Shown one piece after another: positions 1 through 64,000 of a DNA stretch of 64,000 nucleotides (its first letter is position 1; each line of letters opens with the position of its first letter). The notes under the pieces were generated by a model. The model saw only the letters and a program-made list of their open reading frames with translations, made no database searches and was not told the DNA's origin. The stretch comes from Crocinitomicaceae bacterium (GTDB lineage Bacteria > Bacteroidota > Bacteroidia > Flavobacteriales_D > Crocinitomicaceae). Made by a program: the position numbers and the translations under genes. Where the stretch lies: contig JAHEMR010000003.1 of the NCBI GenBank assembly GCA_024643545.1, positions 1 to 64,000 on the forward strand. The letters run 5' to 3'.

Positions 1-329
1 AGCCTGTGTGGGACCACTAGAACCCTGACGATACTGTCAGGGTTTTTTTATGCCCAAAACTTTCAGGCGAGAAGTCTATCCCGATCGAGGTACGAGTATC
101 GGGAAGCCTGTGTGGGACCACTAGAACCCTGACGATACTGTCAGGGTTTTTTTATGCCCAAAACTTTCAGGCGAGAAGTCTATCCCGATCGAGGTACGAG
201 TATCGGGAAGCCTGTGTGGGACCACTAGAACCCTGACGATACTGTCAGGGTTTTTTTATGCCCAAAACTTTCAGGCGAGAAGTCTATCCCGATCGAGGTA
301 CGAGTATCGGGAAGCCTGTGTGGGACCAC
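1..329. repeat. Tandem array of a 104-bp unit: three copies (1-104, 105-208, 209-312) plus a partial copy (313-329); may extend upstream of the window
   Basis: The string agcctgtgtgggaccactagaaccctgacgatactgtcagggttttttt...gagtatcggga restarts at 1, 105, 209 and 313; copies look identical by eye. Confidence 0.97.
21..49 (+). terminator. Terminator-like hairpin AACCCTGAC-gatact-GTCAGGGTT-TTTTT, repeated at 125-153 and 229-257
   Basis: Perfect inverted repeat followed by a T run in each 104-bp unit. Confidence 0.65.
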
Positions 330-358
330 AAAAAAAAACCCGTTTGGGGCTTTTTTTG
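330..358 (-). terminator. Possible intrinsic terminator for the minus-strand zeta-like/small ORF pair
   Basis: AAAAAAAACCC-gttt-GGGGCTTTTTTT stem with A/T runs on both sides, just 3' of the minus-strand ORFs. Confidence 0.5.
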
Positions 359-380
359 CTTTACGATATTATTTTATTGG

Positions 381-527
381 TTAAGGCTTTATTTCCTGTA
401 TTTTTCCATCCTTACTAATGACTACACTTTGTCCAAGTGCTCTTTTCGAAGCAACTAATTTTTGAGAGGATAATTGAATAGCTTTCTTGATTTTCTGATT
501 TAACAGTTCTTTTTCTTTATCGTTCAT
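381..527 (-). CDS. Small (48 aa) putative partner of the zeta-toxin-like ATPase
   Basis: Hand translation MNDKEKELLNQKIKKAIQLSSQKLVASKRALGQSVVISKDGKIQEIKP*; start codon overlaps the 3' end of the zeta-like gene in another frame. Below the 60-aa cutoff of the ORF track. Confidence 0.6.
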   Translation of the reverse strand: MNDKEKELLNQKIKKAIQLSSQKLVASKRALGQSVVISKDGKIQEIKP

Positions 528-1107
528 CAGCAATAAATTTTAATGTGTTAAATTTTTCCAATTGGTAAACATTGAACGCCCTATTTTGCTTCTTTTCTGC
601 GATTAAATCGGATTCTAAAGCGGAATTATCAAAGATTAACATAGAATCTACCTTATCTGCATACAAATTAAAAAGGTTTTTAATTCCTAATTTGTAGCGC
701 CTTTTGATTACTTCTTCTTCAATATGATGCCCCCCTTCAGAAACTCTTTTTTTAACGCGGTCTTTGGCCAGTTCAACAGATTCCAACCAAAAGAAAATCA
801 AAGTTACAAAATAACCGCTTGATTTTGCGCGATCAATTGTATGAATAAATGACCTCGTTGACAATGTTGTTTCAAATGAAAAATCTTGGTTTGATAGAAT
901 TAATTCATCAATTCGAGTAAGCATCAGTCTTCCCGCCTCAATGGAAACTTTTTCCGGTTGAAATGGAGATAATCCTCGAGCAATTTCATCTGCATTCACA
1001 AACTCTTTGCAATTGAGTAATTCAGGTAGGATATTAAACGAAGCAGTTGTTTTCCCAGCCCCATTGCATCCGCCAATGATATATAGTTTTTTAACATCCA
1101 CACTCAA
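517..1107 (-). CDS. Zeta toxin family / predicted ABC-type (P-loop) ATPase
   Basis: Walker A GGCNGAGKTT near the N terminus, then NADEIARGLSP and FETTLSTRSF motifs typical of the zeta-like kinase family. Confidence 0.8.
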   Translation of the reverse strand: MSVDVKKLYIIGGCNGAGKTTASFNILPELLNCKEFVNADEIARGLSPFQPEKVSIEAGRLMLTRIDELILSNQDFSFETTLSTRSFIHTIDRAKSSGYFVTLIFFWLESVELAKDRVKKRVSEGGHHIEEEVIKRRYKLGIKNLFNLYADKVDSMLIFDNSALESDLIAEKKQNRAFNVYQLEKFNTLKFIADER

Positions 1108-1253
1108 AGGTAAGAATCTTTTGAATTGAAATTATAAAGAAGAACTTTCACTCATTTTCTTTTTCGAAATCATGGTATTCTCATCATCAAAACATCTTAT
1201 ATCACTCAAATCCCTACGCAACAAGTTCGATATTTCAGACCTTTCGCCCACGA

Positions 1254-1326
1254 GAACCCTGACGATACTGTCAGTTTTTTTATGCCCAAAACTTTTCAGG
1301 CGAGAAGTCGATCTATATCGTGGGAA
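1254..1326. repeat. Degenerate dispersed copy of the 104-bp repeat
   Basis: gagaaccctgacgatactgtcag-tttttttatgcccaaaacttttcaggcgagaagtcgatctatatcgtgggaag matches the unit with indels and substitutions. Confidence 0.85.
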
Positions 1327-1429
1327 GAATTGCGGGTTGTTTTCACTTTGCTTTAATCTTGTTTTTTGTGAAAAATCCGGGGGCAATCTTCTTCATTTTG
1401 CCCCGTTCTAGAACGATAAAAATGGTTAT

Positions 1430-1972
1430 TTAACTGATTTTACATCGTTGCAACAAACAACTTGACTTCATTTCTTCCAATGAAATATGGGCGAAATCAG
1501 ACTTCATCATTTTCCGTTTGTGCAATGCGAACTCCTTTAATTTCATTCCTTCGTAGAATCGACGGATGTGTGTTTCATTTTCCAAAATTAATCCTGGAAC
1601 TTGCATTAATTTTCCATCTTCGTTTTTAGAAGCCATGGTGAAATAACAGGAATTTGTATGAGTGACTAGTCCAGTACGTGGATTTAGTGCTTCCACACGC
1701 ATCCCAATAATCATGGATGTATTTCCAACGTAGTTCACGGAAGCCTTCAAGGATACTAAATCCCCTACCTCCACTGGATGTAAGAATTCAACTCCTTCTA
1801 CTGCGACGGTTACCGCATAAGCCCCACAATGCTTAGCCGCTGTCACATACGCTACTTTGTCCATTAAGGAAAGTAAAATTCCACCGTGAACTTTTCCACC
1901 AAAATTAGCAAAGCTTGGTACCATGAGTTCCGTTAATATGGTTTCTGAATGTTGAATTGTTTTATATGACAT
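1430..1972 (-). CDS. Acyl-CoA thioesterase, hotdog fold (YciA/acyl-CoA hydrolase-like)
   Basis: FGGKVHGGILLSLMDKVAYVTAAKH and EFLHPVEVGDLVSL hotdog motifs. Confidence 0.85.
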   Translation of the reverse strand: MSYKTIQHSETILTELMVPSFANFGGKVHGGILLSLMDKVAYVTAAKHCGAYAVTVAVEGVEFLHPVEVGDLVSLKASVNYVGNTSMIIGMRVEALNPRTGLVTHTNSCYFTMASKNEDGKLMQVPGLILENETHIRRFYEGMKLKEFALHKRKMMKSDFAHISLEEMKSSCLLQRCKIS

Positions 1973-2140
1973 GATTTGATTTTTATGAATAATGAATCTA
2001 TGAAACTCATACTGATGCTAAATTAGTTAGTTTTTGGGAGCGTTCTAACTAAAACTGATTAATAATTGATTGACACTATTTTAACATCGAATAATTGATG
2101 ATGAAATAAATAATTACTTATTTTTATCAAAAAAGAAAAC

Positions 2141-2734
2141 ATGAATCCAATTCTACATCAAAACCTTTTCCTCATCAAGGAGCACATCGGAATGTTTAAA
2201 GCCGCAAATAACTTTGACATTTATAATCCTGAAACGGGTGAGCAAATGATGACGTGTCGCGAGGAGAAATTGAGCTTTTTCACTAAAATGTTTCGTTTTA
2301 CAAAGTATAAAATAATGACACCATTCCATGTGGAAATCAAAGACCTTACTGGAGCACCAATTATAAGCATCACACGTAAATCTTCTTTTTTTGGTTTTGC
2401 ATTAGTGAATGTGTTGGATGAAAATGGTAACGTTGTTGGATCCATGAAACGCAAATTCCGACTGGGAGGTGCAAAACTTGAATTGAATGACGCCGCAGGA
2501 GAATTATTGTGCACGTTGAAGGGGAATTTCATTGGGTGGGATTTCAAAATCACAAAAGAAGAGCAAGAATTAGCCACTATTTCTAAAAAATGGGCAGGAA
2601 TTGGAAAGGAATTATTTACTTCCGCAGACAACTATATTTTATCCATCAATGATCAGGTAGCAACAAACGAAAATTCACGCATGCTGATGTTAGCAGCGGT
2701 ACTATGCATTGATTTCTTGTTGAAGGAAAATTAA
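2141..2734 (+). CDS. LURP-one-related / scramblase-like family protein
   Basis: Tubby-like pattern: F.IYNPETGEQMM, ISITRKSSFFGFALVNVLDENGNVVGSMKRK. Confidence 0.6.
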   Translation: MNPILHQNLFLIKEHIGMFKAANNFDIYNPETGEQMMTCREEKLSFFTKMFRFTKYKIMTPFHVEIKDLTGAPIISITRKSSFFGFALVNVLDENGNVVGSMKRKFRLGGAKLELNDAAGELLCTLKGNFIGWDFKITKEEQELATISKKWAGIGKELFTSADNYILSINDQVATNENSRMLMLAAVLCIDFLLKEN

Positions 2735-2807
2735 TCCTTAAGCACTGATTACTCTCGACACAACCTTTCTGTCCCATCAATTATTTTACATTCACTCGAT
2801 TTATCAA

Positions 2808-3143
2808 CTGTTTAAATACTTCGTCATAGCAGCGATCCTATTTGCTGCATTTGTCACTAATCCGAGCGAACAGAACTTTAATTCCAAAGTTGAAAATCAG
2901 TTATTGAAGGAACTCAACGCGAATGAAGGAGGAAATTTTGTAACTGAATTGATCACCTCTAGCTTAGTTGGTTCTTTAATCTGGAACTTGGTGCATGTTG
3001 ATTACCAAGATTTCAAATTGTGTTGCACGTTTGAAATGCGCATTGGCAACAAAGAAATAAAATTCTTGGGCATTTACGGTCAAATCATTCCAATTTCAGG
3101 TAGTGGCTCATTAACGGAACTTTCGGGGGAATTAGCCATGTAA
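2808..3143 (+). CDS. DUF4359-like small membrane-associated protein, probable non-ATG start
   Basis: The frame is open from 2742. A CTG at 2808 gives (M)FKYFVIAAILFAAFVTNPSEQNFNSKVENQLLKELN..., adding a hydrophobic N terminus absent from the track ORF starting at 2904. Confidence 0.5.
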   Translation: MFKYFVIAAILFAAFVTNPSEQNFNSKVENQLLKELNANEGGNFVTELITSSLVGSLIWNLVHVDYQDFKLCCTFEMRIGNKEIKFLGIYGQIIPISGSGSLTELSGELAM

Positions 3144-3244
3144 AATTACATGCTTTATTTTACAGCCAAAACACCTCGATTCCTTTCCAGACTTAAGTTG
3201 CTAAAAAAAAATCGCCGCTATTAAAGGAGAGAAACAGATATTGC

Positions 3245-4477
3245 TTATCCCCTAACTTTTTTCACTGCACTCATCCCAAGTTCCAGAATCATACTGAATA
3301 CTGAACGGAGTGGTGATCGTTTGCTATTCGGATCTTGACCTTTTCCCAATAAATGAATTTGATCCGTGTACCAAACGATTTCCAAAGGAAACGTTCGGTC
3401 TAAAAATGGAAATCCAGTTGTTAAGGGCTTTACCAAACTTGCCACATCTTTTCCAGAAAGTAATTCATTCGAGAAATCTGGATTTATGGCCAATGATCGC
3501 GCAATTCCAACCATGTCGCACACACCTGAAGCTAATGCTTCATTCATTCCATGGGAGGTTCTGAATCCACCAGTCAGCATCAACGGGGACTTGACGATTT
3601 TTCGCACTTCTTCGCAGTAATCCAAGAAATAAGCTTCTCTTGCCTTGGTGGATTCTTTGACATTTGTTCCCGTCATCACAGGTGTTTCGTAGGTTCCTCC
3701 CGAAATTTCGATGAGATCCATTCCCAGTTCAGATAAGTGTTTCACAACTTTCATCGAGTCCTCCATGGTAAAACCACCTTTTTGAAAATCCGCTGAATTG
3801 AGTTTGATGCTGATTGGGAAATCTGGTCCAACTTCGACGCGAATGGCTGTGTAAATTTCGCTCACAAAACGCATTCGATTTTCAATCGTTCCACCCCATT
3901 TATCCGTGCGCTGGTTATGCGTTGGAGATAGAAACTGACTCACCAGGTATCCATGTGCACCATGAATTTGGACGCCTGTGAATCCACTTTCCTTACAGAC
4001 TTTTGCTGCAAAAGCAAAGCGCTCAATGATTTCGAGAATTTCCGATTCGCTCAATTCTCTTGGCGTATTGAACACACGACTCAATGGTTTTTTCAATGGA
4101 ATTGCCGACGGCGCAACCGGTAACTTACTTAAAAACTTCGGTGACTGCTTTCCCGGATGATTGAGTTGAACCCAAATGTGCGTATCGTTTTTACGTCCCG
4201 CATTCGCCCACAATTTCAAGCATGGATCATTGATGCCTTTTTCAATGACCACATTATGTGCTTCACCAAGCGCGCGTTGGTCCACCATGACATTTCCAGT
4301 GATGAGTAATCCCGTACCGCCATCTGCCCAACGACCATAAAGCGTTTCAAAGGATCTATTTGACACAAATCCTTTTGAGCCCATGTTTTCACTCATGGCA
4401 GATTTGCCGATTCTATTTTTAATTGTTGCCCCACATGGAAGCATCAGGCTATCAGAAATGTTTGTTTTACTCATCAA
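3245..4477 (-). CDS. NADH:flavin oxidoreductase / old yellow enzyme family
   Basis: WVQLNHPGKQSP, GVQIHGAHGYLVSQFLSPTHNQRTDKWGG(T/S)IENRMRF signature. Confidence 0.93.
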   Translation of the reverse strand: MMSKTNISDSLMLPCGATIKNRIGKSAMSENMGSKGFVSNRSFETLYGRWADGGTGLLITGNVMVDQRALGEAHNVVIEKGINDPCLKLWANAGRKNDTHIWVQLNHPGKQSPKFLSKLPVAPSAIPLKKPLSRVFNTPRELSESEILEIIERFAFAAKVCKESGFTGVQIHGAHGYLVSQFLSPTHNQRTDKWGGTIENRMRFVSEIYTAIRVEVGPDFPISIKLNSADFQKGGFTMEDSMKVVKHLSELGMDLIEISGGTYETPVMTGTNVKESTKAREAYFLDYCEEVRKIVKSPLMLTGGFRTSHGMNEALASGVCDMVGIARSLAINPDFSNELLSGKDVASLVKPLTTGFPFLDRTFPLEIVWYTDQIHLLGKGQDPNSKRSPLRSVFSMILELGMSAVKKVRG

Positions 4478-4770
4478 ATTACTTTTGTGTCTAACTTTTC
4501 CTAAAGGTATTTAATTTCGCGAACCAAGTGCTTCATCCAAAATAAAATACAACAAATCTTCCGATTTCACATCAAAAAAAAAACAGTGAATCAACACCCA
4601 TTTTGACTTGTTTTTCAAGCACCAAATCAGCACACCGGAACTGCTTTTTCCATTGCCCATTCCCTTTTAAAACAAAGCAGAAAACACCAAAAATAATAAG
4701 GGAAAATAGGGGAAATGATAAATAAATAAAATCTTAACAAACTTAAGTTTTTTCTTAGGAACGACTTTCG

Positions 4771-4778
4771 TAACTTTG
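4771..4778 (+). promoter_or_regulatory. Bacteroidota -7 promoter element TAACTTTG upstream of the giant adhesin
   Basis: Matches TAnnTTTG, 18 bp before the TTG start; the -33 element is not clear. Confidence 0.55.
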
Positions 4779-4795
4779 AAGTAAATATCAAGCTT

Positions 4796-7700
4796 TTGAA
4801 TACACTCTCTACTCGTTTTAAAATATTTGTTTTACTAGCTTTTTTTGTCTTAGCGAATTCATACACAAACGCACAATGTGTCGGTTCATCTGTTACCTTA
4901 GGCGCTGATCAATACTATTGTGCTGGGACACCCGTTACTCTTACACCTACTGTATCAAATGCACCAACGGGAACAGCAACTTATTCTTGGACGTTTCAAA
5001 GTAATCCGATTTCACCAAATCCAACAGGTACCACTTACACTATTCCGGCAAATCAATCCGGTACTTATGCAGTCACAATTACGTACGGTCCAAATTGTGT
5101 GATCACGGATGAAGTGGTGATTGGATTTTTACCTGTTCCAACCATAGGGTCAAACCAATGTATTTCGACTGGAAACGCCGCAAATTTATCTGTTAATTTT
5201 AGTCCTGCATTACCTTCAGGTGTCAATGCGACATATGCATGGACCGGACCAAATGGATTTACCTCAAGTTCATCAAATCCATCAATAAGTTCGTTTAACA
5301 GTTTGAATTCTGGTAGTTACAATGTAACCGTATCCTTTAATACAAGCTCTAGTTCAACTTGTACATATAACTTAACAACCAATCTTTATTTAACACCATC
5401 AACCCCATCCTTTTCCATTCCTTCGAATGGATGCCCAGGTACAAATTACTCTCCAACTGGATTTACCGTTCAGCCAAACACAAGTTATTCTTGGAGTATT
5501 TCTCAATCGAGTAATAGTACTGGACTAAATAGTTCTGCTCCAGTTTTCAATTTCACGAATTCTGGTATTAATTCAATAACAGTTACCGCTACACAAAACG
5601 GATGTAGCTCTACTTCGAGTAGTCAGGGGATTTCCATATTAAATTTGGGACTTAATGATCCGGACATCGCGCCTACCTCTAGCCCTAATTCATATTTAGC
5701 CTCCCCCGTACCATTTGGCGGAGCGTTAACTTATAAGATTTGTGGTTCAAATAATGTATCGTCTGTTCAAATTTCAAATTTTCCACCTTCGTCGAATAAT
5801 TCGGCAACTCAATATTCCATTACATGGGGAAACAACCCTCCAATAAATTTCGCAAATGGAAGCAGTACGACACAATCCATATTAATTGGAAATAATCCAT
5901 TTACCATAAGCGCCAGTTATGGTGGATGCACAACAAGCATTAACTACAATATTTATGTAGGATCAAATCCATATGTTAGTGTAGGAGTAGGAAACAGTAC
6001 TGGCTTATGTCCAGGTCAAAACGTTATTGCGAATATAACTCCAGTTGGCCAACTTGGTCAACAAAATTCACCTGGAACTACCTATTCCCTTTATTTTTCA
6101 AATAATCCCAATACTATCGTACAAACGTTTACCGATCTGACATCTACAACGGCCGCACAACCTGTAGTTTTTAATCAAAGCTCTTGTGGAAATGCCCCGC
6201 TAAATAATTGTTATCCTAGTCAAGCAAATGTATATTATGCGTATGTAGTAGCTACGAATGCTTGTGACAATTCCTGTGCAAATTCACCTGCTATTACTAT
6301 AAACGACAAACCAGATGCAAATTTCACAGTTTCTAAATCAATTGTTTGTCCAAATTCAAATATAACCATAACAAATACAGGCACAAACGGAAATACGATA
6401 TCAGGCTCCGCAACTAGTGGTTACAGCTGTTCAATAAATACTAAAATAAAATATGTTATTTCCCCTAATTCTGGATTCACAGTTGTTTCCGGTGATTTAG
6501 GAGGGAATAGTGGTAATTTCAATAATTGGACTGGAACAAATACAGTCGTTTTAAATTTCACATCACCAGGCACATATACTATTAAACAATATGCGCAATC
6601 AAACAATTGTGGATCCGATTCAATTATTAAAACCATTTGCGTCATCAATCCACCAATAAGTGTAATTAGCCCATATTCTACCATTCAATGTTCTCCGGCA
6701 ACTCTATCACTTTCAAGTAATTCTATTTTACCAACTTGTGGCACAACTCCGATTCCGGTGGCTTATTTATGGTCCGTAACTAATCCTACAGGTTGTTCGA
6801 GTTGCAGTAACACAATCAGTTCCCCTACCTCTGCAAATTCAAATTTTTCTTTCACAAACAATTCAAATTCAATTCAAACTTATACAGTCAATCTTTCGGT
6901 AACGCCTTTAGATCCGATTACAAACCTCCCGTTAAGCGGTCCAGGTTGCTCTAATACTAGTTCAATTCCCATCCAAGTTTATCCTAGTGTTCAAATAACG
7001 CCTATAACAACGTGTAATGGAACATTAAATTGGAATTTAGCAAATCAAGTGAACGTTCCGAGTACATTTACATGGCAAGCTGCAGACAATGCGTATGTTT
7101 CTGGAGAAACCACCACCTCGCAATCAACTTCAAGTATTACAGATGTTTTAGTGAATAACTCTACAACTGCACAAACTGTAACATATACGGTAAATGCGGT
7201 ATCTGTAACTGGATCATGTACAGCCACAAACACATTTACAGTTAACTTAGTGACACCTCTTAGTGTACAAGCTTTAACGAATCAAACAATTTGTGTCGGA
7301 GGAGGACTTTCTGCTCCTTTGGTTTTGAATTATAGCGGGGGAAGTGGATCAGCAACTTTTTCATGGAGTCTCAATTCATCAACATCACAAATTGCCACCA
7401 CGGCTTCCTATTCACCACCATCATTTAATACTGTTGGAAGTTATTTATACACAGGGACTGTTTTTTCTGGACCATCTGGATGCGTTCAAACCGTAAGTCA
7501 ATCAGCAACGATTACCGTTGTTGCCGATCCAACAATAACAACACAACCAATTAATGCGAGTTATTGTCAAAACGCAAGTCCGGTTACACCATTATCTGTT
7601 ATTGCGACTGGAGGAACGGGTTCTTTTAATTATCAATGGTATTCAAATCTAAACAACACAAATAGTGGCGGACAATCTATTTCCGGTGCAAATCTTAGCA

Positions 7701-10700
7701 CCTTCACACCACCCAATTCTTCCATCGGCAACTATTATTATTACTGTATAATTACACAAACAGGATTAAATTGTAGTGTTGTATCAAATGTCGTTCAAGT
7801 CGTTGTTAATTCCCCTCCAACAATTACTTCCCAACCACAAAACCAAACCATCTGTGTAGGTGGGACACTGACTACTTTGAATGTTGGTTTTTCAGGAGGA
7901 ACGGCGAATCCAACGTATCAATGGTATTCAAATACAACAAATGCTAACACAGGTGGGACATTACTTTCTGGTGAAACAAATGCAAACCTAACATTGCCCG
8001 CTACTTTAAATGGTACGGCTTCCAATTCCTATTATTATTGTGTCATTAACTTCGGCTCTGCTAGTGGGTGTTCAGTAATTACAAGTAATGCTGCAACAAT
8101 AAGCGTTTTAGCTGACCCTACATTTAGCGTTCAACCAATTCAATCTCAAACAATTTGTCAAGGTGGATCGTTAGCAAATCCATTAACAGTTGTAGTAATT
8201 GGCGGATCAGGGAATTCAACTTACCAGTGGTACACTGTAAATGGCACAACATATAACAGCATAGCCAATTCAAATTCAGCGAATTACAATCCATCTATCT
8301 ATTCAACAGTAGGAAACTTTACCTACGCTGTTTCAGTTACCCAAACGGTTAGTGGATGCGCTTCTACTTATTCGACAAATGCAGAAGTAATCGTCGCAGC
8401 CGACCCTACCGTTTCCATAACTTCAGGAGCAAATTATTGTCAAAATGCAAGTACAATAACCCCACTGACCGTTAGTGCAACTAATGGCAATGGATCCGCT
8501 TTTACTTACCAATGGTTTTCAAACTCAACGAATACCAATTCAGGTGGAATCCCTCAAGGGAATAGTAACAGCGCTTCATTTAGCCCACCCGTGAATGCAA
8601 CTGGAACGCTGTATTACTATTGCATTGTTACCAACGCCCCATCAAGCACTGGCTGTTCAACAACGTCCAATACTGCAGCTATAACAGTGAATGCTGGCCC
8701 TTCAATTTCGACACCACCTCAAAGTCAGGCTGTCTGTGCGGGTGGGACACTTTCTGCTTTAAATGTAGCTTACACCGGTGGAACAGGTTCTGTAACTTAC
8801 CAATGGTACAGTAATGCAACGAATACTACATCAGGTGGAACACCTGTTGGAACATCGTCAAGTTCATATGCCCTACCTTCAACACTTAACGCATCAGTTG
8901 GAACCTTCTATTATTATTGTGAACTTTCTTTTGGTGGGTCAGGGGGGTGTTCTCAAATTACCAGCTCAGTAGCAACAATTAATGTTGTGGCTAGTCCAAT
9001 AGTAACTGCTCCAAACTCACAAACCATTTGTACGGGTGGTAATCCTTTAGCTATGTCCGTGAGTGCAAGCGGTGGTATTAATTCTTCCTACAGTTATCAA
9101 TGGTACAATGCTTCAGGGGCAATTTCAACTGCAAATAGTGTTAATTATTCACCGCCATCCAGCGCCGGAACTTACTACTGCGTTGTTTCCATTTTACCGT
9201 CTACAAGCGGATGTAGTACAAACTCTGCCAATGCCACGGTTACGATTGAGCCGGACCCAACGATTTCCGCTCCACAAAGCGCGAATTATTGTCAAAATGC
9301 AGGTACTGTTGCAGCATTATCCGTAACCGCAAATGGTGGGATTAGTTCTGCATATGTTTACCAATGGTATAGTAACACGAATAATAATACTTCTTCAGGT
9401 ACAGCAATTTCTGCTGCAAATGGCGGCACATCTGCTTCATACACTCCACCTGTAAACAACACCGGAACACTTTACTATTTTTGCGTAGCAAGTATCAATC
9501 CTAGTTCAACAACTGGTTGTTCTGTTACTTCTGATATTGCAACCATCACCGTCAATGCTGGTCCAACTATTACCACGCCACCTCAAAGTCAGGCTGTCTG
9601 TGTGGGCGGGACACTTTCTGCTTTAAATGTAGCTTACACCGGAGGAACAGGTTCTGTAACTTACCAATGGTACAGTAATGCAACGAATACTACATCAGGT
9701 GGAACACCTGTTGGAACATCGTCAAGTTCATATGCCCTACCTTCAACACTTAACGCATCAGTTGGAACCTTCTATTATTATTGTGAACTTTCTTTTGGTG
9801 GGTCAGGGGGGTGTTCTCAAATTACCAGCTCAGTAGCAACAATTAATGTTGTGGCTAGTCCAATAGTAACTGCTCCAAACTCACAAACCATTTGTACGGG
9901 TGGTAATCCTTTAGCTATGTCCGTGAGTGCAAGCGGTGGTATTAATTCTTCCTACAGTTATCAATGGTACAATGCTTCAGGGGCAATTTCAACTGCAAAT
10001 AGTGTTAATTATTCACCGCCATCCAGCGCCGGAACTTACTACTGCGTTGTTTCCATTTTACCGTCTACAAGCGGATGTAGTACAAACTCTGCCAATGCCA
10101 CGGTTACGATTGAGCCGGACCCAACGATTTCCGCTCCACAAAGCGCGAATTATTGTCAAAATGCAGGTACTGTTGCAGCATTATCCGTAACCGCAAATGG
10201 TGGGATTAGTTCTGCATATGTTTACCAATGGTATAGTAACACGAATAATAATACTTCTTCAGGTACAGCAATTTCTGCTGCAAATGGCGGCACATCTGCT
10301 TCATACACTCCACCTGTAAACAACACCGGAACACTTTACTATTTTTGCGTAGCAAGTATCAATCCTAGTTCAACAACTGGTTGTTCTGTTACTTCTGATG
10401 TTGCTACGATTACTGTAAACCTATCTCCATCTTTTGCTACACAACCCATTGCCAATCAAACGATTTGTCTAGACGGGAATTTTACCCCATTGAATGTGGT
10501 ATATCAAAATGGTACAGGAACACCAACGTATCAATGGTACAGTAATACGGTAAACAATACGTCGAACAGCACACTTATCCAAAATGAAACAAATGCAAGC
10601 TACACTCCTACTAGTAACGTTATTGGCACAACTTATTATTACTGTGTAGCTACGTTCGCATCTGGAGGTTGTTCGTCGATTATTTCTACAATATCCACTG

Positions 10701-13700
10701 CTATTGTAGTCGCTGATCCAACAATTAGTCTTCAGCCCTCCCCTGCTCAAACGATTTGTGTGGGTGGAACCCTTTCAAATTCTTTAAGCGCTACTTCCGT
10801 AAATGGTACAGGAAATATTTCTTATCAATGGAGTTCTTCCTCAGGAAATATTCCTGGCGCAACGAGTCAAACCTACCTTCCACCATCCTTTAGTACAGTG
10901 GGTTCTTATTCTTATTTTGTGACCATTACCCTCAGTGGAAGCGGATGTAATGCTGCTATTTCTCAAAATGCAGTCATTGATGTAATTGCTGATCCTGTTG
11001 TTAGTGTACAGCCGATTGATGCGGCATATTGTCAAAATGCGAGTCCCATTACGCCATTAAGTGTATCCGCAACTGGAGGTCTGGGAACGTTTTCTTACCA
11101 ATGGTACAGCAATTCTTCCAATACTAATAATGGTGGAATATTAATTCCTGGTGCAACACTTAATTCCTATACTCCATCTGTTTCCAATACGGGTGTTCAA
11201 TATTATTACTGTTTAATTTCTCAAACTGGTCTAAATTGTTCTGTATCATCTGCCACTGCTGCTGTAACTGTCAATCCAGCTCCTACTTTTTCAACGCAGC
11301 CAATTGCTTCGCAAACCATTTGTTTGAATGGAACATTAAATCCATTAAGTGTTGTTTATCAAAATGGAACTGGAGTTCCGACATATCAATGGTTTAGCAA
11401 TTTTGTGAATTCAACATCCGGAGGTACAGCGATTTCAGGTGAAACTACTAGTACTTATTCCCCGCCTTCTAATACTGTTGGCACAACGTACTATTATTGT
11501 GTTGCTACTTTTTCATCTGGAGGATGTACAGCAATTACCTCTACCCTTGGAACAGTTGTCATCCTTGCAGACCCAACCATCAGTACACAACCTATTCCAT
11601 CACAAAGTATCTGCGTCGGAGGAACCATTGCAACCGCTTTATCTGCTTCGTCAACCGGAGGTACAGGAACAATAAGTTACCAATGGAGTAATTCTTCAGG
11701 AGCAATAACAGGTGCAACAAGTCAAACGTTTTTACCCCCATCATTTTCAAATACTGGCCAATTTAACTTCACTGTTACAATTACGCTAAGTGGAAGTGGA
11801 TGTGACGCGCTGACATCCAATCTTGCCTTAATCGATGTTGTTTCTGACCCAACGGTTTCAACACAACCAGTTGGAACTTCCTATTGTCAGAATGGGTCAC
11901 CTGTTTCTCCATTAACCGTTGCAGCGACAGGTGGAATTGGAACCTTTAGCTATCAATGGTACAGTAATTCCGTAAATAGTAATATTGGGGGGACTTTGAT
12001 TCCTTTGGCTTCAAGTACATCTTATACACCTCCTGTTTCAACTGTTGGAACTACCTACTACTATTGTGTGATTTCCCAATCGGGATTAAATTGTGGAGTT
12101 ACAACTAATACAGCCGCAATTATTGTCAATCCCGCACCAACGTTTTCAACTCAACCAATTACATCACAGACCATTTGTCTGGATGGAACATTTAATGCGT
12201 TAACAGTAGTCTACCAGAACGGTACTGGAGTGCCAACTTATCAATGGTTTAGTAATGCAACAAGTAGTACGTCAAACGGGACAATTCTTCCAAATGAGAC
12301 GAATGCAACTTATACTCCACCGAGTAGCACTGTCGGGACAACCTACTATTATTGTGTTGCGACATTCGCTTCAGGGGGGTGTTCTGCTATTACTTCCAAT
12401 TTAGCTACAGCTACTGTTGTGGACGATCCTTCGATAAGCATACAGCCAATTCCAACGCAGAGCATCTGTGTTGGAGGAACAATTGCAAATGCCTTAACAG
12501 CCACTTATGTTAATGGAACCGGTACTGTTACTTATCAATGGAGCAATTCAACCGGAAGTATTTCGGGAGCTACGAGCCAAACCTATTTACCACCAGCTTT
12601 TTCAACAGTTGGAGCTTATACTTATTTCGTTACCATTACTTTGAGTGGGAGCGGTTGTAATGCAACAATTTCTCAAAATGCAGTCATTGATGTTGTGGCA
12701 GATCCAGTGGTGAGTGTACAGCCGATTTCCGCCAGTTATTGTCAGAATGGAACTCCGGTAGCACCACTTACCGTTGGCGCTACAGGTGGAATAGGAAATT
12801 TCTCATATCAATGGTATAGTTCAAATTCAAATAGTGTTAATGGTGGAACTATTATTTCTGGAGCAAATTCATCTACTTATACTCCTTCGGTAACAAACAT
12901 AGGCACCATCTATTATTATTGCGTCATTTCACAATCTGGATTAAATTGTTCGGTGACGTCAAATACGGCTGGAATAATTGTTAATCAGGCTCCAGTTTTC
13001 TTGACTCAACCAGTGAGTCAAACAATCTGTACAGGTGGTGTTTTTGATATGCTCTCGGTTAGTTATCAATTCGGAACCGGGGTACCAACCTATCAATGGT
13101 ATTCGAACACCACAAACAGCTACACTGGGGCCGTTGCGATTGCCGGCGCAAATTCACCTACATATCAAGCACCTTCGAGCAGCACGGGAAGCAACTTTTA
13201 TTTTTGTGATATCAGTTTTAGTTTCGGTGGATGTTCGAACATTTCTTCCTCCATCTCCAATCAAGTGGTGGTGGTAGATCCAACTATCACCACTCAACCA
13301 TTGCCAAATCAAACAATTTGCGTGGGAGGTACAATTTCTAGTCCTTTGAATGTCATTGTTTCGGGAGGAACAGGAATAACCACGTATCAATGGTTTCAAG
13401 GAACCAATCAAATCATTAATGCTACGCAAAGCACCTTTTTACCCGTTAGTTTTGTCAACGCTGGAATGTACACTTATCAAGTTAATATTAATTCAACAGG
13501 TGTTGGATGTGCTGCATTGATTTCACAACAAGTGAATGTGGAAGTTCTTGATGATCCATTAGTCACTTCACCGACATCAGCTATTTATTGTCAAAATTCA
13601 CCCGTAGTAGCACCTCTTCAAGTGATTGTGAGTGGTGGTGCCGGCACAAATAACTACCAATGGTATTATTCCGCTTCAAATTTGAATTCTGGTGGACTTC

Positions 13701-16700
13701 AAATTGCTGGAGCCAGTACCTCATCCTATTTACCATCCGTTAGTGTTGTTGGAACAAGTTATTATTATTGCATTGTGACCCAATCCACTCCCAATTGCTC
13801 GAACGTTAGTAATAATGCAGCAATCCAAATTAATCAACCTCCAACGATAAGTGCGCAACCTATCCAAAGTCAAACAATCTGTGAAGGAGGTACACCTTCT
13901 CAATTACAAGTATCCTACATAAATGGTACAAATTCAGCAACTTATCAATGGTATGTTTCCAATACAAATTCCAACACCGGTGGTGCGCCAATTTTAAATG
14001 AAACCAATTCATTTTATACCCCACCAACGATTTTGATTGGTTCCAACTACTACTATTGTGTAATTACATTTCAATCTGGTGGATGTTCGACCTTGACATC
14101 GGCAACTGCACAAGTTTCAGTGGTCAACGACCCTGTAATAAACACTCAACCTTTAAATGCGCAGGCCATCTGTCAAGGAAACACAATTAACTCACCCTTG
14201 AATTTCACTTATAGTGGTGGAACGGGAAATTCAACTATTGCTTGGTACTTAAACACGACACCTCCAATATTGATCAATGGTGTAACAACCTCTTCTTTTT
14301 TACCTGTTCCATTTAACGTGGCCGACACCTTCTTCTATTATGCTACCCTAACTTTTGATGGCATTGGCTGCAATAGTGTAAGCACACAACAAGCAGAAAT
14401 TATCGTTCATCCAACTCCATTTGCTTTAAATTTGAATGACACCATTGTGGTTTGTAACCATGGAAATTTGGCTATTCCATTAACGGCATCTGTCACTTCA
14501 ACATTTGTATGGCATACCACAAATAATCCAGCAGTTACTGGAGAGAGCTTTTTAAATCAAACAAGTTACTCGATTGATGATTCATTAAGCAACAATTCAA
14601 CAAGTCCTCAGTTCTTAACGTATACGGTGACACCGACTTCCTTCCCATTTGGATGCGTTGGACCTGATTCAACGGTAACAGTTCAAGTTCAGCCGGATGT
14701 GATATTATCCATGAATCCAAGCATGGAAATTTGTAGTGATAGTCCAGTAAATGCGATTTTAACCTCAAACATTCCTTCTACATTTTCGTGGTTTGTATCT
14801 GTTAATAATCCTAACGTAACTGGTGAATCCATCCTGCCAAGTTCGAGTCCTTTGGTCAATGATGTTTTGGTTAATACCTCTTCGGTTAACCAGGTTGTAG
14901 TATATGCTGTGTTTCCGATTTCGATTCAAGGCCAATGTGCGGGAACTGCTCAACCGCTCCTAGTAACAGTTAAACCTCCGATTCAATTATTAAATCCAGA
15001 TACATTAACCATCTGTAGCGGACAAAATACAAACATAAACCTAGTAGCGAACACCAATGTTCAATTCAATTGGTATGCGTCCCCTTCTTTAAATGTAATC
15101 GGCGAAACAACCTCGGTAGTGAGTTCTGCGCTCATCAATGACGTGTTATTAAACCTTACAAATGCCGTTGAGACGGTTACGTACAATGTTATCGGGACTT
15201 CGTCTGCGAACGGTTGTTCAAGTCCGGTTCTTCCACTTTATGTCGTTGTGAATCCAATTCCGGAGGTCTTTGATGCGAATCCTATCACCATTTGTAATGG
15301 CGCCTATTTGTATCCAGTAAGTTTACAAACAACTGTCTCGGGAGGAACAACGAACTGGACTGTATTGAACAACAACATTGGAATTCCTTCCAACTTTGGA
15401 TCAAATACACTCCCTGGTTTTACGGCAATTAATAATTCCATCATTACTCAAACTGGCCAAATCTCTGTCACTCCAATTCATACAAATAATAGTGTGACAT
15501 GTATTGGAAATGACACGACTTTATTGATTCACGTTTTACCTACACCGACAGTCAACTCCATCCAAGATATCGTTGCCTGTAAGTTAGAGCAAGTACCTTT
15601 AACACCCCTCTCTGGACCTGTTCCAAATACCGTTTATCAATGGGTGAATGCGAATACAACTGTTGGATTAAACGTAAGTGGTATTGGTGATATCCCCTCT
15701 TTCGTTGGGCAAAATTCAGGACTTATTCCAATTTCGGGTACTGTCTCCGTGTCTCCAACATACAGTGAGAACAATGTGAGTTGTCAAGGTGCTCCAATCG
15801 ACTTTACGATTACCATTAATCCTAGTCCAACTTTATTAAACAATGACATCGAAATTTGCGACGGAACGAATACAAACATTCTATTGAATGCAAACATATC
15901 CAGCACATTCCTTTGGAACGCCACAATAAATCAAAATGTCTATAATGAAACGAGTACACCGATTCAAACAGGGGCGTTCATCAATGACTTGTTAGTATTA
16001 GCAGGCACAACGATTCAAACAGTTGAATACAACATCACCCCAATTTCAACGCCTTATGGTTGTTATGGAAATGAAACGACAATAAACGTTCTAATCAATC
16101 CGTTACCGATTGTTGACTTTTCCATCATAAATCCCATTCTTTGTAATCAATCAAGCATCAATTTCCAGAATAATTCTGTTGGACCTCTAGCCTATACGTG
16201 GGCGTTTGGTGATGGTGATTCATCTTTCCTTTTCAATCCAGTTCACGAATACATTAATTTCGGTTCTTATCTTGTTACTTTGGGTGGAATTGACCAAATA
16301 ACTGGTTGTGAGAACCAAGATAGTCAAACCCTTATCATTCACGAAACACCTGAACCCGATTTCATTCAATCTGACAGCATTGCCTGTGGAAGCTTAGAGG
16401 TTTTATTTACGGCGCTTGATTTGAATCCAACATGGCAATACCAGTGGGATTTCGGTGATGGTGCATCTTCCAATCAGTTTGGCCTTACAGGGCATCAATT
16501 CGTTACAAGCGGTTGTTTTGATGTTACGCTGGTCGTAACAACACCTGAAGGATGTACATCGGATTCCACACAACTTTCTGCCGTTTGTATTTATCCAGAA
16601 CCTGTTGCATCTTTCTCCATTGACGATGCCGTTCTCAGTTCATTAGCACCTGAAGTGACGTTCTTCAATACCTCCGTTCACGCTGATACGTATCTATGGG

Positions 16701-17173
16701 ATTTTGGAGACAATACGACGAGCATCACCCAAGATCCAACACATCTTTATCCTTCCGACCCTGCGACTTACGTAATTGTTTTAACCGCAAGTAATTTCAT
16801 CGGTTGTCAAGATACAGCAGCCTTAACCGTTACTGTATTCCAAGATTTGGCGATTTATGTACCGAACACCTTTACTCCAGATGGGGATGAATATAATCAA
16901 TCTTTCTTACCAATTCTAACAGAAGGATTCAAGAAAGAAACATACCACCTGACTATTTTTGATAGATGGGGAGCAGTCGTTTTTGAGTCCAAAGATTATC
17001 GATTCGGATGGGAAGGAACGTACAAATTCAGCGAACATGGTCCGGTTAAAAACGGATTATTTTTCAAGGACATTACCTGTCCAGATGGAACATACATTTG
17101 GAAAATCTCGATTGAAGTCCTTCAAACAGGAGAAGTAAAAGAGTTTTTAGGCCATGTGAATTTGTTGAGGTAG
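4796..17173 (+). CDS. Giant (4125 aa) secreted adhesin-like protein: Ig-like repeats, PKD domains, gliding-motility-associated C-terminal (CHU_C, type B T9SS sorting) domain
   Basis: Signal peptide STRFKIFVLLAFFVLANSYTNAQ; many repeats of TICVGG...YQWYSN...YYYC; PKD motifs YTWAFGDGD and YQWDFGDGA; C-term YVPNTFTPDGDEYNQSF...FDRWGAVVFES...W. TTG start. Confidence 0.92.
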   Translation: MNTLSTRFKIFVLLAFFVLANSYTNAQCVGSSVTLGADQYYCAGTPVTLTPTVSNAPTGTATYSWTFQSNPISPNPTGTTYTIPANQSGTYAVTITYGPNCVITDEVVIGFLPVPTIGSNQCISTGNAANLSVNFSPALPSGVNATYAWTGPNGFTSSSSNPSISSFNSLNSGSYNVTVSFNTSSSSTCTYNLTTNLYLTPSTPSFSIPSNGCPGTNYSPTGFTVQPNTSYSWSISQSSNSTGLNSSAPVFNFTNSGINSITVTATQNGCSSTSSSQGISILNLGLNDPDIAPTSSPNSYLASPVPFGGALTYKICGSNNVSSVQISNFPPSSNNSATQYSITWGNNPPINFANGSSTTQSILIGNNPFTISASYGGCTTSINYNIYVGSNPYVSVGVGNSTGLCPGQNVIANITPVGQLGQQNSPGTTYSLYFSNNPNTIVQTFTDLTSTTAAQPVVFNQSSCGNAPLNNCYPSQANVYYAYVVATNACDNSCANSPAITINDKPDANFTVSKSIVCPNSNITITNTGTNGNTISGSATSGYSCSINTKIKYVISPNSGFTVVSGDLGGNSGNFNNWTGTNTVVLNFTSPGTYTIKQYAQSNNCGSDSIIKTICVINPPISVISPYSTIQCSPATLSLSSNSILPTCGTTPIPVAYLWSVTNPTGCSSCSNTISSPTSANSNFSFTNNSNSIQTYTVNLSVTPLDPITNLPLSGPGCSNTSSIPIQVYPSVQITPITTCNGTLNWNLANQVNVPSTFTWQAADNAYVSGETTTSQSTSSITDVLVNNSTTAQTVTYTVNAVSVTGSCTATNTFTVNLVTPLSVQALTNQTICVGGGLSAPLVLNYSGGSGSATFSWSLNSSTSQIATTASYSPPSFNTVGSYLYTGTVFSGPSGCVQTVSQSATITVVADPTITTQPINASYCQNASPVTPLSVIATGGTGSFNYQWYSNLNNTNSGGQSISGANLSTFTPPNSSIGNYYYYCIITQTGLNCSVVSNVVQVVVNSPPTITSQPQNQTICVGGTLTTLNVGFSGGTANPTYQWYSNTTNANTGGTLLSGETNANLTLPATLNGTASNSYYYCVINFGSASGCSVITSNAATISVLADPTFSVQPIQSQTICQGGSLANPLTVVVIGGSGNSTYQWYTVNGTTYNSIANSNSANYNPSIYSTVGNFTYAVSVTQTVSGCASTYSTNAEVIVAADPTVSITSGANYCQNASTITPLTVSATNGNGSAFTYQWFSNSTNTNSGGIPQGNSNSASFSPPVNATGTLYYYCIVTNAPSSTGCSTTSNTAAITVNAGPSISTPPQSQAVCAGGTLSALNVAYTGGTGSVTYQWYSNATNTTSGGTPVGTSSSSYALPSTLNASVGTFYYYCELSFGGSGGCSQITSSVATINVVASPIVTAPNSQTICTGGNPLAMSVSASGGINSSYSYQWYNASGAISTANSVNYSPPSSAGTYYCVVSILPSTSGCSTNSANATVTIEPDPTISAPQSANYCQNAGTVAALSVTANGGISSAYVYQWYSNTNNNTSSGTAISAANGGTSASYTPPVNNTGTLYYFCVASINPSSTTGCSVTSDIATITVNAGPTITTPPQSQAVCVGGTLSALNVAYTGGTGSVTYQWYSNATNTTSGGTPVGTSSSSYALPSTLNASVGTFYYYCELSFGGSGGCSQITSSVATINVVASPIVTAPNSQTICTGGNPLAMSVSASGGINSSYSYQWYNASGAISTANSVNYSPPSSAGTYYCVVSILPSTSGCSTNSANATVTIEPDPTISAPQSANYCQNAGTVAALSVTANGGISSAYVYQWYSNTNNNTSSGTAISAANGGTSASYTPPVNNTGTLYYFCVASINPSSTTGCSVTSDVATITVNLSPSFATQPIANQTICLDGNFTPLNVVYQNGTGTPTYQWYSNTVNNTSNSTLIQNETNASYTPTSNVIGTTYYYCVATFASGGCSSIISTISTAIVVADPTISLQPSPAQTICVGGTLSNSLSATSVNGTGNISYQWSSSSGNIPGATSQTYLPPSFSTVGSYSYFVTITLSGSGCNAAISQNAVIDVIADPVVSVQPIDAAYCQNASPITPLSVSATGGLGTFSYQWYSNSSNTNNGGILIPGATLNSYTPSVSNTGVQYYYCLISQTGLNCSVSSATAAVTVNPAPTFSTQPIASQTICLNGTLNPLSVVYQNGTGVPTYQWFSNFVNSTSGGTAISGETTSTYSPPSNTVGTTYYYCVATFSSGGCTAITSTLGTVVILADPTISTQPIPSQSICVGGTIATALSASSTGGTGTISYQWSNSSGAITGATSQTFLPPSFSNTGQFNFTVTITLSGSGCDALTSNLALIDVVSDPTVSTQPVGTSYCQNGSPVSPLTVAATGGIGTFSYQWYSNSVNSNIGGTLIPLASSTSYTPPVSTVGTTYYYCVISQSGLNCGVTTNTAAIIVNPAPTFSTQPITSQTICLDGTFNALTVVYQNGTGVPTYQWFSNATSSTSNGTILPNETNATYTPPSSTVGTTYYYCVATFASGGCSAITSNLATATVVDDPSISIQPIPTQSICVGGTIANALTATYVNGTGTVTYQWSNSTGSISGATSQTYLPPAFSTVGAYTYFVTITLSGSGCNATISQNAVIDVVADPVVSVQPISASYCQNGTPVAPLTVGATGGIGNFSYQWYSSNSNSVNGGTIISGANSSTYTPSVTNIGTIYYYCVISQSGLNCSVTSNTAGIIVNQAPVFLTQPVSQTICTGGVFDMLSVSYQFGTGVPTYQWYSNTTNSYTGAVAIAGANSPTYQAPSSSTGSNFYFCDISFSFGGCSNISSSISNQVVVVDPTITTQPLPNQTICVGGTISSPLNVIVSGGTGITTYQWFQGTNQIINATQSTFLPVSFVNAGMYTYQVNINSTGVGCAALISQQVNVEVLDDPLVTSPTSAIYCQNSPVVAPLQVIVSGGAGTNNYQWYYSASNLNSGGLQIAGASTSSYLPSVSVVGTSYYYCIVTQSTPNCSNVSNNAAIQINQPPTISAQPIQSQTICEGGTPSQLQVSYINGTNSATYQWYVSNTNSNTGGAPILNETNSFYTPPTILIGSNYYYCVITFQSGGCSTLTSATAQVSVVNDPVINTQPLNAQAICQGNTINSPLNFTYSGGTGNSTIAWYLNTTPPILINGVTTSSFLPVPFNVADTFFYYATLTFDGIGCNSVSTQQAEIIVHPTPFALNLNDTIVVCNHGNLAIPLTASVTSTFVWHTTNNPAVTGESFLNQTSYSIDDSLSNNSTSPQFLTYTVTPTSFPFGCVGPDSTVTVQVQPDVILSMNPSMEICSDSPVNAILTSNIPSTFSWFVSVNNPNVTGESILPSSSPLVNDVLVNTSSVNQVVVYAVFPISIQGQCAGTAQPLLVTVKPPIQLLNPDTLTICSGQNTNINLVANTNVQFNWYASPSLNVIGETTSVVSSALINDVLLNLTNAVETVTYNVIGTSSANGCSSPVLPLYVVVNPIPEVFDANPITICNGAYLYPVSLQTTVSGGTTNWTVLNNNIGIPSNFGSNTLPGFTAINNSIITQTGQISVTPIHTNNSVTCIGNDTTLLIHVLPTPTVNSIQDIVACKLEQVPLTPLSGPVPNTVYQWVNANTTVGLNVSGIGDIPSFVGQNSGLIPISGTVSVSPTYSENNVSCQGAPIDFTITINPSPTLLNNDIEICDGTNTNILLNANISSTFLWNATINQNVYNETSTPIQTGAFINDLLVLAGTTIQTVEYNITPISTPYGCYGNETTINVLINPLPIVDFSIINPILCNQSSINFQNNSVGPLAYTWAFGDGDSSFLFNPVHEYINFGSYLVTLGGIDQITGCENQDSQTLIIHETPEPDFIQSDSIACGSLEVLFTALDLNPTWQYQWDFGDGASSNQFGLTGHQFVTSGCFDVTLVVTTPEGCTSDSTQLSAVCIYPEPVASFSIDDAVLSSLAPEVTFFNTSVHADTYLWDFGDNTTSITQDPTHLYPSDPATYVIVLTASNFIGCQDTAALTVTVFQDLAIYVPNTFTPDGDEYNQSFLPILTEGFKKETYHLTIFDRWGAVVFESKDYRFGWEGTYKFSEHGPVKNGLFFKDITCPDGTYIWKISIEVLQTGEVKEFLGHVNLLR
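8714..9535 (+). repeat. Intragenic duplication, copy 1 (822 bp)
   Basis: Near-identical to 9578-10399 at offset 864 bp; I see three differences, all near the 5' end. Confidence 0.95.
9578..10399 (+). repeat. Intragenic duplication, copy 2 (822 bp)
   Basis: Same as above; explains the identical 87-aa out-of-frame ORFs at 9063 and 9927 in the track. Confidence 0.95.
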
Positions 17174-17255
17174 AACAATAAGAACTTTCTAAAAACCAAA
17201 AATCCTCATGAAAACACGCTTATTGTTCGAATAATTCAATAATTCATTCCTATTT

Positions 17256-17594
17256 CTATTTAGGAGCATTCGGCATAACTTTGAAAATAAAATTTCCATA
17301 AACTTTCCCTTGTCCTAAAAGAGTGATTGTAAGATAAGTGCAACTTGGAACATCACTGATTTTAAAACAATCATAAGTTTTACCAGAAACAGTATATACA
17401 GTCTTTTCAATCTTACATGGTCGATCAGCCTTGATTGTATATTTATTTTTAGCGATACCCGGGATATACCAGAGATTATCATAATTTCTGTATAACGTTT
17501 GTTCATTTAATTGAGGGTTAACCATCCACATATCCTGTGACATGACATTCATACTGATCAAAAAGAAAGCAATTGATAAAAGGTGATTTTTCAT
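17256..17594 (-). CDS. Small secreted protein, possibly a single GldM C-terminal-like Ig domain
   Basis: Signal peptide; NEQTLYRNYDNLWYIPGIAKNKYTIKAD...FKVMPNAPK resembles the NVLYRGxxNPI...FRVKPxPxP pattern of GldM C-terminal repeats. Confidence 0.5.
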   Translation of the reverse strand: MKNHLLSIAFFLISMNVMSQDMWMVNPQLNEQTLYRNYDNLWYIPGIAKNKYTIKADRPCKIEKTVYTVSGKTYDCFKISDVPSCTYLTITLLGQGKVYGNFIFKVMPNAPK

Positions 17595-17615
17595 TTTGTA
17601 AGGTTTAAAGGGTTA

Positions 17616-17996
17616 TTAATCCGGTATTCGTTTACATATAAATTCCCGGTAATCAAATCCACCAACCTCATTTTCCGTTGGTGTTTGAATCGTCACATGT
17701 ATATAATCCTCTAAAAAGCTTAGCTCAATAGCAAACTCATTCCCATCCTTATCTAAGGACGGAAACATGAACGTGCTGTCATCTATTTCGAATTCTTCGT
17801 AAATATCGAACTGCTCCGTTTTAAAACCATAGAGTGTCACCTTATAATTGGTCACATCGAATATAATTAATCGCTTAGATTCAGATTGTTGCTTTTCACC
17901 ATTTATTTCGACCTCCTCATAATGCGCACGCAATCGAAAGTTCTGAGCTTGACCGAAATTTGAAATCATCAGGAAAATGAAGACTAATTTATACAT
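17616..17996 (-). CDS. Hypothetical secreted protein
   Basis: Signal peptide MYKLVFIFLMISNFGQAQ; no family recognised. Confidence 0.6.
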   Translation of the reverse strand: MYKLVFIFLMISNFGQAQNFRLRAHYEEVEINGEKQQSESKRLIIFDVTNYKVTLYGFKTEQFDIYEEFEIDDSTFMFPSLDKDGNEFAIELSFLEDYIHVTIQTPTENEVGGFDYREFICKRIPD

Positions 17997-18030
17997 AGTA
18001 GACTCAATTATTTATACCTGTGGGTCTTAA

Positions 18031-18747
18031 TTATTCTTTTCTATTCTTTTTGTAGGTTCTCACAGCACGAACATAATTGGTAGCTGTGGTGCTCTTATAA
18101 AAACTTGTGGTCTTTGAAAAATTGTACACTTCAGCTTCCGTTCCAATTTCATTTATATCACAACTCCAATATGTTGCATTATCCATATCAAAATTACTTC
18201 TATACCTGGACATAAGTATCAATTCTTCGTATGTTGGCAATCTCCATCCTTTTCCTAATTTGGCACATTCGTTACTTGCATCAGTCCAATTCATACCATC
18301 AGCAAAGTCAAATTGAGAAACTTCTATATCTCCAATTCTCACTGGATTACCCAAGATTTCTTCATACGAAGGTTTTTCAATCTTTTCACCGATTACTATG
18401 GACATAAAATCCTCTTCAAATTCCGTATATTCATCTTTTATGAACTTCAGCCGAACAACATATCCTGATTCAGTCTTCGCAAGGTATACAACGTATACCA
18501 TATCAGGTTGCTCGGGCTTTTGCAAATGATTATTGATAAGCGGATCATGGTTTTTATCTATATCTACCGTTTCTAAATCAACATCATTAATTTTCAAGAC
18601 CTCCTTGCACTTTTCAATGGCAGCATTTTGATCCGAAGTGTAGTAACTAAAGTTGCCTAAACTATCATCAGGCTGAAACCCCAAAATTGGTGTCCACTGT
18701 GCTTTGGCACTCCCAGCCAACAACAACATAATAAATAACTTTCTCAT
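18031..18747 (-). CDS. Secreted protein with C-terminal DUF1566/Lcl_C-like domain
   Basis: C-term MNWTDASNECAKLGKGWRLPTYEELILMSRYR...YWSCD; N-terminal half is paralogous to 18901-19371. Confidence 0.65.
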   Translation of the reverse strand: MRKLFIMLLLAGSAKAQWTPILGFQPDDSLGNFSYYTSDQNAAIEKCKEVLKINDVDLETVDIDKNHDPLINNHLQKPEQPDMVYVVYLAKTESGYVVRLKFIKDEYTEFEEDFMSIVIGEKIEKPSYEEILGNPVRIGDIEVSQFDFADGMNWTDASNECAKLGKGWRLPTYEELILMSRYRSNFDMDNATYWSCDINEIGTEAEVYNFSKTTSFYKSTTATNYVRAVRTYKKNRKE

Positions 18748-18884
18748 CTTAAAAGATATTGGTTAGTAAATACAACTGAATAGAACATCATACCGACAAA
18801 GCCGGTTGATACGCCTGCAACTCTAATAAAAGCAAAGCGAGAATGTGCCGTGATTATCATCACAGCGAAATATAGAATGGCCAT
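18744..18884 (-). CDS. Small (46 aa) predicted membrane protein
   Basis: Hand translation MAILYFAVMIITAHSRFAFIRVAGVSTGFVGMMFYSVVFTNQYLLR*; its TGA overlaps the ATG of the 18747 gene (ATGA). Confidence 0.5.
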   Translation of the reverse strand: MAILYFAVMIITAHSRFAFIRVAGVSTGFVGMMFYSVVFTNQYLLR

Positions 18885-18900
18885 TTTAGTTAAGATTAAA

Positions 18901-19371
18901 TTACTTTTCTCCTTCATAATAAATTGTCACAAAATCCTCTTCAATTTCTATGTACTCATCTTTTATGAACTTCAATCGAACAGCATATCCAGTAGTTGTC
19001 TTAACCACATATACCCAATAGATCATTTCAGGTTGTTCCTCTTTTGATAAATGTATGTTAATCAGGGGGTCCTGATGTTTACTCACAACCACTGTAGACA
19101 TATTCACATCATTTACTTTGAGGACTTCCTTACACATATCAATGGCTTTTTGTTTGTCATTGGTGTAAAAATTAAAATTGCCTGCAAGATTTTCTTGAAA
19201 TCCCTCAATGGGTGTCCACTGGGCTGAGACAATTTGCGCGAATGCTAGCATGATGCCGATAAACATACCGGCCGATAGCGTATACCCTACGATTGCCCGG
19301 ATGATGTAGTTGTTGATGCGTGCCGCCTGAACCAATAGGATAGCCGACACAATTGGGATTAAGATGTACAT
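18901..19371 (-). CDS. Membrane-anchored paralog of the N-terminal half of the 18031-18747 product
   Basis: Shared block: NFxxYTxDxxxAIxxCKEVLKxNDVxxxTVxxxKxxDPLINxHLxKxEQPxM(V/I)YxVYxxKTxxGYxVRLKFIKDEYxExEEDF. Confidence 0.7.
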   Translation of the reverse strand: MYILIPIVSAILLVQAARINNYIIRAIVGYTLSAGMFIGIMLAFAQIVSAQWTPIEGFQENLAGNFNFYTNDKQKAIDMCKEVLKVNDVNMSTVVVSKHQDPLINIHLSKEEQPEMIYWVYVVKTTTGYAVRLKFIKDEYIEIEEDFVTIYYEGEK

Positions 19372-19407
19372 AGTTAGTTAAGATTAAGTCGTTCGGTGGA
19401 TTTGTTT

Positions 19408-20187
19408 CTAATTATTAAACGTTTTTTCATCAATTTTTTTCGTATTCAAATTATTGAGGTCCGCTTTGCTATTTGATTTAACACCTAATTTTATTTCATA
19501 GGTGGAAAAATTGATGTAATTACCCATATCCTGTTGGTTAAACTCTAAAACATCACTGCTTTTTTCATAAAGGGCGTTCTTTGTAAACCGAACAATGCAC
19601 TTTTCGTTACTAAATCCCTGCCTAAAATCTTTGCCATAAGCCAATTTCAGATAATAAGAACCAAAGGGAATATTCTTCATCGTGAATTGATCCCCTCCCC
19701 GCACATAAGCGATTCTAATGCATTCAGATGATCCGTAACTATTCCTCATTAACTTCACGACACAATCGTAATCATACATCATTTTTATTGTTAATTTGCA
19801 AAGCGAATTTTGGTCATATTTAGATTGAATGTTCTCGCATTCTGGCTCCTCCCCCGTTGAGTAATCTACTTTTTTCCATAGTTCATATGGATCAGCAGAT
19901 TTAGTCAAATATTTTGATGAAACATAACCTATACTTTCCATAGAGTTAACCTGTGTCCAATTCTCATCCCAATCATACACAGCGATTACATCGGTATTGG
20001 CTGGTATAACTTTAATTATTTCAGAATTTGCATTCGGACTTGAACGAAGATTGACAGAAGTCGTCGTTCTTTTGGTCATTTGAGCAAATAATACTTTTGA
20101 GAATAATGTTAAAGCTAACACAAGAAAAAAATTAGAATTCAATTTCGCCAGTATTAGGCCTTTTATAAAGCGTGTCATTTGTTTCAT
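19408..20187 (-). CDS. SH3b (bacterial SH3)-domain secreted/membrane protein
   Basis: TTTSVNLRSSPNANSEIIKVIPANTDVIAVYDWDENWTQVNS. The likely ATG start is at 20187 (MKQMTRF); the track starts at an upstream TTG at 20235. Confidence 0.7.
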   Translation of the reverse strand: MKQMTRFIKGLILAKLNSNFFLVLALTLFSKVLFAQMTKRTTTSVNLRSSPNANSEIIKVIPANTDVIAVYDWDENWTQVNSMESIGYVSSKYLTKSADPYELWKKVDYSTGEEPECENIQSKYDQNSLCKLTIKMMYDYDCVVKLMRNSYGSSECIRIAYVRGGDQFTMKNIPFGSYYLKLAYGKDFRQGFSNEKCIVRFTKNALYEKSSDVLEFNQQDMGNYINFSTYEIKLGVKSNSKADLNNLNTKKIDEKTFNN

Positions 20188-20311
20188 TTTTTGGTAATTT
20201 AATTCTAGGTGCTTTCGAGTGGTAGTTACCCTCAAAATGATAGATGTAAATAAGCGAGCCTAAAAATATTACAGCTAAAGTTGGACCCAATAAATTTTTA
20301 CTTATCGGCAT
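20132..20311 (-). CDS. Small (59 aa) predicted single-TM protein, start codon inside a palindrome
   Basis: Hand translation MPISKNLLGPTLAVIFLGSLIYIYHFEGNYHSKAPRIKLPKNETNDTLYKRPNTGEIEF*; overlaps the 5' end of the SH3b gene in another frame. Confidence 0.45.
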   Translation of the reverse strand: MPISKNLLGPTLAVIFLGSLIYIYHFEGNYHSKAPRIKLPKNETNDTLYKRPNTGEIEF

Positions 20312-20319
20312 ATATGCCG
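20306..20319. promoter_or_regulatory. Candidate operator, perfect palindrome CGGCATATATGCCG
   Basis: 14-bp perfect palindrome; a related site lies at 20678-20691 on the other side of the HTH gene. Confidence 0.6.
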
Positions 20320-20419
20320 TCTAAATTAACGAGAAATATCAAAACGACACATAAATAACCTCTAAATATCTTTCGATGAGCTATTAAAAATTAATAAGTG
20401 ACCTAAAAAATGTAACGAT

Positions 20420-20644
20420 TTACATTAATTCCGCTTCCTGAATGATACTTGAAATGGATGTGTTTAATGCCTTGGAAATTTTGGATAAAACTTCTATACT
20501 TACGTTCTGATGCCCCTGTAACACTCGTCTAATCGTGCGTTCATCAATGTCAGCTGCTATAGAAAACTCCAATTTACTCTTATATAGTAGCACATATTTT
20601 TGTTGAATAACAATACCTATATTTTTCAATAACTCCTGTGACAT
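20420..20644 (-). CDS. XRE-family helix-turn-helix transcriptional regulator
   Basis: FSIAADIDERTIRRVLQGHQNVSIEVLSKISKALNTSISSII is an XRE HTH pattern. Start placed at internal Met MSQELLKN because the longer ORF runs through the operator. Confidence 0.8.
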   Translation of the reverse strand: MSQELLKNIGIVIQQKYVLLYKSKLEFSIAADIDERTIRRVLQGHQNVSIEVLSKISKALNTSISSIIQEAELM

Positions 20645-20677
20645 AAACAAATGTCGCCTTGTTTCACACAGACAGTT

Positions 20678-20716
20678 CGGCATATTTGCCGTTTCGGATA
20701 TTTATCGATAATTTTG
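20678..20716 (+). promoter_or_regulatory. Promoter with overlapping operator: CGGCATATTTGCCG (20678-20691) containing -33 TTG (20686-20688), 20-nt spacer, -7 TAATTTTG (20709-20716)
   Basis: Matches TTG-N20-TAnnTTTG; ATG at 20732 follows 15 bp later. Confidence 0.65.
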
Positions 20717-20731
20717 ACAAAAATATTCTGT

Positions 20732-21175
20732 ATGAATTTTAACTTTTTATTTGCCTTTTTAAGTCTGACTGTTCTGAATGTAAATGCCCAATACGGAAGA
20801 CAGATTGGATTAGAAGATTTAGGAAAAACGTATTATTCGGATGTTAAAAATTCACAATCAATAAAACCATGTGAGGAATCACCAGGAAAAGCCATAACCT
20901 ATTGTGTCGAAGATGGTAGTAAAATCACATACACTTTTGATAATTACAAACTTACAGGAATTGTCAATCTTACAGCATTCCCTTTAAAATCTCAAGCAGA
21001 GGCTGAATACATTAAAGTAATTAATGAACAATCCAAGAAGACGGGAATTCAACCTTTCTATTCTAATGGAATGGCCCTATTTAATAAAAGTAATTCGAAT
21101 ATCTCATTAGCGTTTCAAGTTATAGAAATTGGTGGGACATATTACCTCGCGAACTATTTTACAATTCCTTTCTAA
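20732..21175 (+). CDS. Hypothetical secreted protein
   Basis: MNFNFLFAFLSLTVLNVNAQ signal peptide; the ORF-track start at 20651 lies upstream of the promoter. Confidence 0.65.
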   Translation: MNFNFLFAFLSLTVLNVNAQYGRQIGLEDLGKTYYSDVKNSQSIKPCEESPGKAITYCVEDGSKITYTFDNYKLTGIVNLTAFPLKSQAEAEYIKVINEQSKKTGIQPFYSNGMALFNKSNSNISLAFQVIEIGGTYYLANYFTIPF

Positions 21176-21186
21176 ACAAAAAGCAT

Positions 21187-21702
21187 ATGAAATTTGTGCT
21201 CTCCGTCTGTTTCTGGTTCACCATTTTGAACGTTAATTCCCAAGTGTCAAATTTTTACGGAATAGACATGAATAAAGATTGGTATTCGTTAACAGATCTT
21301 AGCAAAATATCATATGAGATTTATTCTCATGAATTCCCCGATGCACCATATGTTTCTGCCCCTCCCTGTAAAGCGATTTCCTTGGCTCAATTCAATAAAC
21401 TTGGTTTAGGTGATGTACAATTACATTTTGAACGAAACGTTAATTCGGACTTTCATTTTTTCAAACCAAAGATGTGCTCTGCCAGTAAAGTTTACAATGA
21501 CGATGCAACTTTCAATACTGTTGGACAAAAAGAATACTCCAATGTGAAGTCAGATTTAATACAAAAGTATGGTCAACCAACTCAAAATGTAAATGGAACA
21601 GTGGCCAAAACAAGCTATTGGAATTCGACTAATTATGAAGTAATATTAACCTTGGATTTAAACACTTTAGAACTCCTATTATTGTACCAAACCAAAGATT
21701 GA
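21187..21702 (+). CDS. Hypothetical secreted protein
   Basis: MKFVLSVCFWFTILNVNSQ signal peptide; 11 bp after the preceding gene. Confidence 0.65.
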   Translation: MKFVLSVCFWFTILNVNSQVSNFYGIDMNKDWYSLTDLSKISYEIYSHEFPDAPYVSAPPCKAISLAQFNKLGLGDVQLHFERNVNSDFHFFKPKMCSASKVYNDDATFNTVGQKEYSNVKSDLIQKYGQPTQNVNGTVAKTSYWNSTNYEVILTLDLNTLELLLLYQTKD

Positions 21703-21703
21703 A

Positions 21704-22768
21704 ATGAACCAAACTACCATGAAAGCAATAAAACCCTCCTCATTTTTCCTTTTAATCCTTCTATCCATTTCATTTCTTGCGCAAAGTCAAGGTGAGCTCT
21801 CCCCTCTCGAACCGGAGGTGAAATTTGAAAAGCTAAAATTACCAAATGGAGAAACGTATATCGGACAAACGGAATTTCATCAGCCCAGTGGCATCGGTTC
21901 AAAAATTGACGCGAGTGGCAAAGTTAAAACTGGTTATTTCCAAGAAAACAAATACTTAGGGGATTTCATCATGACTCCTCCATGGCATATTGTAGATGTC
22001 GAATTTTATTTGGACACTGATTATGTCTTCAACAGCTATTCTGTTGACTTAAACATTCTCACACCTATTCCTAATGACACGTATTTGTACATCGCGCCAT
22101 TCGGCTCTGGTTACATAAATGACATTCTATATTATGGCGGTATCCAAACTCACACAGGTGGGTATAAAAACCCAAACCATAATAATGAGAAGACTGCATT
22201 TACGGAAATTGGAAGAGCAATGATTTTCTCAAGATGGGACGAACGAAGTCCTGAAGCTATTTTCATGGATTCTAGTGGGGTTTGCGAAAGTAGTGGCTAT
22301 GAAGGAGATTTTGTTTCCGTTCGAAATGCGCTCAATTGGACAACCGGAAAATATACGTTCAAAATTGAGAAGTTAAATAACTACACAAATATCAATTCTG
22401 TAAAACATTCGATTGTTCAAATGACCGTTTACGAACATAAAACAAAGAAAACCTTCAACTGTGGAGCATTGGCATTCCCGGGAGATCAACTAACACTTAG
22501 TTCCTCACAGTTTTTATTCTTTGAGCTATACGGTAAGAGAATTAACGTAAACCAAATGCCATACGCAAAATTTGAATGTAGCAATTTTCAAATTGACGGC
22601 AAACCAGTTGCTATTTCAAGTGCTGGTGCACTTTACCCAAAAGACTTTCCTAAATATGGAGCTGCAACTTATTCTAACGGAAAGTTCACAATTGAAATCG
22701 GCAAACCCAGTTTTACTGAATTAGGAGAAAATGAAGAATCCTATTTTGAGGTATTGAAAAGTAATTGA
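21704..22768 (+). CDS. Secreted protein with MORN-like motif and possible DUF3472-like region
   Basis: Signal peptide after internal Met MKAIKPSS; LPNGETYIGQTEFHQPSGIGSKI; GRAMIFSRWDE. Confidence 0.5.
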   Translation: MNQTTMKAIKPSSFFLLILLSISFLAQSQGELSPLEPEVKFEKLKLPNGETYIGQTEFHQPSGIGSKIDASGKVKTGYFQENKYLGDFIMTPPWHIVDVEFYLDTDYVFNSYSVDLNILTPIPNDTYLYIAPFGSGYINDILYYGGIQTHTGGYKNPNHNNEKTAFTEIGRAMIFSRWDERSPEAIFMDSSGVCESSGYEGDFVSVRNALNWTTGKYTFKIEKLNNYTNINSVKHSIVQMTVYEHKTKKTFNCGALAFPGDQLTLSSSQFLFFELYGKRINVNQMPYAKFECSNFQIDGKPVAISSAGALYPKDFPKYGAATYSNGKFTIEIGKPSFTELGENEESYFEVLKSN

Positions 22769-22842
22769 AAAGCACTAATCTATTGCATTTCTAACTTTCC
22801 AGGATACAAGACTCTTTTGAGACCTTTTTATCTCCATTAATA

Positions 22843-24966
22843 TCACTCACTAATAATCCGCAACTCCGTTCTTCTATTTTGCTGGTGCTCTGCGTCTGTA
22901 CATTCTACGCCATTTGCACAACGGTTTTTCAAACGGTATTCACCGTAGCCTTTGGCGATGATGCGCGTTGGACTAATTCCTTTGCTGATGATGTAGTTCA
23001 CACATGAGTTTGAACGTTGCTGTGAAAGCCATTCGTTGTAGACATCCTCACCACGTGAATCGGTGTGCGATGACAACTCAACTTTCAGGTCGTTGGACTT
23101 CATGTACTTCACTAATTTATCTAGCTCGACGATGCTTTCTGAACGTAAATCCCACTTGTTATAGTCGTAAAGTACTTGGTCAAGATTGATGAACGCATTT
23201 CCAGTGTTTAATTTCATGGAGCACTCTAAGGAAATAAGCGTATCACACTTTTTGTCCTCCGGCATTTTCATTAAGAACTCTTTGTAATTAATTGCTGTGA
23301 TGGAGAAGGAATCAACTGTTTGACCATCAAAAAGGACCTTTCCATCTTTTTTAGTGATCTGTTTCTTGATTTCCTTTCCATTCTGGTAGAGACGAACCAA
23401 GGCGCCATCCAACGGGATATTTGATGAATTAAATACCGTAAGTGTACTTTTTTGATTTTTTGGACGGGCAAATAAGCGTATGGTTTGAGAGGCATCTAAC
23501 TCATTGGTAAATGTGACACTATCCATTAATCGTGTAATAGGATCTTTAAAACTTAAGTGGTACTGCTCTCCAATTACGCCGATGTAACTCATGCGACCAT
23601 AATCATCTGAAACAAGTGTTTTAAAATAAGTTCCATCCTTTTTATACAAAGTTACTTTCTGCTGTGCAAAAGGTTTATTCTGACAATCTTTTAATTCGAT
23701 GTCTACATAGCGTTTTTGCATTTTCGCATTCACAACAAAAACCTCATCTTTCCAATTCGTTCGGTTCGAGGACACAAACCCTTTTCCAGCAATTTCATTG
23801 ACGTTAAAGGAGAAATCATCGGCATTCGAATTAACTGGAGATCCCATGTTCTCTGGAGTATTGGAAACGAAATCCCATGTAAATACATCGAGTCCTCCGT
23901 AGCCTAACCAACCATTTGAAGCAAAGTATAGTGTTCCATCCAAGGAAACATAAGGAAACAATTCATTTCCACTTGAATTCACACTAGAACCTAAGTTTTT
24001 CGGCGCCTCGTATCCGCTTCCATTCCATTTACACACGTAAATATCTGTTCCTCCAAATCCTCCAGGCATGTCTGAAACGAAATACAAATTTAAGGTATCA
24101 TCAACCGTTCCGTGTCCAGTTGAATAGGTATTGCTGTTCCATGTAAAGAAATCTCTTTTGATCCATTCGTCGCGCTCTTTCTCAAACACTTCTAACTCAA
24201 GTCGGTTGTACTTAATGCGGTTTTTCTCATCCAACACATCTTGATTTGTGGTTAAAAAAGCATAGCGGTTATTCGAAGAAAATGAAATCGGACCATCATG
24301 CGGATTCGTTCGTTTGATGTCGTTCCAAATAACCTCCTTCGTTTGCTTCCCACCTGCTACTTTTACATACACCAAATCGGTAAAAAACTGACCTGTTTTT
24401 CCATAAACACGGTTCACAAATCCAGAGTTTTGTCCAGTTGTAACCAATAATACTCCTTCCTCAAAAGGAACAGCAGAGAATTCTTCACCGATGTCTACAC
24501 TACGAAAAAGCGTGACATCATATTGGGATTTTCGCTCAAGAATGGCAGGTAACTGATCGACATTAGATTTCCATTTTTGTAGTTCAACACTCGCAGGAAA
24601 TAACGGTGCAAATACATTCAATTGTTGTTTAATCGCATCGTATTTCTTATTCAACAATAAGATTTGAAGGTGCAATAAGACATCTGCCTCTACTATTTCT
24701 TTTGTTTTCGCAAGGAGCATGTCTGACCATTTCAAGGCATCAACATATTGTTCTGAACCATATGCGGCCGCAATACAAGTACGAAGACTCGCAACGTCAA
24801 GTTTATTCAGTTCAATGGACTCATTGACAAGCTCTACCCAAACAGGATATGCTTCAACATAGTTAAATTGATTGGAAAGTTTTTGCGCGTATTCTTGCTT
24901 ATAACTTTGGGAAAATGAAATCTGTGTAATGCACGACAAAACAGCCGCTATAATAATTCGTTTCAT
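22843..24966 (-). CDS. OmpA-family protein with PD40/WD40-like propeller (PorE-like T9SS component)
   Basis: C-term VELSSHTDSRGEDVYNEWLSQQRSNSCVNYIISKGISPTRIIAKGYGE (OmpA); SDMPGGFGGTDIYVCKW and FASNGWLGYGGLDVF (PD40). Start placed at MKRIIIAAVLSC. Confidence 0.87.
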   Translation of the reverse strand: MKRIIIAAVLSCITQISFSQSYKQEYAQKLSNQFNYVEAYPVWVELVNESIELNKLDVASLRTCIAAAYGSEQYVDALKWSDMLLAKTKEIVEADVLLHLQILLLNKKYDAIKQQLNVFAPLFPASVELQKWKSNVDQLPAILERKSQYDVTLFRSVDIGEEFSAVPFEEGVLLVTTGQNSGFVNRVYGKTGQFFTDLVYVKVAGGKQTKEVIWNDIKRTNPHDGPISFSSNNRYAFLTTNQDVLDEKNRIKYNRLELEVFEKERDEWIKRDFFTWNSNTYSTGHGTVDDTLNLYFVSDMPGGFGGTDIYVCKWNGSGYEAPKNLGSSVNSSGNELFPYVSLDGTLYFASNGWLGYGGLDVFTWDFVSNTPENMGSPVNSNADDFSFNVNEIAGKGFVSSNRTNWKDEVFVVNAKMQKRYVDIELKDCQNKPFAQQKVTLYKKDGTYFKTLVSDDYGRMSYIGVIGEQYHLSFKDPITRLMDSVTFTNELDASQTIRLFARPKNQKSTLTVFNSSNIPLDGALVRLYQNGKEIKKQITKKDGKVLFDGQTVDSFSITAINYKEFLMKMPEDKKCDTLISLECSMKLNTGNAFINLDQVLYDYNKWDLRSESIVELDKLVKYMKSNDLKVELSSHTDSRGEDVYNEWLSQQRSNSCVNYIISKGISPTRIIAKGYGEYRLKNRCANGVECTDAEHQQNRRTELRIISE

Positions 24967-24976
24967 GTGGTGTACC

Positions 24977-25888
24977 TTAAAAATATCGTGGACTGACAAA
25001 TGCTGCTTGTTTAGATCGTAGATCGAATGCTACGTAAAGTTCGTGGCTCCCCCAATTGTTGAAGCGTAAATGATTGATTGGAAAATCATAGGCATAACCG
25101 AAAGTCCAAGAATCTGTTGGTGAATAAGAAAAATTCATTCCTAAAGATTCACGGTAACGGTACATGATTCCTGCCCAAAACTGCTTGTACATGTGTGCAG
25201 ATAAATTGAAATCGACTGTTACCGGTGCGTTTGCTGTGAATTTAATTAACATGGATGGCTTGATGTCCAATACCGAATTGTAATGGTGCACATATCCCGC
25301 CGCTAAAAAGTAATGCCTCTGTAAAGTTGAGTTGGATAACGTATCAAGCGAACGTCGCAGCAACCTAGGAATCGAAAATCCAATATAAGCATTCTTAGAG
25401 TACGCGTACATCCCTGTTCCGAAATTAGGCGCTTTTACCTGATTGGATGTCGTATAATTATAGTCTGTCGGATCAATCACAGTGAGACCATTAAAATCAT
25501 ACTGGCTCGACTGAATTCCTCCTGAAAGTCCCATGGACATTTTCCAATCCGTATGTTTAAATTGCAAATGATAAGCAACATTGGCCATCAGTGTAAAATT
25601 CGTTCGGACACCGACACGGTCAAAACTCAAGTTGCCCCCAACGCCTAAATGCTTTTTCATTATTGGCGCATGAATGGATAAAAACTGTGTGCGGGGTGCT
25701 CCTTCCCATCCAACCCACTGCGCACGATTAATGGCTGTGAAGTTCAAGGAACCTCTACTTCCTGCATACGCTGGATTGTAATTTAATGGATTGAAAAAAT
25801 ACAAGGAAGACTGCGCGTCCTGCTGTGCATTCACCCGTATTTGTCCAATACAAATGAACAATAGGGAATATATAATTAACTTTCTCAT
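24977..25888 (-). CDS. PorP/SprF family type IX secretion system membrane protein
   Basis: QQDAQSSLYFFNPLNYNPAYAGSRGSLNFTAINRAQWVGWEGAPRTQFLSIHAPI is the PorP/SprF signature. Confidence 0.93.
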   Translation of the reverse strand: MRKLIIYSLLFICIGQIRVNAQQDAQSSLYFFNPLNYNPAYAGSRGSLNFTAINRAQWVGWEGAPRTQFLSIHAPIMKKHLGVGGNLSFDRVGVRTNFTLMANVAYHLQFKHTDWKMSMGLSGGIQSSQYDFNGLTVIDPTDYNYTTSNQVKAPNFGTGMYAYSKNAYIGFSIPRLLRRSLDTLSNSTLQRHYFLAAGYVHHYNSVLDIKPSMLIKFTANAPVTVDFNLSAHMYKQFWAGIMYRYRESLGMNFSYSPTDSWTFGYAYDFPINHLRFNNWGSHELYVAFDLRSKQAAFVSPRYF

Positions 25889-28800
25889 GGTTGAATTTCT
25901 AAATATCCTTTAATTAAATCCTGTGATTTTTTCTTGGTGTCAATCACATAAAAATACGTCGCCGCTGGAAGTGGACCATCCACTTGTCTACCTTCCGTAT
26001 ACCAGCCGTTCCAATCATTTTGATAAACTTCGGATTGATATACAATGTTGCCCCATCGGTTATACACCCAAACTTGAATTTCTGGGTATTGTGATGTGTT
26101 ACCGAAAATCCACTGGTCGTTTTTACCATCACTATTCGGTGATAAGAACTGTGGAACTACAATAGGAATCAATGGCGTACAATCTACTGAGAAGGTGTCG
26201 ATAAGCTCACAATTGTTAGCGTCTGTAACCGTTAGGATGTAATTTCCTTTGTCGACAGCTAATAAGTCTTGGGTGTTTTGACCGTTACTCCAGCTGTATG
26301 AATAACTTCCTGTTCCTCCAGTAACCGAAAGATCAAGTTGTCCATTTGCTTCGCCACATTGAGAAATCAAAGAAGAAAGCAAATTAATTTCGATGGGTTG
26401 CGGTTCACTTATAACCAAGGTAGTATCTGCCGTACATTGATCATCATTTGTGATCAGAACGGAATAGGTTCCCGCGGATAAATTCGAAAGGACATTCGTT
26501 GCACCAACATTTGGTGTCCAAGCATAGGTCAATGGACCCTGCTGATTTGTCGTAAGGTTAATTCCTCCATCTGTGCCTCCAAAACAACGGACATTTGTCA
26601 GTACCACATCCGTTATATCAACGATGTTTGGTGCATCCATAATCACCGTGTCTAAGTTTACACATCCTGTAGTGGGATTGGTAACCGTTACAATGTAGGA
26701 ACCTGGTGCATTTACTGTAATCGTTGTCGTTTGTGCGCCAGAAACAATTCCGGGACCTACCCAAGAAACCGTACAATTGTTGGGTTGAATAACCCCGCTA
26801 ATTTGTGCCGTTGGTGATATACAACTTAATCCTCCAGCAGGATTTGTGGTAAATTGAAATCCTGGAGTTGGATTGATGCTTACCACAAAATCATCTTGAA
26901 CGCCCGTACATCCGTTTAACTGAGCCGTAGCAGTAATGGTACCACTGAGGGATGAACCTGTATTGTTTGCACCTGCAATCCAAGTAGGAATTTGTCCATT
27001 CCCAGAAGCCGCTAAGCCAATATTTACGTTGGAATTTGTCCATGATATCACTCCTCCCGCAGGACTCGTTACATAATCTGCAGGGTTGATGCTCGTTCCA
27101 GCACACACCGTAATATCTGACACTTGATTCATCGTGATTTGTGGTTGAACGGCAACCGATAAAAACATAGTATCCGACAAACATGAAATTCCTGTTGGAA
27201 CAAAATAATAAATGACTGTATCAATCGTATTTCCAGTATTCACAAGCACATCCGTTACTGTTCCATTATTTGCAGAACCATTGCTCGCACCTGTTATGGT
27301 AGAAGGGGAAACATGATTCCACACAACCGACATATTGGATAAATTACTTGAGTAGGAAACGTCAACAGTTTCACCGCTACAGATTAAGGTATCTTCCGTA
27401 GATAAATCGACTGTTCCAACTGGATTAATCGTTACCGTAAATTGATCTTGTACACTTGGACAAATTGAATTCAGTACCGCAGTCATGGTGATGGTTGCAC
27501 TGATATTCGTGGTACCGGTATTAGAACCCGCAGCAAACGTTGGAATTTGCCCAGATCCTGAAGTTGGAATTCCAATAGAACCATTGGTATTGGTCCATGT
27601 TAAGGTTGCCCCTACCGGACTCGTAATATAATCTGTTGGATTAATGATTGTTCCAGGACAAACGGTGTAATCTTGAACTGCGTTAATACCGAGATTTGGT
27701 TGAACGACAACTGGAACTACAATAGAGTCACCCGGACATTGAACTCCTCCAATAAAAATTGTATAGAACACAGTATCCAAAGTATTCCCACTATTTGAAA
27801 GCGTTTGACTGATTGTACTTCCCGAACCGTTCGATTCTCCCGTGATGGTTACTGGAGCCAGTGCCTGCCAAGTGAAGGTTGCGTTTTGTAAGTTACTTGA
27901 AAGTTGAATCGTAGCATTGTTTCCACTACACACATACGCTTGACTTGGATTCGCCTGAATATTTCCAACTGGATTCACGTTGATGGTTACCACTGTTGGA
28001 GCAGAGTTAGTACATCCAACCCCTGCAGATAAATGAACGACACCAACCGTGTTGGAAGAGTTATTCAGCATCATCGGAGTAACCGTTGTATTCGTGACAC
28101 CGCTTCCTGTCGCAACATTAAAACCTGTCACATTGGTTGAATCCTGTAAATTCCAAGTAACGGTGTATCCAGGAACTGTTGACGAGAAGACAATCGGATT
28201 GAAAAAGTCACCGGAACAAATGGTTTGAACCATTGGCGTTGCAAGTACTGTTCCCGTTGGATTAATAGTCACTATTTGCATGATGGAATCCATTCCACAC
28301 GTATTTCCAGTGTACATCCAAACATGATAAGTACCCGGAAAATTAAAATTAACGACTAAACTGTCCGTTCCATTTGTCCAAGTTGTGTAATCGTAATTAC
28401 CATTAATGTTTCCGTTGTTCGAACCAAGTGATCCATATGGAATGGTATACCCCGTTGTTTCTTGTATGGACCAATAATGTCCATAAGCATTTGAACATCC
28501 ATTATTACTCACAGACTCACCTGAAGAACTTGTGTTCGAAAAACTCACATCCTGATTCACACAAATAGGTGATGCCGGTGTATAGGTAAATTGCGCATCC
28601 GATCCTGTGGAAATGGTAATCGGACCTACCGTTGCAAAGGTTGTTCCACAAGCATTTTGAGCAACAATGGTCGAAGAGAATGCATTATTGATGGTTATTG
28701 GACCTACTGGATAAGACTGACCACACGAAGAGGTGTTAAAAATGTGTGCAATCGTTGTATCATTTATGGTAGAGAAAATACTAGAAGGAGTACCATCCGT

Positions 28801-29577
28801 AAAGGAAACTGTGTATTGTGTTCCCGGTATATTGTTTGAAAGAATGTCGATTTCGTAAGGAGAAGGCAAACAGGTTGTCTGACCAGAACCCGCCACATTG
28901 ATGATCGGTGCGTCACCATTAAAGATAAGGTATTGTCTTACTTTCTGACAGCCAGCTGCATTCGTTAACGTGTGTGTCAAGGTAAATGCACCGAGTCCAT
29001 ACGTATGGGAAATCTGACCTGCAACAATGTTTGCTTGTGTTCCATTAGGACTTGCATCCCCCCAATTGAAGGTCTGTGTTGTTCCTGGAATTGCGGCAAC
29101 ATTCCACAGAAAAGTAGTATTCGTAGTATTCTGACTAACGCAGCGTTTAAACAGGGTAATCCCATTCACAGTAGTCGTTCCAAAACTGATTCCAGTATTC
29201 GCCAGTACAAGGTTGGAAACAGGAGAAGCATTGACCACAATTGTGCGACTTGACGTGTTTGATTGCCCATTGGGATTTGTTACCGTTAATGAAACAGTCG
29301 TTGCTGGCGTTGCCACATTGTACTGAACCGTGTGCGGTCCAACTTGATTCGAAGAAACAGGTGTTGCCCCCGTTCCAAAGGTCCAACTATACGTTGCACC
29401 TGGCAACACATTTGCAGAAGAATTTGTAAAAGTGATGGATTGACCCTGACAAATCGTAATGACACCGGCATTTAAAGATGGATTCGATTGAAAGGAGGAA
29501 ATTGGTACCTGAGCCCGTATCATTTGTGCGGTTAAAGACACAAAAAAGAGGAGGAAATAGCTGAATCTGAAGTTCAT
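25885..29577 (-). CDS. 1230-aa secreted adhesin with PKD and SprB-like repeats and gliding-motility-associated C-terminal domain
   Basis: PKD TYSWTFGTG; SprB-like VRCFGGTDGGINLTT...LTYAWTPN...SNLSAGTYSVLITNDDQC; C-term IVVPQFLSPNSDGKNDQWIF...VYNRWGNIVYQS. ATGA overlap with the sprF-like gene. Confidence 0.9.
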   Translation of the reverse strand: MNFRFSYFLLFFVSLTAQMIRAQVPISSFQSNPSLNAGVITICQGQSITFTNSSANVLPGATYSWTFGTGATPVSSNQVGPHTVQYNVATPATTVSLTVTNPNGQSNTSSRTIVVNASPVSNLVLANTGISFGTTTVNGITLFKRCVSQNTTNTTFLWNVAAIPGTTQTFNWGDASPNGTQANIVAGQISHTYGLGAFTLTHTLTNAAGCQKVRQYLIFNGDAPIINVAGSGQTTCLPSPYEIDILSNNIPGTQYTVSFTDGTPSSIFSTINDTTIAHIFNTSSCGQSYPVGPITINNAFSSTIVAQNACGTTFATVGPITISTGSDAQFTYTPASPICVNQDVSFSNTSSSGESVSNNGCSNAYGHYWSIQETTGYTIPYGSLGSNNGNINGNYDYTTWTNGTDSLVVNFNFPGTYHVWMYTGNTCGMDSIMQIVTINPTGTVLATPMVQTICSGDFFNPIVFSSTVPGYTVTWNLQDSTNVTGFNVATGSGVTNTTVTPMMLNNSSNTVGVVHLSAGVGCTNSAPTVVTINVNPVGNIQANPSQAYVCSGNNATIQLSSNLQNATFTWQALAPVTITGESNGSGSTISQTLSNSGNTLDTVFYTIFIGGVQCPGDSIVVPVVVQPNLGINAVQDYTVCPGTIINPTDYITSPVGATLTWTNTNGSIGIPTSGSGQIPTFAAGSNTGTTNISATITMTAVLNSICPSVQDQFTVTINPVGTVDLSTEDTLICSGETVDVSYSSNLSNMSVVWNHVSPSTITGASNGSANNGTVTDVLVNTGNTIDTVIYYFVPTGISCLSDTMFLSVAVQPQITMNQVSDITVCAGTSINPADYVTSPAGGVISWTNSNVNIGLAASGNGQIPTWIAGANNTGSSLSGTITATAQLNGCTGVQDDFVVSINPTPGFQFTTNPAGGLSCISPTAQISGVIQPNNCTVSWVGPGIVSGAQTTTITVNAPGSYIVTVTNPTTGCVNLDTVIMDAPNIVDITDVVLTNVRCFGGTDGGINLTTNQQGPLTYAWTPNVGATNVLSNLSAGTYSVLITNDDQCTADTTLVISEPQPIEINLLSSLISQCGEANGQLDLSVTGGTGSYSYSWSNGQNTQDLLAVDKGNYILTVTDANNCELIDTFSVDCTPLIPIVVPQFLSPNSDGKNDQWIFGNTSQYPEIQVWVYNRWGNIVYQSEVYQNDWNGWYTEGRQVDGPLPAATYFYVIDTKKKSQDLIKGYLEIQP

Positions 29578-29593
29578 TCGTGATAGTTTTGTG

Positions 29594-29601
29594 CAAAAGT
29601 A
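29594..29601 (-). promoter_or_regulatory. -7 promoter element TACTTTTG for the 25885-29577 operon
   Basis: Reverse complement of CAAAAGTA at 29594-29601 matches TAnnTTTG, 16 bp before the ATG. Confidence 0.55.
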
Positions 29602-29688
29602 AGCCTTTTAAAAAATCTACGAAAATAGAAAGTCAACTTAACACGCTCAATGAGTGATTAAACTTATTCTTTAATCTGAAAAGTGAAA

Positions 29689-31038
29689 CTAGAAACAGTG
29701 TCCGATTTGAAAGAAAAACTGTTTGTCTTCCTTGGAAATGGCATAATCAAATCTTAAAATGGTATTGACATTCCATGCGATGCGTAAGCCTAGTCCACCA
29801 TTTGAACGGAGGTTTTTTACATTCTGATTCCACATAGATGCACCTGAATCCCAAACAGCTCCAAAATCGTAAAAAGGAACTGCGCTAAACGCTAAATGCT
29901 GTTTGAATGCATCAAGTTCACCAAAACGGTATCGAAATTCTATGTTATTAAAGAACATCACCCTTGATAAAAAACGGCTCTGTTTGAAACCACGAAGTGT
30001 TTGCCCGCCTCCTAATCCTTCGATGCTGCCCTCTGATGTCCATTGGTCTTGGTATTCGTAGAATGGAGCATCCATTGCCGTATAACCCAAGGAAAAACGG
30101 GCAGCGAAAATTAACTTTTTAAATGTATCTGGGAGCAAACGTTGGTAAAAATTAACATGCGCAAAAGTCTTATTGAAGTTAAATTGAGATCCCAGTGCTT
30201 TCAAGGAAAGTTCATTGGTTAATTCGGCAAAAATTCCACTGGACGGATCTCCCTCCAAATCACGCGTATCGTAAATAAAACCAGCCTGTACGAATGAAAC
30301 TAAATTTTGACCAACTCCACGTATCAATCCATGCTGAAAATCCGTTGTTAAAAGGGAATTCCCGGAAAATGCAGTTAAATTCAATTTTGCCAATTCATAT
30401 CCTGCCAAAAGTCGAATCCGTCCTTCATTAAAGGAACGTTCCATACTCAAATTTAATATGGCTTCTTTTTTTGTGTACTGATGAAAAAAGGCATTTTGTC
30501 CCGTCAAAGAAGCATCATAGTCGCTAAAAGAGGCATGATGAATTACGTTTTGTGTAGAATCACCATTCGGATAATAACTTAAGCCCGGATTCGTTTCGGC
30601 TTCATTGATTCCGAAATACAATAAATTCGGATTAATTTCATAAGCCAATTCACCGCGAAGCCTCCATTTTGTATTCAAAATATACGGAACATCAACTGTT
30701 ACCATGATTTCTTTTTGCTGTCTGGAGGTGAGAAACATGGTGACATCAATTTCAGCACGGTATGGAGTGTATTTAAAGAATGGATCGGATTTTTTTCCAT
30801 TGAAAAAAAAACTACCTTCAGCTCCGATTCCTAAACCATTAACGGGATCAGAACTGATATCTGGAACACCTGTCACATAAAACCCTTCGCGTTTTGCGGC
30901 CAGATCCTCCTCGGATAATTGCTTTTCCTTTGCGATGGCAAATGGGAGCTTGAGTGTATCCTCTTTCAAATTAGTTTGGGAACCTGCGAAAAACGAAAAA
31001 AAGCCAATATAAGTGAGTAAAATGGAGTTTTTTTTCAT
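29689..31038 (-). CDS. BamA/TamA (Omp85, surface antigen D15) family outer-membrane protein
   Basis: GFIYDTRDLEGDPSSGIFAELTNE; GGGQTLRGFKQSRFLSRVMFFNNIEFRYRFGE; FDFGAVWDSG-like and C-terminal F. Confidence 0.85.
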   Translation of the reverse strand: MKKNSILLTYIGFFSFFAGSQTNLKEDTLKLPFAIAKEKQLSEEDLAAKREGFYVTGVPDISSDPVNGLGIGAEGSFFFNGKKSDPFFKYTPYRAEIDVTMFLTSRQQKEIMVTVDVPYILNTKWRLRGELAYEINPNLLYFGINEAETNPGLSYYPNGDSTQNVIHHASFSDYDASLTGQNAFFHQYTKKEAILNLSMERSFNEGRIRLLAGYELAKLNLTAFSGNSLLTTDFQHGLIRGVGQNLVSFVQAGFIYDTRDLEGDPSSGIFAELTNELSLKALGSQFNFNKTFAHVNFYQRLLPDTFKKLIFAARFSLGYTAMDAPFYEYQDQWTSEGSIEGLGGGQTLRGFKQSRFLSRVMFFNNIEFRYRFGELDAFKQHLAFSAVPFYDFGAVWDSGASMWNQNVKNLRSNGGLGLRIAWNVNTILRFDYAISKEDKQFFFQIGHCF

Positions 31039-31218
31039 CGGGAGATCAAGTTTGTATTGAGTAACACAAGATTAATCAATTTTGATCAATAAAGAGATTT
31101 AATTGAAAAAATCAAGGTAATCCAACCTTGCAAATAGATGTTGCGTTTTACTTTTGTTCATCATAAATTCACATTTTTTTAAAATTTGTGTAATATTGAT
31201 ACCTTAATCTATTCCTCA

Positions 31219-32886
31219 ATGAAAAAAACTAAAACCCTCTTATTTTCTCTCCTCGTTTTTTCCTTTCATAGTTTCGCACAAAAGTGGGGGAATTATACGC
31301 TTTATAGTATTCAAAATTCAAGCACTACATACTTAATCGATACCAATAATGTAGTTTACCACACATGGACACATGCTACTTCCGATAAAACAGGATATTC
31401 AAGCTATTTAATGCCCGACAAAATACTTTGGAGAACCGTAAAAACCTCTACGTCATTAAATGGTGGAGGCATTACTGGTAAAGTGCAAAAAGTCGATTGG
31501 AATGGAACAGTTCTTTGGAATTTTACTTATTCGAGCTCTACATATTGCATGCATCACGATATTTGTCCACTTCCAAATGGAAATGTACTGTTGATTTCTT
31601 ATGATGTGCGAACCGCAGCTGAATCGTCTGCAGCCGGACGAACAGCCTCAGGATCTGTTTGGTCAGAAAAAATCATTGAAGTGAAGCCAACCGGTGCAAC
31701 CACTGGGGACATAGTTTGGGAATGGAAATTATGGGACCACCTGGTTCAGAATGTGGATCCTGCGAAAAGTAATTATCAAACATCTATTTCTGAACATCCT
31801 GAATTATTGAACATTAACTATAATTCCACCGCGCAAGATTGGGTTCATATGAATGGAATCGATTATAATCCGGTACTTGACCAAATTACTTTTAGTTCGC
31901 ACATGTTGAATCAGTGGTTTGTGATTGATCATAGCACTTCCATTGCCGAGGCAGCTTCCCATGCTGGTGGATTCGCAGGAAAAGGCGGAGATTTTCTATA
32001 CCGATATGGAAATCCAACATCTTACGGAATGACCGGCAGTACCGTGTTAAATGTGACACACGATGCTCACTGGATTCCGGAGGGCAGTCCAGATGCAGGA
32101 CGCTTAGTTGGGTTTAACAACGCGGGGATTTCGAATCAACAATCAGCCGTGGATCAAGTGAATGTTCCCTTGAATGGATACAATTATAATTTAACACCTG
32201 GTCAAGCTTTTGCACCATTGATTTACGACGAGCGTTTAGCATGCAACGGTTCGACATCTAACATGGGGAATTCACAACAACTTCCAAACGGAAACGCGCT
32301 TGTTTGCATGGCCATGCAAGGACTCATTTACGAAGTGAATCCAAACGGAACAACCATTTGGTCGAAATCGACAACCGGAACAGTACCTCAAGCTTTTAGA
32401 TACAGTGATTGTTATGTGAATGGAACAAATATTCCAATTCCAACCATCACGGAGGCGAATAACTTATTGACATCCACTACAGCAGATACGTATCAATGGT
32501 ATTTCAATGGTCAAGCCATTCCAGGCGCTACTAGTCAATCCTACACGCCAACAGCGAATGGAATTTACCTGGTAAAAACCATGGACAATACCGCCTGTTT
32601 CAAACAATACTCAACAAGTTATTCTTACGTAAACTCAGCTGACGTTACAGAAATAAATGGAACAAGTTTGAGTATTTATCCGAATCCTTCGATGAACGGA
32701 CACTTTGTAATCCAAAGTACGATGCTTGAGTCATATGATGTGGTTAACATGCTGGGACAATTCATGACACAAAGTACAAACTCATCCGAAATCGATTTGT
32801 CAAATCAATTAAACGGAATCTATTTGATTCATATTCATTTAACAAATGGACAGACATTGACTAAACGATTAATAGTTTCAAAATAA
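31219..32886 (+). CDS. Aryl-sulfate sulfotransferase-like protein with type A T9SS sorting domain
   Basis: VVYHTWTHAT, MHHDICPLPNGNVLLISYD, EVKPTGATTGDIVWEWKLWDHLVQ, DWVHMNGIDYNPVLDQITFSSHMLNQWFVIDHS; C-term LSIYPNPSMNGHFVIQS...GIYLIHI. Confidence 0.88.
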   Translation: MKKTKTLLFSLLVFSFHSFAQKWGNYTLYSIQNSSTTYLIDTNNVVYHTWTHATSDKTGYSSYLMPDKILWRTVKTSTSLNGGGITGKVQKVDWNGTVLWNFTYSSSTYCMHHDICPLPNGNVLLISYDVRTAAESSAAGRTASGSVWSEKIIEVKPTGATTGDIVWEWKLWDHLVQNVDPAKSNYQTSISEHPELLNINYNSTAQDWVHMNGIDYNPVLDQITFSSHMLNQWFVIDHSTSIAEAASHAGGFAGKGGDFLYRYGNPTSYGMTGSTVLNVTHDAHWIPEGSPDAGRLVGFNNAGISNQQSAVDQVNVPLNGYNYNLTPGQAFAPLIYDERLACNGSTSNMGNSQQLPNGNALVCMAMQGLIYEVNPNGTTIWSKSTTGTVPQAFRYSDCYVNGTNIPIPTITEANNLLTSTTADTYQWYFNGQAIPGATSQSYTPTANGIYLVKTMDNTACFKQYSTSYSYVNSADVTEINGTSLSIYPNPSMNGHFVIQSTMLESYDVVNMLGQFMTQSTNSSEIDLSNQLNGIYLIHIHLTNGQTLTKRLIVSK

Positions 32887-32892
32887 ACGACT

Positions 32893-33879
32893 ATGAAAAC
32901 ACTTTCTATTTTTATCCTTTTTATGGGGTTTACAAGTATTTCCTTTGCAAAAAAAGTGAAATTCGCAGTTGACATGTCACAGCAAATTGTGAATGTAACA
33001 GGTGTTCACATTGTTGGAGATTTTCAAACAATAGCTGGATTTCCTGGCGGTGATTGGGTTTCCAATTCAACTCCCATGACACAAGAGGGAACATCAAATA
33101 TTTACAGCATCGTAGTCGATATTCCAGCCTTTCAAAAATACGAATACAAGTTTGTCAATGGAATTCAGTTTTACGAAGCGGAATTTGTACCGTATGAATC
33201 AAGAGTTGGGTATGACTTTAACGACAACCGTTGGTTGTATGTAGACTCTTTATCGAATGATACAACATTTGTTGGAGCTATCCTTTTTGCAGACAACGCG
33301 CCTTTGGGTAAGCAATTGATTCGTTTCTACGCCAATATGTACCAAGAAACTGTATCCTCCAATGGTGTTCATGTCCTTACCAATACATCTAACTTTAATC
33401 CAACAGCCAACTGGATGTATACGTTCGGTTCTGACTTATATGAAATCATTCTGTACGCTGATTCTTCCAGTAATGTACAATACGCTTTTCTAAATGGCAA
33501 CTCACTTGTAGACATGGAGAATATTCCGTCCATGTGCAACGTGCAAGGATACCGATCTATTGATGCCACGATGGATACGTTACTGACCAAAGTTTGCTTT
33601 GCCAGTTGCGAATTTTGTTCAGGAGTTGGCATCAATGAATCAACGATGGAACAACTTCATCTTTCTCCAAATCCAGCGACAAATTCCTTTACTATTTCAT
33701 CCGATTCACCCCTGATGCACGTATCCATTAAAGATATCAATGGTCGAGAAATCACCATCCCAACCGAAGGGAAAAATGAGCTAATGATTACAAGTTCACA
33801 ATGGTCAAGCGGCATCTATTGGATTCACGCAACCATGGAAAATGGAAAATGGTTGAGCGAAAAAATCGTCATCCAATAA
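32893..33879 (+). CDS. Secreted beta-sandwich (CBM48/E-set-like) protein with type A T9SS sorting domain
   Basis: VHIVGDFQ...FPGGDWVSNSTPM...YEYKFVNG; C-term LHLSPNPATNSFTISS...GIYWIHA. Confidence 0.65.
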   Translation: MKTLSIFILFMGFTSISFAKKVKFAVDMSQQIVNVTGVHIVGDFQTIAGFPGGDWVSNSTPMTQEGTSNIYSIVVDIPAFQKYEYKFVNGIQFYEAEFVPYESRVGYDFNDNRWLYVDSLSNDTTFVGAILFADNAPLGKQLIRFYANMYQETVSSNGVHVLTNTSNFNPTANWMYTFGSDLYEIILYADSSSNVQYAFLNGNSLVDMENIPSMCNVQGYRSIDATMDTLLTKVCFASCEFCSGVGINESTMEQLHLSPNPATNSFTISSDSPLMHVSIKDINGREITIPTEGKNELMITSSQWSSGIYWIHATMENGKWLSEKIVIQ

Positions 33880-33888
33880 GAAAAACCA

Positions 33889-36153
33889 ATGAAAATATTT
33901 AGCTCCCTCTTATTGCTTTTTATCGGCGTGTCACATGCTCAATCACAAAGTGATTTTTACGATAATAGTCAAATTCAAGAAATCCGTATTTATTTCAGTC
34001 AAACAAATTGGGATTATCAGATGGATACCGCGAAAGCTGGTACTGAATCCTTTATTATTGCGGATTCCGTAGTGATTAATGGCGTTAAATTTCTTTCTGT
34101 TGGAGTAAAATACAAAGGAAATAGTTCATATAATGCTGGTGAAGTTAAAAATCCGTTACACATCAGTCTGAATGAAACATTTTCGCAAAATTATCAAGGA
34201 TACCAAGATGTGAAATTGAGTAATGCTTATGGAGATCCCTCTGTCATCCGCGAAGTGTTGGCTTACGATATATTGAAGGATTACATGGTTTGTCCCAAAG
34301 CTAATTTCGCCAATGTATTCATCAACGACGTTCTCATGGGCTTATACACGAATGTTGAAAGCATTTCAAAAGCTTTTGTTCAAGAACACTTTTATTCGAA
34401 CAACCAGTCTTTCTTCAAATGTAATCCTGTAGGTACGGTAAGCCCGACGACGAAAAGTAACTTGCGTTATATTTCTGCGGACAGTACACAGTACTTTAAT
34501 TATTATCAACTTTTGTCCAATAACGGCTGGAGTGATTTAATTGCCTTATGTAATGCCGCAACAAACAACTTGGCAGCATTAGAAAATTTAATTGATGTGG
34601 ATCGCTCCTTATGGATGTTAGCCTTTAACAATGTGTTTATCAATCTAGATAGTTATTCCGGTGTGTTTGCCCAAAACTACTATTTATACCAAGATAACAA
34701 CGGCTATTTCAATCCGATTATGTGGGACCTCAACATGAGTTTTGGCTCCTTTCCTTTTCTTGGAAGTGGGAACACAAGTATGGGAAGTTTAACGAATTTA
34801 AACATGGAACAATTACCTGTTTCCATGCATAGTACAGATTCCTATTGGCCGTTGATTAAGTCTTTGAATGCCAATCCACTTTTTAAGAAAATGTATTTTG
34901 GACACATCAAAACGTTGATGGATGAAAAGTTAAGTAGTGGAACCTACCTTCAGCGTGCTCAATTTTTCCAAAACTTAATTCAGGCATCTGTAATTGCGGA
35001 TACGAATGACCATTTTACGGATGCACAGTTCTCGTCTTCCTTGACCACTGCCATTCCATTTAGTTCTTACACAGTTCCAGGAATCCAAAATTTAATGTCC
35101 AACCGGTTAGCATATTTATCTGGTACGAGCGAAATCAACCAAACTCAAGCACAAATATCCGCGATTAATGCGAGTCCAACGAGTCCAACTATTGGTCAAA
35201 CGGTGACTATTTCTGCACATGTCAGCAATGCTACTACTGTTTACTTCGGTTATCGCGCCAGTGTATTTGATCATTTTACACGAGTAGAGATGTTAGATGA
35301 CGGTCAACACAACGACGGTGCAGCTGGTGATCAAGTGTATGGATATCAATACGCTATGGATCATATCTTGACACAATATTACATTTATGCAGAAAATGCA
35401 TTAATAGGAAAATTCTCCCCAGAAAGAGCTGAATACGAATATTATACACTCTATGCAAATATGAGTTCACCTCAAGGAAATGAGCTTGTTTTAAATGAAA
35501 TATTAGCGAACAACTTTAGCGGGGTCATTAACGAATATGGATTCCGAAAAGATTGGCTGGAATTGTATAACAACAGTTCATCTACAAAAAATCTACTCGG
35601 GCTTTTCTTAAGTGACGACAAGGACAAATTGAATAAATATGCTTTCCCAATCAATGGAACTATCAACAGCAACAGTACCAATGTGGTTTGGATGGACAAC
35701 ACCTTAAATTCTTCGAACTATATGCATGCCAATTTCAGTCTTTCGAATGGGGGCGAAACGGTATACTTAACTAATTCTCAAGGGCTTATTTTAGATAGTG
35801 TTTCATATCCGTTACTCATCGAAGATGTTTCTTTTGGAAGATGTCCGGACGGAACTGGAACGTGGGGCTTAATGAATAACCCAAGTTTTAATGCCCAAAA
35901 TTGCATCGTAGGACTGACAGAAATTGCAATTGAACTGTACAATATTTCACCAAATCCATTTGAAAACAGTTTATGTATTACGAGTTCAGAAAACATGTTT
36001 GGTGAAATTCAATTATTAAACCTAAATGGACAGACCGTACAACGAATAAATTGCGCATCCAAGAAAATAGAAATTCCCACAGACTATTTAAAACAAGGGG
36101 TTTATTTACTTCAATTCAACGGACAAAACATTGGAAAAGTAGTAAAATTTTAA
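33889..36153 (+). CDS. CotH kinase family protein with lamin-tail-like domain and T9SS sorting domain
   Basis: VGVKYKGNSSY...KNPLHISLNETF, QDVKLSNAYGDPSVIREVLAYDIL, ANFANVFINDVLMGLYTNVESI, PIMWDLNMSFG; lamin-tail LVLNEILANN...WLELYNNSS; C-term YNISPNPFENSL. Confidence 0.9.
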   Translation: MKIFSSLLLLFIGVSHAQSQSDFYDNSQIQEIRIYFSQTNWDYQMDTAKAGTESFIIADSVVINGVKFLSVGVKYKGNSSYNAGEVKNPLHISLNETFSQNYQGYQDVKLSNAYGDPSVIREVLAYDILKDYMVCPKANFANVFINDVLMGLYTNVESISKAFVQEHFYSNNQSFFKCNPVGTVSPTTKSNLRYISADSTQYFNYYQLLSNNGWSDLIALCNAATNNLAALENLIDVDRSLWMLAFNNVFINLDSYSGVFAQNYYLYQDNNGYFNPIMWDLNMSFGSFPFLGSGNTSMGSLTNLNMEQLPVSMHSTDSYWPLIKSLNANPLFKKMYFGHIKTLMDEKLSSGTYLQRAQFFQNLIQASVIADTNDHFTDAQFSSSLTTAIPFSSYTVPGIQNLMSNRLAYLSGTSEINQTQAQISAINASPTSPTIGQTVTISAHVSNATTVYFGYRASVFDHFTRVEMLDDGQHNDGAAGDQVYGYQYAMDHILTQYYIYAENALIGKFSPERAEYEYYTLYANMSSPQGNELVLNEILANNFSGVINEYGFRKDWLELYNNSSSTKNLLGLFLSDDKDKLNKYAFPINGTINSNSTNVVWMDNTLNSSNYMHANFSLSNGGETVYLTNSQGLILDSVSYPLLIEDVSFGRCPDGTGTWGLMNNPSFNAQNCIVGLTEIAIELYNISPNPFENSLCITSSENMFGEIQLLNLNGQTVQRINCASKKIEIPTDYLKQGVYLLQFNGQNIGKVVKF

Positions 36154-36264
36154 TGCTATCCCAACCATTATTTGCTTTTCCCGTTTTAGTTTCGTGATGC
36201 CATTTGGATAAACTTTTAAAATATAACTCCAAACAAAGTAAACTAGATCTCCAAACATAAAACC

Positions 36265-38910
36265 ATGAAAAAAACCCTTTACTCCGCACTTCTGTTTTTT
36301 AGTGCTTGCCTATTATTTCAAAACAATTTGAATGCCCAAATACTACATACAGAAAGTTTTGATGCAACTCAATTTTTACCCACTGGTTGGGCTACTGTAG
36401 GTACGGCGCCAGATTGGGCACGTTCAACCACTTTTACGGCTCCACTTGTTGGTACTCCTCACTCAGGTGCTGGAATGGCGCGTATGAGAAATCCTTCAAC
36501 TTCCGCGGCGGCCCTTACGGAGGCAATCTCTACACCTGTTTTCGACTTAACAGGACGCGGAACAAACATCGTTCCTGTAAGTTTCTGGATTTACCGAGAC
36601 TCATTGGTTCCTGCTAACATCGATAGCTTAGGAGTTTTCGTGAATACGACAGCAACACTTACAGGCGCTACAAAAATTGGAACGGTTGCGAGAAATCGAA
36701 ATGTCAACGTTCCTGATACAAAAGCATCGAATGGCTGGTATCAATACACCTTTAATATTCCTTCTGCATTTGCAGGGGCTTCGAATTATGTGATTTTCCA
36801 AGGAACCGTTTATGGTCCAACGGCAACAGCAAGAAGAATTTACCTAGACGATGTCGCTTGGTCAGAATTCCCACCCGTTTGTGCTGGAACACCAACAGGT
36901 GGAACAATTTCATCTTCTTCCACTTTAATTTGCGGAGGCAGTGGATCGGCAACATTAACTTTAAATGGTGCAAGTAGCGGTACCGGAATCAGTTACCAAT
37001 GGTATACATCTTCTACACCGAATGGTCCATACGCGTTAATTGGATCTAACTCAACGACTGCATTGACAGGTAATCTGAATGCCAATCAGTACTATTACAA
37101 TATGGTTACGTGTGCTGGTTCAGGACAAAGTTCTTCCAGTGATACCCTGATGATTACCGTGAATCAAAATCCTGCTCCAGTTGTGTCCATCTCCATGGCA
37201 AACGATACGATTTGTCGTTTCGACACCTTGAATTTAACGGCATCTGGTGCAAGTTCTTACCAATGGAGTACAAACGCAAATCCAAATTTAAGTTCTTTAG
37301 CAACCGCAACGGATGTTCCTTTAAATACAACAACGTATACTGTAATTGGTACTGACGCATTGGGTTGTCCATCACAACCCACAACGCAAACAATTGTTGT
37401 TGGACGTCGTCCAAACATCAATGCATTCAACAACTCAAATGTAACCGTATGCGTTGGAGGTTCCTCGATTTTAACTGTCAACGCGACAAGTGGAGTCGGC
37501 GGCGGTGGTGGAGGTGTCACGCTAGCTTACCAATGGAATCCAAATGTTGGCACAACCAATTCGGTGACTGTATCACCAACAGTAACAACGCTTTATACGG
37601 TAACAGTGGTTGGACAATATGGATGCACATCGACGGATACTACAACAGTGAATGTCAATCCAAATGCAATTAGTCCAATCATTTCTGTCACTCCTGATTC
37701 TGTTAGCTTCTGTCAAGGAACAACAGGAAACACCGTAGATTTAACAGCAACATCCAATGTTTCTGGCGCGACTTATGCATGGTCTGCTAGTGCTGGACCT
37801 CCAATTACAGCAACAACAGGTACATTGACGGCTAATGTTGGAAATAATACGGTTACCTATACTGTTACAGGTACTGACCCAGCGAATGGATGTTATTCCT
37901 CCGCTAGTGCAACCATTTATGTGCGACCAGTTCCAAATGTGAACCTTGTTTCTCAAAATACAACTGTTTGTTTGAACGGAAGTGCGGTACTCTTAACCCA
38001 AGTAACGAATACACAAGGTACACCTGTAAATACTTATACATTTGACTGGAATCCAGCAGCAACAAACACCCAAATGATTACCTATGCACCAAGTGCAACG
38101 GGTTATGTATACGTGACGGTAACGAGTCCTTACGGTTGTACAAACAATGACTCACTATTAGTGACCATAGATAATACTTTAACAAGTCCAAGTTTAACAC
38201 TTGCGGCATCAGTAAATTTAATGTGCAGTGATAATATGAGTCCAGTTTTATTAACGGCTACGACAGATGCAGTTGGTGCTTCATACGCCTGGACACCAAA
38301 CTTTATCAATCAAAACATCGATACGATTACGGTTAATCCACAAAACTCAACAAACTACAGCGTTTCAGTAACGGATCAAAACGGATGTACAACGGCTGCA
38401 TCAACTTCTGTAATTATTAGTCCGGCGCCAGTTGCTGGATTTACGTCGGCAAATCTTCCAACGTTGGAGGTAGGCTTTACGAACACTTCAACGAATGCAA
38501 CGACGTACGCTTGGGACTTTGGAGATGGATTCACGAGTAACCTAGCCAATCCAACACATGGATACTTCACAAGCGGTTCCTTCACAGTGACCTTGATCGC
38601 TACGAATGCAGATGGTTGTGATGACACAACGAGTACAACCATTCAAGCGCAAACAACTGGTTTAGAGGAAATCGTTGGTGCTTTTGTACTTTATCCGAAT
38701 CCAACAAATGGAATGTTAACAGTTCAAAACATCAATCACTCCAACGGTACCATGATCATCTACTCAACAACAGGAACGATCGTGTTGCGTTCAGAACTTT
38801 CAAATTCAGATGCCCAACTTGATTTAAGTCAGTTAAATAGAGGTGTCTACTTCATTCAAATTACAAATAACCTCGGTCAATCATCTACGCACCGTGTAGT
38901 AAAACAATAA
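36265..38910 (+). CDS. Secreted choice-of-anchor J / Ig-like / PKD protein with type A T9SS sorting domain
   Basis: ILHTESFDATQFLPTGWATVG...PDWARST; PKD TYAWDFGDGF; C-term FVLYPNPTNGMLTVQN...GVYFIQI. Confidence 0.87.
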   Translation: MKKTLYSALLFFSACLLFQNNLNAQILHTESFDATQFLPTGWATVGTAPDWARSTTFTAPLVGTPHSGAGMARMRNPSTSAAALTEAISTPVFDLTGRGTNIVPVSFWIYRDSLVPANIDSLGVFVNTTATLTGATKIGTVARNRNVNVPDTKASNGWYQYTFNIPSAFAGASNYVIFQGTVYGPTATARRIYLDDVAWSEFPPVCAGTPTGGTISSSSTLICGGSGSATLTLNGASSGTGISYQWYTSSTPNGPYALIGSNSTTALTGNLNANQYYYNMVTCAGSGQSSSSDTLMITVNQNPAPVVSISMANDTICRFDTLNLTASGASSYQWSTNANPNLSSLATATDVPLNTTTYTVIGTDALGCPSQPTTQTIVVGRRPNINAFNNSNVTVCVGGSSILTVNATSGVGGGGGGVTLAYQWNPNVGTTNSVTVSPTVTTLYTVTVVGQYGCTSTDTTTVNVNPNAISPIISVTPDSVSFCQGTTGNTVDLTATSNVSGATYAWSASAGPPITATTGTLTANVGNNTVTYTVTGTDPANGCYSSASATIYVRPVPNVNLVSQNTTVCLNGSAVLLTQVTNTQGTPVNTYTFDWNPAATNTQMITYAPSATGYVYVTVTSPYGCTNNDSLLVTIDNTLTSPSLTLAASVNLMCSDNMSPVLLTATTDAVGASYAWTPNFINQNIDTITVNPQNSTNYSVSVTDQNGCTTAASTSVIISPAPVAGFTSANLPTLEVGFTNTSTNATTYAWDFGDGFTSNLANPTHGYFTSGSFTVTLIATNADGCDDTTSTTIQAQTTGLEEIVGAFVLYPNPTNGMLTVQNINHSNGTMIIYSTTGTIVLRSELSNSDAQLDLSQLNRGVYFIQITNNLGQSSTHRVVKQ

Positions 38911-38931
38911 GAATTTAGATTAAACAAAGAT

Positions 38932-38968
38932 GAGTCCTTCTTCAGCAATGGAGAAGGGCTTTTTTTTT
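38932..38968 (+). terminator. Intrinsic terminator-like hairpin
   Basis: gagtccttcttc-agcaatg-gagaagggctttttttt. Confidence 0.7.
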
Positions 38969-39135
38969 CCTTACCTTCCGATTTGAAATCCTGAAGGATT
39001 CTTCTAACACAAAAATAGATCCAGCATTTCTGCTTGTACTTTTTAATTTGACTAAATTTATCGCTCAAAGCAAAATTAGGGGCCAATCAACAGAATTCAC
39101 ACCATTAATTCAGCAAAAATTAAGTTATTTACGAA

Positions 39136-40026
39136 ATGCGTCTAAATAAATTCATCAGTGAAAGTGGGCTATGCTCACGTCGTGAAGCAGATAAATTCAT
39201 CGAACGCGGTTTGGTTTTTATCAATAAACGTAAGGCTACGATTGGTGATCAAGTCAATGTGGGGGATAAAGTGCGTGTCAACGGCACAGAATTGGAACCA
39301 CGTGAAGGAGAAGACATCGTTTTTATTGCACTGAATAAACCAGTGGGCGTGACATCCACCACAGAAGAAAATGTGCACGATAACATTGTGCATTTCGTGA
39401 ATCACAGCAAACGTATTTTTCCAGTTGGACGCCTCGACAAAGATTCACAAGGACTCATCTTCTTGACGAACAACGGTGACATTATCAATAAAATCTTACG
39501 TGCTGGAAACAACCATGAAAAGGAATATTTGGTCACAGTAAACAAACCATTGACGCCAGAAATGATTTCCGGCATGGCAAAAGGTGTTCCCATTTTAGGT
39601 GTGAACACTAAAAAATGTAAAGTCGTACAGGAAGCAACTCACGTATTTAGAATTACGCTCATACAAGGACTAAACCGTCAAATTCGACGCATGTGCGAGC
39701 ACTTTGGTTACGAAGTGACAAAGTTAGAGCGTGTGCGCATCATGAACATCAGCTTAAAAGGATTGCCAGTTGGAGAATGGAGGGATTTATCCGAAAGTGA
39801 AATGGATACCATTTACCAACTTTTAGAGGATTCCACCAACGATGACGTGCGAAAATCATCGAAACCAGCAGCAACAAAAAAACCGAAAACAGCCAGTTCT
39901 TCGAATCCACCAAAATCCAAAAAACCTTATTTGAGTAGTCCAAACTTTGGAAATCCAACCAAGAAAAAGGAACAGCGTGGCGGTACAGCCAAAAAATCCA
40001 ATTCACGTCGACCGAAAGGACGCTAA
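39136..40026 (+). CDS. rluF: Pseudouridine synthase, RluF-like (RsuA/RluB/E/F family), with basic C-terminal tail
   Basis: S4 domain [74 protein letters not shown]. Confidence 0.88.
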
Positions 40027-40028
40027 GT

Positions 40029-41375
40029 CTATTTCAAAATCACCGCCATTCCCATTTGCAAGCCAATGGATTGATAAGTGTTTATCGAATATCCTGAGAA
40101 AATAACTGACGACAAGGACCTGCGGTATGTAGGTGCAATAGAAAATCGATAATTATCTTTCGTATAACAGAGCTCCAACTGAAGATATCCAGTGGTAGTC
40201 CAATTACTTGCCTGCTCCGCGGCAATCGACGTTAAATTCTCCTGAAGGTAATAACCATCGCGTTTTAACCCACCTCCAATGGAACTTCCAATACTGGCTG
40301 ATAAATCCACCTTGTTCCATGAATGGCGGTATCCAAGGTACAACGGAATGGAAACATATGAATAACGATTCACGCCATCATAAACGATGTTATAGTCATA
40401 TTGCAGTTGTTCACCCCATTCAAAATAATCGACACCTGTTTGGATCAAGAAATGGTTTTTCATCCAACTTGTGCGAAGCGATAAATCGATACTGGATGTG
40501 CTTCGTTCTTGCGCATTTCGAATTTCAGCATATTTTTTAAGGTCCTGCAAAGGAAACGCATTAAAACCTGTAATCTCCTTAACCTCAACTGAAGAACCAA
40601 TTCCACTCATCCCTAAGAAAAACCCAAAAGTTCGCACCCATTTCTCTTTTTCTATAGGTTGAAGAACAGGTGCTGGAAATGCTGGATCGCTACTCGTAGA
40701 ATTTGTTTTAACCGGAAGTTCATTGATGATCGGAGCGATTTCTGGAATCGTTGTTGGCGCAACAACAGCTTGGACTAAACTTTCATCCGTTCTTATTGGT
40801 GCTGATTTAGTAGAAACACTCGCTGATGAAACTTCACTTTTCTCATCTGAAATGAATGAATTTAAATCCTTCGGAGTTTCAGTCAATTCAAAATTTGGAG
40901 TGTACACATTCTCATCAAAAGACTTTGCCGTTTGCATTACCTCTGATTGATTTTTTCTAACGAATCGCGTAATGTTCGCCTTTTCTGGTGAAAGGGAAGG
41001 CATCGTTTTTGTAGCACCTGATTGCGCATTGAAAGAAGCTGATTTGACTTTAGATGCCTCAGTCGTACAATTTTCTTTCGAAGGAACCAACTGTTTACTC
41101 ACCATCGGTTTACTAGTTGGATTGAACGTGTTATGTCCCGTAATTTTAGCCGAAGTTTTTAAAGGTTCGTTTTCGTGCAGAAGTCCAAAAGTGAATCCAC
41201 TGGCTAAAACGATTCCTATAAAGAACCACATGAATACACGTCGTTTTTTCTTTTTCTCTAATAGATCAAGTCGTTGCTCGATGTCCACCAAAAAATCGAG
41301 TGGAATTTCTTCGGTGTTGACCTCTTGAAGGACTCGCTTCACCTTGCGATCGAAATCTTCTTGATTAGCTAACAT
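40029..41375 (-). CDS. Anti-sigma-like single-TM protein with C-terminal outer-membrane beta-barrel
   Basis: N-term cytoplasmic helix plus TM KKKKRRVFMWFFIGIVLASGFTFGLL, long Ser/Thr/Pro linker, C-terminal alternating aromatic strands SYVSIPLYLGYRH...FSIAPTYRRSL. Confidence 0.65.
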   Translation of the reverse strand: MLANQEDFDRKVKRVLQEVNTEEIPLDFLVDIEQRLDLLEKKKKRRVFMWFFIGIVLASGFTFGLLHENEPLKTSAKITGHNTFNPTSKPMVSKQLVPSKENCTTEASKVKSASFNAQSGATKTMPSLSPEKANITRFVRKNQSEVMQTAKSFDENVYTPNFELTETPKDLNSFISDEKSEVSSASVSTKSAPIRTDESLVQAVVAPTTIPEIAPIINELPVKTNSTSSDPAFPAPVLQPIEKEKWVRTFGFFLGMSGIGSSVEVKEITGFNAFPLQDLKKYAEIRNAQERSTSSIDLSLRTSWMKNHFLIQTGVDYFEWGEQLQYDYNIVYDGVNRYSYVSIPLYLGYRHSWNKVDLSASIGSSIGGGLKRDGYYLQENLTSIAAEQASNWTTTGYLQLELCYTKDNYRFSIAPTYRRSLSSVIFSGYSINTYQSIGLQMGMAVILK

Positions 41376-41907
41376 GGTTTTCTAAATTTAATAATTCTTT
41401 TAATTTTTTACGGGCAACTTTTGTATGCCACTTGGAGGTCTGTTCAGAGATTCCAAGTAGCTCACCAATTTCACGATGCGAGTATCCATCTACCACAAAA
41501 AGGTTAAAAACAACTCGAGTGGATTCAGATAATTGAAGCAGCATCTCATTCAAATGTGCTTGATTTAATTCATATTCTACTTCGGGATGAACACCATCAT
41601 TTCCTTCGATGTTGGCGTCGTGTTGGTAAAACGTGTGGTAATTCTTTGAGCGACGAAAATCGTCGATTATTTCATTCGTGATGATGCGCTTAATCCAACT
41701 AAAAAAACGAATGTCCTGATATTTATCTAAATTTTGGATGATTTTCATAAAGGCGTTGTTCACCAATGTTTTGTGTTCTTCCTCGTTTTTTCGGTACCGC
41801 CGAGCAGTTCCAATCAAAACAGGATAGCAAAGTTGATACAATTCCAATTGTGCCCTACGGTCGTAAGCTTGAACTTTTTTCAATAATTCCGCACTTGGAT
41901 CCTGCAT
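41365..41907 (-). CDS. ECF-type RNA polymerase sigma factor
   Basis: DIRFFSWIKRIITNEIIDDFRR; VFNLFVVDGYSHREIGELLGISEQTSKWHTKVARKKLKELL. Confidence 0.9.
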   Translation of the reverse strand: MQDPSAELLKKVQAYDRRAQLELYQLCYPVLIGTARRYRKNEEEHKTLVNNAFMKIIQNLDKYQDIRFFSWIKRIITNEIIDDFRRSKNYHTFYQHDANIEGNDGVHPEVEYELNQAHLNEMLLQLSESTRVVFNLFVVDGYSHREIGELLGISEQTSKWHTKVARKKLKELLNLENHVS

Positions 41908-41983
41908 ATCTCTTCTTCCTCAGTTAAGTTAACGCAATTAATTCGCTTAAGGGGTGCAGTCTTGTAACTTTTTGTCAGCTTAA

Positions 41984-41997
41984 CTTGTTTAAACAAG
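41984..41997. promoter_or_regulatory. 14-bp perfect palindrome CTTGTTTAAACAAG in a divergent promoter region
   Basis: Perfect palindrome between the ECF sigma gene and the PorP/SprF-like gene. Confidence 0.45.
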
Positions 41998-42009
41998 AAA
42001 CCTTTGTTT

Positions 42010-42900
42010 ATGCGTTCCTTCATTTTATACTCTTTCCTTCTTATTTCGTCTCGATTCTTTGCGCAAGTCACCTATTCCATGGATGATTATTTCAATGTGA
42101 GTAATCCATCTGCTTTTGCAGAAAAGAAAATATACACTAGTAACACGAGTATGTATTCCAAAATAGGAACAAGCGACAACATCAATAATTTCTTTTCATT
42201 AAAACAACAAGTGGGATCTTTCTCCTTAGGATTGAACAATGAGTATAGTCAACATTCCGAATGGAAAGTGATCTCGAGTACCTTGAACGCCGCGTATAGC
42301 GCAAAAATCAATCGAAACCTCTCCTTGAACTCCGGACTTGGACTGAGTATGCGCCGAGACAACATGTACTTTGGCGACTGCTTGACACCGCCAGTTTCTT
42401 ACTTTACTTTATGGAATCCGGCTTCCTTCTCTGTAAACCTTGGAGTGTCCTTAGTTAGTAAAAAATGGACCTTGGGTCTTGCCGCGAACAATTTAAATCG
42501 TTCGGAAATAACCAACTATCCATACATCTATAGATCTTCTTTTTCCATTGCAACAAATGCCAGCTATCGTTTTGACTTGGACTCAGCTAAACACTTTTCA
42601 CTGACTCCTTCCCTCTATTACCGTTGGGATGTGGAAAATAATTTCAATGAAATGTTCTTTAACCTCATGTTCAAAGCATTTCAGCACCGAACTGGATTGT
42701 TTTCCAATCATAAAAACATCGGGATTTTCTACCAATACAATTTCAAAAATAACCTTTCGATAGGAGCATCCATCAATAATAATTATTCTTTTCTTTCCTC
42801 GAACATATTCAATTCAAATTACCTGTCCGGCATGCTGCGAATTAGTTATGCGCTTTCACCTAAAACGAGTTACAAGATATCTGGAACTCCTTCATTTTAA
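42010..42900 (+). CDS. PorP/SprF-like outer-membrane protein (divergent)
   Basis: Signal peptide, FAQVTYSMDDYFNVSNPSAFAEKK..., beta-barrel pattern; divergent from canonical PorP. Confidence 0.5.
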   Translation: MRSFILYSFLLISSRFFAQVTYSMDDYFNVSNPSAFAEKKIYTSNTSMYSKIGTSDNINNFFSLKQQVGSFSLGLNNEYSQHSEWKVISSTLNAAYSAKINRNLSLNSGLGLSMRRDNMYFGDCLTPPVSYFTLWNPASFSVNLGVSLVSKKWTLGLAANNLNRSEITNYPYIYRSSFSIATNASYRFDLDSAKHFSLTPSLYYRWDVENNFNEMFFNLMFKAFQHRTGLFSNHKNIGIFYQYNFKNNLSIGASINNNYSFLSSNIFNSNYLSGMLRISYALSPKTSYKISGTPSF

Positions 42901-42933
42901 TTTCCATAAAATAAAAACGAAGGTTAAGACGTT

Positions 42934-44121
42934 ATGAAATTCATGCGCCTACTACTCGTATTCATTCTTTGCCATTGTGTTTCGAACCTTCACGCACAAT
43001 TTTGGCAACAACTACCTGATTTTCCGGGAAATCCACGTGACGATGCCGCCGGATTCAGCATTCAAGACAAGCATTTTTGCGGAACCGGGCGCGACGATGG
43101 ATTCAATTGTACGCGAAATTTCTATCGCTTCAATGCCACACTTCAAGAATGGGAAAATTCCACCCCACTTCCAGACGGCGAAAACCGGCAATATGCCACC
43201 GGATTCGCACACAATGGTATCGGCTACATACTTTGCGGCGACAATTGCAGCGGGAATTTCTTAAATTCCTTTTGGCGTTTTGATCTATCAAACGAACAGT
43301 GGTCCACCCTACCCGCCTTGCCAACATCCGGACGTGCAGGCTGTGTCCATTTCATCATCGGAGATTCCTTATACCTCATCGGTGGACAAAACTCCTCCGG
43401 AATACTAAACGAGGTTTGGCGTTATTCCATCAATTCCCAAGAATGGCAACAAAAAAACAATTTACCCATTCCAGGAATTTGGCGTGGACTCGCTTTTTCA
43501 CATGACAATTTCGGTTATATCTCGGCAGGAAAATCAAGTGCCTCCAGCTGGAATTCGGAAACATGGAAATACGATCCGGTATTGGATCAATGGTCAAATT
43601 TTCCAGCTATTGCATTTGGTGAGCGAACATATGTTGGCACCGTTCAAAAAGACTCCTGCCTATATGTATTTGGTGGCATCGATCCAAATGACCAAACATT
43701 AACTTCTTTTGATAAGATCAATTTGAATTTTTTCAATACCCAGACTCTTCCCGATTTTACCGGTAATCCACGTAAAGGAGGTGTTTGCTTCTCACACGAT
43801 GGAGATTTCTATATTGCTACAGGAATTGCCGGGAACACGCGTTTAAAGGAAACCTGGAAAATTGAAAATGTCATGATTTCAAAGTTGATTGATGAACAAC
43901 AACTGCGCATGTACCCCATCCCAACAATCGATGCGCTGTATCTTCAAGTAGATCCAATCTGCATTGGCGAATTCATTTATGTAATGAATGGAAATGGGTC
44001 CATCGTGCTGATTCACCGCATTCAATCAACTAAGGATAAACTTTCATTGGCACACCTGTCATCTGGACATTACCGTGTAGTTTACAGAAATCATTCAAGT
44101 CCAATCGTTATTGGAAATTAG
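42934..44121 (+). CDS. Kelch-repeat secreted protein with T9SS sorting-like C terminus
   Basis: Repeated FxxxxxGYxxxG / VYVFGG patterns such as IGDSLYLIGGQNSSGILNEVWRYSINSQEW; C-term QLRMYPIPTIDALYLQV. Confidence 0.75.
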   Translation: MKFMRLLLVFILCHCVSNLHAQFWQQLPDFPGNPRDDAAGFSIQDKHFCGTGRDDGFNCTRNFYRFNATLQEWENSTPLPDGENRQYATGFAHNGIGYILCGDNCSGNFLNSFWRFDLSNEQWSTLPALPTSGRAGCVHFIIGDSLYLIGGQNSSGILNEVWRYSINSQEWQQKNNLPIPGIWRGLAFSHDNFGYISAGKSSASSWNSETWKYDPVLDQWSNFPAIAFGERTYVGTVQKDSCLYVFGGIDPNDQTLTSFDKINLNFFNTQTLPDFTGNPRKGGVCFSHDGDFYIATGIAGNTRLKETWKIENVMISKLIDEQQLRMYPIPTIDALYLQVDPICIGEFIYVMNGNGSIVLIHRIQSTKDKLSLAHLSSGHYRVVYRNHSSPIVIGN

Positions 44122-45467
44122 TTCAAGCGCTTTTGGTAGGATTTTCCTTTGTACGAATATGACAATATCCCATCCTTAATAGCCCAATTTGGTTCATTCC
44201 AAATTGTTTCTGTTTTAAAGATGTAGCGCGTCTTTCCGGACAATTGATCCACCTCGTACCACATGAAAGCAAAATTCGTTTCCACAATTAAAAACAAGCG
44301 TTGGGATGCTTCGTCGTAAAATGGGTACTTTGCTTTTTGACTAAAAAAGCGCGGATAGTCAATTGATATGGAGTGACTCGCCTCTATAATTCCGTTTTGA
44401 GCAACAATGGAAACACGTTCGGCATCACAACTCACCACCAGTACTTTTTGTCCCTGCGATTTAATCAGAAAATTATCACCTATCAACAACCCAATTTTTG
44501 CCATATTATTTACCCGGACATTTTGTCTCAAATAAAAGGGGCGTCCAGGCTTAACGGATGGAAATTGCTTTTTGGTATCGCTTTGTCCACTCATGCGCCG
44601 GATGTTTTGATCTTGGTAACGCTGTGCATTGCTTATTGGTACAGGAACTTCTTGGTGCATTTGCGTGTTCAAAGGATTATTCCAACCTGGCGCTGTGGTT
44701 CTCATGAAATAGGCAATTCTTGGCAAGATATTAATGGCAACGACTTGACGGTAAATGGCTTCGTTAAACAGCAATTGTCGGACATCGTAGAAAGCATATT
44801 CCACACATTGATTTCCCGCCATTCCAATTGGACGAAATCCACCTTGCATGCTCAATGTATCCGGGGAAACGGGAAAAAATAGTGAACTTTCCACTGCATG
44901 CGCCACGACCAATTCATGTCCAGATGTGACTCCAACAAATGCTTCGCCATCATTGCTGGTCGATGATTGCAAGTAAAAAATGCCCAAATTTTTCATCACT
45001 GTATCCAAATCAACGCGATTCAAAAGCGTTTTTGGATTTGGATCTCTGCTAAAATAAATGGGAGGCTCTATTGGAAATTCAAGATTCACTGAATGTTCAA
45101 TTGGCGTATACCCTGAGAACAACAAATGTTCATTCCAATAGAATTTCGGTGGGATAATAGTTCCCAATTTTTTCTTGGAAATTGATTTTAATGGTATTTC
45201 ATCCGTTCGAATCGGTAACGAAAAAACCTTCTTTTGTAGACTTTTTTTCTTTTCTGGTTTCGATGAATACCTGAAAAACCCAAGATAAAGTAAAACGAAA
45301 CTGAGACATAGTGTAAGTCCAGCAATCCAAAGTTTTTTCGTTTTTCGGATACGAAGTTTTTTTGAAAGTATACTTCGATCATGAGAATTTGGAACAAAAG
45401 ATTCCTCCTTCCATTGATCTAACAACCATTGGTCAAAGTCCTGCTTGATATCTTCTTGCTCTTTCAT
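44118..45467 (-). CDS. Anti-sigma-like single-TM protein with large periplasmic domain
   Basis: Acidic cytoplasmic N terminus, TM LWIAGLTLCLSFVLLYLGFF; ATGA overlap with the upstream sigma gene. Confidence 0.55.
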   Translation of the reverse strand: MKEQEDIKQDFDQWLLDQWKEESFVPNSHDRSILSKKLRIRKTKKLWIAGLTLCLSFVLLYLGFFRYSSKPEKKKSLQKKVFSLPIRTDEIPLKSISKKKLGTIIPPKFYWNEHLLFSGYTPIEHSVNLEFPIEPPIYFSRDPNPKTLLNRVDLDTVMKNLGIFYLQSSTSNDGEAFVGVTSGHELVVAHAVESSLFFPVSPDTLSMQGGFRPIGMAGNQCVEYAFYDVRQLLFNEAIYRQVVAINILPRIAYFMRTTAPGWNNPLNTQMHQEVPVPISNAQRYQDQNIRRMSGQSDTKKQFPSVKPGRPFYLRQNVRVNNMAKIGLLIGDNFLIKSQGQKVLVVSCDAERVSIVAQNGIIEASHSISIDYPRFFSQKAKYPFYDEASQRLFLIVETNFAFMWYEVDQLSGKTRYIFKTETIWNEPNWAIKDGILSYSYKGKSYQKRLN

Positions 45468-46024
45468 GACTTTTCGATTTGTTGACGGATGAGTTTTCTA
45501 GCCGTTTTAATATGCCAGCGAACAGTTTCAATGGAAATTGTTAATTCCTCTGCAATCTCACTTGGACGCAAATCCTCCCAAAGAAAAAGATTAAAAACCG
45601 TCCTCGTTGCTGGAGGCAACTTGGATAACACCTCCGTTACTTTTATTTTTTCAACCTTGACATCATAGTTTTCATCAAAGTGTGTGTCCTCAGACATTTC
45701 TTTTTGCTCACTGAGCTGAATGGATGAATAATAACGTTTATTTCTTCGGAAATCATCCGTGATTTCGTTTTTTAAAATGACTTTTATCCAAGAAACAAAG
45801 GAGGTGCCTAATTGAAAGTGATCTATGTGATTAACCGCTTTTAGAAACGCATTATTAATCAAGGAAACCTGGTCCTCACGGTTATTTTTATAACGAATCA
45901 CCACATTCATCAATGGAGAAAAACACGCATCGTACAAAGCTAGAACAGCTCCCTCCTCCCCCTTTTGAATACGTTTCAAAAAGGAAGAATCCATTTTCAA
46001 ATTCCCGATGACTGTCTGACTCAT
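45464..46024 (-). CDS. ECF-type RNA polymerase sigma factor
   Basis: TSFVSWIKVILKNEITDDFRRNKRY; TRTVFNLFLWEDLRPSEIAEELTISIETVRWHIKTARKLI. Confidence 0.9.
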   Translation of the reverse strand: MSQTVIGNLKMDSSFLKRIQKGEEGAVLALYDACFSPLMNVVIRYKNNREDQVSLINNAFLKAVNHIDHFQLGTSFVSWIKVILKNEITDDFRRNKRYYSSIQLSEQKEMSEDTHFDENYDVKVEKIKVTEVLSKLPPATRTVFNLFLWEDLRPSEIAEELTISIETVRWHIKTARKLIRQQIEKS

Positions 46025-46108
46025 TCTTTCAATTCAACCATGATTAATGGCACACTGAAAGGTAACGCAAATACGTCAAATTTTTGGGTGGTATTTTTGC
46101 AATTATCG

Positions 46109-47128
46109 TTAAATCTCAGGGGAGGTTGCTTTTTTACTTTCAAAACTGGCAAAGAGAAGCAGTCCGAATAAAACACTGGCAAAAATCAAATGACTGGTTT
46201 GAACCAATCCTGGCATATCAGCATAGGCCAACAATACACCCGTGATTAACTCCAGTGCGAGTAAACCAAAAGCCCAGCGAATTTTCGCGTATTTGATTCC
46301 CTTTTCATTTTTCCAAAACATCCATCCCAATAAAATCAACACAAGCCAGGAAAAACTGCGGTGAATAAGGAAATCGATGCCAATGCGGTCGATCCATTGT
46401 TCGCGTGTAAATCCTTGCTTCACAAGCGCATCAATTGCTTCACGCACCTGCGTTCCAAGAAACATTTGATAAAAGGTAATCGCTAAGATCACGAGCAAAC
46501 TCCAACGGATTGGTTTGGCTAATGCTATTTTTTCCTTTTTACTTGGATCAATTGAATACAGCAAATATAACTGCAAACCTATAATCACTAGGGCCAAAAA
46601 CAAGTGAACCGTGATCGTCCATGGAACCAAATTCGTTGCGACGACAATAGACCCAAACCAACCTTCGAGGCCCATCAGGACAAGGTTCAACAACATCAAT
46701 AAAATAAACTTACGTTTACGGTAAACAACCAGCATCCACACAAACGCAATCAACATCGCATTTCCAGCTGCAAATCCAACCAAACGATTGAGGTATTCTG
46801 TCCACGTTTTGCGTGCATTAAATGCCTCTTCCACATAAATGGTGGGATCAGACTGAATCCGCTGTGCTGTTTCCTGCATTCCAATGGCATTCAAAAAACG
46901 GCAAAACTTCTCCACTTTTTTCTCGCGTTTCAGGAGGTAGGCTTCTCGGTAATCTGGAGGAAGTTCGGTTAATTCTGTTGGTGGAATCCATGCTCCAAAG
47001 CACTTTGGCCAATCCGGACAACCCATTCCACTACCTGTAATTCGAACCAAACTTCCCGCCATAACGATCAAGTAGATGAGAATGATAACGATCCAATTAA
47101 ATCGAATAAACCTTTTTGAAAATTCCAT
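46109..47128 (-). CDS. ctaA: COX15/CtaA family heme A synthase
   Basis: GSLVRITGSGMGCPDWPKCFGAWIPP; WTEYLNRLVGF; TITVHLFLALVIIG; LIHRSFSW. Confidence 0.93.
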   Translation of the reverse strand: MEFSKRFIRFNWIVIILIYLIVMAGSLVRITGSGMGCPDWPKCFGAWIPPTELTELPPDYREAYLLKREKKVEKFCRFLNAIGMQETAQRIQSDPTIYVEEAFNARKTWTEYLNRLVGFAAGNAMLIAFVWMLVVYRKRKFILLMLLNLVLMGLEGWFGSIVVATNLVPWTITVHLFLALVIIGLQLYLLYSIDPSKKEKIALAKPIRWSLLVILAITFYQMFLGTQVREAIDALVKQGFTREQWIDRIGIDFLIHRSFSWLVLILLGWMFWKNEKGIKYAKIRWAFGLLALELITGVLLAYADMPGLVQTSHLIFASVLFGLLLFASFESKKATSPEI

Positions 47129-47132
47129 GGAA

Positions 47133-47140
47133 CAAAAATA
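47133..47140 (-). promoter_or_regulatory. -7 promoter element TATTTTTG immediately upstream of ctaA
   Basis: Reverse complement of CAAAAATA matches TAnnTTTG, 4 bp from the ATG. Confidence 0.45.
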
Positions 47141-47205
47141 CCAAGGATTTTAATCCCGATGTCGATTTAAAGCCACTTTTAATTGATAATTCTGGCGCTG
47201 TCAAT

Positions 47206-47236
47206 TTGAGTAGTTTTCTACAATGTCGTATCTTTG
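47206..47236 (+). promoter_or_regulatory. Promoter for purB: TTG-N20-TATCTTTG
   Basis: TTG 47206-47208, 20-nt spacer, TATCTTTG 47229-47236, ATG at 47255. Confidence 0.65.
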
Positions 47237-47254
47237 TCCCTTATTCAAAAAAAC

Positions 47255-48613
47255 ATGGAATTAAACGCACTTTCAGCCATTTCTCCAATCGACGGAAGAT
47301 ACCATTCAAAAACCAGTCAACTTGGTCCATACTTTTCAGAGTTTGGACTCATCCGCTACCGTGTTTTGGTGGAAGTTGAGTACTTTATTTCATTAGTTGA
47401 AAGTGGCATTGAACCGCTTGCTGACTTTCCAAGAGAAACGTTTCCAGCTTTGTTATCCATCTACAAAAATTTCACAGAGGCGGATGCATTGTGGATCAAA
47501 GAAACGGAAAAAACGACCAATCACGATGTCAAGGCAGTAGAGTACTTCTTGAAAAGCAAAATGGAAGAACTCAATTTACACAAATATTTAGAATTCATTC
47601 ACTTTGGATTAACCTCTCAAGACATCAACAACACAGCCATTCCACTTTCCTTGAAACAAGGAATTGAAGATGTGTATTTACCGATGTTGGATGAATTGAT
47701 TGCGCAATTAACGACCTACCAAAACGAATGGAAAGATGTCCCGATGCTTGCACGCACACACGGACAACCAGCTTCTCCAACACGATTAGGGAAAGAAATA
47801 CAGGTATTTACTGAACGATTAACCATTCAACGAAATCAATTAGTAAAACAAGATTACCCAGCGAAATTTGGTGGAGCAACAGGTAATTTCAACGCACACC
47901 ATGTGGCTTTTCCAACACATGATTGGGTGGCTTTTGCTAATGAATTTGTGAATGGAAAATTGGAATTGAACCGTTCTCAAACAACGACACAAATTGAACA
48001 TTACGATCAATTGGCGGCGTTATTCGATGTATTGAAACGCATAAACACCATCATTTTAGACTTGAACCGCGATATGTGGACCTACATCTCGATGGAATAT
48101 TTCAAACAAAAAATCAAAGCTGGTGAAATCGGTTCTTCCGCAATGCCACATAAAGTAAATCCGATTGATTTTGAAAATTCAGAAGGAAACATCGGAATTG
48201 CAAATGCCCTATTTGAACATTTATCGGCAAAACTTCCGGTTTCTCGCTTGCAACGCGACTTAACGGATTCAACCGTGCTCCGCGTAGTTGGTGTGCCAAT
48301 TGCGCACAGTTTAATTTCCTTGCAGTCCAGTTTAAAAGGACTCGGTAAATTATTATTGAACGAAGCAAAATTGCATGAGGACCTAGACCAAAACTGGGCA
48401 GTGGTTGCAGAAGCGATTCAAACGGTATTGCGTCGCGAAGGATTTGAAAAACCTTACGAAGCATTGAAAGGTTTGACTCGTAAGAATGAGCAAGTTACGA
48501 AAGAAAGTGTGCATGCTTTTATTGATGAATTAAAACTTTCACCTACCTTAACAGAAGAATTAAAAAACATTTCACCTAAATCCTATCTTGGAATTCAACT
48601 TGTGAAACCCTAA
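47255..48613 (+). CDS. purB: Adenylosuccinate lyase
   Basis: MELNALSAISPIDGRYHSKT; TNHDVKAVEYFLK; GSSAMPHKVNPIDFENSEGN. The track start (47234 TTG) falls in the promoter. Confidence 0.96.
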   Translation: MELNALSAISPIDGRYHSKTSQLGPYFSEFGLIRYRVLVEVEYFISLVESGIEPLADFPRETFPALLSIYKNFTEADALWIKETEKTTNHDVKAVEYFLKSKMEELNLHKYLEFIHFGLTSQDINNTAIPLSLKQGIEDVYLPMLDELIAQLTTYQNEWKDVPMLARTHGQPASPTRLGKEIQVFTERLTIQRNQLVKQDYPAKFGGATGNFNAHHVAFPTHDWVAFANEFVNGKLELNRSQTTTQIEHYDQLAALFDVLKRINTIILDLNRDMWTYISMEYFKQKIKAGEIGSSAMPHKVNPIDFENSEGNIGIANALFEHLSAKLPVSRLQRDLTDSTVLRVVGVPIAHSLISLQSSLKGLGKLLLNEAKLHEDLDQNWAVVAEAIQTVLRREGFEKPYEALKGLTRKNEQVTKESVHAFIDELKLSPTLTEELKNISPKSYLGIQLVKP

Positions 48614-48615
48614 CG

Positions 48616-50208
48616 ATGCCTAAAATCCTCCTTGTATTATTGTTCTGTTGCAACTTGGCTGTTGCCCAAAACTTTCCAATTACTTGGGGACCGCTCGAAA
48701 GAAGCAATGGTTTATTATTAGACATTCTACCCAAAAAACAATTAGACTTCAACGTGCTCCGCTGGACTGGTGGTGCAAGTTTCGGAACGTATAAACTCGT
48801 TTCTTATGAAAACCTAAGTGTGTTTCATCAAGAAAAATTAAAACTGGTGACCGAAACCGGTCTCTGTAATTTTGTCGACGCATTCAGTTTTGGAAATGGA
48901 ACTGCAGTTTTTTTATCCGACCGAATCAAAAGTAACATGATGCTTTACCTTCAATATTATGACGAAGAATTATCTGTTACAGAAACGAAATTTCTAGCGG
49001 AATACGAGAATCCGAAATTCGATGCAAAACCTGCATTTACCATTATTTCCTCTCAAAATAGAAAATACATTGGTATTATTTGGGAAAAAGAAGGAAAAGG
49101 GATTAACAATGATTTTTATGGATTTAAAATCCTAAATGATTCATTACAAGTGGTGCGTGAAGGTGAATACACCGTCCCATTCGATGGGAATATGTCCACA
49201 ATAAATGCTCACCACATTTCAAATACTGGTGATTACTTTATCTGCTTAACCGAACACAATAAAGCCAACGACCGAATGTTCACGCGAAGTTTTGAAAACT
49301 TCAAAGCCTTGCATGTATACAAAGCAAGCGAGCACGAACTCAAGGAATTTTCGATTGATTTAAAAGGGAAACGTATTGATGATTTGGTGATGTCATCGAA
49401 TGATCTCGGTGCTTTTGCACTTACCGGAATTTATGGATCAGGAAACAAAAATGGCATTGAAGGGATTTTTAGTATACAGATTGACCCGACCAATCATGCT
49501 CAAAATTCGGAAGCATTTATTCCTTTCGGAAAGGAAATCGTGAAAGAAATGTGGAGCACTCGGCAACAAGATCGCTACATGAATTCAATGAATAACCTTG
49601 GAAACACGACTGATTTAAACACAAGGGATTTTGGAGCGGCTCAAATGTACGATTACCGGATGCGCGATTTCTTTACCTTAACAGATGGTTCCATTGTTGG
49701 ATCCATGGAGCAATATTATGTGTACCAACGAACTACCTACGACAACCGATCTAGTTTCAGTACCACTATGAATTACTATTATTATGATGACATCATTGCC
49801 TTTCGCATTTCTCCGAATGGTGAATTAATGTGGCAAAAACGCATCCCGAAATCCCAAGTTTCTATAAATGATTACGGTGAATTTAGCTCCTACTGCAGTT
49901 TTCAATCAGATAGCTCACTAAATTTCATTTTTAATGACAACCAACGAAACTATGATGAAGTTGGAGAATATAACAGAACTGCAGACAACTACTACGCCTT
50001 TAATCTATCCAAAAAAAACAATGCAGTTGCGTTAGTAAAAATTGACTTGATTTCCGGTGAAATTAAACGAGAAGTCATGGAAAGCCGAAAAGAACTGAAT
50101 TCAATCGTACAACCAAAACAATTTAGATTGGATTCGTTTAACAAAGAAATTTTACTGTATTCCATATCCGGTTCGTTCGAACGATTCGGAATTTTATCCT
50201 TTAACTAA
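48616..50208 (+). CDS. Hypothetical secreted protein
   Basis: MPKILLVLLFCCNLAVAQ signal peptide; no family recognised. Confidence 0.65.
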   Translation: MPKILLVLLFCCNLAVAQNFPITWGPLERSNGLLLDILPKKQLDFNVLRWTGGASFGTYKLVSYENLSVFHQEKLKLVTETGLCNFVDAFSFGNGTAVFLSDRIKSNMMLYLQYYDEELSVTETKFLAEYENPKFDAKPAFTIISSQNRKYIGIIWEKEGKGINNDFYGFKILNDSLQVVREGEYTVPFDGNMSTINAHHISNTGDYFICLTEHNKANDRMFTRSFENFKALHVYKASEHELKEFSIDLKGKRIDDLVMSSNDLGAFALTGIYGSGNKNGIEGIFSIQIDPTNHAQNSEAFIPFGKEIVKEMWSTRQQDRYMNSMNNLGNTTDLNTRDFGAAQMYDYRMRDFFTLTDGSIVGSMEQYYVYQRTTYDNRSSFSTTMNYYYYDDIIAFRISPNGELMWQKRIPKSQVSINDYGEFSSYCSFQSDSSLNFIFNDNQRNYDEVGEYNRTADNYYAFNLSKKNNAVALVKIDLISGEIKREVMESRKELNSIVQPKQFRLDSFNKEILLYSISGSFERFGILSFN

Positions 50209-50213
50209 TAATC

Positions 50214-52166
50214 ATGAAGAACATACTTTGTATTGTCTCCGTCATCCTTTTGTTGCTCTCATGTGACACCTTGCATTCAACAAAAAAAACAACAGCTTCA
50301 ACCGTTTCGACAACTGGTGATGTTCACAGTTATTCGAATTTGGCAGAAATCGCCACAAAACACCTGCATTTAGAATTGGATGTGAATTTTGACAACCGAA
50401 CAATTTATGGTGTTGCGCGTCATGAAATGATCAATAAAGGCGCCGACACGGCAATTTTCGATATAAACGGACTCATGATTCAAAAGGTAACCATCGGTGA
50501 AAAAGGTGCCGAAGAAGAGGCGGACATGTTTATCGACAAAATGGACAAGGATTCAATTCTCGGTCAAGCATTAATGGTGCCGATTAAAAAGGATACAAAA
50601 TTTGTGAATATTTACTATCAAACCACCGAACGATCAGATGCCTTGGATTGGTTGGATACGAACCTAACAAGTTCTAAGACAAAACCATTTTTATATACCC
50701 AAGGACAAGCCATTCTCACCCGAACATGGATTCCGCTTCAGGATTCTCCTAGCAATCGAATAACGTATAGCGCAGATGTGAAAGTCCCTGCTGACTTACT
50801 CGCAGTCATGAGTGCAAAGAATCCGACTCAAAAAAACAAAGAGGGCAAATACCACTTTGAAATGAATAAGCCAATCCCTGCTTACCTTATCGCGTTAGCA
50901 GTTGGGGATTTGAGCTACCATGCGTTTAGTGAAAACAGTGGTGTATACGCTGAACCTGAACTTCTCCCCGCTTGTGAATACGAGTTTGACGCCATTCCGA
51001 AAATGATTTCTGCGGCAGAAAAACTATATGGTCCATACCAATGGGAGCAATACGATATTTTGGTGCTACCCTATTCTTTCCCATTTGGCGGAATGGAAAA
51101 CCCAATGTTGACCTTTGCGAACCCAACATTATTAGCAGGAGACAAAAGTTTGGTTTCGGTTATCGCTCATGAACTAGCTCACTCATGGTCGGGAAATTTG
51201 GTGACCAACCGTACATGGAATGACTTTTGGCTAAATGAAGGATTTACCGTCTATTTCGAGCAACGCATCATGGAATCTATCTATGGAAAAGAAGTTGCTG
51301 ATATCCTTGCACTCATTGAATTCGATGAATTAAAAGATGAATTGATCCGAATAAAGAAATCGAAAAATCCAGAAGACAGCAAGCTGCATTTAGCCTTAGA
51401 AGGACGAAATCCGGATGATGGAATGACCGACATTGCCTATGTGAAGGGCGCTTTCTTCCTGAAAACCTTGGAGGAACACGTTGGCCGTGCAAAATTTGAT
51501 GCCTTTCTTAAAAAGTACTTTGAAACATTTCAATTCAAAACTGTTGACACAAAACAATTCATCAGCTTTCTAAACGAAGAACTTCTTAAGAAGGAACACA
51601 CCACTTTCGACTATAAATCATGGATTTATTCAGAAGGACTTCCTGAGAATTGCCTGAAGCTACACTCCATTCGATTAGAGAAAATGGAACAATTGGCAGA
51701 TAATTTCACGAATGGGAAGGTGAGTTTTGCTCCAAAAATCACCTATACATGGAAAAAAGTTGGGAAACGTCGCAAAAAAATCAAACACACCGAACAAATT
51801 AAGTTCCAAGACCACATCGTTCAAGAATGGCAAACTTTCATCCGCAGATTGCCTAGAAACCTATCACAAGCGAAAATGCATGAAATTGACCGATACCTAC
51901 ATTTTTCACACAGTGGAAATAGCGAATTATTGACGGAATGGTTTATCTTGAGTGCAAACTGCGGGTACGTCCCAAGCAATAAGAATGAAATTTCTGCATT
52001 TTTAAGTAAGGTTGGTCGAAGAAAATACTTAATGCCAATTTACGAAGCACTTTTAATGAACAAATCAACGCGTCAATTTGCGTTGCGGACTTTTAATCAG
52101 ACCAAGGCTAATTACCACGCAGTATCCAGAAAATCCATCGAAGAATTAATCAAGGAAACACGCTGA
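50214..52166 (+). CDS. M1 family metallopeptidase (aminopeptidase N / LTA4 hydrolase-like), lipoprotein signal
   Basis: LPYSFPFGGMENPML; VIAHELAHSWSGNLVTNRTWNDFWLNEGFTVYFE; LLLLSC lipobox. Confidence 0.95.
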   Translation: MKNILCIVSVILLLLSCDTLHSTKKTTASTVSTTGDVHSYSNLAEIATKHLHLELDVNFDNRTIYGVARHEMINKGADTAIFDINGLMIQKVTIGEKGAEEEADMFIDKMDKDSILGQALMVPIKKDTKFVNIYYQTTERSDALDWLDTNLTSSKTKPFLYTQGQAILTRTWIPLQDSPSNRITYSADVKVPADLLAVMSAKNPTQKNKEGKYHFEMNKPIPAYLIALAVGDLSYHAFSENSGVYAEPELLPACEYEFDAIPKMISAAEKLYGPYQWEQYDILVLPYSFPFGGMENPMLTFANPTLLAGDKSLVSVIAHELAHSWSGNLVTNRTWNDFWLNEGFTVYFEQRIMESIYGKEVADILALIEFDELKDELIRIKKSKNPEDSKLHLALEGRNPDDGMTDIAYVKGAFFLKTLEEHVGRAKFDAFLKKYFETFQFKTVDTKQFISFLNEELLKKEHTTFDYKSWIYSEGLPENCLKLHSIRLEKMEQLADNFTNGKVSFAPKITYTWKKVGKRRKKIKHTEQIKFQDHIVQEWQTFIRRLPRNLSQAKMHEIDRYLHFSHSGNSELLTEWFILSANCGYVPSNKNEISAFLSKVGRRKYLMPIYEALLMNKSTRQFALRTFNQTKANYHAVSRKSIEELIKETR

Positions 52167-52210
52167 TTTCAAGAAAATAAAATGCGAGAAAATGAAAAGA
52201 GTGACGCAAT

Positions 52211-54415
52211 CTAGTTGGCAACTTCACTCATGAATTTAATGCGCATGAGTCGCAATTCTTCTTCTGAATATAATCCATCAAATTCATGGTAAGCCGTGAC
52301 TAAATCGTCCGTTTCTGCTTCGGAGAAATAATCAAATATTTCTTCTTGATTTTCACTATCTAGGATAGTATTGATGTAGTAATTAATATTCACTCTGGTT
52401 CCAGCGTTTATGATGGATTCCATTTCATCTAAAATATCATCGAAGGTTTTTCCTTGCGCTTTAGCAATATCTTCCAATGGAAGTTTTCGGTCAATATTTT
52501 GAATAAGCTGAACTTTTAAAACAGATTTGTTCACAAGGGTCTTCACTACCATGTCTTGTGGACGTTCGATGTCATTGCTTTCGACATAATTCGCAATTAA
52601 ATCCACAAATGGACCACCATAGCGCTGTGCCTTACCGGTTCCAACTCCTTGAATGTTGGTTAATTCTTCCATCGTTATGGGGTACTGTAAACACATATCG
52701 CGCAACGAAGGCTCCTGGAAAATCACAAATGGAGGAACGCTTTTTTGCTTTGAAATGGTTTTACGTAAATCAATGAGCAAATCATATAATACCTCATCGA
52801 ATGCACCTCCTTTACCTGCAACTTGAATGATGGAATCATCATCGTCCGTTCCAGTAAAGTCGTGTTGTTTGATCAACATGAACGATTTTGGATTTTTTAG
52901 GAATTCCCTACCGGCATCTGTCAATTTTAACGTGCCAAAAGTCTCTACGTCTTTGTATACGAGTCCACCGACGCCTGTTTGACGAATAACGGCATTCCAG
53001 AAATGTTCATCTTTCTCTTTACCAATTCCAAATGTTGGAAACTGATCTTGTTTGTAGGCTTTTATATCCGCCGTAACGTGACCAGATAAATAAGCGCAAT
53101 AATGTTTTGCTTTTTGGGTTTCGTCCATCAAAACAATCGCATTCAACAACATCTCTACGTATTTCATTCCCTCCGTTCGTTCCCTTGGGTTACGACAGTT
53201 GTCACATTGTTCGTTGCATTTTTTCTCTTCGAACGACTCTCCAAAATAATGCAAAATGAATTTGCGGCGACACACGGATGTTTCTGCGTACGAAACGATT
53301 TCATGTAATAATTGACGACCAATTTCTTGCTCGGTAATGGCTTTACCTTGTAAGAATTTTTCTAATTTCTCAATGTCCTTGTAACTGTAAAACGCCACAC
53401 ATTCACCGATTCCACCATCTCTTCCAGCTCTTCCCGTTTCTTGGTAGTAACTTTCCAATGATTTTGGAATGTCATGGTGTATGACATAACGAACATCTGG
53501 CTTGTCGATTCCCATTCCAAAAGCGATTGTGGCAACGATCACATCTACATCTTCCATCAAGAACATGTCTTGGTGCCTAGCGCGTGAGGCAGCATCTAAT
53601 CCTGCATGGTACGGCAAAGCGTTGATGCCATTTACTTGAAGTAATTCGGCGATTTCCTCGACCTTTTTACGACTAAGGCAATAGATAATACCACTTTCAC
53701 CTTTGTGGTTTTTAATGTATCGGATAATTTCCTTTTCAACGTCGCGTTTTGGACGAATCTCGTAATACAAGTTGTCGCGGTTAAATGAAGCCTTAAATAC
53801 GTCCGCATCTAACATATTCAAGTTCTTCTGAATGTCGTATTGCACCTTTGGCGTTGCTGTTGCCGTCAAGGCAATAACAGGAACATTTGAAATCTTTTGG
53901 AATATCTCGCGAAGACGTCGGTATTCTGGACGGAAATCATGTCCCCATTCAGAAATACAATGCGCTTCATCTATAGCAAAAAACGAAATCTCTACCGTTG
54001 TTAAGAAATCGATGTTTTCCTTTTTTGTTAAGGACTCCGGAGCGACAAAGAGCATTTTGGTGTTTCCGGATTGAATGTCCTTGCGCACTTGCTGAATTTC
54101 ACCTTTGGATAAAGATGAATTCAAGAAATGAGCTACGTTTTCTTTCTCACTAAATCCACGGATGGCATCTACCTGATTTTTCATCAGCGCAATTAAAGGA
54201 GAAACAATGATTGCTGTTCCATTCATCAAAAGTGAAGGCAATTGATAACACATTGATTTTCCACCACCCGTTGGCATAATGACAAAAGTATTTTTGCCAT
54301 TTAAAACGTTTCGAATAATCGCTTCTTGCTCACCTTTAAATTGATCAAAACCAAAATACTGGCGCAATGCACTGTTGAGGTCAATTTTATTTTCAATATG
54401 TAATTCGGACTCCAT
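52211..54415 (-). CDS. recQ: ATP-dependent DNA helicase RecQ
   Basis: FVIMPTGGGKSMCYQLPS; FAIDEAHCISEWGHDFRPEYRRL; YYQETGRAGRDG; HRDC region. Confidence 0.96.
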   Translation of the reverse strand: MESELHIENKIDLNSALRQYFGFDQFKGEQEAIIRNVLNGKNTFVIMPTGGGKSMCYQLPSLLMNGTAIIVSPLIALMKNQVDAIRGFSEKENVAHFLNSSLSKGEIQQVRKDIQSGNTKMLFVAPESLTKKENIDFLTTVEISFFAIDEAHCISEWGHDFRPEYRRLREIFQKISNVPVIALTATATPKVQYDIQKNLNMLDADVFKASFNRDNLYYEIRPKRDVEKEIIRYIKNHKGESGIIYCLSRKKVEEIAELLQVNGINALPYHAGLDAASRARHQDMFLMEDVDVIVATIAFGMGIDKPDVRYVIHHDIPKSLESYYQETGRAGRDGGIGECVAFYSYKDIEKLEKFLQGKAITEQEIGRQLLHEIVSYAETSVCRRKFILHYFGESFEEKKCNEQCDNCRNPRERTEGMKYVEMLLNAIVLMDETQKAKHYCAYLSGHVTADIKAYKQDQFPTFGIGKEKDEHFWNAVIRQTGVGGLVYKDVETFGTLKLTDAGREFLKNPKSFMLIKQHDFTGTDDDDSIIQVAGKGGAFDEVLYDLLIDLRKTISKQKSVPPFVIFQEPSLRDMCLQYPITMEELTNIQGVGTGKAQRYGGPFVDLIANYVESNDIERPQDMVVKTLVNKSVLKVQLIQNIDRKLPLEDIAKAQGKTFDDILDEMESIINAGTRVNINYYINTILDSENQEEIFDYFSEAETDDLVTAYHEFDGLYSEEELRLMRIKFMSEVAN

Positions 54416-54517
54416 GTTGGATTTTGTCTATGGGAAACAACAAGTTCTTTGACTTGTTCATTTAAATATAGGAATAATTATTCAATTAGACTGAAATATG
54501 CGTCTTATCCCTTGAAT

Positions 54518-55120
54518 TTAACCATTTAATGCTACAACTTCTTTCACTTCCGGTAAATGTTGTTTCAATAAATTCTCAATTCCACCTTTTAATGTTGCAG
54601 TGGATGACGGGCAACCAGCACAAGAACCTTTCATCACAACCGTCACAATTCCATCTTCGAAACCAACAAAATCAATAGCCCCCCCATCATTTTCAACTGC
54701 TGGACGAACATATTCGTCTAACAACGCTCGAATGGGATCATCGAAGTCACTTGGATCAAAGTTTTTTACTGGTTTATTCGCATTGGTCTCCTCTTCCATT
54801 TGAGCCAATTTTGATGGCATTTGAATCAATACTTCCTTTCCAAAAAACAACCATTCTCGAACGAATTCACGCAATTCCATGTTAATAAAATCCCATGGAA
54901 CGTTATCGGTCTTAGTGATTGTTACGAAGTTTGCGGCAATAAAGACCTTTTGAACAAAAGGGAAATCAAACAAAGCCTCAGCCAATGGAGAAAATCCTTT
55001 AGCGTCAGCTTTTGAAGTAAATTCTACAGCATCTCCTGTAGCTAATAAATATTTATTCGCAACGTATTTCATCGTTGTCGGATTGGGAGTCATTTCAGCG
55101 TAAACCGTAACAGGAACCAT
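54518..55120 (-). CDS. NifU family Fe-S scaffold (Nfu-type, N-terminal NfuN domain)
   Basis: TPNPTTMKYVAN; PAVENDGGAIDFVGFEDGIVTVVMKGSCAGCPSSTATLKGGIENLL. Confidence 0.93.
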   Translation of the reverse strand: MVPVTVYAEMTPNPTTMKYVANKYLLATGDAVEFTSKADAKGFSPLAEALFDFPFVQKVFIAANFVTITKTDNVPWDFINMELREFVREWLFFGKEVLIQMPSKLAQMEEETNANKPVKNFDPSDFDDPIRALLDEYVRPAVENDGGAIDFVGFEDGIVTVVMKGSCAGCPSSTATLKGGIENLLKQHLPEVKEVVALNG

Positions 55121-55136
55121 CTTTGTTTTTTTTATA

Positions 55137-55144
55137 CAAAAATA
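55137..55144 (-). promoter_or_regulatory. -7 promoter element TATTTTTG for the nfu-type gene
   Basis: Reverse complement of CAAAAATA matches TAnnTTTG, 16 bp upstream of the ATG. Confidence 0.45.
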
Positions 55145-55184
55145 GCCAATTTAAACCGTTGAGCGCCGTTAAAAATGAGATTTT

Positions 55185-56585
55185 TTATAGGGATTGGTGA
55201 GCAGGCTGAAGTAAATCCAACACTGTTTTTACTGGTGTAAATACTTCGTTGGGGATTTCAACAAAAACGGTGTTCCAATGCGCCATTCCTCCATTCCATA
55301 AACCAGGTTGTTCTATAAATTGAATGGTTTTTCCTAAATGATTTTTTTCTACGATAAAAAAGGAATCTTTTTCCGCGAATTGTGCTAAATCGAAAGAATT
55401 TCCTTGAAAATCTTTGAAGTCTAATGCCATCATCACAGGATTGAAATGTGTGCTCTGCATCAATAAAGCATTTACTTTATCGGTTTTTGCCAATTGTGCC
55501 TTTTCGACAATTTGCTTTCTCGTCGCGCCATTTTTTTGAACGAAAAATGGTCCCCCACCAGGCTGACCTTCGTTTTTAACCATGCCACATACGCGTAATG
55601 GACGGTGTAAAAACGCACGTAATTCCACCTCATCTTTCAATTCATTCGATGGTGAAAATTGAAACCGTTCATTTAATTTTTCAAAAGCTAAAAGCGACGG
55701 TTGCACCATTAATTTCGAAAATTCATCCTTCAGGTAATCCAATAATCCCACCAGTATTTTCCATTGGTCAGTACTGGCTTCTGATTGACTAAAATGCTGT
55801 AAATTATCTATGTTTTTAACCAAAACATAATCGCTTTCTATTTGAGCTAAATTGGCCAACAAGGTTCCATGTCCAGCCGGACGACGAATCGGTTCTCCAT
55901 CCACTCCTAATGCCAAAGATCCATCTGGATAAAATGCAAAAGCATCAGTGCTTGCATCCTGCTCCGAATACGTCACGAGGTATTCATCCCCGGTCATCTC
56001 ACTTAAACTACTTATTGCAGACTCAAAATGCTGTTGAAAATCCGATTGAATCGTAAAATGAAAGTCCACCGGTTGATTCATTAACTTACTTCCTTGAATC
56101 AATTGTTCCTGAAATGGATTTAAAATGAAGGGACCCAAAGAATGAAAAGGAATAAGTCCTTTGGGATATAAACCATAATTTAATCCTCCCTCGCTCAAAA
56201 TAAAGGAAATTAAGTCCTCAATGGACCAAGTAAAATTTTCAATTTTTTCTTTGACTTCAACTGGAAAACACTTGTAAAAAGAAAAAGATGAAATCCGACG
56301 AATGAACTGTTCCGTTTGAGCTTGATTCAATTCCGTAGTTTGATTCAAATAATCATATAAAAATTGAAACATCCTCGATCCGGATCCAGAGGCTGGAATA
56401 AAAAAGGAAAGGTGTTTGGTTAGCAAGTCAAAACGCTGGACAAAAGCAAGCTCCTCATCGTTCTCAAGTTGAATGATGCCATCTCCCAACCTACACGGAC
56501 GAATAACATCGAGAGACGGAACACCGTTCAAAATGGCTTTTTTTTGCTCCAACAGAGTAATTTCTTCCGCTTCTTTTTGTCCCAT
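55185..56585 (-). CDS. DUF4301 family protein
   Basis: FFIPASGSGSRMFQFLYDYL; RPAGHGTLLANLAQIESDYVLVKNIDN; VCGMVKNEGQPGGGPFFV. Confidence 0.7.
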   Translation of the reverse strand: MGQKEAEEITLLEQKKAILNGVPSLDVIRPCRLGDGIIQLENDEELAFVQRFDLLTKHLSFFIPASGSGSRMFQFLYDYLNQTTELNQAQTEQFIRRISSFSFYKCFPVEVKEKIENFTWSIEDLISFILSEGGLNYGLYPKGLIPFHSLGPFILNPFQEQLIQGSKLMNQPVDFHFTIQSDFQQHFESAISSLSEMTGDEYLVTYSEQDASTDAFAFYPDGSLALGVDGEPIRRPAGHGTLLANLAQIESDYVLVKNIDNLQHFSQSEASTDQWKILVGLLDYLKDEFSKLMVQPSLLAFEKLNERFQFSPSNELKDEVELRAFLHRPLRVCGMVKNEGQPGGGPFFVQKNGATRKQIVEKAQLAKTDKVNALLMQSTHFNPVMMALDFKDFQGNSFDLAQFAEKDSFFIVEKNHLGKTIQFIEQPGLWNGGMAHWNTVFVEIPNEVFTPVKTVLDLLQPAHQSL

Positions 56586-56612
56586 GTCTATCGAAAATCG
56601 TTATTTTGTATC

Positions 56613-57188
56613 GTGAATCGATTCTTCGAAATTATAAAATATACTTGGAAAGCCAAAGGAAGACACGGTATTCATTCTCCTTTCGTCTATGATTTGGTGG
56701 ATACCGGTTTTAAACTAGGTGTCTCAAAAAAAAAGTTAGCTCCAATTGCGACCGAACTAGGCATCTCCATCAGTTCTTTAAAACTCCTATATCAATTAAG
56801 TCAACACCTTAATTTCCAGCACATCTGGACAAACCTAGAGAAAAAAGACCTTCTTCAATCTTTTCTACTACAACAGGACATTCACTCGGAAATTCATTCG
56901 CTAAAACAACTGGAAGAAACGAAAAACGAATTACATGCTGGATTAATCTTTTTGGACTGTTCTAAACTAAGCAACTGGAATTGGGATACCATTATTGAAC
57001 GCATTCCAATGTTGAACGAGCAAACACTCATCGTTTTATTGGGAATCCGAAGGGATAAACAAGCGTTTTTAAAATGGAATGACTTGGTTTCAGACGCCGC
57101 TTTTCATTTTACAGCAGATTTATACCAATTCGGACTTTTATCAAAACGATCATTTCAAGAAAAGGAGCATTTCGTTCTTCGCTACTAA
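56613..57188 (+). CDS. Methyltransferase-like protein lacking an obvious SAM-binding motif I; GTG start
   Basis: N-term KAKGRHGIHSPFVYDLVD and C-term TADLYQFGLLSKRSFQEKEHFVLRY resemble Bacteroidota class I methyltransferases; no GxGxG-like motif is visible. Confidence 0.55.
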   Translation: MNRFFEIIKYTWKAKGRHGIHSPFVYDLVDTGFKLGVSKKKLAPIATELGISISSLKLLYQLSQHLNFQHIWTNLEKKDLLQSFLLQQDIHSEIHSLKQLEETKNELHAGLIFLDCSKLSNWNWDTIIERIPMLNEQTLIVLLGIRRDKQAFLKWNDLVSDAAFHFTADLYQFGLLSKRSFQEKEHFVLRY

Positions 57189-58000
57189 TAAGCCGAAACG
57201 ATCACATCTAACATTTCAGGCATTGACTTTACACTGAATGAGGTAAATGCATCTGCTTGTTTTTTCCGTGAACTTATTTTTCCTTTGGATACTATTTTTG
57301 AAGAGATGATTCCAACTTCACTTAAATTATCAGAAGTCCATGAATACGTTGTTGAAGCTGATCCTAAAGGACTTGCAGAGAGCGTTAATGCATTGCCATT
57401 AGCAAGACTATTGGACCAAGCAACTGTAGGGGCGGCCATGGTTTCAACATCTGCTGCACGTTCACTCAATTCAGGCAATGTCACTTCTGTCGACGCAATT
57501 TCCTGCGATATTTTTTCGTTCGACGATTCCACTTCAATTGGAGCCGGAGTGCTTAGATCACCGTTTAACTTTGTATCCTCTTGTATTTCCGGTTGAATTT
57601 TCTTTTCCTGGGTCGGTTTTTTGACATCATTTTTCGCCAGTGAAACTTCTTTGTTCGGTTGATACATGAACCACGTCAGCACCAACGTAGCCGCCACAGC
57701 AGAAATAGAAGTCCATGTAGCGATGCGACTAAATCGATTTTTAGTGAAACGAATTTCTCTTCCACCGGAATGTGGTTGTTTCCCTGCATATTGAATGGCG
57801 AAAAGATGATCCAAACGCATTTTGGTATTCGTTTCATCGGTATTTTGATCCGACCATACATCTACCTGTTGGAATAATTGTTTCAAGGATTGAAATTCCT
57901 CTTCATCCGCACACCATTCCACTAATTGCGTCCGTTCGAAGTCTGTCAACTCGGCAAAAGCCGCATGTTTTTTCAGGATGTCTTTTAATTTATCTTCCAT
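57185..58000 (-). CDS. Putative anti-sigma-like single-TM protein
   Basis: Cytoplasmic N terminus, TM IATWTSISAVAATLVLTWFM, disordered C-term region; follows an ECF sigma gene. Confidence 0.6.
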   Translation of the reverse strand: MEDKLKDILKKHAAFAELTDFERTQLVEWCADEEEFQSLKQLFQQVDVWSDQNTDETNTKMRLDHLFAIQYAGKQPHSGGREIRFTKNRFSRIATWTSISAVAATLVLTWFMYQPNKEVSLAKNDVKKPTQEKKIQPEIQEDTKLNGDLSTPAPIEVESSNEKISQEIASTEVTLPELSERAADVETMAAPTVAWSNSLANGNALTLSASPLGSASTTYSWTSDNLSEVGIISSKIVSKGKISSRKKQADAFTSFSVKSMPEMLDVIVSAY

Positions 58001-58002
58001 CT

Positions 58003-58581
58003 TTATTGTGTCAATTGATAAACACTCAGTTGATTTGCTAAAAATTTGGTTGCATAAAACAAGCGCGATTTTACTGTCCCTTCATTGATGTCCAATATTT
58101 CTGCTATTTCTTTTAAAGCAAGTCCGTCAAGGTGACGCAGTGTAAACACGGATCGATGCTTTTCATCTAATTCTTGTAATTTCTCCTCAAATTCAGCTAA
58201 AAACTGTGCGTCTTGAACTTGATTCAATACATTTTCAGTGGATGCTGCATAAGAGGTATCGACACCATGAACCGTATTTTTTCTTACTTCCATTCGTTTG
58301 TATTCATTTTTACACATGTTACTTGCCACGGAGAAAATCCAGGTTTTAAAAGAACGGGATGTGTCAAACAATTCAGGATGCTGAATAATTTTCGCAAATA
58401 AATCATGGACAAAGTCCTCCGATTTTTCATCATCGCGCCAAAGCATGTTTCGAAAATAACCTCTTAATTTGCCCGCATAACGCTCGTACAATTCAGTAAA
58501 CGCAGACTGATCCCCTTGTCCCAATGCCTGCATTAAGGACTCATCACTCCAGTCTGATATCGATTTACGAAAGAACTTCAT
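58003..58581 (-). CDS. ECF-type RNA polymerase sigma factor
   Basis: DEKSEDFVHDLFAKI; FKTWIFSVASNMCKNEYKR; FTLRHLDGLALKEIAEILDINEGTVKSRLFYA. Confidence 0.93.
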   Translation of the reverse strand: MKFFRKSISDWSDESLMQALGQGDQSAFTELYERYAGKLRGYFRNMLWRDDEKSEDFVHDLFAKIIQHPELFDTSRSFKTWIFSVASNMCKNEYKRMEVRKNTVHGVDTSYAASTENVLNQVQDAQFLAEFEEKLQELDEKHRSVFTLRHLDGLALKEIAEILDINEGTVKSRLFYATKFLANQLSVYQLTQ

Positions 58582-59790
58582 CTAATAACCTGACTTTTTG
58601 GTGGCTTTTTTTCCTAAAATTTGATCCATGCTTTCTCGGATTTGAAGCAATAAAACCTCGTTTTCCTCTCGAATGTATTTCTGTTCCAAATACATTAACA
58701 TGGGCATGTAGTTCATGGCAAATTTACTGCGCACCTCCCCTTCTGTTAACCCGTATTTATTGAGCTGCTCAAACCATAAGGTTTCTTGTCGAATAGGTAA
58801 ATCCCCGGCTGGATTTTCGGCATATTGAAAGGTGAGTCCGACTGGAAAGAGTTTTTTAGCTAATGGTTCTAAGTAATTTCTAGGGATCGTAACGGAAAGA
58901 AAGATTTCTTTATCCGTATTTAAGGCACAGAATTGACCTAAGTAAGCCACGTCTATTTTCGTTGATTTCGGTAAAGTATAGCCAAGTTCCGTTAATTTTT
59001 CTCGGTATTGAGGACTTTGCAAGAAATCCAATGAAATGACCTTCACATCCATTCGCTGTTGGTGACTAAATTGATTAAGCATTGCACCATATGTATCTTC
59101 AAATCCATGTGTAATGAGAGTAGAATTTAACGTGCATGACGTCAAAACATCACTCGTGTAGGATTCAACTTCCAAACTGATCACCTCGTTGACGGACATC
59201 ATGGAAAGTGTATTTTGAGCACTCAAGGTATCTCCATTCATGTATTTGAGGGAAACGTATTGTTTTTGAACTTCCACATTTTCTTGATTCATCTCATAGG
59301 CTTTTTCAAGGGCTGCAGATCGTTCCAAATTATAATTACCCGCTGAATAATAGGCCAATTGATATTCCCAAGAATTCGGAGAGATGAGCTCAAGTTGCTT
59401 CACCTTCGAATCCATTTCAGCTTGTTCAGCTGCCAAAGGTGTTCGTTGAAATTTATTTGATTTGGAGTTTTGTCGAACCAGTGAAAAAGCGGAGAAAACC
59501 TGTAATGATTTGTCATACTCTCGCAAATCTTTCGTGTCATCTTGAGCACCGAAATTTTCTCGCTCCTCGAGTTTTTGATCCAATTTGAAATAGCTTGAAT
59601 CCATGTTGATCAAGGTATTTGACTCGATGTTTGTGTTCAAATTTAATTGTCCATTCGAAAGGTTTGTTGCATTTTCACCGACACCTAAATGGTTCGTTGA
59701 TTGCGGTTTATTCAGGTATCCATTTGGCGGTTGACCAAAAGAAATAAAGGAAAAAAGGAACAAAAAACTAAAGAAAATAGTTTGTTTCAT
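58582..59790 (-). CDS. Hypothetical secreted protein in operon with the ECF sigma factor
   Basis: MKQTIFFSFLFLFSFISFGQ signal peptide; stop codon directly abuts the sigma ATG (TAGATG). Confidence 0.65.
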   Translation of the reverse strand: MKQTIFFSFLFLFSFISFGQPPNGYLNKPQSTNHLGVGENATNLSNGQLNLNTNIESNTLINMDSSYFKLDQKLEERENFGAQDDTKDLREYDKSLQVFSAFSLVRQNSKSNKFQRTPLAAEQAEMDSKVKQLELISPNSWEYQLAYYSAGNYNLERSAALEKAYEMNQENVEVQKQYVSLKYMNGDTLSAQNTLSMMSVNEVISLEVESYTSDVLTSCTLNSTLITHGFEDTYGAMLNQFSHQQRMDVKVISLDFLQSPQYREKLTELGYTLPKSTKIDVAYLGQFCALNTDKEIFLSVTIPRNYLEPLAKKLFPVGLTFQYAENPAGDLPIRQETLWFEQLNKYGLTEGEVRSKFAMNYMPMLMYLEQKYIREENEVLLLQIRESMDQILGKKATKKSGY

Positions 59791-59855
59791 TGGGATGATT
59801 TTTAGCTATTTACAACCAAGTTCTTCAAAGGTTCAAAAAAAGTCTCAATATTCCG

Positions 59856-59863
59856 TAGATTTG
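59856..59863 (+). promoter_or_regulatory. -7 promoter element TAGATTTG
   Basis: Matches TAnnTTTG, 8 bp upstream of the ATG at 59872. Confidence 0.45.
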
Positions 59864-59871
59864 TTCGTTAT

Positions 59872-61263
59872 ATGCACATGAGATTATTCTTTTCTACCCT
59901 TTTCGGATGCTTACTCGTTCTGTTTACCTTGAGCACTAGCTCTTGTGGAAAGCATGTCATTCTATCAAAAAACAATTTAAGTTTCTCTAAGGATACCGTT
60001 GTATTTGATACGGTTTTCACGACTATTGGATCAACGACCCAACAATTTAAAATTTACAACAAGGACTCCAAAACAATTAAAATCGATGAAATCGAATTAA
60101 TGGGAGGAACGAGTTCCAAATTTTCCATCAATGTAGATGGACTACAAGGAACAAAAATGCAAGATTTATACATTGAAGGCGGGGATAGCTTATTCGTTTT
60201 TGTGGAAGTTACCTTGGATCCAAACGGTAGCAATTTACCGCTGGTAATTGAAGATTCCATCCGATTTAAGTCCAATGAAAAAAATCAATTTGTCAAACTA
60301 GCAGCTTGGGGACAAGATGCTTATTTTCACTACAAAGATTTAAACGAAGGAATTTGGCCAAACGACAAACCGCATGTTATTTACGGCTATGCCGCCATTG
60401 ATTCAGCAAAAACTTTGAATATTCAAGCGGGAACACATATTTACATGCACAAAAACGCCATTTTGTACGTGTACAAATCGACCTTGAACATTCAAGGAAC
60501 ACTTGGAAATGAAGTCATTATCGAAGGAGATCGTTTGGAACAAGATTATCAAAATGTAAGTGGTCAATTTTATGGCATTTACTTTCAACAAGCGCGTCCA
60601 TGTACCATCGATTACGCGATTATCAAAAACGGAACATCCGGGGTACACCTGTACGATGAGGATCCCACGAACAGTGACTACACCCTTACAATGACCAACA
60701 CGATTATTAAAAACCAAGCACGGTATGGTGTTTTTATCTTTGCTGGAGCCAAAGTGAAAGCGGAAAACTGCATCATCGCTAAAAACGGCACACATGCACT
60801 GTTTGTCCTACAAGGAGGCGACTTCAATTTTAATCATTGCGACCTACTCGGTTATGGCAGCTCGACAAATCCTGCGGTGGGAATTAGTAATTATTACACC
60901 GACTATACGGCAGGACAAACAAATGTTTCCTCCATCGAAGAAGGGAAATTATACAACTGCGTGGTTACAGGAAATCTAACGACCGAATTCGCAATGGATA
61001 CGATTCAAATGTCAGGTGTCGTACTCAATTTCGATTTTAAAAATACTGTCCTACGTTCTGAAGAAATCTACACGGATTCTTTTTACGACGCGAGTGTCAT
61101 CTGGAATGGATCAGCACTTTTTACGAATCCAGCGGAATATGATTTCACTTTTGGTGTTAGTTCGGATTTACAGGGCAATGGAATTAACACTAGCGTGGTA
61201 ACTGATATTCTTGGGAATCCAAGAAACAATCCACCAGATATTGGCGCGATAGAAATGAATTAA
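59872..61263 (+). CDS. Lipoprotein with right-handed parallel beta-helix repeats
   Basis: Lipobox LSTSSC; TLNIQAGTHIYMHKNAILYVYKSTLNIQGTLGNEVIIEGDR; C-term DILGNPRNNPPDIGAIE. Confidence 0.8.
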   Translation: MHMRLFFSTLFGCLLVLFTLSTSSCGKHVILSKNNLSFSKDTVVFDTVFTTIGSTTQQFKIYNKDSKTIKIDEIELMGGTSSKFSINVDGLQGTKMQDLYIEGGDSLFVFVEVTLDPNGSNLPLVIEDSIRFKSNEKNQFVKLAAWGQDAYFHYKDLNEGIWPNDKPHVIYGYAAIDSAKTLNIQAGTHIYMHKNAILYVYKSTLNIQGTLGNEVIIEGDRLEQDYQNVSGQFYGIYFQQARPCTIDYAIIKNGTSGVHLYDEDPTNSDYTLTMTNTIIKNQARYGVFIFAGAKVKAENCIIAKNGTHALFVLQGGDFNFNHCDLLGYGSSTNPAVGISNYYTDYTAGQTNVSSIEEGKLYNCVVTGNLTTEFAMDTIQMSGVVLNFDFKNTVLRSEEIYTDSFYDASVIWNGSALFTNPAEYDFTFGVSSDLQGNGINTSVVTDILGNPRNNPPDIGAIEMN

Positions 61264-61276
61264 TCAATGCTTTAAA

Positions 61277-61312
61277 CAAAAAAATGCGGATCAATACTGA
61301 CCCGCATTTTTT
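61277..61312. terminator. Bidirectional intrinsic terminator between convergent genes
   Basis: AAAAAAATGCGG-atcaatactga-CCCGCATTTTTT. Confidence 0.8.
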
Positions 61313-61329
61313 ATTTCGTTGAATTGGAC

Positions 61330-62268
61330 TTATGCGTTAGCAATCATGTTGTCCAAAACTTCCATCACACTTTTAACAGCTTCAGCTGACTCTACTAAAA
61401 GAGCGCGTTCTGCGTCATTCAATTGTAACTCGATGATTTTTTCGATTCCATTTTTACCCAAAACTACAGGTACACCTAAGTAGATATCGTTCATTCCATA
61501 TTCACCTTGTAACCAAGCACAAACTGGGAAGATACGTTTTTGGTCACGAACGATTGCTTCTACCATTTGAGCAGCAGCAGCTCCCGGAGCGTACCAAGCT
61601 GAGGTTCCTAATAATTTAACGATTTCACCACCACCAAATTTCGTGCGTTCGATGATTTCATTCAATTTAGACTCTTCGATTAATTCAGTAACTGGAATAC
61701 CTCCAACAGTCGTGTAACGAGGAAGTGGAACCATTGTGTCACCATGTCCACCCATCAATACTGCTTGGATATCCTTCGGCGAAACATTTAATTCTGTTGC
61801 CAAAAATGCACGGTAACGAGCTGTGTCAAGTACACCTGCCATTCCGAATACTTTGCTTGGATCTGTATTTGCGTTCAAATACGCACAGTATGTCATTACA
61901 TCTAAAGGATTAGAAACAACAACGATGATTGCGTTCGGCGAATACTTCACGATGTTCTCTGTCACGGTCTTAACAATACCAGCATTGGTAGCGATAAGGT
62001 CGTCACGAGACATTCCTGGTTTTCTTGGTAAACCTGATGTAATCACAACTACATCAGAATCCGCTGTTTTCGCGTAATCATTTGTTGATCCAATCGTACG
62101 TGAATCGTACAAATTAATAGGAGATGTCTGCCAAATATCAAGTGCTTTACCTTCGGCAAACCCTTCTTTAATATCTAGTAAAACAATTTCGTTAGCGATT
62201 TCTCTTTGTGCCAACACATCTGCACAGGTTGCACCTACATTCCCTGCACCTACTACGGTTACTTTCAT
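61330..62268 (-). CDS. mdh: Malate dehydrogenase (LDH-like type)
   Basis: MKVTVVGAGNVGATCADVLA; ITSGLPRKPGMSRDDLIATNAGIVK; VLMGGHGDTMVPLPRY. Confidence 0.96.
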   Translation of the reverse strand: MKVTVVGAGNVGATCADVLAQREIANEIVLLDIKEGFAEGKALDIWQTSPINLYDSRTIGSTNDYAKTADSDVVVITSGLPRKPGMSRDDLIATNAGIVKTVTENIVKYSPNAIIVVVSNPLDVMTYCAYLNANTDPSKVFGMAGVLDTARYRAFLATELNVSPKDIQAVLMGGHGDTMVPLPRYTTVGGIPVTELIEESKLNEIIERTKFGGGEIVKLLGTSAWYAPGAAAAQMVEAIVRDQKRIFPVCAWLQGEYGMNDIYLGVPVVLGKNGIEKIIELQLNDAERALLVESAEAVKSVMEVLDNMIANA

Positions 62269-62417
62269 TTGATCTGTGTATTAGTTTGTAATTGCTAAAT
62301 AGCGACACGAATTTAGTGAATTTGAGGAAAATTTTGTTTTTTTGAGCGTATTTTTCGTTTTTATTTATTTCAAGAGGCAACCGACGTACCTTAGCGACGT
62401 TTTAAAATTGTTGAAAA

Positions 62418-62990
62418 TTGGAGAACCAGGATCATTTAAGAGGAATTGTGGAGGGATGCATCCGTGGCGAACGTCGTTCGCAGGAAGCGTTATTTAAGCA
62501 ATTTTACGGAAAAATGATGGTGGTTTGTTTGCGATACATGACGGATCGCGACACCGCACAGGAGGTTCTTCAAGAGGCATTTTTAAAGGTCTTTGACAAA
62601 TTGGAGGTTTTTGATTTCAAAGGTTCATTGGAAGGATGGATTCGTCGCATTGTAGCAAATACAGCGATCGACGCCCTTCGAAAAGCCAAACGAAATCCAT
62701 TTCTGAGTGATCAAGATACCGACTTCAAACAAGCGGCGCGTGATGAGTTAGTGGAGCGAGAAGAATTAGATGTAATTGATTTAAAAGCTGAAATAGCGAT
62801 GAATGCAATTGCAAAACTCTCTCCTGCTTACCGCACGGTGTTTAACCTATTTGTTTTGGAGGATTGTACACACAAAGAAATTGCTGAGCTACTAGGAATC
62901 AGCGAAGGAACCTCAAAATCCAATTTGGCGAAGGCGAAAATGAACCTTCAACGCATATTAACTGAAAAATTTGTAAACATCGACAAATGA
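62418..62990 (+). CDS. ECF-type RNA polymerase sigma factor
   Basis: DRDTAQEVLQEAFLKVFDKL; GSLEGWIRRIVANTAIDALRK; VFNLFVLEDCTHKEIAELLGISEGTSKSNLAKAK. TTG start. Confidence 0.93.
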   Translation: MENQDHLRGIVEGCIRGERRSQEALFKQFYGKMMVVCLRYMTDRDTAQEVLQEAFLKVFDKLEVFDFKGSLEGWIRRIVANTAIDALRKAKRNPFLSDQDTDFKQAARDELVEREELDVIDLKAEIAMNAIAKLSPAYRTVFNLFVLEDCTHKEIAELLGISEGTSKSNLAKAKMNLQRILTEKFVNIDK

Positions 62991-64000
62991 AAGATGGTTT
63001 AGAAAATAGCTTTAAAGAGGCCTTGAATAATTTCGAGCTTCCCTACGATGCGCAAGCATGGGAGTCCTTGAATAAAAAATTGAGCGCTAAAAAATGGTAT
63101 CAGGCAACACAGATCAAATGGTCTGCTGCTTTTATTATTGCTATTGGTATTGCTACCTATTTTATCCTGCCAACTTCGAATACGCACGCCCTAAAAGAAA
63201 CTGAGAATAAACCTTCCACAAAGGAAACGAATTCCCATATTTCTGTTAAAAACGATCAAACAATAAATTCCCCTTCTACGAAACAACATTTCGTTGATCA
63301 AACCACGAATTCAAAAGGGATTGATCCAGTAATAAGTACAGGATATACACCGCCAGTAGTTGTAACAGAACTTGTCCCTCATTCAATTCCCCTCAGTCTT
63401 GATCAAATGGAAGTACTTGGTTTGACAGACAAAGGAATTGATGAAAGCCTTCCTACACCACCTTACAACCGAAGTTTAGTCGAAATTGATTTCAAAAACA
63501 GATGTCAAGGAGAAACGTTACAGTTGGAAGAGAATAAAAACTATGAACGTCTGATTAACTATGCTGGAAAAGAATTTCATTACACTTACAACGAACCTAT
63601 TTCATTGAAATTATCAGAACCTGGTAAAGTCGTGTTATTGGCGAATTCTGGTCCCTATGGTCAATTTGAAGAATTTGGAAGTTTTGACATAAATCCATCA
63701 CCTGTATTGAGTATGAATACGGATAGAACAATTACCTACGAAGATGGACTTCCGAAAATTACATGTCAAGCGGAATCAAATGAATCCCAAATTTCTTGGC
63801 ATTCAACGTATGTGCTGAATAGTACTTCAGGGAAAAATGTAGAAGTATTTGCTTTTGATAAAGGTTATGCCATCGTTGAAGCCCAAGTAAAAGCAAGCAA
63901 CGGTTGCATCGCGAAAGAAAAAGAAATGATTCAAATTCCATCTGATTACAACTTATTGGCAGTGAATGCCTTTAATCCTCAGTCACAAGACAGCCGAAAC
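62987..64000 (+). CDS. Anti-sigma-like single-TM protein, truncated by the window end; appears to enter a CHU_C-like C-terminal domain
   Basis: ATG overlaps the sigma stop (ATGA). Hand translation MKDGLENSFKEALNNFELPYDAQAWESLNKKLSAKKWYQATQIKWSAAFIIAIGIATYFILP...NLLAVNAFNPQSQDSRN, open to the window end; absent from the ORF track. Confidence 0.75.
   Translation, partial: MKDGLENSFKEALNNFELPYDAQAWESLNKKLSAKKWYQATQIKWSAAFIIAIGIATYFILPTSNTHALKETENKPSTKETNSHISVKNDQTINSPSTKQHFVDQTTNSKGIDPVISTGYTPPVVVTELVPHSIPLSLDQMEVLGLTDKGIDESLPTPPYNRSLVEIDFKNRCQGETLQLEENKNYERLINYAGKEFHYTYNEPISLKLSEPGKVVLLANSGPYGQFEEFGSFDINPSPVLSMNTDRTITYEDGLPKITCQAESNESQISWHSTYVLNSTSGKNVEVFAFDKGYAIVEAQVKASNGCIAKEKEMIQIPSDYNLLAVNAFNPQSQDSRN

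Follow-up and report, generated by a model that had tools for sequence, protein, structure and literature searches.

The spore coat protein CotH of Bacillus has been shown experimentally to be a Ser/Thr protein kinase of surface proteins, with CotB and CotG as substrates, and it is inactivated by the substitutions D228Q and D251A (PMC7821199). Its distant relatives include the Fam20 secretory-pathway kinases (PMC7821199), one of which, Fam20B, phosphorylates a glycan, xylose (PMC7948968). The Fam20 kinases are eukaryotic, and they serve here as a parallel only. In Gram-positive bacteria, a trio of genes encoding CotH, a polyphosphate polymerase, and a DUF4956 protein adjoins Pel polysaccharide operons (PMC7112168). 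In Streptococcus intermedius, mutations in the CotH gene or in a gene for a four-TM membrane protein alter the level of Pel and aggregation, and the authors of that study did not find the CotH/polyphosphate polymerase/DUF4956 synteny outside Pel loci (PMC12345266). Judging from the description of the same cluster in PMC7112168, the membrane gene is presumably the DUF4956 gene. A second family of relevance is that of the PAPS-independent arylsulfotransferases (ASST), in which the AssT of Escherichia coli has His436 as the sulfurylated nucleophile, with His252, His356, Asn358, Arg374, and Thr501 around it (PMC13426309).

We analysed a window of 64,000 nucleotides (contig JAHEMR010000003.1) from a Crocinitomicaceae bacterium, in which three consecutive genes bring an ASST-like protein together with a CotH kinase. 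A search of the open-access literature (subscription papers and preprints were outside its scope) returned no paper joining CotH with an arylsulfotransferase or aryl-sulfate sulfotransferase, and nothing related on CotH with type IX secretion (T9SS) was found in the open-access literature. The cassette is real and conserved, and apparently undescribed as a cassette; the families of its components are already known.

Three genes for predicted type IX-secreted proteins

The first gene matches the Pfam family Arylsulfotrans at 1.2e-19 (71 bits against a curated cut-off of 24.2) and PF14269 at 4.2e-13. The ORF lister opens it at a TTG (position 31186); we used the ATG instead (Table 1). Its product consists of a propeller, an Ig-like stretch, and a T9SS type A tail (42.8 bits for TIGR04183). 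The third gene combines a CotH domain (5.8e-41, 141.5 bits against a curated cut-off of 23.8) with a lamin-tail domain (LTD, 8.8e-14). The product of the middle gene, g2, has matches to CBM_48, X25, and CBM_20 that are all sub-threshold in the window copy, and X25 and CBM_48 exceed the cut-off in its relatives. The best of five models of g2 (pLDDT 84, against about 70 in the other four) matches the folds of CBM26 and CBM20 domains and of the RemA-CTD, and its tail resembles the RemA sorting domain. Por_Secre_tail (PF18962 and TIGR04183) is above cut-off on all three proteins, which identifies type A T9SS tails, and the N-termini look like signal peptides when judged by eye. The genes are separated by 6 bp (first gene to g2) and 9 bp (g2 to CotH). 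The first-pass annotation had named the sulfotransferase-like, CotH, and lamin-tail domains, had placed a type A tail on each protein, and had described the spacing as operon-like, all of which the Pfam matches, tail profiles, and gaps bear out.

Elsewhere in the window, a PorP/SprF-family gene, the one gene of the T9SS machinery seen, stands beside a gene whose 1230-aa product has SprB repeats and a type B (CHU_C) sorting domain. This pair adjoins a pseudouridine synthase gene in the sister genomes G015, G068, and G057. A 4125-aa ORF, rich in PKD/Ig domains and with a CHU_C sorting domain, encodes a giant surface protein.

Table 1. Coordinates of the features discussed in the text. Positions are those of the window unless a locus (L) is given; G000 is the genome of the window.
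Feature	Position	Strand	Basis or remark
Gene 1, ASST-like propeller, 555 aa from ATG	31219-32886	+	PF05935, PF14269, TIGR04183
Gene 2 (g2), two tandem E-set/CBM20/26/48-like beta-sandwiches, 328 aa	32893-33879	+	weak CBM matches
Gene 3, CotH kinase domain and LTD, 754 aa	33889-36153	+	PF08757, PF00932
Left junction of the block, divergent Omp85 gene to ASST-like gene	31039-31218		sister-genome neighbours, flank alignment
Right junction of the block, CotH to the 881-aa gene	36154-36264		flank alignment
Omp85 gene	29689-31038		divergent from the triplet
881-aa T9SS gene	36265-38910		111 bp after CotH
PorP/SprF-family gene and 1230-aa protein gene	24977-29577	-	
4125-aa ORF	4796-17173		
Separate VTC and DUF4956 pair, genome of the window	L137:9056-10475		G000 contig C33, about 114-115.5 kb; no CotH beside
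Two further CotH genes, genome of the window	L054:6042-9671; L057:7116-11420		G000
ASST-g2 fusion ORFs	L139 6600-9524; L140 6144-9368; L142 6555-9506	-	single ORFs, propeller and tandem g2 domains
Calcineurin-like phosphoesterase with T9SS tail	L081:11169-12299		

The triplet is gained or lost as a block

The genes that flank the triplet, one for an Omp85 protein and one for an 881-aa Ig protein, are direct divergent neighbours in two sister genomes from which the triplet is absent (G061 and G517). Both flanks in the window align to this empty junction above random stretches, and the empty sites match the final ~30 bp upstream of the start codon (ATG) of the 881-aa gene. Because the flanking genes adjoin directly in these two genomes, the triplet has come or gone as a block. 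Among other close genomes, G002 has the same triplet in the same place, the contig of G067 ends within the ASST gene beside Omp85, and G012, from another species of the genus, carries a cassette of the type ASST-CotH-propeller-VTC-DUF4956 in another gene context. The comparison of these five genomes indicates that the cassette is accessory and that it is gained or lost as a unit. We considered the 881-aa T9SS gene as a further member of the unit and rejected it, since it adjoins Omp85 in the sisters without the triplet.

Recurrence of the ASST and CotH genes across Bacteroidota

The genome of the window has one ASST gene and six CotH genes, so that their adjacency in a single genome proves little; it is recurrence across genomes that does. 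We scanned GTDB genomes with four CotH-linked ASSTs as seeds, which gave 488 relatives, and read the best 76 loci, of which one near-identical locus was dropped to leave 75. A same-strand CotH gene lies near the ASST in 55 of these 75 best loci, which come from several families of Bacteroidota. Two or more genes follow downstream in 65 of the loci, and in 53 of these CotH is at most four genes away from the ASST, where about 1% would be expected by chance (about six CotH genes among ~2400 in the genome of the window, the gene number being an estimate). The grouping that the first-pass annotation had reported for one genome is hence conserved across the phylum.

Since the scan was seeded with CotH-linked copies, we also surveyed an evenly drawn set of 396 Bacteroidota genomes, which yielded 58 ASST matches in 47 genomes. 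CotH is close by in nine of the ten matches above 440 bits (that of the window included), and the tenth begins 0.9 kb from a contig end. The corresponding figure for the weaker matches is 2 of 48 (Fisher p = 5e-8, a value that is indicative only because the matches are phylogenetically non-independent and the 440-bit cut was picked after seeing the data). This split reveals a CotH-linked ASST subfamily next to a larger group of solo ASSTs, and the linked sequences form a clade in a small tree. The notion that all T9SS-type ASSTs are linked to CotH was rejected, given the large solo group without CotH. Tandem ASST-like genes with no CotH near by were seen at three loci (L051, L052, L119). The gene trees of ASST and CotH are correlated over 58 linked pairs (r = 0.42), a value reached by none of 2000 permutations, the largest of which gave 0.19; shared species history alone could explain part of this correlation.

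Besides ASST-g2-CotH, we encountered the orders ASST-CotH-propeller and ASST-propeller-CotH as well as a few permutations; the median gap between cassette genes is 7 bp. Of the 55 linked loci, 17 have g2 as the third partner, 34 have a Reg_prop propeller with a T9SS tail, 4 have neither, and none has both. The conservation of the triplet is thus partial: the grouping of ASST with CotH recurs, but the third gene is replaceable. In three genomes, ASST and g2 are fused into one polypeptide of 974-1074 aa, in which other, Ig-like-looking sequence links the two parts, and CotH is the next gene. The idea that the adjacency is due to chance or to an annotation artefact draws on the abundance of CotH genes in such genomes. 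It is almost certainly wrong: the pair recurs in several families at a spacing of a few bp, ASST is fused to g2, and the block is present or absent as a whole. Recurrence across genomes has already refuted it.

Some loci include further genes. A calcineurin-like phosphoesterase with a T9SS tail lies inside at least one cassette, between propeller and CotH, possibly as a phosphatase beside the kinase, and loci L100 and L086 have ORFs that resemble it in size and place. A pair of LytTR-type histidine kinase and response regulator, possibly a regulator of the cassette, stands directly upstream of the ASST in loci L064, L067, L070, L076, L079, L099, and L123.

Active sites of the two predicted enzymes

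The CotH protein of the window matches the structure of spore coat protein H (5jd9) at 1e-8 by sequence and 2e-11 by profile. Asp251 aligns directly with D280, which is invariant in 55 of 55 linked copies. Both the pairwise and the profile alignments set Asp228 opposite S257, beside a gap, at a position that varies in relatives. Three residues before it, the loop has an acidic residue, D254, that never varies (55/55), and this motif makes it probably the equivalent of Asp228. Of the two catalytic residues of the kinase, on which the first-pass reading depended, Asp251 is kept and Asp228 probably so. The cassette resembles the CotB/CotG/CotH module of Bacillus (PMC7821199) in its CotH-fold kinase with catalytic Asp residues (Asp228 probably among them), and the CotH module there acts on a surface layer. 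It differs in having an LTD and a T9SS tail on the kinase, an ASST-like partner, and no Ser/Lys-rich substrate gene.

As a single sequence, the ASST-like protein matched none of the solved structures, and matches to Streptomyces Cpz4 (9kf4) and E. coli AssT (3elq) were obtained with profiles. Its AlphaFold model (pLDDT 91) finds Cpz4 (9kf4) first among PDB folds and AssT entries next; here and for g2 we used the identity of the matches and not their geometry, because full-length Foldseek TM-scores are poor for such multi-domain models (about 0.38-0.46 for the ASST-like protein). Profile alignments with 3elq and 9kf4 place His356 at H210, Asn358 at N212, and Arg374 at H228. The nucleophile His436 corresponds to H281 in the alignment with 9kf4, the weak alignment with 3elq being one residue off there, and His252 was assigned to H112/H113 by the HHD motif (112-114), not by alignment. 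Residues H112, H113, H210, N212, and H281 are invariant in 101 of 101 ASST sequences. Position 228, that of Arg374, is His in 57 of them, the window included, Arg in 35, and another residue in 9. In solo ASSTs, the active-site histidines and the Asn are likewise retained, and the Arg374 position varies. The model has no counterpart of the N-terminal beta-sandwich domain of AssT, its propeller strands starting right after an N-terminal helix. Relative to AssT and Cpz4, the window protein thus shares the propeller fold and the equivalents of His252, His356, Asn358, and His436, and it differs in these two features, in its Ig-like stretch and T9SS tail, and in its link to CotH. The catalytic site expected of a sulfotransferase is preserved at these four positions but not at Arg374, which is why we call the protein ASST-like and not a proven AssT.

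The substitution of Arg374 by His and the missing sandwich may mean that sulfotransferase activity is lost or altered. The protein could then be a propeller for binding or scaffolding, or have some other activity, which would leave CotH as the sole enzyme of the cassette. Propellers often serve as scaffolds, and the protein that can take the place of g2 is likewise a propeller. We consider this unlikely, if well short of negligible: none of the 101 sequences departs from the other four active-site residues, the nucleophilic His among them, a constancy that a mere scaffold would not require, and the closest solved fold is that of a sulfotransferase, Cpz4.

Polyphosphate polymerase genes and the Pel parallel

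In 18 of the 55 linked loci, the gene run of the cassette includes a VTC polyphosphate polymerase and/or a DUF4956 gene, and the run usually also holds a small lipoprotein, a repeat protein, and a DUF2490 protein. The synteny of CotH, VTC, and DUF4956 hence occurs in Bacteroidota, together with ASST. The likeness to the accessory genes of Gram-positive Pel operons lies in this combination within one run and in the surface-matrix context. The differences are the Bacteroidota host, the T9SS, the ASST-like protein with g2 or Reg_prop, and the arrangement in the genome of the window, where VTC-DUF4956 is ~78 kb from the cassette on the same contig and not linked to CotH. No Pel genes were noticed when the loci were read. 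Beside two other CotH genes of this genome lie genes for a DUF2490-like protein and a small lipoprotein, accessory kinds found after the cassette in relatives. We also checked a link of CotH to sulfated exopolymers in Pontiella and rejected it; the sulfotransferases there are of another type (PF13469).

Substrate and proposed function

With about even confidence, we propose that the cassette sends three proteins through the T9SS to the cell surface, one of them a binding protein and the other two predicted group-transfer enzymes that would act on a common class of substrate, likely a glycan or matrix. CotH would phosphorylate an extracellular substrate, and the ASST-like propeller would sulfurylate the same substrate class via a transiently modified His281. 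This substrate would most likely be a surface glycan or matrix polymer bound by g2. The phosphate could be provided by the VTC polyphosphate polymerase with DUF4956, which lies in the same gene run in many relatives; we know of no extracellular ATP or sulfate donor here. The mechanism is plausible and unproven. Counting against it are the His at the Arg374 position, the inconstant third partner, the distance to VTC-DUF4956 in this genome, and the need for donors outside the cell.

The first-pass annotation had suggested the Ser/Thr-rich adhesins near by as targets. In such a scheme, CotH would phosphorylate Ser/Thr-rich T9SS adhesins and the ASST would sulfate their side chains, much as CotH of Bacillus acts on CotB and CotG (PMC7821199); T9SS adhesins are indeed abundant in the window. 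The comparative data did not bring out this link. The adhesin neighbours lie outside the conserved unit and are not conserved with it, and the 881-aa gene next to the cassette also occurs in its absence. No gene for a Ser-rich substrate turns up repeatedly; what does recur beside the enzymes is either a CBM-like protein or a propeller. The partners that recur (CBM-like g2, VTC, DUF4956) suggest glycan or phosphate chemistry instead. Modification of proteins is therefore improbable in our judgement, though it retains some weight. Three points lead us to favour a glycan over an adhesin: g2 resembles CBM proteins, the Gram-positive module works together with an exopolysaccharide, and a recurring Ser-rich protein is lacking. 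Among the loci examined, the cassette has no consistently linked glycosyltransferase, so the case for a glycan is built on the fold of g2 and on the Gram-positive parallel.

The glycans might also be foreign, the cassette acting on environmental polymers for feeding or attachment and not on the cell's own surface. Many T9SS-exported enzymes act on external polymers, and the CBM-like folds of g2 would fit such a role. Adding phosphate or sulfate does not degrade a polymer, however, and no glycoside hydrolase recurs in the cassette loci when these are inspected by eye, which makes this very unlikely. The wider version of the own-surface reading would have a T9SS-exported CotH and a PAPS-independent sulfotransferase work together on one surface polymer throughout the phylum Bacteroidota, with exported polyphosphate, the product of VTC-DUF4956, as the phosphate donor. 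This is a speculation that we regard as distinctly doubtful.

Implications

CotH kinases and ASST-like proteins are frequent annotations in Bacteroidota, where to our knowledge they have no known roles. Their union in one cassette, which is conserved, co-inherited, and in part fused, makes their role testable. Its recurrence as a unit suggests a shared, undescribed way to chemically decorate the cell exterior. It would connect two extracellular modifications in bacteria, phosphorylation and sulfation, and it would extend the module of CotH, polyphosphate polymerase, and DUF4956 beyond Gram-positive Pel loci. It would also raise the question of how a kinase obtains its donor outside the cell; polyphosphate, if it is indeed the donor, would let the kinase work there.

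Follow-up and report, generated by a model that had tools for sequence, protein, structure and literature searches.

The sigma factor gene and its overlapping partner

The window, i.e., the whole stretch of DNA that was analysed, comprises 64,000 nucleotides of contig JAHEMR010000003.1 from a Crocinitomicaceae genome (GCA_024643545.1). Two genes on its minus strand overlap by 11 bp, the end of an ECF sigma factor gene (41365..41907, 180 aa) running into the start of a gene for a putative anti-sigma partner (40029..41375, 448 aa). The identity of the first product as an ECF sigma factor is secure: it matched TIGR02937 at an E-value of 7.6e-25 and the Pfam models Sigma70_ECF, r2 and r4_2, each above cut-off, and was designated as Das-type by its place in the Das2 clade described below. 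The partner was assigned from the ORF call, alignment, predicted structure and homology of its N-segment. An earlier reading made from the letters of the DNA (hereafter the sequence-only reading) had proposed an ECF sigma factor with an adjacent anti-sigma-like protein, and both open reading frames were indeed found in place. The nearest records to the pair were Crocinitomicaceae and other Flavobacteriales MAGs, the sigma factors of the nearest relatives being 85-96% identical to that of the window; from the titles of these records we infer a freshwater habitat.

In each of the 40 genome-contig loci with a gene related to that of the partner, a gene related to the sigma gene was located immediately upstream on the same strand. 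The two reading frames overlapped by 8-41 bp in 38 of these loci, and in the remaining two (L089 and L100) the partner has a different start call or frame. Across Bacteroidota, 45 of 392 genomes matched the anti-sigma profile, and a sigma factor adjoined the match in 27 of 30 loci retrieved. Both ends of the partner evolve under purifying selection. Mean pairwise identity within the partner family was 43% and 41% at the two ends and 15% in the linker between them. In comparisons with four relatives, dN/dS was, where computable, lowest in the sigma factor (0.02-0.04), intermediate in the N-segment, transmembrane helix and barrel (0.06-0.26) and highest in the linker (0.43-0.58). The recurrence in 40 of 40 contigs, together with the selection on both partner ends, shows that the pairing is not due to chance. 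One broken copy was observed, L081:4001-4648 (JAHEMQ010000008.1), where the anti-sigma frame is interrupted after 215 aa and the sigma gene is intact.

Architecture of the partner protein

Residues 1-46 (41238..41375, minus strand) constitute the predicted cytoplasmic segment, which is homologous to the N-termini of Bacteroidaceae Dma proteins. The segment is basic, with conserved positions at E22, P25, D31, R35-L36-D37 and K41-R45. It is followed by a predicted transmembrane helix at residues 47-66 (41178..41237, minus strand), oriented N-in according to the positive-inside rule. This is the same helix that the sequence-only reading had quoted, and the short cytoplasmic N terminus with one transmembrane helix agrees with our predictions. 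An AlphaFold2 model built on an alignment of 38 family sequences placed helices at residues 4-19 and 26-64. Generic outer-membrane barrel models of Pfam match relatives of the partner, and as a rule proteins of that kind lose their signal by cleavage on export. The 448-aa product could hence be imagined as a barrel of the common sort whose long signal peptide is removed, lying next to a sigma factor by coincidence. We find this hardly credible. In the 38 sequences the helix is preceded by 36-64 residues conserved to the same degree as the barrel, the inner flank carries a mean net charge of +3.9, and A-x-A near the helix end was found in none of the 38. In addition, the N-segment is homologous to the N-termini of Dma anti-sigma factors (see below), and in 38 of 40 loci the partner and sigma genes overlap, which speaks against coincidence. 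The N-terminal helix is thus predicted to stay uncleaved, as the earlier reading requires.

The anchor is connected to the C-terminal domain by a periplasmic linker (residues 67-243; 40647..41177, minus strand), considered disordered from prediction and from its variability in the family; in the AlphaFold2 model residues 64-242 had pLDDT below 50 and no structure. The linker had previously been described as a ~200-aa Ser/Thr/Pro stretch. A long disordered linker, of ~177 aa, was confirmed by prediction, whereas the composition was only roughly right, as the linkers are rich in S, T, K and N family-wide, with P making up 7%. Linker length in the 38 sequences ranged from 104 to 186 aa. An extended chain measures ~0.36 nm per residue and the periplasm is 20-30 nm wide, hence a linker of the minimum length, 104 aa, would reach ~37 nm when extended and could bridge it. 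Being fast-evolving and predicted as disordered, the linker would also tolerate cleavage. The anti-sigma factor might then be routinely cut there, leaving the barrel as a separate outer-membrane protein and regulation to the inner-membrane part only, in an RseA-like manner. Against this, the linker is always long enough for crossing the periplasm, at least 104 aa in 38 sequences, and barrel and anti-sigma segment are kept in one frame in nearly all loci (L081 is broken), and we judge routine cutting to be distinctly improbable.

Residues 244-448 (40032..40646, minus strand) are predicted to form an 8-stranded beta-barrel of the outer-membrane OmpA type. The AlphaFold2 model contains eight long strands within residues 247-447, with pLDDT mostly 85-96. 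Residues 243-448 matched OprF, OmpA, NspA and OmpW at Z of about 14-17 in VIA-align, where weaker rows, with Z under about 10 (PsbO and others), were disregarded as common barrel look-alikes, and Foldseek likewise supported the barrel fold. The in/out hydrophobicity repeat of the strands was equalled or exceeded by only 11 of 2000 shuffles. These results, all predictive, favour the C-terminal barrel-like domain of the sequence-only reading. The fold is also favoured by weak Pfam matches among the 38 relatives (OMP_b-brl_2 in 10, OMP_b-brl in 3); a Pfam/NCBIfam search with the window protein alone yielded nothing useful and no Pfam match, and a PDB sequence search with the partner-family profile found no credible relative. 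The barrels of the closest relatives terminate in ...ILK or ...TLK and not in an aromatic residue, which is an atypical C-terminal insertion signal. Small outer-membrane barrels resemble one another, and barrel similarity alone says little.

Relation to the Dma/Das pairs of Bacteroides

Dual membrane-spanning anti-sigma factors, the Dma class, were described in Bacteroides thetaiotaomicron as Dma1-Das1, Dma2-Das2 and Dma3 (Pardue 2024, doi 10.1073/pnas.2321910121, via PMC13088901). According to the same source, Dma3 carries a sigma factor fused to its N-terminus, and BT_1557 of the dma2 operon, which has the gene order BT_1559-1555, carries DUF4943 (PMC13088901). To distinguish homology from mere resemblance, the das2-dma2 operon was located through DUF4943 (PF16301) in G295 and G287, genomes that belong to a single family. 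In both, a sigma gene is overlapped by 17 bp by a gene for a ~355-aa anti-sigma factor, and genes for the DUF4943 protein, another small protein and an enzyme follow; the order is that reported for BT_1559-1555, and the enzyme gene fits BT_1555. The Bacteroidaceae Dma set was recognized from what the operons contain and from a 16S signature, without reference to species names, and the 35-base signature, which we take to be Bacteroides-type, was present in both genomes. The source genome of the window contains no DUF4943 gene. A family-wide search of Bacteroidaceae gave 29 Dma-type proteins, four of them (L180, L183, L186 and L187) with an ECF sigma factor fused to the N-terminus.

Profile alignment by hhalign of the cytoplasmic plus transmembrane part gave 96.3% (E 1.5e-9) for the window family against Bacteroidaceae Dma; this direct match was short (49-73 columns), with 12% identity in the displayed alignment. 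A bridge via flavobacterial-type intermediates scored 98.7% (window family against these intermediates) and 98.4%. Five other one-TM anti-sigma factors of the same genome scored 0.6-2.6% against the window family, these being single sequences and hence weaker controls. Two of the five, both lacking an obvious barrel, scored about 93% against the N-terminus of Bacteroidaceae Dma, which indicates that the N-terminal module extends beyond the barrel class. Judged from these profiles, the N-segment of the window protein is homologous to the N-termini of Dma anti-sigma factors. A tree of 63 sigma factors placed that of the window inside a clade of 42 rows (support 98/90) together with the sigma factors of Das2 operons. 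Thirty-nine of the 42 rows were barrel-linked. The other three are sigma factors of the source genome whose partner is without a barrel, and the barrel-linked sigma factors hence do not strictly make up a single clade.

Membership of the FecI/FecR group was considered and rejected. Such systems resemble the window pair in combining an ECF sigma factor, a one-TM anti-sigma factor and an outer-membrane signal; however, a TonB-dependent transporter, separate from the anti-sigma factor, provides their sensor barrel. FecI/FecR-type sigma factors of both genomes fell outside the Das clade, and FecR-like N-termini, compared as single sequences, gave no match with the window family (below 3%). The Dma/Das pairs, in contrast, share with the window pair an N-terminal anti-sigma segment with homologous sequence, one transmembrane helix, a long disordered tether and a C-terminal barrel, as well as an adjacent ECF sigma factor of the same clade and a promoter of the operon itself. 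The differences are that the window pair comes from a Crocinitomicaceae-type freshwater MAG and not from gut Bacteroidales, and that the barrels are only distantly similar.

Two further systems can be likened to the window pair by description. In Phocaeicola vulgatus, M0N98_03760/03761 has the same order of sigma and anti-sigma genes, and the anti-sigma factor is predicted to cross the periplasm and to carry an outer-membrane barrel (Evans 2022, PMC9308784). That pair was induced by an antibacterial toxin binding lipid A-core, and its regulon gave longer O-antigen and protection from the toxin (PMC9308784). EcfO and its anti-sigma factor from Bacteroides fragilis (Ndamukong 2013) are a similar ECF pair as PMC9308784 presents them, linked to oxidative stress.

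Predicted promoter and regulon, and the divergent gene

A predicted ECF promoter, CACC-N18-CGTTAACTT, is located at 41926..41956 (minus strand) and starts 49 bp ahead of the sigma start. Of 41 loci, 38 have a CACC-N16..21-CGTTA(N2)TT-like element starting 42-87 bp ahead of the sigma gene, and the element is retained across sigma factors down to about 42% identity. The CGT -10 box is an ECF signature in flavobacteria (PMC9723704). The window sigma factor is predicted to transcribe its own operon from the CACC...CGTTA promoter. Das2-type operons possess a conserved upstream element of their own, with GCGTCTAA as -10 element where the window pair has CGTTAACTT.

Scanning of the genome detected the promoter motif directly before a clear gene start at two places only, the window sigma operon and a second sigma operon of the window, where the motif is at 46059..46090 (minus strand). 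The pattern CACC-N16..21-CGTTANNTT occurred at 10 sites, compared with 15 for the reversed control; seven were inside genes and one stood before a doubtful 88-aa ORF, leaving the two sigma operons. The pattern GCGTTANCTT occurred at 16 sites compared with 47 in the control, and was near a clear intergenic gene start only at the same two operons. A wider regulon was not indicated by promoter pattern, as genome-wide there was no enrichment over the reversed control. Since the motif precedes clear genes only at the two sigma operons, we predict a small regulon with the sigma operon itself at its centre, suggestive of tight self-regulation. The promoter is conserved enough for target prediction, and pairs whose regulon hardly extends beyond themselves could serve as simpler models for the Dma signal and release step.

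Divergently from the sigma operon lies a gene for a 298-aa protein of secreted or outer-membrane type (42004..42900, plus strand), a recurrent neighbour for which co-regulation is possible. A GTTAC element by the sigma promoter was present in 19 of 19 loci with the divergent neighbour and in 1 of 19 without it, related loci among these not being independent. Recognition of the TGTAACTTT element of the divergent gene by the window sigma factor was considered; the element also resembles the housekeeping TAnnTTTG box. The next gene (42934-44121, plus strand) encodes a kelch-repeat protein with a weak match to a T9SS sorting tail. Both genes are conserved beside the sigma operon in many relatives.

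Proposed mechanism

We consider it highly probable that the 448-aa protein and its sigma factor form a pair of the Das/Dma type, the barrel reading the state of the outer membrane and the tether relaying it so that the sigma factor is released. The pairing, the predicted architecture, the homology to Dma/Das and the conserved promoter were computed here, while for anti-sigma activity and envelope sensing we rely on the work in Bacteroides. In unstressed cells, residues 1-46 would keep the ECF sigma factor at the inner membrane, with the transmembrane helix as anchor, the disordered linker crossing the periplasm and the 8-stranded barrel seated in the outer membrane. An altered state of the outer membrane (lipid A/LPS, barrel folding or tether loss) would be passed along the polypeptide and free the sigma factor. 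The release step, at which we can only guess, might be proteolysis in the linker or near the transmembrane helix, or pulling. The freed sigma factor would transcribe its own operon, probably the second sigma operon, and perhaps the divergent envelope gene.

The signal could also be a specific extracellular ligand of the barrel instead of general envelope stress, which is compatible with the Das/Dma reading and changes only what is sensed. R286, E290, G321, E322, N336, Y338 and Y340 are invariant and W320 is near-invariant, and the topology given by strand order would place them towards the barrel's outer half. On the other hand, the published phenotypes of such pairs, vesicles and O-antigen length, are envelope-related, and there is no known ligand; we regard a ligand sensor as unlikely, with a modest chance of being right. 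Returning to the Das/Dma reading, the idea of one polypeptide reporting outer-membrane or LPS status to the sigma factor was right in outline. A single chain with a sigma-binding-type segment, transmembrane anchor, periplasm-length linker and barrel, next to an ECF sigma factor, is predicted and is consistent with the Dma homology; the mechanism as such had already been proposed for Dma in Bacteroides, and the window pair is a new member from a different family and habitat. The Dma wiring of outer membrane to sigma factor is accordingly not a speciality of gut Bacteroides, relatives of these proteins being present also in freshwater Crocinitomicaceae and other families of Bacteroidota.

Other pairs in the genome

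The second ECF pair of the window, ~4 kb from the first, is on the minus strand (sigma 45464-46024, anti-sigma 44118-45467), with a 4-bp gene overlap. Its sigma factor belongs to the Das clade, and the pair has the same two N-terminal helices and the same promoter motif as the first. The anti-sigma factor ends in an apparently soluble beta domain of short strands and not in a barrel; propeller-like folds matched this domain only at weak E-values. We find this second pair to be the most interesting by-product of the analysis. Two further pairs of the genome have a barrel-type anti-sigma factor (L046, G000 C11:3.1-4.9 kb; L047, C11:87.3-89.3 kb), and two more have one without an obvious barrel (L048 and L049), apparently soluble domains being noted at C2:180.8k and C33:62.5k. 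One cytoplasmic anti-sigma module might be mounted on differing sensors, barrels and apparently soluble domains, in one genome, and the two window pairs, which share a motif, may be cross-wired into a single envelope circuit with separate readings of outer membrane and periplasm, a tentative idea that could well be wrong. Elsewhere in the window, the plus strand at 36265-38910 encodes an 881-aa repetitive surface protein, with what look by eye to be PKD/immunoglobulin-like repeats and a T9SS-type C-terminal tail.
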